Source of the DNA: Lachnospiraceae bacterium
GTDB lineage: Bacteria; Bacillota; Clostridia; Lachnospirales; Lachnospiraceae
Direction: 5' to 3'
Length of the DNA: 38,525 nt
Assembly: GCA_024693925.1 (NCBI GenBank)
Contig: JAILKH010000093.1
Span: forward strand, 1-38,525
A model generated the notes under the pieces. It was not told where the DNA came from, did not search any database, and worked only from the letters and a program-made list of their open reading frames with translations. The position numbers and the translations under genes are program-made. Within the stretch, counting starts at the first letter, position 1. Each line of letters starts with the position of its first letter. Shown here one piece after another: positions 1 through 38,525 of this stretch.

Positions 1-234
1 AGAGCCTATAGGAATACCTGTTTTTTTCTCGATTATTATAAATTGAATGACTTTACCTTTATCCACCTTATTCTTTAACCAGTTCAGATGATCCTCACGG
101 GTAATATCTTTTTTATAAAGGAAATTTTTCTTTACATTATAGGAATTTCTCCATTTAAGTATGAGATCCGTATCTTCTTCCGTTATAAACTTATATATTA
201 GATTTTCACTTTCAATATTACTCAATATTTCCAT
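1..234 (-). CDS. GNAT-family N-acetyltransferase, N-terminal part (cut by window edge)
   Basis: This is an open frame of 78 codons from an ATG at 232-234, running off the low-coordinate end of the window, so only the N-terminal half is visible. The translation begins MEILSNIESENLIYKF and contains DLILKWRNSYNV, then REDHLNWL and VIQFIIIEKKTGIPIGS. The D-x-x-x-x-x-x-WRN pattern followed by a 'HxxWL' segment and a beta strand ending in IG is typical of RimJ/RimL-like acetyltransferases, including the PseH type that acetylates amino sugars. The start lies 17 nt after the stop of the upstream membrane protein gene, so it is probably the last visible gene of the 6.3-0 kb glycan operon. The acetyl-CoA loop (Q/RxxGxG/A) lies outside the window. 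The context suggests amino-sugar or surface-glycan acetylation, but this is inference. Confidence 0.75.
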   Translation of the reverse strand, partial: MEILSNIESENLIYKFITEEDTDLILKWRNSYNVKKNFLYKKDITREDHLNWLKNKVDKGKVIQFIIIEKKTGIPIGS

Positions 235-251
235 TATAGATACCTGTAAAT

Positions 252-2444
252 TTAAATACTGATTCTTTTTGACCTTATCGCTCTTATTGTCAAATATAAT
301 ACATTATACATCATCCATACCAGTCCGCAAACCAGCGAAAAAACAAATAATATGATATATATCTTCTTTACTGCATATCTTATATGCATATCCTGCTTTT
401 CTTCGGATCGGGTCAGGTATACTCTGACCCGGTTTCTGTTCCCTTTCTCCAGCTTCAATTCTTTACCATTCTGATCATAAGCTGTATAACCCTCATAATA
501 GAATAACGGAAATTCCATATATTCATTATTTCCACTGCAGGTATAACTGCAGTCAATATCGGTATTTATCTTACTGTATGAATATGCTTTTATCTTATCA
601 TAATCCGAAAACTCACCGGTATCCGTAGAATACCATTCACTAAGAGTTCCCTCCGGCAGATAATCTTCCATAACAGTGTTTATCTCTCCCGCAAGGGTAT
701 CATTAAATAATTTATCTCCCGTATAGTAATCATAAAAATTAATGATCACTCCAAACGTAAAAGCCGCACCGATTATATTCCGTATCCTTTTTCTTGCCCG
801 TGTACGTGAGTCCAGATTACTGCATACCACTTCTGCGGCAACATAAGCCACATACGGTACCGCCAGAAAATGAAATCTTAAAGGATATTGCATCATGGAA
901 AGAAAGACATCAATAATACGTATTTTTCCGAAAACAAACCAGGGAAACACCGGCAAAGCCATACAAACCGATATAAATCCTATAGAAAAAATACCGCGTC
1001 CGAATTTTGTAAGATTTCCCGATTTTCTTACTCCGACATAAGAAACAATAAGTACAACAAGTGCTATTAAGTTATTGATCTCTCTTTGAAACTCTACCGG
1101 ATAATGATAAAAATCCGTCCAGGCAAGGGCTTCCCGGTTCCATTTGGTAAAATAAAAATCAAAAAATGGCAGGAGCGTACCTATAGACAAAATCACAAAA
1201 GCCGTCGCAGCTTTTAACAGAGAATATAAAACTCCTTTCTCCGTAAGTTTTTTTATATGAAACAGTATATAAAGCATTAAAGCTATGACCGACAAGGCAA
1301 AACCCATAACATGGGAACAGGACATTCCCCATAAACCCACCGCTATATATTTCCATCTAAAGCCTCTTTTATTCAGAGTTTCATGCATTCCCACAACTAA
1401 AAAAGGCAAAAATACAAGCGCAGTCCCCATTCCCGCTCCGGCTCCGAGCCCCATCATAACAAATAAACGAAAAGGTTCAAGAAGATAAAAAACCGCACCG
1501 ATAACTCCCCATCTTATGGATGAAAACATTCTTTCCGCACAGACAAAAGCCACAACGGCCGTCGCGATATTAACCATTATCATATACAGATTATAAGAAA
1601 AGGGAACCGAAACATTTAATAATCTTAACAACGCCGGAATATACAAAAACAGGCCCGGCTGCAGAACTATCAATTCTCCGTACTGATTGGCATAATTAGG
1701 ACCTATTATAACAGGAAACTGTCCGTCACGTAACCCCTGCGATATTGCCTCTATACGTTTCATGTGCGCCTGTGTATCAATTTCATAATAAGTTCCTCTT
1801 ACCATAAAAGGGATATTTACGATTACGAGAGTAATAACAAAAAGCCCCACATAAGACCAGCCGGTAAAGGTAAGCTTCAGTCTGTTAAAAACCAGAATAA
1901 AGATAACCAGAACAGCTGCCGTTAAAACCGCCAAAACCATGTACACATAATAATCCCTGTACAAATGCTTACATGATCTGATACTTAAATTGTTTAATCT
2001 GAATTCTCCGTCCCCGGATTGATAAAACTTGATCTTTCCTCTGTCGGTACCATTGGGTAAAACCAGTCTTTCATCACTGATCTTTACTACCTCCCCATAG
2101 GTTGGCGAAAGCTCTATATTATACACACAGTCATTATTTCCCTGCACCAAAAGACTTACAGGTATATCCGAATAGTACTCTATTTCGATCACATAACCGC
2201 CCACAGGTAAAATAAACGGTTTTGTTGCAAATATATAATCTCCGGAAGCCTTATCCGACCTTATAATACCCTCCGTAAATACCGCATCTTTCAATTCCAT
2301 ATTTTCCAAAGCAAAATCATACTCATAAGTCGTTTTTTGTTTCTTCAAAGCCACGGCTATTATAAAGAGCATGGAAATGACCACAAAGAATATAGCTGCC
2401 GTCTTCTGTTTAAATGTAAGCTTAATATAAAAATCTCTTTTCAT
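252..2444 (-). CDS. GT-C-like polytopic membrane protein (PTPS-related membrane family)
   Basis: This 730-residue integral membrane protein has one N-terminal membrane segment (about 14-33), an extracytoplasmic beta-rich stretch (about 40-155), then many hydrophobic helices from about 165 to 550, an extracytoplasmic C-terminal domain, and a last helix near 695-715. In the first loop after the second helix there is D223-TQA-H227, followed by a 'ISQGLRDGQFP' segment. An acidic residue plus His in this position, followed by G-x-x-P, is the pattern of GT-C-fold glycosyltransferases and of the 'PTPS-related membrane protein' family. The ATG overlaps the stop codon of the preceding acyltransferase gene (ATGA), indicating translational coupling. 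The likely role is transfer of a lipid-linked sugar onto an exported glycan or protein. The acceptor and sugar are unknown, and the catalytic assignment rests only on topology and the D/H motif. Confidence 0.75.
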   Translation of the reverse strand: MKRDFYIKLTFKQKTAAIFFVVISMLFIIAVALKKQKTTYEYDFALENMELKDAVFTEGIIRSDKASGDYIFATKPFILPVGGYVIEIEYYSDIPVSLLVQGNNDCVYNIELSPTYGEVVKISDERLVLPNGTDRGKIKFYQSGDGEFRLNNLSIRSCKHLYRDYYVYMVLAVLTAAVLVIFILVFNRLKLTFTGWSYVGLFVITLVIVNIPFMVRGTYYEIDTQAHMKRIEAISQGLRDGQFPVIIGPNYANQYGELIVLQPGLFLYIPALLRLLNVSVPFSYNLYMIMVNIATAVVAFVCAERMFSSIRWGVIGAVFYLLEPFRLFVMMGLGAGAGMGTALVFLPFLVVGMHETLNKRGFRWKYIAVGLWGMSCSHVMGFALSVIALMLYILFHIKKLTEKGVLYSLLKAATAFVILSIGTLLPFFDFYFTKWNREALAWTDFYHYPVEFQREINNLIALVVLIVSYVGVRKSGNLTKFGRGIFSIGFISVCMALPVFPWFVFGKIRIIDVFLSMMQYPLRFHFLAVPYVAYVAAEVVCSNLDSRTRARKRIRNIIGAAFTFGVIINFYDYYTGDKLFNDTLAGEINTVMEDYLPEGTLSEWYSTDTGEFSDYDKIKAYSYSKINTDIDCSYTCSGNNEYMEFPLFYYEGYTAYDQNGKELKLEKGNRNRVRVYLTRSEEKQDMHIRYAVKKIYIILFVFSLVCGLVWMMYNVLYLTIRAIRSKRISI

Positions 2445-3508
2445 TTCTTCCCTGATTTAAACAAAATATTTGTCTTAACAAACTTAATTATAATAACCGG
2501 GATCATACCTAAAAGAAAAACGGAAATCAGATACGGAATAAAAACCGGTATCGGACACCCTTTATTAAATATCCTGTAAACATTTATGCATACATCTTCC
2601 CGTAATACCTCTTCAAATAAATAAATTATAAATATACCGCTTCCCACATAATTGATAAGACGTGTTAACATCATGGATTTTATACCATCGCCGCACATAT
2701 TTTTTATCAGATAAAATATACAGAATGCCGGTATAAAAACCATACTTTCTATATAGGAAAAACTCCACTGTCCTTTTTTTACAAATTCACCATATGTTAA
2801 TATATAACAACCGAAAACATTTATTATAATAAGCAATACCCCGAAGGTTCCCCTGCGAAAAAATAAAGGAACCTTATTTCCTGTGTCATTATTAAGTTTA
2901 TCAAAACCCGTATCTATACAATATCCCATAACCGGATACAAAATACCCACAGATAACAAGGGTATGTTAAAGTATGTTATCCCTCCCGCAAATCCGGTTA
3001 AAAACGGCATAATAAATCCAAAGGAAACAGCCAGCACCGCAAAATAACCTTTCTCTTTATCATCCAGATTAACCGTCATTTTCCTCAAAAAAGGAAGCAT
3101 CATCAAAAACGCTATATACACATATAAAAACCATAGCGGAGTTACGATCGGTTGCATATACACCATTTTCAAAAAATAAACAATGCTGAAACCATATTCC
3201 GGATGTTTTAAATACAACCTTATATAATAAAACAATGATATCAGGATAAGGACAAAAAACATTTTTACGACCCGTTTAAAAAATAAATCTTTAAACGTTT
3301 CTTTTTTAGGGATAAGCAGGGCTCCCGATACCATAAAAAACAAAGGAACCCCCGTCTTTGACAGATTAGATAATAATACGGAAATAAACCTTATAAGTCC
3401 CGATTCCGTCACTGAAAAGAATTCATATCCATACTGTCCGGTATGATTAAACAATACGCATATAAATGCTATGATCCTTATTACTTCCAAATAAACCTTC
3501 TTCTTCAT
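2441..3508 (-). CDS. Acyltransferase-3 family membrane O-acyltransferase
   Basis: The protein has 355 residues and about ten hydrophobic helices. It starts MKKKVYLEVIRIIAFICVLFNH, with Arg11 and His22 in the first helix. This R-x10-H arrangement is the active-site hallmark of the acyltransferase-3 family (OatA, NolX/ExoZ and WecH types). A further 'TGVPLFFMVSGALL' segment in helix 2 matches the family's FF-x-x-SG signature. Family members move acetyl or similar groups across the membrane onto sugar hydroxyls. There is no fused SGNH domain, unlike OatA, so this is the short membrane-only form. It lies between two GT-C-like genes (7 nt from the preceding stop, 4-nt overlap with the next gene), so it probably decorates the glycan made by its neighbours. 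Confidence 0.88.
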   Translation of the reverse strand: MKKKVYLEVIRIIAFICVLFNHTGQYGYEFFSVTESGLIRFISVLLSNLSKTGVPLFFMVSGALLIPKKETFKDLFFKRVVKMFFVLILISLFYYIRLYLKHPEYGFSIVYFLKMVYMQPIVTPLWFLYVYIAFLMMLPFLRKMTVNLDDKEKGYFAVLAVSFGFIMPFLTGFAGGITYFNIPLLSVGILYPVMGYCIDTGFDKLNNDTGNKVPLFFRRGTFGVLLIIINVFGCYILTYGEFVKKGQWSFSYIESMVFIPAFCIFYLIKNMCGDGIKSMMLTRLINYVGSGIFIIYLFEEVLREDVCINVYRIFNKGCPIPVFIPYLISVFLLGMIPVIIIKFVKTNILFKSGKK

Positions 3509-3514
3509 TTACCT

Positions 3515-5377
3515 TCACTCACCAAACTCAACAATACAATTTAAATCCTCATCATATTTATATATTTTTCCTCCCACATTATCTATATCTTCCGCAAATG
3601 CAGATTTAACCGTATCCAGCTTATCTCCCGATCTTATCAGACGATCGGAAAAATAAACATAATATGCACTTTCATCCAGGCATTTATATAATAATTCCTC
3701 CGAATGGTCAGTATCCGGATTTTCGACCATATATTCCGCCGGAATCAAAGGTATAAGATCATAAAGCATACCACGCGAATAAACAGAATTTCCCTCACTT
3801 GTGACCACCATCACGGTCCTCACTTCCAGATCCTCGACTTTAAATTTTTCAATCTCTTTACGGACCTCCATGGTTTCTTCATATTCTTTTAAATGCTTAC
3901 TCATATAACGAGACGGTACAAGATTATTTACAAGGTTTTCCCAAGGCATACACATTACGAAAACGGCAATAAGAACGCTAAACCTCCAATCTTCTTTACT
4001 CCCTTTTTTATCTTTGAGGGACGCATTAATACATACTATCATCAAAACAAGATATAACACAGCCAATGCATATGTACCCAGATATCTGTCAATACTGGAC
4101 ATACTCTCTGCTTCCCACCGGTCAAACACAAAAAGATAAGTATATAATAATACCAGCAGATAACCGATAAGTCCCATTCCCACAACCGCAAATCCGATAT
4201 ACCACTTTTTCCTTACCTGACCCTGCAATACAAGTGTCGCAAGCAGAAGACACACCAAAAAAATCACTCCGAACAATGTTAAACCGTTATTTTCAAGACT
4301 TAAATGATATGAAAACAGATCATTAATAAAATCCCTTACGGTAGAATTTGCATATTCGGGAAAATCAATTCCCCGTCCGCTGATACTCTGAGAAAGCTTA
4401 CCCGATAAATACACCGAATTACCTTTAAGATTACAAAAAATTTTCCAGGATAAATAGAATCCCGTACTGATCCCCGCATCAACAAACCACATTAGAGGAC
4501 CGCTTGTTTTTTTATATCCTTTCTTTTTACAATATATATATTCTCCGATCCCTATCACTGCCCAGGTACCAAGTGCTATACAGGTAAAGATAAATGCAAT
4601 TTGCTTAATAAGCGTTAAACAGCTTAGAGAAAGTAATATCTTCAAATGACAGAACTTATCCTTTCTGTCCACACAGATAATATGGATAAGGGCATAACCA
4701 AACAGACACGCCATAAGAGTATCCATAGATAAACTCTCTAACAATTCATACATAAACAAAAACGGCAGTCCGAATGCTGATAACCCGAGAAATACATTCT
4801 TTACCGGGCCGTTTTTATAATTCAATTGTTTAAACAAAGGCAAAATGCAGGTATATATCAAAAACATCTTGTACCGAAACATCAAAGGTTCATCAAAACC
4901 TCCCTGCCCCAGAAACCCCCAATAAAAGAAGAGCTGCATAAGCGGCAGATAACTTCTGTACAAAGTGGCACTATGACTTCCTGTCGGCATAGTTCCGTAA
5001 TAATACATATCTTTGGGAAAAGTGGCATTATAATGAAAATCATCCCAAACGGTAATAAAATGATTACTGTAAGCAATAAACATAATTGTAAGCACCAGTA
5101 AATAAAAAAGAAAACCGGGTTTTATAAGGATTTCTTTAAGTCTTATCTTGTCGGGAAATAATCTTTTCTTTTTTATAACATAAAAAAGAACGATAAGAAC
5201 AAAAACTATAAGACTTGCCTCATAGGAATGATGTGCCTTACCCAGGATTGCTATTACATAAAGCATTAGCAGTAATGAAAAAACCGCCACGGGAATCACA
5301 TCTTCTATTTCCTTCTGCAAATAATCCGCCAAAATAAGAGCAATAACCAATATAAGCAACAGATTTACTATATACAT
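3515..5377 (-). CDS. Large polytopic membrane protein, putative GT-C glycosyltransferase
   Basis: This 620-residue protein has roughly twelve to fourteen hydrophobic helices and a soluble C-terminal tail of about 130 residues (from about 490). After the fourth helix comes WDDFHYN (111-117), an acidic pair plus His in the first large external loop. This is where GT-C enzymes carry their catalytic acidic residue. I do not recognise a named family beyond this. The C-terminal tail contains a VVTSEGNSVYSRG segment and resembles the extracytoplasmic tails seen on polyprenyl-phosphate-sugar-dependent transferases. The ATG is preceded by GGAGAG at good spacing. It is followed 7 nt later by the acyltransferase gene and preceded by the DUF5672 gene, which supports one operon for a surface glycan. 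Confidence 0.65.
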   Translation of the reverse strand: MYIVNLLLILVIALILADYLQKEIEDVIPVAVFSLLLMLYVIAILGKAHHSYEASLIVFVLIVLFYVIKKKRLFPDKIRLKEILIKPGFLFYLLVLTIMFIAYSNHFITVWDDFHYNATFPKDMYYYGTMPTGSHSATLYRSYLPLMQLFFYWGFLGQGGFDEPLMFRYKMFLIYTCILPLFKQLNYKNGPVKNVFLGLSAFGLPFLFMYELLESLSMDTLMACLFGYALIHIICVDRKDKFCHLKILLSLSCLTLIKQIAFIFTCIALGTWAVIGIGEYIYCKKKGYKKTSGPLMWFVDAGISTGFYLSWKIFCNLKGNSVYLSGKLSQSISGRGIDFPEYANSTVRDFINDLFSYHLSLENNGLTLFGVIFLVCLLLATLVLQGQVRKKWYIGFAVVGMGLIGYLLVLLYTYLFVFDRWEAESMSSIDRYLGTYALAVLYLVLMIVCINASLKDKKGSKEDWRFSVLIAVFVMCMPWENLVNNLVPSRYMSKHLKEYEETMEVRKEIEKFKVEDLEVRTVMVVTSEGNSVYSRGMLYDLIPLIPAEYMVENPDTDHSEELLYKCLDESAYYVYFSDRLIRSGDKLDTVKSAFAEDIDNVGGKIYKYDEDLNCIVEFGE

Positions 5378-5432
5378 AACAATACTCTCCGATCAGCAAA
5401 ATATAACTTAACTTAGCCCGGTATACCTTGTT

Positions 5433-6278
5433 CTACCTGCTTTTTTGCAACAATTCCGGATAAAACTTCCTCCAGGCATGAACCGCATAAGGAATATTTC
5501 CTTTTTCAATTTCTTCTCTCATGTTCTCTTCAAGCGCAAAACCCTTTGCATCTTCAAAAGATGCGGCATTATAATCCGTTAAGCTATCATATGCAAACCA
5601 TGAAAAAAACATATCCTCATTAAAACGCCAGTAAAAATCAATAAGATTCTTCTTACGGATTATCAGATTATAAGAATTCATAATATGACGCAATGAAAAA
5701 CCACCGTTACCAACGGTGATCTCCTCCGGATACTTTACTATAACAAGTTTAAATCTGTCTTTTACGGTATATGGTTTACAAAAGGGACCTTTCGGCCAGA
5801 CTGCACCCCAATAATCATATTTTTTCTGTTTTGATATCCCTATAAATTCTTCCAGTGTATGTTCCGTATTAACTATATACGTATCGGTCTGAGCGATCAG
5901 CATATATTCATAATCCAGAAAAGAACGATAAAACTCTTCGGACAACAATAAACGACTGTAACTTTTATTGGATTTAAAATACTTTCTTTTAAATTGTTTA
6001 AAATGAATATTATTAACAAACAGTTCTTTGGTTGACCCATTTGGTCTATCTGTTATATCCTTTTTAAAAATATCTATTATTATCTCCTCATATGCAAATA
6101 TATCCATTGTAAAAGGATGAATAAAAAAAATATCGTAATCCTTTAAAATACTGCAGTTCCTCTTTATTGAAATCACTTCATCATCCGTCGGGACTATATT
6201 ATATATAGGGATTATCACACAACAATCTTTCATCGTACCATACCACTGTATTAAATATTTTTTCGGATTCATAACCAC
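5433..6278 (-). CDS. DUF5672-family glycosyltransferase-like protein
   Basis: This cytosolic protein has recognisable DUF5672 landmarks in order: CCVIIPIYN near the N-terminus, YMLIAQTDTYIV (a D-x-D-like nucleotide-sugar/metal site), YDYWGAVWP, VGNGGFSLR and a C-terminal WRKFYPELL. DUF5672 proteins have a GT-A-like fold and occur in polysaccharide loci, where they are presumed to be glycosyltransferases. The open frame reaches a TTG at 6317, but I place the start at the GTG at 6276-6278. That GTG has AGGAAG six bases upstream, whereas the TTG coincides with the start site predicted from the extended -10 box at 6324-6332. An ATG at 6270-6272 is the other option. It is the first gene of the operon that continues to the window edge. 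Confidence 0.75.
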   Translation of the reverse strand: MVMNPKKYLIQWYGTMKDCCVIIPIYNIVPTDDEVISIKRNCSILKDYDIFFIHPFTMDIFAYEEIIIDIFKKDITDRPNGSTKELFVNNIHFKQFKRKYFKSNKSYSRLLLSEEFYRSFLDYEYMLIAQTDTYIVNTEHTLEEFIGISKQKKYDYWGAVWPKGPFCKPYTVKDRFKLVIVKYPEEITVGNGGFSLRHIMNSYNLIIRKKNLIDFYWRFNEDMFFSWFAYDSLTDYNAASFEDAKGFALEENMREEIEKGNIPYAVHAWRKFYPELLQKSR

Positions 6279-6323
6279 ATCAAACTTCCTTATGGATACA
6301 TTTATCCTTTCCACCAAATCAAG

Positions 6324-6332
6324 ATTATAACA
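6324..6332 (-). promoter_or_regulatory. Extended -10 promoter for the 6.3-0 kb glycan operon
   Basis: Reading the minus strand, 6332-6324 is TGTTATAAT: a perfect TATAAT preceded by TG at the extended -10 position. No good -35 is present at 17 nt (TAGAAG only), which is common for extended -10 promoters. It lies directly downstream of the groEL terminator, so a fresh promoter is expected here. The predicted start site is near 6317, giving a leader of about 40 nt to the GTG start. Confidence 0.5.
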
Positions 6333-6362
6333 TGGTTTTTTTTCCGCTTCTACCTTTATATA

Positions 6363-6397
6363 ACAAAAAATAACCCGGTGATAACACCGGGTTATTT
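6363..6397 (-). terminator. Rho-independent terminator of groESL
   Basis: A perfect stem pairs AATAACCCGGTG (6369-6380) with CACCGGGTTATT (6385-6396) around a 4-nt loop. One further A-T pair closes the base. On the minus strand the hairpin is followed by six T residues (6370-6365). It lies about 30 nt past the groEL stop. On the plus strand no T-run follows, so it is directional for groESL. Confidence 0.9.
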
Positions 6398-6425
6398 CAA
6401 CTTCTCTTAATTTATAAAGCTGTAC

Positions 6426-8060
<1,635 letters not shown>

Positions 8061-8109
8061 CTAAATTTATTTACGTCTGATTTTTAAACCGATCTTTATT
8101 TCTTTAAGA

Positions 8110-8394
8110 TCATTCGATCACAGCAAGAATGTCCGACTGTTTAACAATAATATATTCTTCATCATCAAGCTTCACATCCGTTCCCGAATACTTGGAATAT
8201 ATAACCTGCTGTCCTTCTTTAACTTCCATTTTAACTTCTTTACCGTCAACTACTCCTCCGGGGCCAACGGCAATAACCTCTGCCTGCTGAGGTTTTTCTT
8301 TATTCTGTCCCGGTAAAACTATACCCGACTTAGTGGTTTCTTCAGCTTCGAGCTGTTTAAGTACTACTCTGTCACCTAATGGTACTAATCTCAT
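8110..8394 (-). CDS. groES: Co-chaperonin GroES (10 kDa subunit)
   Basis: The 94-residue protein MRLVPLGDRVVLK... contains the mobile-loop region EETTKSGIVLPG that binds GroEL, and the conserved VIAVGPG and YSKYSGTD segments, ending SDILAVIE. The heptameric lid closes the GroEL chamber. The open frame could be extended upstream to 8433, but the ATG at 8392-8394 is the real start: it has AGGAGG eight bases upstream and gives the family's normal length. The extension would begin in the untranslated leader just below the CIRCE operator. It is the first gene of the groESL operon. Confidence 0.98.
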   Translation of the reverse strand: MRLVPLGDRVVLKQLEAEETTKSGIVLPGQNKEKPQQAEVIAVGPGGVVDGKEVKMEVKEGQQVIYSKYSGTDVKLDDEEYIIVKQSDILAVIE

Positions 8395-8445
8395 TATGAT
8401 CGCCTCCTGTAAAATATTAAAAATATTTATCAATCCTGTATTTTG

Positions 8446-8472
8446 TTAGCACTCTTTTCATTCGAGTGCTAA
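8446..8472 (-). promoter_or_regulatory. CIRCE operator (HrcA binding site)
   Basis: The sequence is TTAGCACTC, a 9-base spacer, then GAGTGCTAA, an exact match to the CIRCE consensus. CIRCE is bound by the heat-shock repressor HrcA and also sits in the transcript leader. It lies just downstream of the predicted transcription start and about 50 nt before the groES ATG, the usual arrangement in Firmicutes. hrcA itself is not in the window. Confidence 0.97.
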
Positions 8473-8482
8473 CACAATAATT

Positions 8483-8511
8483 ATAATAATCCTACTTTAT
8501 ATGCTTGTCAA
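8483..8511 (-). promoter_or_regulatory. Vegetative promoter of groESL
   Basis: On the minus strand TTGACA (8511-8506, perfect -35) is followed after exactly 17 bases by TATTAT (8488-8483, five of six matches to -10). The predicted start is near 8476, so the CIRCE operator covers the first transcribed bases. Promoter and operator together explain HrcA repression. Confidence 0.85.
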
Positions 8512-8544
8512 CAGAATTTTTATTTTTTTAGCAATAGTTTTCCC

Positions 8545-9486
8545 TCATTTGTTTTCGACTTTTTTCCTTTGGGCTTCAACTTTATATAATTCCAATTCAA
8601 ATTCCTGACGATTCCTTTGCACTATAGTCTCAAGAAGCATTCCGGAAAATAATGACTGAATGGCCGCCATCATTACAAAACCGCATACTATAAGAGTGGG
8701 AAATCTCGGAACCAGCCCGGTTTCTATATATTCCGCGAATACCGGTAATGCAAACAAGACGGAACAGACTGCCAGAAGCAATGCCAGAGTTCCAAAGAAC
8801 TTTAAAGGTTTATAATTCTTATAAAGTTTTATGATGGTGGTTATAACCTTAAATCCGTCGCTATAAGTATTCAGCTTCGAAACGCTTCCCTCCGGTCTGT
8901 CCCTGTATTCAACCACGACATTATCAAGGAGCATATTTTTATCCACTGCATGTATTGTCATTTCCGTCTCTATCTCAAATCCTTTTGACAAAACGGGAAA
9001 TGATTTTACAAAACGGTAACTAAATGCCCGATATCCGGTCATTATATCTTTTACATCATTATCAAACAGCAAATTGATGGTTTTTCTCACCAGATAATTA
9101 CCCATGTTATGAAAAGGGCGCTTATTCTCTTCGAAATAAGTAGAGGAAAGTCTGTCTCCTATAACCATATCCACTTTTCGCTCTATTACCTTCCTGCACA
9201 TTTCTCTGGAAGGTTCCGCAGGATATGTATCATCACCGTCTACCATCAGATAACATTCCGCATCTATATCCGCAAACATACGGCGTATGACATTTCCCTT
9301 TCCCTGATGATATTCATATCTTACTATTGCACCGGCATCCCTTGCTATCTCGTCGGTCCCATCGGTAGAATTATTATCATATACGTATATTTTTGCTTCC
9401 GGCAAAACCTTTCTGTAATCATTTATTACCTTTGCTATAGTCTTACTCTCATTATAACAGGGAATCAAAACAGCAATATTATCCAT
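8545..9486 (-). CDS. Family 2 glycosyltransferase, polyprenyl-phosphate sugar synthase type with two membrane helices
   Basis: The N-terminal 220 residues are a GT-A domain of the DPM1/GtrB type. They show IPCYNES at 8-14, VYDNNSTDGT at 35-44, the metal/nucleotide site VDGDD at 82-86, and IMTGYRAFS at 148-156. These are followed by two hydrophobic helices (about 230-251 and 263-287) and a charged C-terminal tail. Such enzymes transfer a hexose from a nucleotide sugar to undecaprenyl phosphate on the inner face of the membrane, producing the donor for GT-C enzymes. An AAGGAAGAG ribosome binding site precedes the ATG. It is the last gene of the dgt operon, ending 34 nt upstream of the groESL -35. 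I see no clear terminator between them. Confidence 0.9.
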   Translation of the reverse strand: MDNIAVLIPCYNESKTIAKVINDYRKVLPEAKIYVYDNNSTDGTDEIARDAGAIVRYEYHQGKGNVIRRMFADIDAECYLMVDGDDTYPAEPSREMCRKVIERKVDMVIGDRLSSTYFEENKRPFHNMGNYLVRKTINLLFDNDVKDIMTGYRAFSYRFVKSFPVLSKGFEIETEMTIHAVDKNMLLDNVVVEYRDRPEGSVSKLNTYSDGFKVITTIIKLYKNYKPLKFFGTLALLLAVCSVLFALPVFAEYIETGLVPRFPTLIVCGFVMMAAIQSLFSGMLLETIVQRNRQEFELELYKVEAQRKKVENK

Positions 9487-9513
9487 GATCTATCTCTTCC
9501 TTTTTTAACAGTA

Positions 9514-10251
9514 TTACGGATTATATACCCCGAACAGATTTTTAAAAAGTATACCCATAAGCTCACTGTTTCCCTTAAAAAAACTTATCTTTGTCGGTAT
9601 CTTTCCCTTATTTGGATAAGCTCTGGTAACCGGTATCTCACATACTTTCATTCCCAGTTGTGAAGCCCTTACGGACAGATATGCCAAAAGCTCATATGTT
9701 ACGAAAATTTCCCTTAAGGGTTTAACTCTTTCATCCGTCAGATATCTCATGGAATATGCTCTGTACGCATTCGTAGTATCCGTAAATTTATAATGGGCGG
9801 TAACGGATATTATCGGTGCGTGTATCAATCTTACCGAAATATATCTTATCATTGGAGTATTTATTGCCCTTCCCCCTTTTACAAAACGGGAACCCTGAAC
9901 AAAATCGTATCCCCGGTCCAGCTTATCTATAAAACGGGGAATATCCTCTATACTGTCTTTATCATTTCCATCGATGGTTACTATACCTTTATATCCTCGT
10001 TCATGGGCCCACCACATACCCATTCTGAGCTGTGCACCCTGTCTGCCCTCACTGAGTTTTACAAGTAATGAATTTACACCCTGATCAATAAGTTTTGAAG
10101 CATCCATACTTCCGTCATTTGAACCTCCATCGCAAATAATTATATCCGCATATGAAGATATATTATTATCTTTGGCCCTTTTTAATTCATTATGTATCCT
10201 TTCGCCCTCGTTTATAACAGGGATAAGCACGGCATAGTCTCTGCATTTCAC
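9514..10251 (-). CDS. Family 2 glycosyltransferase (DPM1-like)
   Basis: This is a soluble GT-A glycosyltransferase of about 245 residues with AVLIPVINEGERI at the N-terminus, IICDGGSNDGS, TIDGNDKDS as the acidic donor site, QGSRFVKGG, and a TNAYRAYS segment in the acceptor-side position of DPM1-like enzymes. No membrane helices are present. The frame is open back to a TTG at 10323, which would overlap the preceding acyltransferase gene by 59 nt. I prefer the GTG at 10249-10251, just after that gene's stop and just before the conserved domain. Neither start has a strong ribosome binding site, so coupling to the upstream gene is likely. The probable role is loading of a sugar onto a polyprenyl phosphate carrier, by family and context. 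Confidence 0.85.
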   Translation of the reverse strand: MKCRDYAVLIPVINEGERIHNELKRAKDNNISSYADIIICDGGSNDGSMDASKLIDQGVNSLLVKLSEGRQGAQLRMGMWWAHERGYKGIVTIDGNDKDSIEDIPRFIDKLDRGYDFVQGSRFVKGGRAINTPMIRYISVRLIHAPIISVTAHYKFTDTTNAYRAYSMRYLTDERVKPLREIFVTYELLAYLSVRASQLGMKVCEIPVTRAYPNKGKIPTKISFFKGNSELMGILFKNLFGVYNP

Positions 10252-10264
10252 AGGCTTTTCATCA

Positions 10265-11344
10265 CTACCTTCCTGCCTTCTTATTGGGCCATCTGACAAT
10301 AAAAGGCAGAAATCTGTTAACAAACATAACTATGGGGATCTCCAAAATAAGAACAATTATCAGAATTATTATATCATCTGCATATCTGTTGATTCGCGGC
10401 ACATATTTAATATATTTCTCATATACGAACGCAAGTACCGGCAACGGATTATGCGTTGCCATCATGGTAAGCGAATTCCTTCCGAAAAATTCCAAAACCT
10501 TGCATTTAATATTCAGTGCCTCTCCCAGATACAGAATAGAAGCAGATGTTAATATTCCCGTCAGATACTGTAAAGGAAGACTGACAATCCTTACAAAAGC
10601 ATAATCCACAAAATGATTGGGCTGAGCTATGGGAAAATCAATTATAAGCCAGATAATACATATTGTGACCATGATTTTTTTATTGATCTTAAACAACAAA
10701 CTCTTGTATTCAAAATAGAAATACCCCGCAAAAATAAATACGGCTGACATAAGTACCCTGGTAAACTTCACAAACAAAAACCATCCGTCCGCATATTCCT
10801 CAATAATACCATAATGAAGAATACAATAACATATAAGACTTAAAACAAAAACAACACCAAAAGATATCCATTCACCGGTAATCTTATCCGTCTGCTTATC
10901 ATTTCTTCCAAAATATCTCAGCATTAAAACACAAATTACTTCCGCAAAAAATAATGTCGGCATAAACCACAAGGCATCATACCCCGATAAGGAAACCGTA
11001 CTTTTGATTATTTCCAGAATATTTGAAAAACTACCCTGTTTAAACACTACCCGCATAAAAGTATAATACAGGATTATAAGAAGAGAAAACGCAAAATACG
11101 GATACATAACCCCTTTTATTCGTTTAAGGATAATAGAAAAAAATCCTTCTCCTCTCCATCTGTCCAGATAATTAAGCAAAGCACCCGATACAAAGAAGAA
11201 AATCGCCATACAGAATGAACCTATCCATGAACACAGCGGATTGTCCCCGGTATCAACGTGGGCCAGGATAACCACAACAATTCCGATCCCTCTTGCTATA
11301 TCCAGATAATTTAATTTTTCCTTATGTTTACTTTTTTCAGACAT
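10265..11344 (-). CDS. Acyltransferase-3 family protein, fucose-4-O-acetylase-like
   Basis: The 359-residue polytopic membrane protein has the N-terminal signature YLDIARGIGIVVVILAH, with Arg18 and His29 as the family's active-site pair. This is followed by FCMAIFFFVSGALL and a conserved LWFMPTLFFAE segment. These features match the YxxxARGIxIxxVxxGH subgroup (COG3594, NolL/fucose-O-acetylase-like). It probably acetylates a sugar hydroxyl on a glycan precursor or exported polymer. It lies 26 nt after dgt and just ahead of two DPM1-like glycosyltransferases in one transcription unit. It is a different subgroup from the acyltransferase at 2441-3508, so the two probably act on different positions. 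Confidence 0.88.
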   Translation of the reverse strand: MSEKSKHKEKLNYLDIARGIGIVVVILAHVDTGDNPLCSWIGSFCMAIFFFVSGALLNYLDRWRGEGFFSIILKRIKGVMYPYFAFSLLIILYYTFMRVVFKQGSFSNILEIIKSTVSLSGYDALWFMPTLFFAEVICVLMLRYFGRNDKQTDKITGEWISFGVVFVLSLICYCILHYGIIEEYADGWFLFVKFTRVLMSAVFIFAGYFYFEYKSLLFKINKKIMVTICIIWLIIDFPIAQPNHFVDYAFVRIVSLPLQYLTGILTSASILYLGEALNIKCKVLEFFGRNSLTMMATHNPLPVLAFVYEKYIKYVPRINRYADDIIILIIVLILEIPIVMFVNRFLPFIVRWPNKKAGR

Positions 11345-11370
11345 TCTTTATGTATATTCCTTATTATTTT

Positions 11371-12822
11371 TTATAAAATACCATTCAACTCCTGATATGT
11401 CCGTTTAGCAAAACTATCGGTCATCCCGCTGACATAATCGGTAACCATTAACAGACGTAAATACAATTTTTCAGCTTCATTCTTTCCCGCCGAATACTTA
11501 TAATAAATCCGCAGATAATTATCGGAAATAAGCCTTGTGATCTTATCCCTTAATGCGGTTTTATTCGCTTTCCATAAAGGAGTATCAAAATATATAAAAG
11601 CATCCACATATTTATCAAGTAAAAAATCAAATATAACGGATGCAGATACCTCAAGCTTAAGAATAGGTTTGCTTACAAATACATATCTATACGCTATATC
11701 GGACAAGGCAGCTACGATACATTCTCCCTTTGAAGCACTTAAAATATCACTTTTATATTCTCCGCGCATTATTTCATTATATCCTGAAATAAAAGCATCC
11801 GTAACAGAAGCTATAAGTATTCCCTGAACTCTTACTATCCAGTTCTGTACGGAATAAAGATCCGGATTATCATACCCCTTTTCAAGCGCCTTATTATAGT
11901 ACTTATCCAATATTCCAATGATATCCGAGAAACAGCAGACCTTTTCCTTATCCTTTTTATTCTCTATCTCAGGCAGCCGATTATTAAGCTCCTCTTTAAG
12001 AATGCTATAATTAAGCATACCTTTTTTTACCGCATCTTCAATATCGGCCGTATTATATGCGATATCATCTGCCGCTTCCAATAAATATGTAAGAGGATGT
12101 CTGTTTCCGTTTAAACCACAGGATTCCTGTATATTGTCAAAGTTCTCTTTATCCGCAAGAAAATAACCCATTTTTTTGGTTTTTATATTTCTGCCGGGAT
12201 CATTAACATCATATCCTATCTCCATTGAAGAACCCGGATACTTAATGATCGTTGCAAGTAATGCTTTTGTAAGATTCATTCCGTGCTCATCCACAAGAAA
12301 ATGCAGTTTTGTAACTACGCGTAAAGCCTGCGTATTTCCTTCAAAATTAAAAAAATCCTTCTGCATCTGTACGGACAGTATATCCGTCAATACCTTACCT
12401 TCGTACGAAAACTTACCTAGATTCTTCTTAAACCAATCCTGGATCGCACTTTCTCCAAAATGTCCGAATGCCGGATTTCCTATGTCATGAATCAAGCCCG
12501 CACATTGCAAAACATCACAGATATCCTCCTTTGTTCCTTTATCGAATCCATCATCCAATCCCTCATTGATTATCCGTGTTCCTACACTTTGACCCAATGA
12601 CTTTGCAAAAGACGATACCTCCAGGGAGTGTGTAAGCCTTGTTCTGACAAAATCACTGTTATCCAGAGGGAACACCTGTGTTTTATCCTGTAGCCTTCTA
12701 AATGAAGGACTCGATATGATCCTATGATAATCCTTTTCAAACTCGGTTCTCAAATCCGTCGATCCCGGAGACTTAGAGTATTGCCTAAGTCGTTCAGGAC
12801 ACATCAGTCTTATCCAATTCAT
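11371..12822 (-). CDS. dgt: Deoxyguanosinetriphosphate triphosphohydrolase (dGTPase, HD family)
   Basis: The 483-residue protein carries the HD-domain metal ligands in order: RTRLTHSLEV (His65), GLIHDIGNPAFGHFGE (His112-Asp113) and a later DDIAYNTADIEDA segment. FRRLQDKTQVFPL near residue 41 is the conserved dGTPase N-terminal motif. The enzyme hydrolyses dGTP (and possibly other dNTPs) to the nucleoside and triphosphate, balancing deoxynucleotide pools. The start ATG has AAGGAA close upstream. That site directly abuts the hairpin at 12836-12867, so translation or read-through may be affected by it. It heads a unit that continues with acyltransferase and glycosyltransferase genes, which is functionally unrelated company. 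Confidence 0.96.
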   Translation of the reverse strand: MNWIRLMCPERLRQYSKSPGSTDLRTEFEKDYHRIISSPSFRRLQDKTQVFPLDNSDFVRTRLTHSLEVSSFAKSLGQSVGTRIINEGLDDGFDKGTKEDICDVLQCAGLIHDIGNPAFGHFGESAIQDWFKKNLGKFSYEGKVLTDILSVQMQKDFFNFEGNTQALRVVTKLHFLVDEHGMNLTKALLATIIKYPGSSMEIGYDVNDPGRNIKTKKMGYFLADKENFDNIQESCGLNGNRHPLTYLLEAADDIAYNTADIEDAVKKGMLNYSILKEELNNRLPEIENKKDKEKVCCFSDIIGILDKYYNKALEKGYDNPDLYSVQNWIVRVQGILIASVTDAFISGYNEIMRGEYKSDILSASKGECIVAALSDIAYRYVFVSKPILKLEVSASVIFDFLLDKYVDAFIYFDTPLWKANKTALRDKITRLISDNYLRIYYKYSAGKNEAEKLYLRLLMVTDYVSGMTDSFAKRTYQELNGIL

Positions 12823-12835
12823 ATTATTTCCTTAT

Positions 12836-12867
12836 AAGAAAATCCGCTCTAAAAAGCGGATTTTCTT
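12836..12867 (-). terminator. Perfect 13-bp hairpin between glycosyltransferase gene and dgt, terminator-like
   Basis: AAGAAAATCCGCT (12836-12848) pairs perfectly with AGCGGATTTTCTT (12855-12867) around a 6-nt loop. The A-rich and T-rich ends flank a GC core on both strands, the form of a bidirectional intrinsic terminator, although the T-tract is mostly part of the stem. On the minus strand it is followed immediately by the dgt ribosome binding site and, 13 nt later, the dgt ATG. No separate promoter fits between hairpin and ATG. Either read-through or a promoter upstream of the hairpin must supply dgt. Confidence 0.65.
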
Positions 12868-12903
12868 TCTCTCCTTCTACACCGAAGCCTTTGTAAAATA
12901 CTT

Positions 12904-13635
12904 TCACCCTTTATATCCGGGATCAAATAAATTATATTTTAATATACAATAAATAGCTCTGAATCCGTCCTTAACACCTATCTTTTTCCCTTCATCATAA
13001 CTTCTGGGATAATAAGAGATAGGAACTTCATATACCTTACATCTCTTCTTTGCAATTTTTGCGGTTATCTCCGGTTCAAAACCAAACCTGTTCTCTTTGA
13101 TGGGAATGCTCTGAATTATCTCCCGTCTGAACATTTTATAACAGGTTTCCATATCCGTTAAAGAAAGATCCGAAAAAAGGTTGGACATAAAAGTCAGAAA
13201 CTTATTTCCCGCACTATGATAAAATCTTTTTATCATATATTTTTCACTTCTGGCATATCTGCTGCCATATACTACGTCAGCATCTGCACGACCGCTTACA
13301 AAGGGTTCTATGAGCACATTATAATCCTTGGGATCATATTCATTATCAGCATCCTGAACCACAACAAGATCACCTGTTGCCGCCATAAAACCATGGCGTA
13401 ATGCTGCTCCCTTTCCCATATTTTTCTTATGATACAATACCTTATCTACCTGCTTATATATTTCTGTCTGAAGCATTTCCCGGGTACCGTCTGTGGAAAG
13501 ATCATCAACGATAATTATCTCAATATTTTTTACACCGCTATTCTTCACTGCCTGAATTATGTTTTCAATAGAATTCTTTTCATTATAGCAGGGAATAACC
13601 ACGGAAAGCTTTAAAGTATCTGTATTTAACCTCAT
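12904..13635 (-). CDS. Family 2 glycosyltransferase (DPM1/polyprenyl-phosphate type)
   Basis: The 243-residue soluble GT-A domain shows SVVIPCYNEKNSI at 11-23, IIVDDLSTDGT at 41-51, GKGAALRHGF at 74-83, the donor site QDADNEYDP at 94-102, YGSRY, and the METCYKMFR segment typical of the DPM1-like subgroup. It has no membrane helices. These enzymes use a nucleotide sugar to glycosylate polyprenyl phosphate. The start is supported by GAGGAAGG immediately upstream. It follows the repeat-bearing membrane protein gene by 29 nt and precedes the hairpin at 12836-12867, so it is the last gene of the addB-led unit. Its partner could be the polytopic protein at 15331-17160 in the same unit (inference). 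Confidence 0.9.
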   Translation of the reverse strand: MRLNTDTLKLSVVIPCYNEKNSIENIIQAVKNSGVKNIEIIIVDDLSTDGTREMLQTEIYKQVDKVLYHKKNMGKGAALRHGFMAATGDLVVVQDADNEYDPKDYNVLIEPFVSGRADADVVYGSRYARSEKYMIKRFYHSAGNKFLTFMSNLFSDLSLTDMETCYKMFRREIIQSIPIKENRFGFEPEITAKIAKKRCKVYEVPISYYPRSYDEGKKIGVKDGFRAIYCILKYNLFDPGYKG

Positions 13636-13664
13636 GTTTCCTTCCTCTCATCACCACCCATAGG

Positions 13665-15218
13665 TTATGGTTTAATGTTTATCGAAATAGTGGATTCATT
13701 AACATTTGCTTCTATATCTCTTGTCACCGGTTCCGACCAGGCAGGATTACTTATAGTCAATGTATACATACAAGGCAATAGCGGAGCTATATCAGCACTC
13801 TGCCCGGCATTAACCACCTGATCCGAAAATCCCGGCAATGAAATAGTAGTATCATCATAACCCATATTAACCACAAACTTAATATAGGGTAACTTAACCA
13901 AAAAAACTCCCTCATTTTGTGCCGAGTACTTATCATCCGAAAACTCTTCCAACAATGCAGTCCTTTTTTCCGAATTTGTCGACATATATGTAACAAAATG
14001 ATCCACCACCGACTGCGGATATCCCTTCAGATTACCCTGATCATCTTCATAGGCCAGCTTAGTCCCTACAAAATCAGTATCTCCTGAAGCGATTGCTTTT
14101 TCAAGCTGTGATAATAATTCCTTATAGGATTCAGCCCTGCTATATTCCGAACTTTCCGAACCATTATCAAGAACCATTGTTGCTCCCGAGGTCTGACCTT
14201 TGGAATCTGTATTATCTGCTGTATCCGTCGAAGCCTCAGACAATCCGTTTTCTCCGGATGAGCCTTCTGTCACCGGCTGTTCTCCGATTGCTGTCGGTGC
14301 AGCAGGAACCTCCGTTCCGTCCTCATTATACATATTGGAAGCTGATTTTTTTAATCCTCCTGCGACTGCATTTTCATATATATTTTTAAACAGACCGTTA
14401 TACGTAACCATGTCTGTCGGAATATTATATTCTCTTTCCGATGACTTATGGGTTTTACCGTATGCCAATAACGCTATAAACAAACAGAGCAACAATATGC
14501 CGGAATATACAATAGCCGAATATCCTGTAAGTCCTTCCATAATATTTGCGGAAAGAACACCGTTTCTTTCTCTGCCTGAATCCTCTCTATCATTTCCGAA
14601 AAGATTATTTGGATTATTTACCTTACGTTTATCATATCTTCCCGAATAATCATTGCCTCTTGATCCTTTTTTTTCTTCATTCCGCAACCGGCTCATTAAC
14701 CGTCCTGATGAAAGGTGCTCCGGATCATCCCCCGGATTCGGATTTCTTTTATCGGATATACCCTGCATCTTGGGATTCACTCTTTGATTCATCCCATCCT
14801 GCACAGGCACACCCTGCATCTTAGGATTCATCCTCTGGTTCATTCCGTTCTGTATAGGCATACCCTGCATACCCGGATTCATACGCTGATTCATTCCGTT
14901 CTGCATAGGCATACCCTGCATACCCGGATTCATACGCTGATTCACTCCGTTCTGTATAGGCATACCCTGCATCTGCGGATTCATCCTCCGGTTCATTCCA
15001 TTCTGCACAGACATACCCGGCATCTGCGGATTTATCCCTTGATTCGGCATCCTCTCTCCCTGTCTTTTCTCAGAAAACATATCTTGATCTGACATATTTT
15101 GATTTGATATACTTTGTCCGGGCATTCTTAAATTAGGCTCCATTTCCTGCCCCCATTTAGCCGGAACCGGGTCATCCCGGTAACTGATCCTTCCCTCATT
15201 TTCATTGTTATAATTCAT
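13665..15218 (-). CDS. Single-pass membrane protein with 17-residue Met/Asn/Gln-rich repeats
   Basis: This protein of about 517 residues is not in any family I recognise with certainty. Part one (1-225) is hydrophilic and contains about five and a half copies of a 17-residue unit, consensus MNQRMNPxMQGMPxQNG. It is followed by a basic stretch with RLMSRLRNEEKKGSRG. Part two is one hydrophobic helix (about 234-253), with positive charge before it, so the N-terminus should be cytoplasmic. Part three is an extracytoplasmic tail: a Ser/Thr/Glu/Gly-rich linker (about 290-355) and a folded C-terminal domain ending in an LLPCMYTLTISNPAW segment, which faintly resembles the repeat domains of TcaA/YvbJ-type envelope proteins. 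The start is the ATG at 15216-15218, with GGGAGAG six bases upstream; a TTG at 15233 extends the frame but is less likely. It sits between two glycan genes. Confidence 0.8.
   Translation of the reverse strand: MNYNNENEGRISYRDDPVPAKWGQEMEPNLRMPGQSISNQNMSDQDMFSEKRQGERMPNQGINPQMPGMSVQNGMNRRMNPQMQGMPIQNGVNQRMNPGMQGMPMQNGMNQRMNPGMQGMPIQNGMNQRMNPKMQGVPVQDGMNQRVNPKMQGISDKRNPNPGDDPEHLSSGRLMSRLRNEEKKGSRGNDYSGRYDKRKVNNPNNLFGNDREDSGRERNGVLSANIMEGLTGYSAIVYSGILLLCLFIALLAYGKTHKSSEREYNIPTDMVTYNGLFKNIYENAVAGGLKKSASNMYNEDGTEVPAAPTAIGEQPVTEGSSGENGLSEASTDTADNTDSKGQTSGATMVLDNGSESSEYSRAESYKELLSQLEKAIASGDTDFVGTKLAYEDDQGNLKGYPQSVVDHFVTYMSTNSEKRTALLEEFSDDKYSAQNEGVFLVKLPYIKFVVNMGYDDTTISLPGFSDQVVNAGQSADIAPLLPCMYTLTISNPAWSEPVTRDIEANVNESTISINIKP
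14754..15032 (-). repeat. 51-bp in-frame tandem repeat, about 5.5 copies
   Basis: Within the membrane protein gene the DNA repeats with a 51-base period, equal to 17 codons. The central copies (about 14830-14985) are nearly identical in DNA sequence and the outer copies are degenerate. The unit encodes MNQRMNPxMQGMPxQNG. The copies stay in frame, so slippage would lengthen or shorten the cytoplasmic segment without breaking the protein. Confidence 0.92.
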
Positions 15219-15330
15219 TATTCTCTCCCACAACCCCTAAAACTACCTATCTCATCTAAAAATAACCTATAATATAATAACATAAATGATAAAAAAAGAA
15301 TAGATAAACTTTATGCTAAACTCTTTTAAT

Positions 15331-17160
15331 TTATTTCATTCGGAATCCATCCCGAATACTTTCACCGCGTAATTCCACTGCCTCAAGATTACCCTCATAC
15401 AAAATTGCAGGAAAATCATAATACCATATCTGATCTCCTTCTGTCAGCGGATAAAATATTTTAATTCCGTTCCATTCTTTGGAATCCGATTTTGCCTTAG
15501 GATAATCCTGCTGTAAAATCATATAATCTGCCGATATATTCTCCAAAAAATAAGTTTTATCATCACTTGCAAACATATACGTACCTTTGATAATATCCTT
15601 GCACATAACAACTCCAAGCAGAATATAGAGAACCACTCTTATTTTATGTTGTATCAGCGAAAATACATTTAATGTTATATCACCCAAAGCATATAAAGGA
15701 AGTATTATAATATAACCGTAACCGAATCTGTTTGACGGAGCCGATATCATAAAAAATGCAAAACTCAACAGAATTATCCCCCCAAAAAACACATAAGGTC
15801 TTTGTTCTTTATACTTTTGCGGGATTAGAATCCTATTTACCTTTCCCCTTTTTACTAAACCGATCACCTCATAAACCATCCACGCAACACTTCTTACCAT
15901 AATAACAAAAGCCGCTGTAAATGCGGATAAGGACAGATATCGGTTAGCTTTCCCCTGCTCGCTCCACCATACGGGAAACCATTCGGTTATCGTCTGATCA
16001 ATATACTTAACATCCTTTGTATATCTTGCCCATACGATTATTTCATCCGCCTCATACCGTACTCCGCTTGCCGGTATCTTCCAGTCAAACGAGAAAAGAT
16101 CAATGGCCGGAAACGGATAAATAAACCATCCCGTAATAATAATATTTCTAATAAAATAAGGTGCAACCAATAATGCTCCCATTATTATATATTTGATTAT
16201 ATCCCTGTATTTTCTTTCCTTTAACAAAACTCCCGCAGGCTGTATTGCCAAAAGTGCCAAAATACCAACGCTTAATTTGATACTTACAAGAAATACCGCC
16301 ATAACACTCAATAACGCATATTCACTTACCGAATAATAAGCATCATTTTTTATGTATCCCCTATCCTTTTCTCTGTCAATAATTTCAACCCAACGTATGC
16401 ACAACCATACAATAAGCCAGATAACCCCCTGATCGGTTGAAGGAGATATCATTTCCACCGCAACTATAAAAAAATATACAAAAGGCGAAAAATACATAAA
16501 AAAAACGACTCTGAACTTAGCACCGGTTTTTGAAAGAATACCCCATAAGGAATAAACCATCACAAACCCCGCCAAAAATCCGGAAACGGAATGAAGCGAT
16601 CTTCCCAGAAATCCAAAACTGTATAGAGCACACAGGCAAAAATAGGAACTGTTAAAACCGAGCCTTGTCTGCATATGTGCCAAACCCTTTATAACCCCAT
16701 AACTCTCTATCCAATGAATACTCTGCGCATGATATGTTCCCGTATCATATGTGAATTTCCCATAACATGTAAAATAAAGACACAGCAACACGATCAATAT
16801 CGTCCCAGCCATACCTGTCGTTTTAATGATCAATGATCTGTAAGATATGAGATCCTTTTTTTTAGGCTTTTTTATACCGGTTAACCTACCGGTGAAATAT
16901 GACAAATACTTTTCCCTGTCAGTTACCAAAAACAATAAACAGGAAATAACAAGAATAATATTAGCCGCAAAACCAACCCCATCAATAAGACTAAAGTATC
17001 CTGCATATGCAGTGATAACACATATTCCGCATACAACACAGCTTCCGGGATTTAATTCCTTTGATCTTCCTTTGGAATACAAAATCCTGTTAAGTATAAA
17101 AAAACCTGTGATAAAACAAGTAACAAAAATATATAACCAATTTAATAAAGTAATGAGCAT
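15331..17160 (-). CDS. Polytopic membrane protein of the LIC_10190-like type, putative glycosyltransferase
   Basis: The 609-residue protein has about twelve or more hydrophobic helices. After the fourth helix the first large external loop has YDTGTYHAQSIHWI (Asp139, His144), then GLAHMQTRLGFNSS. This D-x-x-x-x-H plus 'GL...RxGFN' combination is what I recall for LIC_10190-family membrane proteins, a group with GT-C-like topology. A later loop has APSNRFGYGY, resembling the lipid-phosphate-sugar binding loops of this fold. It probably uses a polyprenyl-phosphate sugar made by a neighbouring family 2 enzyme. The ATG follows GGGGAA. It lies 26 nt after the S-component-like gene. The 112 bp from 15219 to 15330, between this gene and the next, are very AT-rich and hold no convincing hairpin or promoter. 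Confidence 0.7.
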   Translation of the reverse strand: MLITLLNWLYIFVTCFITGFFILNRILYSKGRSKELNPGSCVVCGICVITAYAGYFSLIDGVGFAANIILVISCLLFLVTDREKYLSYFTGRLTGIKKPKKKDLISYRSLIIKTTGMAGTILIVLLCLYFTCYGKFTYDTGTYHAQSIHWIESYGVIKGLAHMQTRLGFNSSYFCLCALYSFGFLGRSLHSVSGFLAGFVMVYSLWGILSKTGAKFRVVFFMYFSPFVYFFIVAVEMISPSTDQGVIWLIVWLCIRWVEIIDREKDRGYIKNDAYYSVSEYALLSVMAVFLVSIKLSVGILALLAIQPAGVLLKERKYRDIIKYIIMGALLVAPYFIRNIIITGWFIYPFPAIDLFSFDWKIPASGVRYEADEIIVWARYTKDVKYIDQTITEWFPVWWSEQGKANRYLSLSAFTAAFVIMVRSVAWMVYEVIGLVKRGKVNRILIPQKYKEQRPYVFFGGIILLSFAFFMISAPSNRFGYGYIIILPLYALGDITLNVFSLIQHKIRVVLYILLGVVMCKDIIKGTYMFASDDKTYFLENISADYMILQQDYPKAKSDSKEWNGIKIFYPLTEGDQIWYYDFPAILYEGNLEAVELRGESIRDGFRMK

Positions 17161-17186
17161 TTATTCCCCTTCAGTATTTGCTTAAA

Positions 17187-17768
17187 TCATCTTATATTTC
17201 CCATATATTCATTACGGGCATCTATTTCATCCTGTCTTTTTTTATACACCGTATTAAGCAGCAAAAGCAACGGAATACTTATACATATTACATTAACCAG
17301 AGCTATTCCGAAATATTTAAGCCCCTGAAAGATAGTCACTCTGATATCCTCTGACTGAAAATAAAACATGCACAACGGATATATACAGATCCATACCAAC
17401 ATAACAAGAACGCCTTCCACAACTATATAATCCGTAATCCTTATCCCAAAAAATTTCCCCACTCCGACCATAAACTTATCCTTGTAATGACCTGTTCCCA
17501 AACCCAGGATCACAAGATAAACAATACTGTCAACCGAAGGATTTCCCGCCAATACCATATGAAGAATCAAATAAGCGGTAAAAGGAATCATTACACCGAC
17601 TACAGATCCGTATATTGCGGCTATCACAACAACTATAAGTGAACATAATTGTATAAGCCATATCTGTGGCAGCTTCATATTTTCACCCAAATACAGAAAT
17701 GCGATCAATAATAATATCATCCCGAATAAGGTTGCCATTACACTTTCGTTATCAAATTTATTATCCAT
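17187..17768 (-). CDS. ECF-type transporter S-component-like membrane protein
   Basis: The 193-residue protein has about five to six hydrophobic helices and charged ends. Residues 48-75, with AAIYGSVVGVMIPFTAYLI, give the small-residue AxxxGxxxG helix-helix contact pattern of ECF transporter S components, and the length is right for that class. S components bind a vitamin or other micronutrient and pair with a shared EcfA-EcfA'-EcfT energising module, which is absent here, so it would be a group II component served by a module elsewhere. The substrate cannot be deduced. The start has AGAGG at good spacing. It follows addA by 58 nt, probably in the same unit. No riboswitch is visible upstream. 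Confidence 0.6.
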   Translation of the reverse strand: MDNKFDNESVMATLFGMILLLIAFLYLGENMKLPQIWLIQLCSLIVVVIAAIYGSVVGVMIPFTAYLILHMVLAGNPSVDSIVYLVILGLGTGHYKDKFMVGVGKFFGIRITDYIVVEGVLVMLVWICIYPLCMFYFQSEDIRVTIFQGLKYFGIALVNVICISIPLLLLLNTVYKKRQDEIDARNEYMGNIR

Positions 17769-17826
17769 TTATAAAACCTCTTTTTAATATACCGGCAGAA
17801 TAATTCTTCGTTGTATGATCAGAATA

Positions 17827-20800
17827 TCAAATTAAGTTTAACACAGGCCATGGAATATTAACAGTGCATTTATGTTTAGTCGAATAAATGATAAGTTCTC
17901 CTATTTCCTTACCCGTCATGTTCAACAGGGCTTTTGCATAATATTCAAGTTGCACATGATAGCGATTTACCAATTCCTCCGTTTTTTCTACCGCATCCGT
18001 TTTATAATCCACTATCACCAGTTTATCATCTTCAATAAAATACGCGTCTATGATACCCTGTATCAGAAGACCCTCAATGCTAAACATAAAAGGTTGTTCT
18101 CTGTATAATCTCCCCTCCTTAAATGCTTTTTTCATCCTGACCGCCAACGCCGAATTGACAAAATCACTGATTTCCGATATTTTTACACTATTAACAAGCT
18201 CATCTTCCATAAGCCCTTCATTACGGATATATTTAAGAAACGATCCTATATCTTCCTCAGAAGTACCATTATCATAATTCCATAACTCAAATACCCTATG
18301 AACTGCCGTACCATGAATATTGGCAGGCAACTCTCTGAGTTCTGCTTTCATAAAATCAGGGACCGGTGGGCTGATCTCCTCCCCGGGCAGTTCAAAAAAT
18401 CTGCTGTCTTCCCTTAAAACTTCCGGAGTATCTTCCTGCATACTTCTCTTTTTAAGTTCCGAAACCGAAACCTTTTCAAAAATTTTACGTTCATTTTCAT
18501 AGGGATATTCAAAACAGCATCTTTCCAATAAAATTGTTTCAATATCATTTTCCACTATTTCATTTCCTGTTTCCGAACCGGGACCCTTTCCTCCCGGCTC
18601 TGCCCACATATCCATCATTTTCTGACGTCGTGCCTCTATATCTATATGTGTAATTATCCTGGAATTTATTAATGCTGAAGCAGATAATGTATTCACTTTA
18701 ATTGATTTTAAGCCATCATTATTCATCCCAAAGATCAGTAACTGAAGAAAACTGTTACAATTGATCAATGCCTTTTGTGATGCCAATGTTTTATTTATAT
18801 CTTTAACCACTCCGGTCATTATCAATTTTTCCCTGGCTCTTGTCATTGCGACATATAGGATCCTTTCTTCCTCTGCCATCATTTCAAGATTCTTTTTATC
18901 AGCTATCGCTGTTTTTAATAATGTTGTCTGTTTAATTCTCCTTAAAGGATCCACAAAATTAAAAGCCATTCCCAGATCAATATCGGTTATCAGACTGTTG
19001 TATAAATCTCTGCTGTTATATCCTTTACTCATTCCGGCTATAAAACAAACCGGGAACTCAAGTCCCTTGCTTTTATGGATCGACATTATCCTTACGGCAT
19101 CATCATTTTCATCTGCCAGATTTGCTTCGCCGTAATCAATCTCATATTTTTTCAACATCTCAATATAACGCACAAAATGGAACAATCCTTTATAACTTGT
19201 TTTCCCATAATCCTCTGCTTTCTTTAAAAGCATATTAAGATTAGCTTTTCGTCTTTTACCATCCGGCATACAACTTACGTATAAACCATATTCCCCGTCA
19301 ATTATTTCCAACAACAATTCATATACGGAAATATACCCGGTTTTATCTCTGAGCTTTTTATACCCCGAAAGAAATTTTTGGGATTTTTCTCCCAACTCAC
19401 CCGGCACATCATCCTTTGAACACAAAACAAGCGACCCAAACAGATACTTGTCCGGATATTTCAAATGAAGTATCGCCAATTCTTCATCACTAAACCGTAA
19501 AAAACCCGCCTTAAGCACTGCCGTAAGCGGAATATCCTGTAAAGGATTATCTAATACCCGCAGATAATCCAGCAATACAGATATCTCATCCGCCTCAAAA
19601 TATCCCGACTGCGTCATTGAATGAACCGGTATCCCGGCAGATAATATCACCTTTTTAAAGGTTTCATCCCAGCCCTTTAAACTTCTTAGCAAAATCACGA
19701 TATCCGAATATTTTACCGGCCTCATTCTGTCCGGTTCATCTTCTGTGGGATCATATACCTTATGACCACTCATCAGTTCATTGATCCTTTCGGCAATTAT
19801 ACCTGCCTCCAATTCCCTTTCATCCATTCCCTCTTCCGAGGAAATAAGAATAAGTTCCGTTTTTTCTTTACTTTCCTCTACCATTGGGTAACAGGCTTTA
19901 GGATAAAGCGCAACATCCTCATTATACTCTATCCCGCCGATTTCCCTTGTCATTATCTGCTTAAACAACTCATTCACCGACACCAATACCGATTCTCTGG
20001 AGCGGAAATTATGGTGAAGATCTATCTTTATATTTACATCCGTATCCGGTAGCTCTGTATTTTTACTGTACGTTTTAAAGGAATTATATTTATCCATAAA
20101 GAGCTGAGGTCTCGCCAGTCGAAAACTGTAAATACTCTGCTTAACATCACCTACCATAAATATATTGTTTCCACGGGATATATATTTGATTATCTCCTCC
20201 TGTATCAGATTACTGTCCTGATATTCATCTACATATATTTCCCTAAAATAATTTCTGTACTCTTTAGCAGTGCTTTCATTATTTAATCTTAATATTTTAA
20301 GACATAAATGCTCCAGATCCGCAAAATCAACTATCTTTCTTTTTCTTTTCTCCCCGCTGTATTTTTCCATTATAATACGGGTCAATCTGACTATTTCTTC
20401 CGCCACCGGCAGACAATCCCTGATACGCCTGTCATTTTCCTCTGACGAAATAAGAAATTCCTTGTTTTTTAAACCTTCAATGACTTTTTTATACTCATTT
20501 CTAATACTTTTTACCCGCTCCGCAATTTCGGGATCAACATAAGGTCCCCCCTTCTTCGGACGCCCCAACCGCATAAACTCCACCGAACGTATATGATATC
20601 TATATTCTTCATAAGATTTTTTCTCTCTAAGATTTTCCAGCAATTCCATGTCATTCTTAACTGCTTCAGTATACATATACGGTCCGTCTGTATCCGCACA
20701 TAACTCATAAGCCATACTGGCCAGGTTGTATATATATTCAATATTTATTCCCGCAAGGTCCGTTAACACCCTCATCCATTCCTTATTTTTTTCCGGTTCG

Positions 20801-21393
20801 GAATAAACCGCAAGGCACTTATCAAGCCACCTTTCAGGCTCCGGTGCACTCATTGCATATTCATACATGCGATCAAGAACTTCTAAGATGGAATTATCGT
20901 TTTTTCCCGTTGCAAAACATTCCGTAAAATCAATAAAATCTTCACTTCCTTTTTCATACTCCTCTTCCAGACATTTCGATAATATATCCTGTTTAAGAAG
21001 CTTGCATTCCGCCTCATCCGCAACCCGGAAATCCGGGTCCATATCAATTTCCTGAAAATGATTTCTGATCACGTCAAGACAAAAACCATGTATGGTAGAG
21101 ATCTTTGCATTATGAACAAGTGCGGCCTGTTTTATAAGATATTCGTCCATCGGATTGGCGGCACGTTTATCTTCAATGGCCTTTAATATCTTTTCTTTCA
21201 TTTGTTCCGCCGCTGCTTTTGTAAACGTCATAACCAGCAACCGGTCAATATCTACAGGTTCCTTATCCTCCGTAACCCGGCGAATAATACGTTCAACCAA
21301 AACGGTAGTTTTTCCGGAACCGGCTGCGGCCGACAGCAAAAGATTCTTATTCCTTATTTTAATTGCCTGTAATTGTTCTTCAGTAAATGCCAT
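17827..21393 (-). CDS. addA: ATP-dependent helicase/nuclease subunit A (AddA)
   Basis: This 1188-residue protein is full length for AddA, the motor and 3'-strand nuclease subunit of the AddAB double-strand-break repair enzyme. It has the UvrD-type helicase motifs: Walker A AAAGSGKTT (22-30), TFTKAAAEQM (56-65), VDEYQDS (388-394), GDVKQSIYSFR, and the late motif MSIHKSKGLEFPV, then YVAMTRAREKL. The C-terminal RecB-type nuclease has Asp1116 (GIIDAYF), Asp1129 and Lys1131 (VDYKTD), the expected catalytic set. AddAB resects broken ends up to a Chi site and hands over to RecA. The ATG follows GGAG and is 16 nt after the addB stop, the standard addB-addA order. Confidence 0.98.
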   Translation of the reverse strand: MAFTEEQLQAIKIRNKNLLLSAAAGSGKTTVLVERIIRRVTEDKEPVDIDRLLVMTFTKAAAEQMKEKILKAIEDKRAANPMDEYLIKQAALVHNAKISTIHGFCLDVIRNHFQEIDMDPDFRVADEAECKLLKQDILSKCLEEEYEKGSEDFIDFTECFATGKNDNSILEVLDRMYEYAMSAPEPERWLDKCLAVYSEPEKNKEWMRVLTDLAGINIEYIYNLASMAYELCADTDGPYMYTEAVKNDMELLENLREKKSYEEYRYHIRSVEFMRLGRPKKGGPYVDPEIAERVKSIRNEYKKVIEGLKNKEFLISSEENDRRIRDCLPVAEEIVRLTRIIMEKYSGEKRKRKIVDFADLEHLCLKILRLNNESTAKEYRNYFREIYVDEYQDSNLIQEEIIKYISRGNNIFMVGDVKQSIYSFRLARPQLFMDKYNSFKTYSKNTELPDTDVNIKIDLHHNFRSRESVLVSVNELFKQIMTREIGGIEYNEDVALYPKACYPMVEESKEKTELILISSEEGMDERELEAGIIAERINELMSGHKVYDPTEDEPDRMRPVKYSDIVILLRSLKGWDETFKKVILSAGIPVHSMTQSGYFEADEISVLLDYLRVLDNPLQDIPLTAVLKAGFLRFSDEELAILHLKYPDKYLFGSLVLCSKDDVPGELGEKSQKFLSGYKKLRDKTGYISVYELLLEIIDGEYGLYVSCMPDGKRRKANLNMLLKKAEDYGKTSYKGLFHFVRYIEMLKKYEIDYGEANLADENDDAVRIMSIHKSKGLEFPVCFIAGMSKGYNSRDLYNSLITDIDLGMAFNFVDPLRRIKQTTLLKTAIADKKNLEMMAEEERILYVAMTRAREKLIMTGVVKDINKTLASQKALINCNSFLQLLIFGMNNDGLKSIKVNTLSASALINSRIITHIDIEARRQKMMDMWAEPGGKGPGSETGNEIVENDIETILLERCCFEYPYENERKIFEKVSVSELKKRSMQEDTPEVLREDSRFFELPGEEISPPVPDFMKAELRELPANIHGTAVHRVFELWNYDNGTSEEDIGSFLKYIRNEGLMEDELVNSVKISEISDFVNSALAVRMKKAFKEGRLYREQPFMFSIEGLLIQGIIDAYFIEDDKLVIVDYKTDAVEKTEELVNRYHVQLEYYAKALLNMTGKEIGELIIYSTKHKCTVNIPWPVLNLI

Positions 21394-21408
21394 TACTTAT
21401 AATCTCCG

Positions 21409-24400
21409 TTATTCTTCAACAGCTTTTCTCATCATATCCAGAATGTATTCATTAAGTGACCTTGTATTTTCCCCATCTTCCGGATCATCTCCTTCAAAAA
21501 GTTCCCGGCCGGCGTCCGATACGATACCCTCACCCTTATATCCGCAAATTCCGGAATATTCACAATATAAACAGGGGCTGTTCTTTTTCGGGCTTTCCTT
21601 ATGGGCCTCTGCTTTAATATTACCGTCAAGTATCTCGGATCCCATCTGGGATATCTTTTTATTTACATATTCGGAAATTATTTTAAAATCCTCTGTTCCG
21701 GCTACCTTACTGGTTCCGGTTAATTCTCCGTTCTTCTTAATGCCTACCGGTATCACTTCGGAAGCCCCCGAAAACTCTTCATCGATAAGCCGATATATTT
21801 CATTATCCGAATTTGTAAGCCCGGACATCCTAAGCTCTGCAGCTATCTTTTTTTCAATTTCCTTATGAAATACATCCTCCGCTTCGGACAAAAACGGTCC
21901 GCTTATATCTTCACTGCTGCAATCAATAACCGGATCATCAATATGATAATAAAACATACCTGCAGGTATAACTTCCGGTTTATTCCTTTCATTGGAAATC
22001 TTTCCAAAATACTCACAGGCCGCATTCATATATACAACCAGCTGAAGATCCAGACCAAGATATATGGCTGCAAGATCAAAATTCTTATTCCCGGACTTAT
22101 AATCAATTATCTTAACATAAACTTTTTCGTTATCTTTACATATATCCATACGATCAATACGTCCTATAAGACGTAATTTCCCCTCTCCGTCCAGTTTTAA
22201 ATTAAGAGAGTTATAATCATTACCCGAAGAAAAATCAAATTCAAAACTGTAAGGTTCAAACCTTCCCTTTTTTAACTGCAGGGTTAAGGTATCCACTGTC
22301 CGAAGCATGATGCGCCTTATTCTGGTAATGGTATGTTTTGTTCGAAAAGTACCATATACAGCACCGTAATTATCTCTGGCTATACATCTTTCTATAGCAT
22401 CGTCTATAACTTTATTTCTGTCTTCCGGATCTATATTTAACCAGGATACACCTCTGTCTTTTAATATAACCGCATACATCTGCAAAACATCATGAAAAAC
22501 AGACCCCATATCCGACGCCTCAAAGGAAAACAATTCTCTCTCTTTTATTCCAAGACCATATTTCAGAAAATGGGCATATGCACATTTCGCATAATTCTCC
22601 AGTCTTGTGATCGAACATGTAAGTTCGGTACCGTATAAGGCTGCGGCAACTGCTTTACTTATTTCGTCTTTTTTCGAGAAATCCCCCTTTTCAAAGGCCG
22701 CATCCATAATTTTTTTAAGCCCGTTACGATACTTCTCTTCCTTCAAAAAAACCTTAAAAAGAGAAAAATATTCTCTCAATTGATTTTCATCGTATCTATT
22801 CACCGCATCCTGCATTTCCGCGGAAATTTTAACATAAGCCGTATTCATATTATAAATCCGGTTTAAAATATCATCCTTCACGATCTCCGGTTTCAATTTC
22901 GGAAACATCCTTCTTATCATCTTTACAAAGTAAGAAGGATTTATAGATTTTCCGTCTTGCGAAAGGCCCGAATAAGATATATATAATTCCTCCGACGGCT
23001 TTGTAACAAGCATATAAAGATACAATCTTTGAGTATATGCCTGCATTCTTGCTGTTGGTGCCAGCTCGATTTTCTTATCTTCCCCTTCATTTTCTTCAGT
23101 AAGAAAATCTCTCTCCATATCGGAAATTATTCCGCCACTGTTTAAATTTGACGGAATTATCCCATCATTTACCCCCACAAAGAACAGAGCTTTTATATCT
23201 CTTAACCTGCTTCTTGTAATATCACCTATCTGAACATAATCATCCGTTCCCGGAATAACTCCGGTTCTTATCTCCGCAAATCCGGCATCAAGAAGCTCGG
23301 AATATTCTTTTATAGTTACTTCTTCATCCGGCAAAAAACTAACCATCTTATCCAAAAGCAGACAAATTTCTTCATAAAGTTTTTCATACTCTTTTGCTCT
23401 TACGGTATCCTCTGTTTCCTTAAACTGCTCACTCAATTTAAGCATCTTTTCATATATTCTGTCCCTGCTCAGGTATTTGTACAAAGCAGCGGATATAACT
23501 CTGACATCATACTTTGAGTTTTGGGAAATATTGTTTTCTTCAGCCAAAGGATTACCTTCCTGTATATCCCGGTACAGAAGCTCAAATTTATCCGACAGAT
23601 CACTTCTCAATCCATTAAGCTCCTCCAACCGGGAAACTTCCATATATCTGGGTTTTAGCACAAAGGATTCCTTCCACTTTTTCCTTCCCTTGATCCCGTA
23701 TCTGAGTACATAATTTTCCAACTCATCAATAGTCTTCCGGGAATAATCGGTCATTCCCGTTCTTAAATATCTGAATACAGCTTCATAACTGTAATCTTCA
23801 ATTATAATATCGAATAAAGACCTTATCAGTTCTATCATGGGATTAAGCAATACAGGCTCGGTCCTATCCGCAAAAAACGGAATCCCGTATCTTGAAAATG
23901 CTCTTTTACATACATTAATATATGTATCCGGGTCACCGGTAACAACCGCGATATCCTTATAATGATATCCTTCTTCTCTTATAAGTTTTTCTATCCTTAC
24001 AGCAGTCTCAACAGCCTCATCTTCCGGTGTTGAACCGGTAAATATATGTATACTTCGAGCTTCCTCCTCAAACGCCTTTTCCCCCGCTCTGAACATATTT
24101 CGTTCAAGATGAATAAGATCTCTGCGTTTATCCTTCTCTTTTATGGGCTTTCCATTTATATCATAAGCAAATCTTGCCGGAACTTCTTCCAGTATTACTT
24201 CATCCGGTTTTTTCTTTATCTCCTTTTCCCTGCATACTCTTTCAAGCATAGATAGTGTTTTTCTACTCAGATAAAATAAATCCTGCTCATTTAGCGAAGT
24301 GTTTTGACCATAATTTACATCAAAAAGCAAAGTCATATATACATCAACAGTATTTTGAAGCAATACTGCCAAAAGCTTCGCCTGTACCGGAGTGAACCCC

Positions 24401-25020
24401 GTATATCCATCAAGAACAATAACGCTTTTCTTAAGCTTCAGGGAGCCCGGTACGGCATCCGAAACTTTTTGGAGTATCTCTTCGGTGGTAATGTATTTTT
24501 CATTTATATATTTTAAAAACTCCCGATATAAAAGCTGTATATCCGTAAGCTTACTTTTCAGTATCTCTCTGTCACGGCTTTTATCTATCAATTCCGTTAA
24601 TTCTTTATCTCCGATACCATATTGCATAAACTCCGATATAACCGATTTCACTTCACTAATATATCCCAGTTTACTGTATACGTCCGAAAGTGCCGTCAAT
24701 TTATCCCTGTTTTTTCCCGCCATATAACGCAATATAAGATTCTTTCCTATATCATCTATTACGGAACCTTTTATATTCTTATAACCCACCTCTTCAAAAA
24801 CTCTGTGGGCAAGTCGGGTAAAACTTAATACATCTATATTAAGCATACCTTTGTTAGGATGCATTGATATCAGCTTTAACTGGGTACTGAGATTATATTG
24901 CTCCGGAACCAGGAATAAATACGTTAACTCCGGATGTTTTAAAGATTCATTTATGATATGTTTATATAACTTATAAGATTTTCCGCTTCCGCTGCCGCCA
25001 AGATATAATTGAAGTGCCAT
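21409..25020 (-). CDS. addB: ATP-dependent helicase/nuclease subunit B (AddB)
   Basis: The 1203-residue protein is the inactivated-helicase, Chi-recognising and 5'-strand nuclease subunit of AddAB. It has a Walker A-like GGSGSGKS at 8-15 and a C-terminal nuclease with IIDYKSG. The four iron-sulfur cluster cysteines are present: one in NYAKCAYAHF (about 800) and the CxxCx5C group at 1150, 1153 and 1159, which staples the nuclease domain. All catalytic and cluster residues expected of a working subunit are seen. The start has AGAGG eight bases upstream. It is the first gene after the promoter at 25113-25141, and the next gene, addA, follows after 15 nt. Confidence 0.97.
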   Translation of the reverse strand: MALQLYLGGSGSGKSYKLYKHIINESLKHPELTYLFLVPEQYNLSTQLKLISMHPNKGMLNIDVLSFTRLAHRVFEEVGYKNIKGSVIDDIGKNLILRYMAGKNRDKLTALSDVYSKLGYISEVKSVISEFMQYGIGDKELTELIDKSRDREILKSKLTDIQLLYREFLKYINEKYITTEEILQKVSDAVPGSLKLKKSVIVLDGYTGFTPVQAKLLAVLLQNTVDVYMTLLFDVNYGQNTSLNEQDLFYLSRKTLSMLERVCREKEIKKKPDEVILEEVPARFAYDINGKPIKEKDKRRDLIHLERNMFRAGEKAFEEEARSIHIFTGSTPEDEAVETAVRIEKLIREEGYHYKDIAVVTGDPDTYINVCKRAFSRYGIPFFADRTEPVLLNPMIELIRSLFDIIIEDYSYEAVFRYLRTGMTDYSRKTIDELENYVLRYGIKGRKKWKESFVLKPRYMEVSRLEELNGLRSDLSDKFELLYRDIQEGNPLAEENNISQNSKYDVRVISAALYKYLSRDRIYEKMLKLSEQFKETEDTVRAKEYEKLYEEICLLLDKMVSFLPDEEVTIKEYSELLDAGFAEIRTGVIPGTDDYVQIGDITRSRLRDIKALFFVGVNDGIIPSNLNSGGIISDMERDFLTEENEGEDKKIELAPTARMQAYTQRLYLYMLVTKPSEELYISYSGLSQDGKSINPSYFVKMIRRMFPKLKPEIVKDDILNRIYNMNTAYVKISAEMQDAVNRYDENQLREYFSLFKVFLKEEKYRNGLKKIMDAAFEKGDFSKKDEISKAVAAALYGTELTCSITRLENYAKCAYAHFLKYGLGIKERELFSFEASDMGSVFHDVLQMYAVILKDRGVSWLNIDPEDRNKVIDDAIERCIARDNYGAVYGTFRTKHTITRIRRIMLRTVDTLTLQLKKGRFEPYSFEFDFSSGNDYNSLNLKLDGEGKLRLIGRIDRMDICKDNEKVYVKIIDYKSGNKNFDLAAIYLGLDLQLVVYMNAACEYFGKISNERNKPEVIPAGMFYYHIDDPVIDCSSEDISGPFLSEAEDVFHKEIEKKIAAELRMSGLTNSDNEIYRLIDEEFSGASEVIPVGIKKNGELTGTSKVAGTEDFKIISEYVNKKISQMGSEILDGNIKAEAHKESPKKNSPCLYCEYSGICGYKGEGIVSDAGRELFEGDDPEDGENTRSLNEYILDMMRKAVEE

Positions 25021-25112
25021 TTAGTAAACCTCTTTATCAATCAATAATATGTATTATTATGATCCATTTATCTGTTCCTTACGGATCCTTTATATTAACA
25101 GCTTATAATAAA

Positions 25113-25141
25113 ATTATACGTTAACCCAATGCAGCATTCAA
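25113..25141 (-). promoter_or_regulatory. Vegetative promoter of the addBA transcription unit
   Basis: On the minus strand TTGAAT (25141-25136) is followed after exactly 17 bases by a perfect TATAAT (25118-25113). The leader to the addB ATG would be about 85 nt. The promoter lies about 35 nt past the glnA terminator. The remaining 25021-25112 is AT-rich leader with no motif I recognise. Confidence 0.75.
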
Positions 25142-25176
25142 GCTTGGAAATATACGTGACCGCAGAGATCGCCCAT

Positions 25177-25209
25177 AAAAAATGCGAAGATGAATTCTCA
25201 CCTTCGCAT
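25177..25209 (-). terminator. Rho-independent terminator of the glutamine synthetase gene
   Basis: On the minus strand ATGCGAAGGTGA (25209-25198) pairs with TCATCTTCGCAT (25193-25182) across a 4-nt loop, with one G-U pair, and is followed by a run of T residues (25182-25177). It lies 23 nt past the stop codon, separating glnA from addBA. Confidence 0.93.
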
Positions 25210-25231
25210 ATCCCAATATATTTCCAAAACA

Positions 25232-27325
25232 TCACACCGAAAAAAGCAAATCTCCATATGTAGGGAACGGCCAGTATTTGTCTGCCGTATTAATTTCCAT
25301 TTCATCACAATAAGCTCTTAATTTATCCATTGCGGGTATTATCCTGTCTTTATAATATTTGGCACATTCCAGATTATCTTCAATCGCGGAAACTTTAAGC
25401 AACAGCTTATCCAATTCATTAACCTGTACATACGCCTTATCTTCCAGTACCGATAACTTTTTAATAAGATCTTTTTCCATACCGTTTTTAAATAAAGTAT
25501 CCGTACCCATCTTAAGGCTTAGGGTTTTAGCCAGCTCCCGAATATATTCATTGACCGCGGGAAGGATTTGCCGCTTTGCCATTTCACTCATTGTCATAGC
25601 TTCAATGTTTAAAGTTTTACTGTATACATCAAGATTTATCTCATATCTTGACTTTATCTCAAGAGCAGTATATATATTATGCTTTTCAAAAAGATCAATA
25701 TTCTTTTTTTCAAGCATGGCAGGCATAGCATCCACTGTAGTTTCCAGATTTAAAAGTCCTCTCTTTTTTGCTTCTTCTTTCCACTCTTTTGAATAACCGT
25801 CACCATTAAAAATTATACGCTTATGCTTTTTAATAGTAGTCTTTATAAGTTCATTAAGTGTGTCCGTAAAATCATCTGCCTTCTCGAGTTCATCCGCAAA
25901 TTTTGACAGCTCCTCGGCAACGATGGTATTAAGTATCGTATTAGGACCCGAAACAGACATGGAAGAACCGCAGGATCTGAATTCAAATTTATTTCCCGTA
26001 AAAGCAAAGGGCGATGTTCTGTTTCTGTCTGTTGTATCCTTGGGAAATGAAGGAAGTACATGTACTCCGATCTCCATCTTGCCTGCACCCTGCTTATTAT
26101 ACGAAGTATCATTTTCAATACAATCAAGGATAGCTTCAAGATCATCCCCCAAAAAAATTGACATAATAGCCGGCGGAGCCTCCGAAGCTCCGAGACGATG
26201 ATCATTCCCCGCCGAAGCTATAGATACACGCATAAGATCCTGATACTCATCTATTCCTTTGATTATTGCTGTAAGAAACAGCAAAAACTGGGCATTCTCA
26301 TGAGGTGACTTTCCGGGCTCCAGCAAATTAACTCCTTCATCCGTAACCATTGACCAGTTATTATGCTTACCCGATCCATTAACTCCTGCAAAAGGCTTTT
26401 CATGCAACAGACATATCATATTATGGCGTTTGGCAACATTCTTCATAATCTCCATAGTGATCTGATTATGATCTATTGATATATTGGCAGTATCAAAAAT
26501 AGGAGCCATTTCATGCTGAGCCGGTGCAACTTCATTATGTTCGGTCTTAGACATAATACCAAGCTTCCATAATTCATCATTAAGTTCTTCCATATATGAC
26601 TGAACCCTGGGAAGGATGGCTCCAAAATAATGATCATCCATCTCCTGTCCCTTAGGTGCCATTGCACCATACAAAGTACGTCCGCAATACATAAGATCTT
26701 TTCTTTTATTATAAACATCCTTATCCACAAGGAAGTATTCCTGTTCCGGTCCCACCGTCGTGGTAACTCTTTTAACCGAAGAATTACCAAAAAGTCTTAA
26801 TATCCTAAGTGCCTGTTCATTTAAGGTTTCCATAGATCTTAAAAGAGGAGTTTTTTTATCAAGCGCTTCCCCTCCGTATGAACAAAACGCAGTCGGAATA
26901 CATAACACACCGTCCTTTACAAAAGCATAAGAGGTTGGATCCCAGGCAGTATATCCCCTTGCTTCAAAAGTGGCCCTAAGACCGCCGGAAGGAAAACTGG
27001 AAGCATCCGGCTCGCCCTTTATCAATTCCTTTCCGGAAAATTCCATAATCACACGTCCGTCATTCTGCGGAGAAATAAAACTATCATGCTTTTCTGCTGT
27101 TATACCCGTAAGCGGTTGAAACCAATGTGTATAATGGGTTGCACCTTTCTCAATAGCCCAATCCTTCATTGCTATTGCAACAGCATTAGCAATGGAAATA
27201 TCAAGATCTCTGCCATCCTCTATTGTCTTTTTCAAGGATTTATATATATCCTTTGGTAATTTATCACGCATTATCGCATCATTAAAAACCATACTACCGA
27301 ATATTTCAGGTACATTGCTTCTCAT
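25232..27325 (-). CDS. glnN: Type III glutamine synthetase (GlnN/GSIII)
   Basis: The 697-residue protein has the length and order of the GSIII family, much longer than GSI (about 450). Recognisable blocks are THWFQPLTG near residue 80, then [39 protein letters not shown]-type metal ligands ([14 protein letters not shown]), [14 protein letters not shown] and [10 protein letters not shown]. The C-terminal half is the GSIII-specific helical region with [14 protein letters not shown]. The enzyme makes glutamine from glutamate, ammonia and ATP in the cytosol as the main ammonia-assimilation step. The ATG has AAGGAG upstream. An inverted repeat lies just before that site (27344-27372) and may be regulatory. 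A terminator follows. GSIII as a principal glutamine synthetase is common in rumen and gut anaerobes. Confidence 0.97.
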
Positions 27326-27343
27326 TTTTTTCTCCTTATACCA

Positions 27344-27372
27344 CGTTCAGGGAATACGTTCCACCCTTAACG
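27344..27372 (-). promoter_or_regulatory. Inverted repeat in the glnN leader, possible regulatory hairpin
   Basis: On the minus strand CGTTAAGGG (27372-27364) is matched by CCCTGAACG (27352-27344), eight of nine positions pairing, around an 11-nt loop. It ends about 6 nt before the glnN ribosome binding site. It could be an RNA hairpin or an operator. I do not recognise it as a known nitrogen-control element, and there is no T-run after it. Confidence 0.35.
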
Positions 27373-27427
27373 CCTTCTACAATTTCTTAATCATCTTTTT
27401 TCCAAAGCCTTCAGCCGGATGTATCTT

Positions 27428-28381
27428 CTATTCAAGCCTTATATATTCCGTAAGTCCGCTTTCCCCATACATTTGCCGGATCACTTCGTTATATACTTTC
27501 TGATCTTCATATACACCCCCAAAATGTACGTTATCGGAAAACATTTCGGGTGGATAATAATGTACACTTTCAAGATAATCCGGAAATATATGTGATAATC
27601 CGGTCTCTTCAAAAAGCAGGGGAGCTTTAACCTCCACTATCTCATGATATCCTTCCATATCCGGAACCGGGGAGGGTAAAAAATGAAATCTTACGTCATT
27701 TTCATCACACAAAGTTTTGATCTTCTTCAAATACGAAACATATACCGATGTTTCATTTGAATGCTCTATATCATTTTTACGATATTTTTTTATATAATTC
27801 AAATACAGTTTCCGGTTTAGTCCGCTGTTATCAATACGGCGAACAATTCCCTCCCTCATAAAGAACTCACCGTAAACATATTTTAATTCCTCCACGGTGT
27901 TATCATCAAGATACTTCAGATTTCCCGTCTCCACCAAAGGCATGACCACATATTGATACCCATATGAAATATCAAAATTTCTACTGACATCACCTATAGG
28001 GACCATAACAAGATAAATATCAGTTGCTTCGGGATGTGCCTCCAAAAATTTACAGGCCAATACATACTGACCGCACATCGTAAAAGGTGCTATTGCAGGT
28101 GCCACAGATCCTTCACCATTAATATTTGCAATATCCATCAACATCGGTCTGCATACACTGTCCCCCAGTAGTAATACCTTCGCTCCATCCTCGGTACTTA
28201 CCTTTTCTATAAGAGGTATTATCCAATCCGGTCCATCCATATGAGTAAGATACGTATCACTCACAGTATATCTTGCTATCGGCATTGAATAATCTTCATT
28301 ATATGATAACACAACGACCCCTGAAAGCAATATTAATATTATCAAAACTATTACAATAAACTTTCCTTTAAACTTATCCAT
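27428..28381 (-). CDS. SGNH-hydrolase-like exported protein, partner of the MBOAT acyltransferase
   Basis: The 317-residue protein has an N-terminal signal anchor (about 7-26) and an extracytoplasmic domain. VLLLGDSVCRP at 69-79 gives the GDS nucleophile Ser75, and SDNVHFG near the C-terminus gives Asp283 and His286 in the D-x-x-H spacing, completing an SGNH triad. The family resembles AlgJ/AlgX and DltD-type proteins, which complete transfer of acyl groups brought across the membrane by an MBOAT protein. It lies 84 nt after the MBOAT gene. The likely role is O-acylation of an exported polymer. The alternative DltD assignment is less likely because no dltA or dltC is visible. It is the last gene before glnN; no terminator was found in the 102-base gap. 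Confidence 0.72.
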   Translation of the reverse strand: MDKFKGKFIVIVLIILILLSGVVVLSYNEDYSMPIARYTVSDTYLTHMDGPDWIIPLIEKVSTEDGAKVLLLGDSVCRPMLMDIANINGEGSVAPAIAPFTMCGQYVLACKFLEAHPEATDIYLVMVPIGDVSRNFDISYGYQYVVMPLVETGNLKYLDDNTVEELKYVYGEFFMREGIVRRIDNSGLNRKLYLNYIKKYRKNDIEHSNETSVYVSYLKKIKTLCDENDVRFHFLPSPVPDMEGYHEIVEVKAPLLFEETGLSHIFPDYLESVHYYPPEMFSDNVHFGGVYEDQKVYNEVIRQMYGESGLTEYIRLE

Positions 28382-28465
28382 TTATTACGCTTTCCATCAC
28401 CCTGCAATACTTTCTCAAATTATGATCTTCTTAATTTTGTACCTCTCCGTCCTTTATTGAAATAC

Positions 28466-29980
28466 CTAAAATTTAAAGTAAATAAAATCCGCTGACCCCT
28501 GCCCCATATTCTGTACTGCTATAAGTACTATAAAAAGGACAATAAAGACATAACATAACCATCTGAAGATCAAACCCTGCTTATCCAGAAGCTTTATAAT
28601 ACTTATACCGTTTTCATGCACCACATCCACAGCAAAAAGGATAATAACATATGCCAATATACTCCTTACGCATAATTCCGGTAGACCAAGTCCATATATC
28701 CAATCTCCCATTACCGTATATAACCTGAAATCGGTAAATATTTTTTTTGTCATTTTCAAAGCCATTCCCAATCCTTCGGCTCTGAAAAAAAGCCAGGCGT
28801 AATCAACCATAATAAAAGTTACTACCATATTAAACAAGTGACGGCTGAAGGTTCTTTTATTCCCTTCCCGGTTTACTCCTGCCTCATTCTTTATTATTCC
28901 CTGTTCCCGCAATACAGAAACAAAACCTTCCTTTATTCTTCCGATTCCGGCTTCAATGATATGATATAAACCATGCAATCCTCCCCAGGCTATATAATTC
29001 CAGGCACTTCCATGCCACAGTCCGCTCAATAAAAATGTAAGCATATTATTAATATATTTTCTAACCCTTCCCTTACGGTTTCCGCCCAGAGGAATATATA
29101 CATAATCTTTAAACCAGGTCGACATACTGATATGCCACCTGCTCCAAAAATCCTTTATACCGACTGCAAGATAAGGCTGCTTGAAATTCTCTTTAACATT
29201 CAGCCCAAATAACTTTGCGGCCCCTATTGAAATATGTGAATATCCCGAAAAATCAGCATATATCTGAATACCGTAGCATATTGTTGCATATACTATAGCC
29301 GCCCCCGAATAAGATGTATAATCAGAATAAACCGCATCAACTATACCGCCGATCCTGTCAGCAACCGCCATTTTTTCAAAATATCCCCATAACATCAGTA
29401 AAATACCATCCCTAAAGGTTCTTTCATTAAAAACCGTTGGGGTATTTATCTGTTTTAAAAGATTATCCGCCCGATCAATGGGACCTGCCGTTATCTGCAG
29501 AAAAAATGAAACAAATAAGGAATACTTTATATAATTTTTTTCTGCCGGAATCTTTTTATGATAAACATCCGTTACATAACTTACAGATTTAAATGTATAA
29601 AAAGAGATACCCACCGGCACTATCAATGAAAATGGGGATTTATTCACAGACATTCCAAAATATCCGGATAATCTGTTTATATTACCCGCAAAAAAATCAA
29701 GATATTTAAAAACTCCGAGGGCACCGATACATAATAACACGGTAACTGCCAGTATCGCCTTCTTTAACCCATCACCTTCCGCGCTTTCGATAAATCTTCC
29801 CCCGAAATATGAACAAGTAATGACTCCGAAAAGCACAGCCACACATCTTAAATCAAAGCAGGCATAAAAAAATATACTTGCCACCAGAAGCCAGGCATTT
29901 CGAAATTTGACCGGAAACAGGTAATAAAACAAAATTGTAACCGGAAAGAAAATTATAAAATCAAAAGAATTAAATAACAT
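28466..29980 (-). CDS. MBOAT-family membrane O-acyltransferase (AlgI-like)
   Basis: The 504-residue polytopic membrane protein starts MLFNSFDFIIFFP, the standard opening of AlgI-like MBOAT proteins. It has PVGISFYTFKSVSYV at 122-136, RWHISMSTWFKDYVYIPLGGNR at 281-302 (His283) and SGLWHGSAWNYIAWG at 319-333. His323 in WHG is the invariant catalytic His of MBOAT enzymes. These proteins pass acyl groups, commonly acetyl, from the cytoplasm to polysaccharide outside. The ATG is preceded by AGGAAA. It is followed by an SGNH-like exported partner, the same pairing as AlgI with AlgJ/AlgX. The acceptor polymer is unknown and may be the glycan built by the surrounding genes. Confidence 0.93.
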   Translation of the reverse strand: MLFNSFDFIIFFPVTILFYYLFPVKFRNAWLLVASIFFYACFDLRCVAVLFGVITCSYFGGRFIESAEGDGLKKAILAVTVLLCIGALGVFKYLDFFAGNINRLSGYFGMSVNKSPFSLIVPVGISFYTFKSVSYVTDVYHKKIPAEKNYIKYSLFVSFFLQITAGPIDRADNLLKQINTPTVFNERTFRDGILLMLWGYFEKMAVADRIGGIVDAVYSDYTSYSGAAIVYATICYGIQIYADFSGYSHISIGAAKLFGLNVKENFKQPYLAVGIKDFWSRWHISMSTWFKDYVYIPLGGNRKGRVRKYINNMLTFLLSGLWHGSAWNYIAWGGLHGLYHIIEAGIGRIKEGFVSVLREQGIIKNEAGVNREGNKRTFSRHLFNMVVTFIMVDYAWLFFRAEGLGMALKMTKKIFTDFRLYTVMGDWIYGLGLPELCVRSILAYVIILFAVDVVHENGISIIKLLDKQGLIFRWLCYVFIVLFIVLIAVQNMGQGSADFIYFKF

Positions 29981-30013
29981 ACTTTTTCCTAAAAAAAATT
30001 AATCCATCACCAT

Positions 30014-30661
30014 TTAAGCATTTATACAATCAAATATTTCCCGAGGCGTATGTGCACATCCAATATAAGGAAAAGATATAATGTCCTTCTCGGTTTTAAA
30101 ACCAAAACCATATGTTACGGCTATAAACGGAATATCTGCTGTTTTTGCACCTTTAGCATCATTATCGGTATCACCTACAAGCACACATTCATCTTTTTTT
30201 GCTCCCATCTCATCCACACACATTAATATAATATCTTCTTTTTTCAGAATATTATTATTATCGGCACCATGCATAGGATTACAATACTTATCAAACCCGA
30301 AATGTTTTAAAAGCTTAAGAGCATAATCCTCCCTTTTATAGGTTGCCACTGCCATTTTTATCCCGTTATCCAGACATTTTTCGCAAAGCCCGTAAATCCC
30401 GCCATAAGGTTCTGCCTTTAACAATGCTTTTTCTTTATAATAATCCCGAAAAACCCCTGCGGCCCTTTGCGCCTCTTCCTTAGAACAGCCAAAGTGCTTT
30501 ATAAATGAAGTCTGGACCGGCGGCCCTACAAAAGACAACATATCTTCATACGACAATACCGTGTAGCCCAATTTCTTTATAGAATATTCCACACTTTCAA
30601 GAATCCCTTCCTTAGTATCCAAAAGAGTTCCGTCCAGATCAAAGATAACATTTTTTATCAC
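30014..30661 (-). CDS. HAD-superfamily phosphatase, phosphoglycolate-phosphatase-like
   Basis: The 215-residue cytosolic protein has the HAD motifs in order: motif I FDLDGTLLDT (7-16) with the nucleophile and acid/base Asp pair, a helical cap (about 20-85), motif II VATYKRE around 106-112, and motif IV VGDTDNDAKGA near 162-172. The cap type and size are those of Gph/PGMB-like enzymes. It removes phosphate from a small phosphorylated metabolite, and the substrate cannot be read from sequence. The start is a GTG with GAGGT upstream, 14 nt past the stop of the TPP-enzyme gene, so it is in the same operon. It may dephosphorylate an intermediate of the aldolase/TPP pathway, or be a general phosphatase. 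Confidence 0.85.
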   Translation of the reverse strand: MIKNVIFDLDGTLLDTKEGILESVEYSIKKLGYTVLSYEDMLSFVGPPVQTSFIKHFGCSKEEAQRAAGVFRDYYKEKALLKAEPYGGIYGLCEKCLDNGIKMAVATYKREDYALKLLKHFGFDKYCNPMHGADNNNILKKEDIILMCVDEMGAKKDECVLVGDTDNDAKGAKTADIPFIAVTYGFGFKTEKDIISFPYIGCAHTPREIFDCINA

Positions 30662-30675
30662 TGTATTTACCTCAT

Positions 30676-32466
30676 CTAAAACCTGATACTTTCATATTCC
30701 TCCCGGCAAAGGAAGGGTGCCATATCATCTAAAGAAGGAGACACTATTTTACCGTCCGGTAAAACCTTTGAGGAAGATTTGGGTTCAAAATTCTGCTCGG
30801 GATCTACCACCACCTCACACACACACGGTCCCGTATACTCCAGTACCCGGGTTATCACCTCATCCGCATCATTTTCATTATCAAATCTAAAATACTTTAT
30901 CGAAAACGCTTCGGATAATTTCCCAAAATCGGGAAATCCGACACCGCTGTCTTTATCAATTCCGATAAATGGCGGTTTAAACAGATTCCGCTGTGTTTGT
31001 CTTATGGATAAATATCCGTTATTATTCAGAATGAACAGCTTGATATTCAGATTATTATAAGCAACGGTTGCCAATTCCTGTATATTCATCATTACACTTC
31101 CGTCACCATCTATACATATCGTTCTTTTTTTGTTATCGGAAACCGCAACACCCAGCGCCGCCGGAAAGCCATATCCCATAGCTGCACATCCGGAATTCGT
31201 AAACATTCTCTGTCCCTGTTTTATCTTAGCTGCCTGAAAGGTTATAACACAGGCCGCACCGTTTCCGCATATTATCCTGTCATTCTTATCCAGTTTAGAA
31301 AACAGTTTATCTATAAATACATAGGGATTTATTATTCTGCTTCCGTAATGCTCATTTTTAACCGCCGGAAATCTTTCCACCAGCTCTTTACACCATTTCA
31401 GCCATTCCGAATGTTTTAATACAGGCTTGTAATCACAGGCCAGCATTTTATCCAAAAAATCATTAACATCGGCATTTATAGCCAGGTCCGCATGTATCGT
31501 AGGTTTATAAAGCTCCCGCGGATCCAGATCAACTATGACTTTAAAAGCATTTTTTGCAAAATCATGGTGTGTATACCCTATCATACGAATATTCATCCTG
31601 CATCCGAGACTTATTAAAAGATCACAGTTTTGAACCGCAAAATTTCCGGAGCGTACTCCGACCGTCCCGGGCATACCGACATAATACGGATTATCATATG
31701 CTACAGTATCATTGGCATTCCAGGCGGTCACCACAGGTATCTTATATTTTTCCAGAAATTCCAATAATCTGCCATCGGCGTTTGCAAGATTTATACCGGT
31801 GCCGGCAAGTACCAGCGGTGCTTTGGAATTCCTGATCTTATTAAGTAATATTTCGACCTGCCCTTCGCTAACCTTAGGGGGTTCCCATCCATACTCCTGA
31901 TCCTTTACAAAATGGATAAGGGAGTCCGTATCTATGACCGCCCCCTGAACATCCATCGGAATATCGATCCATACAGGGCCACCCCTGCCGTTTTTTGACA
32001 AAAACAGAGCTTTTTCCAGATGATAGGATATTTCGGAAGGATTTGTAACCATAACCGCGTATTTGGTCATATTTTTCACAGAATCAACAATATTAAACTC
32101 CTGGTCTCCCAGCTGTCTTAAATTTAATTCCCCGGCCGCCAGGATTGTGGTCTCTCTCTTAACCTGTCCCGAGATCACAAACATGGGAATCGAATCCAGC
32201 CAGCCTCCCATAACACCTGTAATGGCGTTGGTCCCCCCGGGTCCGCTTGTAACACATACTGCAGCCAGTTCTCCGGTCATCCTGGCATATCCTTCCGCCG
32301 CAATTGCACAAGCCTGCTCATGATGATTAAAAATACAACGCATACCTTCCTGATGACCTATTGCATCATCCAAATGCATGGCTCCTCCTCCGGTCACCAT
32401 AAAACAATCCTTAATTCCGTTATCCACCAAAAACTGAGATAAATACTGCGCTACCTTGATCTTCAT
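30676..32466 (-). CDS. Thiamine-diphosphate-dependent enzyme, acetolactate-synthase-like
   Basis: The 596-residue protein has the three-domain architecture of the POX/ALS family. The N-terminal pyrimidine-binding domain has NHHEQACAIAAEGYAR with catalytic Glu50, and TSGPGGTNAITG. The central domain contains PLVLAGTGIN. The C-terminal PP-binding domain has the GDGSVMMNIQEL...NNNGY pattern that binds Mg-thiamine diphosphate. Family members decarboxylate a 2-oxo acid and release, or ligate, the resulting two-carbon unit. No second subunit (ilvN) is nearby, and the neighbours are an aldolase and a sugar-kinase fusion rather than branched-chain amino acid genes, so a biosynthetic acetolactate synthase role is unlikely. 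It is 50 nt after the aldolase gene. I infer a partner step acting on the product or substrate of that aldolase. Confidence 0.85.
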   Translation of the reverse strand: MKIKVAQYLSQFLVDNGIKDCFMVTGGGAMHLDDAIGHQEGMRCIFNHHEQACAIAAEGYARMTGELAAVCVTSGPGGTNAITGVMGGWLDSIPMFVISGQVKRETTILAAGELNLRQLGDQEFNIVDSVKNMTKYAVMVTNPSEISYHLEKALFLSKNGRGGPVWIDIPMDVQGAVIDTDSLIHFVKDQEYGWEPPKVSEGQVEILLNKIRNSKAPLVLAGTGINLANADGRLLEFLEKYKIPVVTAWNANDTVAYDNPYYVGMPGTVGVRSGNFAVQNCDLLISLGCRMNIRMIGYTHHDFAKNAFKVIVDLDPRELYKPTIHADLAINADVNDFLDKMLACDYKPVLKHSEWLKWCKELVERFPAVKNEHYGSRIINPYVFIDKLFSKLDKNDRIICGNGAACVITFQAAKIKQGQRMFTNSGCAAMGYGFPAALGVAVSDNKKRTICIDGDGSVMMNIQELATVAYNNLNIKLFILNNNGYLSIRQTQRNLFKPPFIGIDKDSGVGFPDFGKLSEAFSIKYFRFDNENDADEVITRVLEYTGPCVCEVVVDPEQNFEPKSSSKVLPDGKIVSPSLDDMAPFLCREEYESIRF

Positions 32467-32516
32467 TTTTCCATCCCCAATATATACAGAATATGATTTA
32501 TGCCGACAATATATAT

Positions 32517-34115
32517 TTATACGCTGTAAAATGTCGGTGTTATAAATTTAATATCGATCTTTTCCCTGATACTCCCGAAAAATTCCGAGGCATATTCATT
32601 TAAAGAGTCCGCTTTATCGTTCAGAAAATCATATGCCTTATCCGTATCAAGATAATTTACATTTTCGGGTGTATATCCGTCGAATCCCGCAAGTACCACA
32701 TGTTTACAACCGCATTTTAAAAGTAATCTTATAAGCATACACATGGAATTATCCGGAAACTCCGCCTTTTCATCAATCACACTTGTATAATTAATTACAT
32801 AGTCAAAATCCCGTTCATTTTTGGTAAGATTGGAGGAGGCGATAAGACATATATCCTCATTCTCTTTTTCATGCAACTTTGTTACGGATTGTAAAAATCT
32901 TGTAGTATTGGTTATAAACATATAATCCGGATGAAAATTTTTGGGTATATAATTAATGGATATAACCACAGGTTTATTTTCTTTGATATAATCCGCTATA
33001 CGGTCTTTATGATCATCTACACTTATCCCCGGCCCTATCATCAATATGTTTTTCCCGGACAAAGCCCCGGTAAGTTCCGAAATATCAAAACTGTCATCAC
33101 ATTCATTTTTTTGATAATCCATATAAAGCCTTTCCGCAAGCTTCATATTTTTTTCAAGCTTCTGATCCTCGGGAATGCGCTGGAGTATCTCGTTTATGGC
33201 TGTAATCGACAGTGTTCTTTTATTCATAAGATAAGAAACATAATCAGGATGTACTTTATTTGAAGCGGCTATATAATAAAATAACTGATATCCCCATGGC
33301 GAACGCTTCTGAAAATCCATTACACTACTGGTTATAGCTTCCTGCATTTCCGTGATCACATAGCTTTTGCCATAATGCTCATTCATATACATCGCTACCA
33401 GCTCAAGCGGCGCATTACCGGCACTCTTTCCCATACCGTAAAGCGTACCATCCACCAGTATATCCCTGTCCGTTTCATAATCCAGGGCAGTGACCGCATT
33501 CACATATCCCAACTGAAAATTATTATGTGCATGAAATCCCAATACTATATCCTTATCCATATTCATATCTATGATCGACATAATATGCTTAAGCTCACCG
33601 GGATTTAATAATCCGTACGTATCCACCATGGAAAGAGCATATGGACGGATATCGTTTGCAATGGAAATAACCTCCAGCAATTCTTCGTCCGAATACGAGG
33701 TCACCGAAACAAGTTGTGAAAAGACCCTGTATCCCAGTTCTTTGATCCGCTTACAATACTCCATTGCCGGTTTCATATTTTTCTTTTTAAATATTACTCT
33801 TATCCCGTCAATAAAGGATTCCTCACAAGGGGCGATATTACTTATATCACAGGTTCCGTAATCGATCATTCCCACAACCATTGTATGTTTTTTATCCAGC
33901 TTACCGTAAATCTTTGATATAGACTCAGTATCGGGCATTATACTTCTGTTTATATCAAATACACGTCTGTCATCAATAAATCCTATTTCGACCACATCCA
34001 CCCCGGAGGCCACAACTCTTTCAAAAACATTAACAAGATTATCATGTCCGAAGTCCCAATCATTTATATATCCGCCGTCTCTCAACGTACAATCCAGTAA
34101 ATACCGATTATTCAT
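32517..34115 (-). CDS. HMGL-type (DRE-TIM) aldolase with an extra C-terminal Rossmann-like domain
   Basis: The 532-residue protein has an N-terminal part (1-310) that is a DRE-TIM aldolase/lyase barrel. LLDCTLRDGGY (6-16) carries the catalytic Arg and metal-binding Asp, VDTYGLLNPGEL is at 164-175, GFHAHNN (193-199) supplies metal ligands His195 and His197, and GMGKSAGNAPLE is at 227-238. This resembles 4-hydroxy-2-oxovalerate aldolase more than isopropylmalate synthase. The part from about 352 to 532 begins GKNILMIGPGISVDDH, contains HVVLAGFDGYTPENVNY, and ends in a short IKFITPTF strand. This order resembles DUF115 or GT42-type sialyltransferase-like Rossmann domains (tentative). The ATG has GGGGG close upstream. 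The next gene encodes a TPP enzyme. The substrate is unknown. Confidence 0.82.
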   Translation of the reverse strand: MNNRYLLDCTLRDGGYINDWDFGHDNLVNVFERVVASGVDVVEIGFIDDRRVFDINRSIMPDTESISKIYGKLDKKHTMVVGMIDYGTCDISNIAPCEESFIDGIRVIFKKKNMKPAMEYCKRIKELGYRVFSQLVSVTSYSDEELLEVISIANDIRPYALSMVDTYGLLNPGELKHIMSIIDMNMDKDIVLGFHAHNNFQLGYVNAVTALDYETDRDILVDGTLYGMGKSAGNAPLELVAMYMNEHYGKSYVITEMQEAITSSVMDFQKRSPWGYQLFYYIAASNKVHPDYVSYLMNKRTLSITAINEILQRIPEDQKLEKNMKLAERLYMDYQKNECDDSFDISELTGALSGKNILMIGPGISVDDHKDRIADYIKENKPVVISINYIPKNFHPDYMFITNTTRFLQSVTKLHEKENEDICLIASSNLTKNERDFDYVINYTSVIDEKAEFPDNSMCMLIRLLLKCGCKHVVLAGFDGYTPENVNYLDTDKAYDFLNDKADSLNEYASEFFGSIREKIDIKFITPTFYSV

Positions 34116-34174
34116 TTTTACCCCCGCGATTCAAGTCTCGCTCAAAACATCCCTAACCCTGTGGTTTTTATAAA

Positions 34175-36115
34175 CTATCTTCCGTAATGAGTTAATGTAT
34201 ATCTGTATGCTTCGGGAAGTCCCAGATCATATGACCTTCCTTCCGGCAAAAATGCATACATCCCGTATTTGGCTCTTACTCTGTCAAGAGCCTCCGTAAG
34301 ACCTATCTCCGCATCCGATCCCTCATTGTCCGCGGTGATCACCATGGCCGATAATTCATCATATACCTCCGGCGTCAGAACATACTGGCCAAAGGTAGCA
34401 TAGTATTTTTTTTGTTTTTTTGAATTGATAACTCCAAGATACTCCTCCGCATAGTCGTCCGTAGGTTTTTCGACCATACTCTCCACCTTCATCAAAGATT
34501 CATTGTCATCATTCCATTGACCGTACAGAATTCCGTAATGTACCACCCTCTCAAGCTCAACTTCTTCAATGCTTACAAGAGTTTTTCCGCATTCCATATA
34601 TGCATCTATTACCTGTCTTGAACAGCTTATACCACCGTAGGTTTCATAAATAAAATCACCTAATAACAGAAGTACACTTGATCCTTCACTAAAGGATCTT
34701 GTAAGATATACCGCATGCCCAAAACCGCGTCTTTCGTTCTGGTACACAAAAGTAATATGCTGTCTCATTTCCACTATTTTGTCCGCATATTCCGCCTTAT
34801 CATTCGGAAGTCTGTTCTTAAGTTCCTCACTGACCGGAGCAAACAGCTTATCATATTCCTCCTGTTCATCCTCTCCTATGATAAGACATATCTCTTCTAT
34901 ACCTGCATCCAGCAATTCCTCAATCATGATAAACAAAGCAGGCTTTAACATTCCGTCCTTGTCCACAACCGGCGCAAATCCTTTTTTCATTGCTTTGGTT
35001 GCGGGAAAAATCCTTGTTCCGAAACCGGCAAGGGGAATCACAGCCTTTCTCACCGACTGCCCCGGCTTAAGCGTAAGCGTAAAGGAAGACATACCCTTTG
35101 TATCAAGATAATCCTGCAGCTTCTTTACACACTCCTCATTCTTACATAAGAACTGGACAGAGCCGTCTCCCTGGGACCCGACTCCCTTCGCCCCGCAGAT
35201 ATACTTTCTTACCTCCTCATCCTTCATAACGGAATGAAGAATCGGAGCAACCAGTTCCGAACAGGCCGGCATAACTTTGTTATCAAAATTAGCCTGCCAT
35301 TCATCCATCAGCTTACCAAGGCCCGTAATGTCTCCCTCCTCAAGAAACTTTACCGCCCTTTCATTGATCCTCCTATTATCTTCACCCAGTGCTTCCTGTA
35401 CCTTCCTTTGTTTTTCATCTTCCGCAAACGGAAAACACCTGTTAAGATCCGCCAGTATCTTTATAGTATCTTTTGACGCATTAAGATTTGCCACAACCCA
35501 TCTGAAAGTCGTTCCTACACTCAGCTCTTTGGAATCAATTTCCACACCGTCAAAATTCATAAGTACCGGTTTAACTCCGTATGCACAAGCCTGATCCAGC
35601 CTTCCGCATCTTGAAGGAGTTCTCTGCTCACCCCTGAAAGCAGCCTGCATTTCTCCCTTTACATTCATTCTCAGATTATACATTTGATTAAAAGCCCTTG
35701 CTACCAGCACACATATTGCCGCAGAGGATGACAAACCGCTCTTTATCGGAAGATCCATCCTTGTAACATTTATCTTTAAACCATCCACTGTATAATTATC
35801 ATTAATATATGAGGCGACTCCGGCAACATACGAAAAGAACCCTCCCTGCTTAGCAACATCCAGCAGTACTTCCGTATCCATAGGACTCTCAAGATATTCA
35901 TCTTTATATATGGGAAGCTTACTTTCAACTATGAACTTTTCATTCCGTTCCACCGTTGCATAAATTCCCTGCTCAATACCCGTGACAACCGCCTGACCCG
36001 TAACTATATCGGAATTCACGGTTCTGTACATGCCTGCCCAATCGGAATGTTCGCCAAATAAACACAGTCTTCCGGGAACAAATAAATTGATCTTTTTTTT
36101 ATTTAAATCTTTCAT
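34175..36115 (-). CDS. Fused GHMP sugar kinase and GalU-like nucleotidyltransferase
   Basis: The 646-residue protein has two enzymes in one chain. Residues about 8-350 are a GHMP kinase of galactokinase type: GRLCLFGEHSDW (15-26), KSGLSSSAA (125-133) for ATP phosphate binding, RLDQA (172-176) with the likely catalytic Asp, and GVGSQGDGSV (311-320). Residues about 357-646 are a GalU-like nucleotidyltransferase: IPLAGFGTRIFPATKA (360-375), RRGFGHAV, LLLLGDFIYE and VEKP. Together they would convert a free sugar to its 1-phosphate and then to an NDP sugar, probably UDP by resemblance to GalU. The start is the ATG at 36113-36115 with AAGGAAG just upstream. The frame extends to a TTG at 36145, which is less likely. 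It lies 38 nt after the methyltransferase gene and 59 nt before the aldolase gene. Confidence 0.85.
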   Translation of the reverse strand: MKDLNKKKINLFVPGRLCLFGEHSDWAGMYRTVNSDIVTGQAVVTGIEQGIYATVERNEKFIVESKLPIYKDEYLESPMDTEVLLDVAKQGGFFSYVAGVASYINDNYTVDGLKINVTRMDLPIKSGLSSSAAICVLVARAFNQMYNLRMNVKGEMQAAFRGEQRTPSRCGRLDQACAYGVKPVLMNFDGVEIDSKELSVGTTFRWVVANLNASKDTIKILADLNRCFPFAEDEKQRKVQEALGEDNRRINERAVKFLEEGDITGLGKLMDEWQANFDNKVMPACSELVAPILHSVMKDEEVRKYICGAKGVGSQGDGSVQFLCKNEECVKKLQDYLDTKGMSSFTLTLKPGQSVRKAVIPLAGFGTRIFPATKAMKKGFAPVVDKDGMLKPALFIMIEELLDAGIEEICLIIGEDEQEEYDKLFAPVSEELKNRLPNDKAEYADKIVEMRQHITFVYQNERRGFGHAVYLTRSFSEGSSVLLLLGDFIYETYGGISCSRQVIDAYMECGKTLVSIEEVELERVVHYGILYGQWNDDNESLMKVESMVEKPTDDYAEEYLGVINSKKQKKYYATFGQYVLTPEVYDELSAMVITADNEGSDAEIGLTEALDRVRAKYGMYAFLPEGRSYDLGLPEAYRYTLTHYGR

Positions 36116-36153
36116 TCTTTCTTCCTTCCAATATTTTTCGAACAATAAACAGG

Positions 36154-37047
36154 TTATTTATCCTCTCTCTTTTCCTTCCTGGTAACAATAAATATTCTCT
36201 GACTTTCCGCCGTCGGTTCATCACGCGTATCCGAATCCCTGATAAGTAACGGTTTAAGCTCTGCCTTCTTAAGAAAATCCAGCATTTCTTCCAGAGTATA
36301 CCCCCGTTGATAATGAGTTTCCACATATCTTTTAAAGATATCCGGCTCATTTCTTTCAATAAAGATACTCAGATCATATTCATTAATATGAGTTTCATCA
36401 TCATAGAAATTTTCCCATATAAATGCACAGTCTTCCCGATTCTCGGCAATAGTGGAATCCCCTATAACCTGTTCATATTTATAAAGGGTATTAAAATCAA
36501 ACATAAACAAGCCGCCGGGATACAGAAAGTTTTCTATCAGCTTAAATGTTCTTATTACCTCATCGTCTTTCAGCAGATAATTAATTGAATCACACACGGA
36601 ATATATTGTTCCTACCGTCGAATACAGATCCAGGTCCCTCATATCCTGGTTTATGTACAATATCTCGTACCCTTTACCGTCTCTCTTATCCTGTGCGACC
36701 TCCAGCATACTCTCGGAACAATCAATACCGATCATATCATATCCTCTTTTATACATCAGATTGGTAAGCGTACCGGTTCCGCATCCTAAGTCCACAACAA
36801 GATTCTTTTCGGAATTTAAAATTTCATCCTCTGTCAGCTCTTTCTCTTTTACTATTTCTACATCATCATATTTTAAATTACCGAAAAATCCGGAACCCTC
36901 GCTCCTGTCAACCTTTTCGGATACTCCGTACTTCTCTATCATTGATACAATAACCTCACACCATTCCGTATAAGGTATATTATCCATTAATTCATCATAT
37001 ACATAAGCAAGTGCATCATACGCCTGATCGGTTCCTTCGTATTTCAT
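36154..37047 (-). CDS. Class I SAM-dependent methyltransferase (YqeM-like)
   Basis: The 297-residue cytosolic protein opens YDALAYVYDELMDNIPYTEW, an N-terminal signature I associate with YqeM-like methyltransferases of Firmicutes. SAM motif I is LVVDLGCGTGTL (83-94), the next acidic position is IGIDCSESML, and a later motif is GGLFMFDFNTL. An acidic insert (about residues 45-82) lies between the opening helix and motif I and is longer than I would expect. The start is the ATG at 37045-37047; an AAGGAG lies 11 nt upstream. The frame extends to a TTG at 37095. It is first after the promoter at 37138-37165. It could be part of the sugar pathway or a housekeeping enzyme; the YqeM resemblance favours the latter. 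Confidence 0.85.
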   Translation of the reverse strand: MKYEGTDQAYDALAYVYDELMDNIPYTEWCEVIVSMIEKYGVSEKVDRSEGSGFFGNLKYDDVEIVKEKELTEDEILNSEKNLVVDLGCGTGTLTNLMYKRGYDMIGIDCSESMLEVAQDKRDGKGYEILYINQDMRDLDLYSTVGTIYSVCDSINYLLKDDEVIRTFKLIENFLYPGGLFMFDFNTLYKYEQVIGDSTIAENREDCAFIWENFYDDETHINEYDLSIFIERNEPDIFKRYVETHYQRGYTLEEMLDFLKKAELKPLLIRDSDTRDEPTAESQRIFIVTRKEKREDK

Positions 37048-37137
37048 ATATTCCAGATCTCCTTTGTTGAACCTTACCTTTAACAAGATATCCAATCATC
37101 CTGTTCCGTTTATTAAAGCCTCTGACTTTACATCCAT

Positions 37138-37165
37138 ATTATAACCCGAAGACATATTCCTTCAA
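37138..37165 (-). promoter_or_regulatory. Predicted promoter of the methyltransferase-to-SGNH operon
   Basis: On the minus strand TTGAAG (37165-37160) is followed after 16 bases by a perfect TATAAT (37143-37138). The -35 starts immediately after the stop codon of the upstream transporter gene. The predicted leader to the methyltransferase ATG is about 85 nt. Confidence 0.6.
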
Positions 37166-37693
37166 TTAAAAGATCGCTCCGAATATTCCTGCCGATAACA
37201 GTCCCATTATAATACCCGCCAGCACAACACCAAGCATTACCGCTGTTACGCTTTCCTTAAATTTCATATCAAGAATAGATGCCGCCAGTGTACCTGTCCA
37301 TGCTCCCGTACCGGGAAGGGGTATACCTACGAATAAAAGCAGAGCTACAAACAAGCCATTCCCGGCCTTTGCCTGAAGTTTCTCTCCTCCCTTATGTCCT
37401 TTATCCAGACAAAAAGTAAAAAACCTGCCTATTATCGGTTTATCTTTTCCCCATTCCAAAACTTTTCTTGCAAAAAAGAAAATAACGGGAACCGGAAGCA
37501 TGTTACCTATCGCTATAACTATATACCCTATAAGCATATTGAATTCAGGATTCAGTTCATTAAACCACGCTGCTATGGGTATTGCTCCTCTCAATTCTAT
37601 TAACGGTATCATCGAAACAACAAAACATCCGATATACTGAGTTAATGTATTGGCCGTAAACGCCTGTGCTATGCTCTGTGCAAATGAACTCAT
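37166..37693 (-). CDS. Small multidrug-export family membrane protein (COG2426)
   Basis: The 175-residue membrane protein has about four to five helices, with SMIPLIELRGAIPIA (27-41) near the start. This ELRGAIP segment is the hallmark of the COG2426/Sm_multidrug_ex family. A second conserved stretch, VGIPLPGTGAWTGTLAA, follows after the FFARK loop. Despite the family name, the transported substrate is not established; the fold is related to DedA-type proteins with re-entrant loops. The ATG overlaps the hisC stop codon by 4 nt, so the two are translationally coupled. There is no obvious link to histidine synthesis. Confidence 0.92.
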   Translation of the reverse strand: MSSFAQSIAQAFTANTLTQYIGCFVVSMIPLIELRGAIPIAAWFNELNPEFNMLIGYIVIAIGNMLPVPVIFFFARKVLEWGKDKPIIGRFFTFCLDKGHKGGEKLQAKAGNGLFVALLLFVGIPLPGTGAWTGTLAASILDMKFKESVTAVMLGVVLAGIIMGLLSAGIFGAIF

Positions 37694-38525
37694 CCCACTA
37701 TCTCCTTTAATACTTTTATAAATTCCTTCATATCCTCTTTTGTACCTATCGATATACGAAGATAATCTGAAATCCTTTCTTTATTCCAGTGTCTCACATA
37801 AATATTTTTTTCTCTTAAACCCTTAAATATTTCCTCTGCGCTTATCCTCTTATGTCTGGCAAAGATAAAATTGGCTTTGGAATCCTCAAATTCAAAATCA
37901 AGTTCCTTAAGCTTTTCTTTTGTCCATTCTCTTGTGCTTATTACCCTGTTAACCGTTTCATTAAAATAGTCTGTATCCAGAACGGATTCCGTCGCAAGCT
38001 CTATCGAAGGATAATTCATTGTGTAGGAATTAAAAGCAAATTTTACATCCTTAAGATAACTTATCAGCTTTTCACTTCCGAAAGCCATGCCAATCCTTAA
38101 TCCCGCAAGCGCATGAGATTTTGACATCGTCTGTACTATTAAAAGATTCTCATATTTCTTAATAAGCGGCAAACAGCTTTCTCCTCCGAAATCAATATAT
38201 GCCTCATCTACGATCACCACACAATCAGGATTTGTACTCACTATTTCCTCAAACATGGCCGGATCTTCATATACACCCGTCGGAGCATTGGGATTCGGAA
38301 TTATGATCCCACCGCAGCCCTTGTTCAAATAATCATTTTTATCAATCTTGAAATTCTCCTTCAAGGGCATTGTTTCAAACGGCACCTTATGCACATTCGC
38401 CCACACATCATAAAACGAATAGGTAATGTCCGGAAACAATACCGGCTTATCGGAATTAAAAAATGTCATAAAAGACATTGAAAGAACATCATCCGAACCC
38501 ACACCCACAAATACATTATCAAAAT
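37690..38525 (-). CDS. hisC: Histidinol-phosphate aminotransferase (5' end beyond the window)
   Basis: The frame is open to the high-coordinate edge and continues past the internal GTG at 38508 with FDNVFVGVGSDDVL, which is colinear with HisC, so roughly 75 N-terminal residues are missing. It has the fold-type I PLP landmarks: GVGSDDVL (phosphate-binding region), IIPNPNAPTGV, VIVDEAYIDF, and TMSKSHALAGLRIG with the Schiff-base Lys. The C-terminal RISIGTKEDM block contains the substrate-carboxylate Arg. The enzyme transaminates imidazole acetol phosphate with glutamate in histidine synthesis. Other his genes are not visible, and related aminotransferases for tyrosine/phenylalanine or cobalamin side chains (CobD) look similar, so the symbol is likely rather than certain. 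Confidence 0.85.
   Translation of the reverse strand, partial: FDNVFVGVGSDDVLSMSFMTFFNSDKPVLFPDITYSFYDVWANVHKVPFETMPLKENFKIDKNDYLNKGCGGIIIPNPNAPTGVYEDPAMFEEIVSTNPDCVVIVDEAYIDFGGESCLPLIKKYENLLIVQTMSKSHALAGLRIGMAFGSEKLISYLKDVKFAFNSYTMNYPSIELATESVLDTDYFNETVNRVISTREWTKEKLKELDFEFEDSKANFIFARHKRISAEEIFKGLREKNIYVRHWNKERISDYLRISIGTKEDMKEFIKVLKEIVG

Follow-up and report, generated by a model that had tools for sequence, protein, structure and literature searches.

Do seven closely spaced genes on one strand of a Lachnospiraceae contig serve a single pathway, and what could they make? An earlier note on the contig (JAILKH010000093.1, assembly GCA_024693925.1; all 38,525 nucleotides, hereafter the window) had proposed that they may build, activate and attach an unusual sugar or polyol. 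We find that a single seven-gene pathway is improbable, and that the core probably consists of three genes, encoding an aldolase, a thiamine diphosphate (TPP) enzyme and a HAD phosphatase. The probable role of the gene set is to build a carbon side chain and attach it to a surface sugar. The features are as follows; genes were called as six-frame open reading frames (ORFs) of at least 90 aa and labelled by BLAST with identity thresholds of our own choosing.

27428–28381, minus strand: putative SGNH-like partner of MBOAT, 317 aa (a 65% identical homologue follows the MBOAT gene of a relative, locus L105)
28466–29980, minus strand: MBOAT O-acyltransferase, 504 aa (PF03062, E 1.2e-26)
30014–30661, minus strand: HAD phosphatase, 215 aa (PF13419), presumed to dephosphorylate the aldol product
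30676–32466, minus strand: YerE-like TPP enzyme, 596 aa (PDB 8rph, JanthE, E 5.7e-124)
32517–34115, minus strand: aldolase, 532 aa, with an N-terminal domain of class II pyruvate aldolase type (DRE-TIM barrel, PF00682) and a C-terminal MptE/TPK-like domain
32517–33107, minus strand: aldolase C-terminal domain, residues 337–532, resembling archaeal HPPK (MptE type) and SteA most closely in fold
34175–36145, minus strand: GHMP sugar kinase fused to a GalU-like nucleotidyltransferase (PF00288 and PF00483), probable ATG at 36115
36154–37095, minus strand: class I methyltransferase, 313 aa (PF13649), ATG at 37047

The ORF map bears out the seven minus-strand genes of the earlier note across 27428–37047, separated by gaps of 84, 33, 14, 50, 59 and 8 nt, the last becoming 38 nt if the fusion begins at ATG 36115. 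Pfam likewise agrees with the family calls (MBOAT, HAD_2, TPP_enzyme N/M/C, HMGL-like, GHMP_kinases_N with NTP_transferase, and Methyltransf_25), the SGNH-like protein being without a Pfam match. The same-strand run continues upstream almost to the contig end, through a small export protein (37166–37693) and a HisC-like protein (37690–38508), so that the operon boundary is not established. A promoter-like site is present at 37165–37138 and had been noted as preceding the genes. However, shuffled versions of positions 25000–38525 have on average 47.7 such sites, and the real sequence has 49; since this is the chance level, the site is no evidence and was rejected as such.

To place the genes among relatives, 122 loci were compared: 42 family loci (40 from 39 of 80 aldolase-matching genomes, plus two of the window's own genome) and 80 genome_contigs loci, the best-scoring 80 of 574 confirmed candidates, with counts that lean to close relatives. 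Six of these 80 share their aldolase with six of the 42 family loci. Neighbours were counted within 8 genes of the aldolase, and the TPP gene was scored at loci, not genome-wide. Six of the 80 genome_contigs aldolases were hidden under longer antisense ORFs, and counts come from a scan that places hits first. The best 80 of 574 span Clostridia, Selenomonas, Treponema, Bacteroidales, Fibrobacter, Paenibacillus, Gastranaerophilales and one archaeal MAG. The TPP gene lies beside the aldolase in 63 of them; around these 63 aldolases (from the best 80 of 574), a HAD gene was found in 36 cases, at least one of RfbF/G/H in 40, an SDR in 47 and a glycosyltransferase in 38, the last three counts becoming 36, 42 and 34 of 58 when five family-shared loci are left out.

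In many relatives the trio adjoins rfbF, rfbG and rfbH, a reductase and a PgfS-like glycosyltransferase. RfbG was detected in all 24 genomes whose aldolase reaches 46% identity, compared with 91 of the 275 genomes outside those 24, and in 10/39 genomes with the distant full-length aldolase clade. In the window, RfbF/G/H are not beside the trio. They are encoded on another contig of the same genome (C80), in the order RfbF, RfbH, RfbG, then an SDR and a PgfS/ArnC-like glycosyltransferase; RfbF and RfbG pass NCBIfam cut-offs, RfbH and the SDR are assigned by BLAST only, and an aldolase search of the genome found none on this contig. In a further genome (G070) the trio and the Rfb genes are about 115 kb apart. 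The window's genome also holds, on contig C66, a second cassette (aldolase–AroB-like–TPP–SDR), which could use the same sugar acceptor. The survey thus supports the earlier idea of a conserved carbon-skeleton module of aldolase, TPP enzyme and phosphatase, linked to sugar-nucleotide genes. The neighbourhood comparison that the note had suggested gives a divided answer: these three recur together, but neither the kinase–nucleotidyltransferase fusion nor the methyltransferase is conserved alongside them.

This bears directly on the proposal that all seven genes form one pathway, in which the fusion activates a sugar built by the aldolase and TPP enzyme. The common strand and short gaps are in its favor, as is one relative (L139) in which a 60% identical fusion and an aldolase–HAD–TPP cluster lie about 5.5 kb apart, though on opposite strands. 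On the other hand, the full-length fusion occurs in only 4/150 family genomes, the window's included, and the other three have neither an aldolase gene in the 10–20 kb around the fusion nor an aldolase match at 1e-30. It lies near the aldolase in only two of the 122 loci (42 family plus the best 80 of 574), the window and L139, and is absent from the 7.5 kb of L105, where the five-gene core is kept. Separate kinase and nucleotidyltransferase homologues adjoin GH127 genes in a distant family. In the fusion itself, the kinase half scores 69 and 61 bits against GalK models with cut-offs of 443 and 226.65, and the nucleotidyltransferase half 158 bits against a GalU cut-off of 326.8. Activation is better explained by RfbF, a glucose-1-phosphate cytidylyltransferase that would already supply it. 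Because the fusion is not conserved with the trio, we rejected the single pathway, which we regard as unlikely, and the activating role finds no support; the fusion is probably a separate salvage enzyme. The methyltransferase (17 NCBIfam matches, all below cut-off) has a homologue near the aldolase in the window only, among the 122 loci (42 family plus the best 80 of 574). The doubt already voiced about it was justified, and it is probably an unrelated neighbour.

The MBOAT protein scores 157 bits against the DltB model TIGR04091 (cut-off 375), and the SGNH-like protein matched nothing in Pfam or NCBIfam at the thresholds applied; its label derives from a GDS and a late D..H, which we take to be SGNH motifs, and from its position after MBOAT. 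At L105, a 58% identical MBOAT directly follows HAD and precedes the 65% identical SGNH homologue, which suggests that the product may be acylated. Of the acylation proposed in the earlier note, the pair's place after the trio is thus seen in one relative too, while the acylation itself we infer. A slightly less probable alternative than the seven-gene pathway involves no branched sugar: the product of the aldolase and TPP enzyme would be a small hydroxy acid or acyloin, attached by MBOAT/SGNH as an acyl group. The position of MBOAT and SGNH directly after the trio, here and in L105, would suit it. However, near the aldolase an MBOAT homologue was found in only 2/42 family and 3/80 genome_contigs loci and an SGNH homologue in 2/122 (the genome_contigs part being the best 80 of 574), RfbF/G/H, SDR and glycosyltransferase genes recur there far more often, and no operon protein matched an acyl-activating family in Pfam.

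The branched-sugar reading depends on what the aldolase and the TPP enzyme are. In both sequence and fold searches, the aldolase lies nearest, among solved structures, to the putative aldolase 3dxi and to 4-hydroxy-2-oxovalerate aldolases. It has the class II pyruvate aldolase fold, with a TIM barrel, an Asp/His/His metal site and an RDG motif, and R12, D13, H195 and H197 are invariant in 42 aligned sequences (locus L081, whose aldolase is short, was excluded from aldolase alignment A2). Fold and Asp/His/His metal-site positions resemble those of DmpG/BphI. Unlike DmpG/BphI, the window aldolase carries an extra C-terminal domain, has Tyr16 at the position of the active-site His in the RDGMH motif of DmpG, and has no acylating aldehyde dehydrogenase among the Pfam-scanned operon proteins; it scores 75 bits against TIGR03217, the 4-hydroxy-2-oxovalerate aldolase model (cut-off 286). 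The extra domain noticed earlier is real and conserved in the relatives' alignment, with motifs GPG, N, N..R, TSN and GFDGY. Its AlphaFold model has a pLDDT of 91.1, and Foldseek gives weak fold matches to 8sd5 (E 4.3e-5, TM 0.53, rmsd 6.4) and 9hmz (E 1.8e-4, TM 0.48).

The TPP enzyme has the three domains of the decarboxylase superfamily (Pfam N/M/C) and resembles YerE-like enzymes more than acetolactate synthase. Its best PDB match is JanthE, followed by 5ahk (E 1.1e-75), which we take to be PpYerE, and it is under the cut-off for the 25 NCBIfam models listed of 54 matched. Among 86 aligned sequences of more than 450 aa, the catalytic Glu50 is found in 86 and Asp455 in 85, and the GDG cofactor motif keeps its G in 86 and its D in 85. 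Catabolism or branched-chain amino acid synthesis, to which the top NCBIfam match (acetolactate synthase, TIGR00118, 353 bits) might point, is highly improbable for the aldolase and TPP enzyme and was rejected on family scores and neighbours, as 353 bits is far under the cut-off of 538, the nearest solved relative is JanthE, genes for sugar nucleotides and glycosyltransferases often lie nearby and the operon proteins include no acylating aldehyde dehydrogenase.

JanthE, also named in PMC12655727, is a YerE-like enzyme forming tertiary alcohols; its active-site residues are V121, Y268, P293, Y297 and K567 (PMC12188165). Two of these five are kept in the window enzyme (Y297 as Y298, K567 as K563) and three differ. 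YerE-like enzymes transfer the chain of a 2-oxo acid, after its decarboxylation, to a CDP-4-keto-3,6-dideoxy sugar; ErwE, with this acceptor, prefers 4-hydroxy-2-oxo acids as donors (PMC12247030), which are the product type of pyruvate aldolases. The window enzyme should be a carboligase adding a decarboxylated chain to a keto sugar.

We thus consider it likely that a C-branched sugar is the product of the core (aldolase, HAD phosphatase and YerE-like TPP enzyme), its branch being long, hydroxylated and built onto the CDP-keto sugar from RfbF, RfbG and RfbH. The observations are gene content, family resemblance and recurrent linkage; from sequence and gene context we infer every substrate and product. 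The aldolase would condense pyruvate with a phosphorylated aldehyde to a 4-hydroxy-2-oxo acid (3-deoxy-2-ulosonate) phosphate, and HAD would strip the phosphate. The TPP enzyme would decarboxylate the 2-oxo acid and place the acyl chain on the keto carbon of CDP-4-keto-3,6-dideoxyglucose, supplied by the RfbF, RfbG and RfbH encoded on C80; RfbH needs an RfbI-type reductase. The SDR downstream of these Rfb genes would reduce the new ketone, the PgfS/ArnC-like glycosyltransferase would transfer the sugar to a lipid carrier, and MBOAT and SGNH probably add acyl groups extracellularly, either to the sugar or to its polymer. The phosphorylated aldehyde is not proven, since 7/28 family and 20/63 genome_contigs TPP loci (best 80 of 574; some contigs short) have no HAD, KdsC-like or AroB-like gene within 8 genes.

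The earlier statement that no characterised pathway resembles this set was too strong, as yersiniose A and erwiniose are made with a TPP enzyme of this kind (PMC12247030). In Pectobacterium atrosepticum, ErwE of the erwiniose pathway is a YerE-like TPP enzyme with a 4-hydroxy-2-oxo acid donor and CDP-4-keto-3,6-dideoxyglucose as acceptor (PMC12247030), and the window's genome has RfbF, RfbG and an RfbH homologue; the window enzyme differs in having a phosphatase and an aldolase of two domains as partners, which the erwiniose cluster may have too. Caryophyllose of Mycobacterium marinum (MMAR_2332) is a 3,6-dideoxyhexose whose C4 bears a hydroxylated C6 chain (PMC5706390 and PMC7821131), and its synthesis involves a YerE-like enzyme (PMC12247030). 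The caryophyllose chain ends in a methyl group, whereas a chain made by the HAD-type set should be hydroxylated at its end. YerE of yersiniose A shares the enzyme class and the CDP-3,6-dideoxy-4-keto-glucose acceptor (PMC12247030) but takes pyruvate directly. One genome (G042) resembles this case, with rfbF-rfbG-rfbH-TPP-SDR-GT in one run and no aldolase match at 1e-30. Kdo/Kdn synthesis employs a PEP-using synthase, a KdsC-type phosphatase and a KdsB-type CTP transferase; distant-clade aldolases similarly pair with KdsB-/PseF-like and sometimes KdsC-like/HAD proteins, but a DRE-TIM aldolase would form the C-C bond, so pyruvate rather than PEP would be expected.

Other relatives carry an AroB-like protein (TIGR04425) in place of HAD, or CTP transferases in place of the TPP enzyme. 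The AroB-like protein exceeds its cut-off in 8 of 91 TPP-bearing loci (28 family and 63 genome_contigs, the latter from the best 80 of 574). All 14 TPP-less loci of the 42 in the family carry a KdsB-like or PseF-like CTP transferase, and four a KdsC-like protein, one cluster member tested passing TIGR01670. Thirteen of the 14 belong to the distant clade and one to the close clade (L062, from G179, one of the 24 genomes above; within 8 genes this aldolase has KdsB-like and HAD neighbours and lacks a TPP gene). Among the 17 genome_contigs loci without a TPP gene (best 80 of 574), eight also have no CTP transferase. CTP transferases, KdsC-like and AroB-like proteins in relatives support an ulosonate-type product. 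HAD and AroB-like genes co-occur in 0/63 loci (best 80 of 574; hypergeometric 0.0016, ignoring shared ancestry). Strict exclusivity of these outlets was dropped, as the AroB-like loci L144 and L165 carry a KdsC-like gene; so was full exclusivity of TPP enzyme and CTP transferase, both being present in L067 and L083. Residue 294 of the TPP enzyme is Arg in 51/51 sequences from HAD loci and 27/27 from loci with neither, and Tyr in 5/8 from AroB-like loci. The five Tyr294 sequences (L026, L130, L165, L166 and L110) resemble the window enzyme least of all and may be one subgroup, which makes them weak evidence that residue and outlet are coupled.

A broader and more doubtful possibility, offered tentatively, is that the two-domain aldolase is a new route from pyruvate and an aldehyde phosphate to 3-deoxy-2-ulosonates, a switchboard with three outlets. 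A phosphatase followed by the TPP carboligase would lead to branched CDP-sugars, and a CTP transferase to CMP-ulosonates. In the third, AroB-like TIGR04425 would act as a "phospholyase" that eliminates phosphate with no lasting cyclisation; the ketone so formed would be reduced by the SDR to a 3,7-dideoxy-heptulosonate, which, decarboxylated by the TPP carboligase, would give the caryophyllose chain. A literature search, with the primary ErwE, JanthE and in silico YerE survey reports outside its scope, found no paper naming TIGR04425 and none joining the gene set.

If the switchboard reading is true, TIGR04425, now only "putative", would gain a function, which the gene set makes testable. The set also names the genes to look for, and isolates of the HAD type (Clostridium aminophilum DSM 10710, L141), the AroB-like type (Selenomonas artemidis DSM 19719, L130) and the CTP-transferase type (Robinsoniella peoriensis, L122) suit sugar analysis. 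Long-chain C-branched sugars of known structure are few and come from Gram-negative bacteria, spirochaetes and mycobacteria (PMC12247030). Overall, gene content points, in many other microbes, to a chemistry familiar from a few bacterial glycans, and such sugars may therefore be common on gut and rumen microbes.

27428-37095, minus strand: seven ORFs separated by intergenic gaps of 8-84 nt

This run lies on contig C127 (the window); the genome assembly comprises 201 contigs and totals 3.05 Mb. The earlier note had described it accurately with regard to ORFs, strand, short gaps and protein families. Its interpretation, a single route joining carbon-skeleton building to nucleotide activation by the kinase-nucleotidyltransferase fusion, holds in one half. 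A YerE-type TPP enzyme does go together with the aldolase, the HAD phosphatase and sugar-nucleotide genes, whereas the fusion probably represents separate salvage.

Against solved structures, the top match of the TPP enzyme is 8rph (E 5.7e-124), followed by 5ahk (1.1e-75). The JanthE engineering paper (PMC12188165) cites 8rph; JanthE is a YerE-like enzyme that couples 2-oxo acids with ketones. JanthE residue numbers correspond to 8rph chain numbers minus one, the residue type agreeing for 5/5 under that shift. In pairwise alignment, the JanthE active-site residues Y297 and K567 are retained as Y298 and K563, and V121, Y268 and P293 are replaced by D121, V269 and R294. Against the acetolactate synthase model the protein scores 353 bits, well below the cut-off of 538.

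The aldolase is a protein of 532 residues, of which 5-247 match Pfam HMGL-like. Both sequence and fold comparison place it nearest to 3dxi (putative aldolase BVU_2661) and to 4-hydroxy-2-oxovalerate aldolases. All 42 aligned sequences keep R12, D13, H195 and H197. The product of a class II pyruvate aldolase is a 4-hydroxy-2-oxo acid. According to the review PMC12247030, the YerE-like enzyme ErwE prefers donors of this type and takes CDP-4-keto-3,6-dideoxyglucose as acceptor. Residues 337-532 form a distinct domain, whose nearest folds are archaeal HPPK (8sd5, E 4.3e-5, TM 0.53) and SteA, a weak match (model pLDDT 91.1). Because its motifs are kept across homologues, this C-terminal domain may be active. 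Contig C43 of the same genome encodes a short aldolase of 337 aa without it (9923-10936), downstream of chorismate mutase/prephenate dehydratase, dehydroquinase and prephenate dehydrogenase-like genes, as named by eye.

With a threshold of 1e-30, the aldolase search hit 80 of the 299 genomes of the family. We compared 42 loci, namely 40 from 39 of these 80 genomes, the window and the copy on contig C66; neighbour labels come from an NCBIfam run on one representative per protein group. A YerE-like TPP gene lies at most eight genes from the aldolase in 28/42. Among these 28, we observed HAD in 19, at least one of RfbF/G/H in 16, SDR in 18, glycosyltransferase in 18 and a GtrA-like family, a possible flippase, in five. 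The RfbH (NF011936, 717.6 bits), RfbF (TIGR02623, 380.4) and RfbG (TIGR02622, 456.6) representatives exceed their cut-offs; the PgfS/ArnC-like glycosyltransferase and the epimerase/dehydratase-type SDR fall under theirs. A wider scan reached several phyla: among its best 80 of 574 confirmed candidates, 63 loci have a TPP gene, with HAD in 36, AroB-like in 7, SDR in 47, glycosyltransferase in 38, at least one of RfbF/G/H in 40 and CTP transferase in none. Six of the 80 duplicate loci of the family set; with these removed, the 58 loci with a TPP gene have HAD (31), AroB-like (7), SDR (42), glycosyltransferase (34) and at least one of RfbF/G/H (36).

After the aldolase, the order is TPP-HAD in the window, L058, L069 and L080 but HAD-TPP in L065, L066 and L068; the module is therefore rearranged between loci. 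An rfbF-rfbG-rfbH-TPP-SDR-glycosyltransferase run without aldolase (L104, G042:C13, 5892-13915) looks like a short-branch, yersiniose-like version.

At the genome level, RfbG occurs in 24/24 genomes with an aldolase sharing 46% identity or more with that of the window, versus 10/39 genomes with a distant full-length aldolase (Fisher, 8e-10) and 91/275 genomes outside the 24 (2e-11). The 275 include 14 genomes having short aldolases only, and also G211, G283 and G235, which are intermediate (37-40% identity) and in neither aldolase group, yet counted here; two of these three have RfbG. In one of the 24, G179, the close aldolase belongs to a KdsB-type locus that lacks a TPP gene.

In the window's genome, RfbF, RfbH and RfbG lie on contig C80, of which 30.8 of 100.8 kb were examined, with a glycosyltransferase and an SDR about 10 kb on in the same direction. 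RfbF and RfbG are over cut-off, the glycosyltransferase is a model match, and RfbH and SDR were assigned by BLAST. The genome aldolase search found no aldolase of this type on C80, and no TPP gene was found in the 30.8 kb, so acceptor genes (C80) and branch genes (C127) are apart. At its start, this stretch has a further MBOAT homologue of about 30% identity. In G070, acceptor and branch genes share one contig, about 115 kb from each other.

Fourteen family loci have no nearby TPP gene. All carry a KdsB-like or PseF-like CTP transferase, also found in 2/28 loci with a TPP gene; a small HAD, of whose cluster the L083 member passes TIGR01670 (KdsC family, 152.9 vs 106.95 bits), occurs in 4/14 and the window-type HAD in 3/14. 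In the 17 loci without a TPP gene among the best 80 of 574, there are CTP transferase in 9, HAD in 11 and at least one of RfbF/G/H in 5. The aldolase adjoins such CTP transferases in L085-L097, L173, L174, L175, L178, L179, L180, L183 and L184, where a HAD or KdsC-like gene is frequently present as well. These loci, Paenibacillus (L183) included, possibly represent an alternative route to CMP-ulosonic acids.

The fusion is full length in 4/150 family genomes. At class level, it matches at 1e-60 in 4/391 genomes and is full length solely in the window's own. In the two examined of the three others, kinase and nucleotidyltransferase follow each other as separate genes, beside a GH127 beta-L-arabinofuranosidase-type gene.

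L189, 6454-10303: stand-alone relative of the fusion kinase, nucleotidyltransferase, GH127
L190, 4879-8638: stand-alone relative of the fusion kinase, nucleotidyltransferase, GH127

Their neighbours suggest salvage of a released sugar. A 7.5 kb Lachnospiraceae MAG contig (L105) carries the end of a glycosyltransferase gene, then aldolase, TPP, HAD, MBOAT and SGNH (identity to the window's proteins 76, 79, 69, 58 and 65%, respectively); its ORF list contains neither fusion nor methyltransferase. Since it is rarely full length, absent from the L105 ORF list and has homologues beside GH127, we infer that the fusion serves free-sugar salvage, perhaps of L-arabinose.

L026 (contig C66 of the window's genome), 1049-6363: second cassette, in the order aldolase, AroB-like (TIGR04425), TPP enzyme, SDR
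L193 (G330:C111), 6069-10398: TPP gene, HpcH/HpaI-type aldolase, SDR and AroB-like in a row

The ORFs flanking L026 look glycosyltransferase-like by eye. AroB-like proteins from C66 and from seven of the best 80 of 574 loci all pass TIGR04425 (8/8, 405-469 vs 400 bits). The family is rare: at 1e-100 it is found in 2/391 class and 1/398 phylum genomes, the window's own counted both times. In G330, the one further genome with the family, another aldolase class (a weak match, E 2.4e-10) occupies the slot of the DRE-TIM aldolase, next to a TPP gene that shares 57% identity with its nearest family member. Counting G330, a small SDR is in the locus in 8/9 AroB-like cases; it was not seen in L165, the sole exception. 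According to PMC5706390, caryophyllose is 3,6-dideoxy-4-C-(D-altro-1,3,4,5-tetrahydroxyhexyl)-D-xylo-hexopyranose. Traced backwards, its chain would correspond to 3,7-dideoxy-2-heptulosonate minus CO2, and AroB-type phosphate elimination with ketone reduction could yield this acid from 3-deoxyheptulosonate 7-phosphate.

This modular form of YerE/ErwE chemistry was not found described in the literature searched, the key primary papers lying outside that search. With less confidence as to the aldehyde and the acylated target, we consider it probable that the aldol product is dephosphorylated by the HAD phosphatase and added by the TPP enzyme to CDP-4-keto-3,6-dideoxyglucose made by RfbF/G/H; on this reading, the system is a modular version of YerE/ErwE chemistry, a variant that makes long branches.
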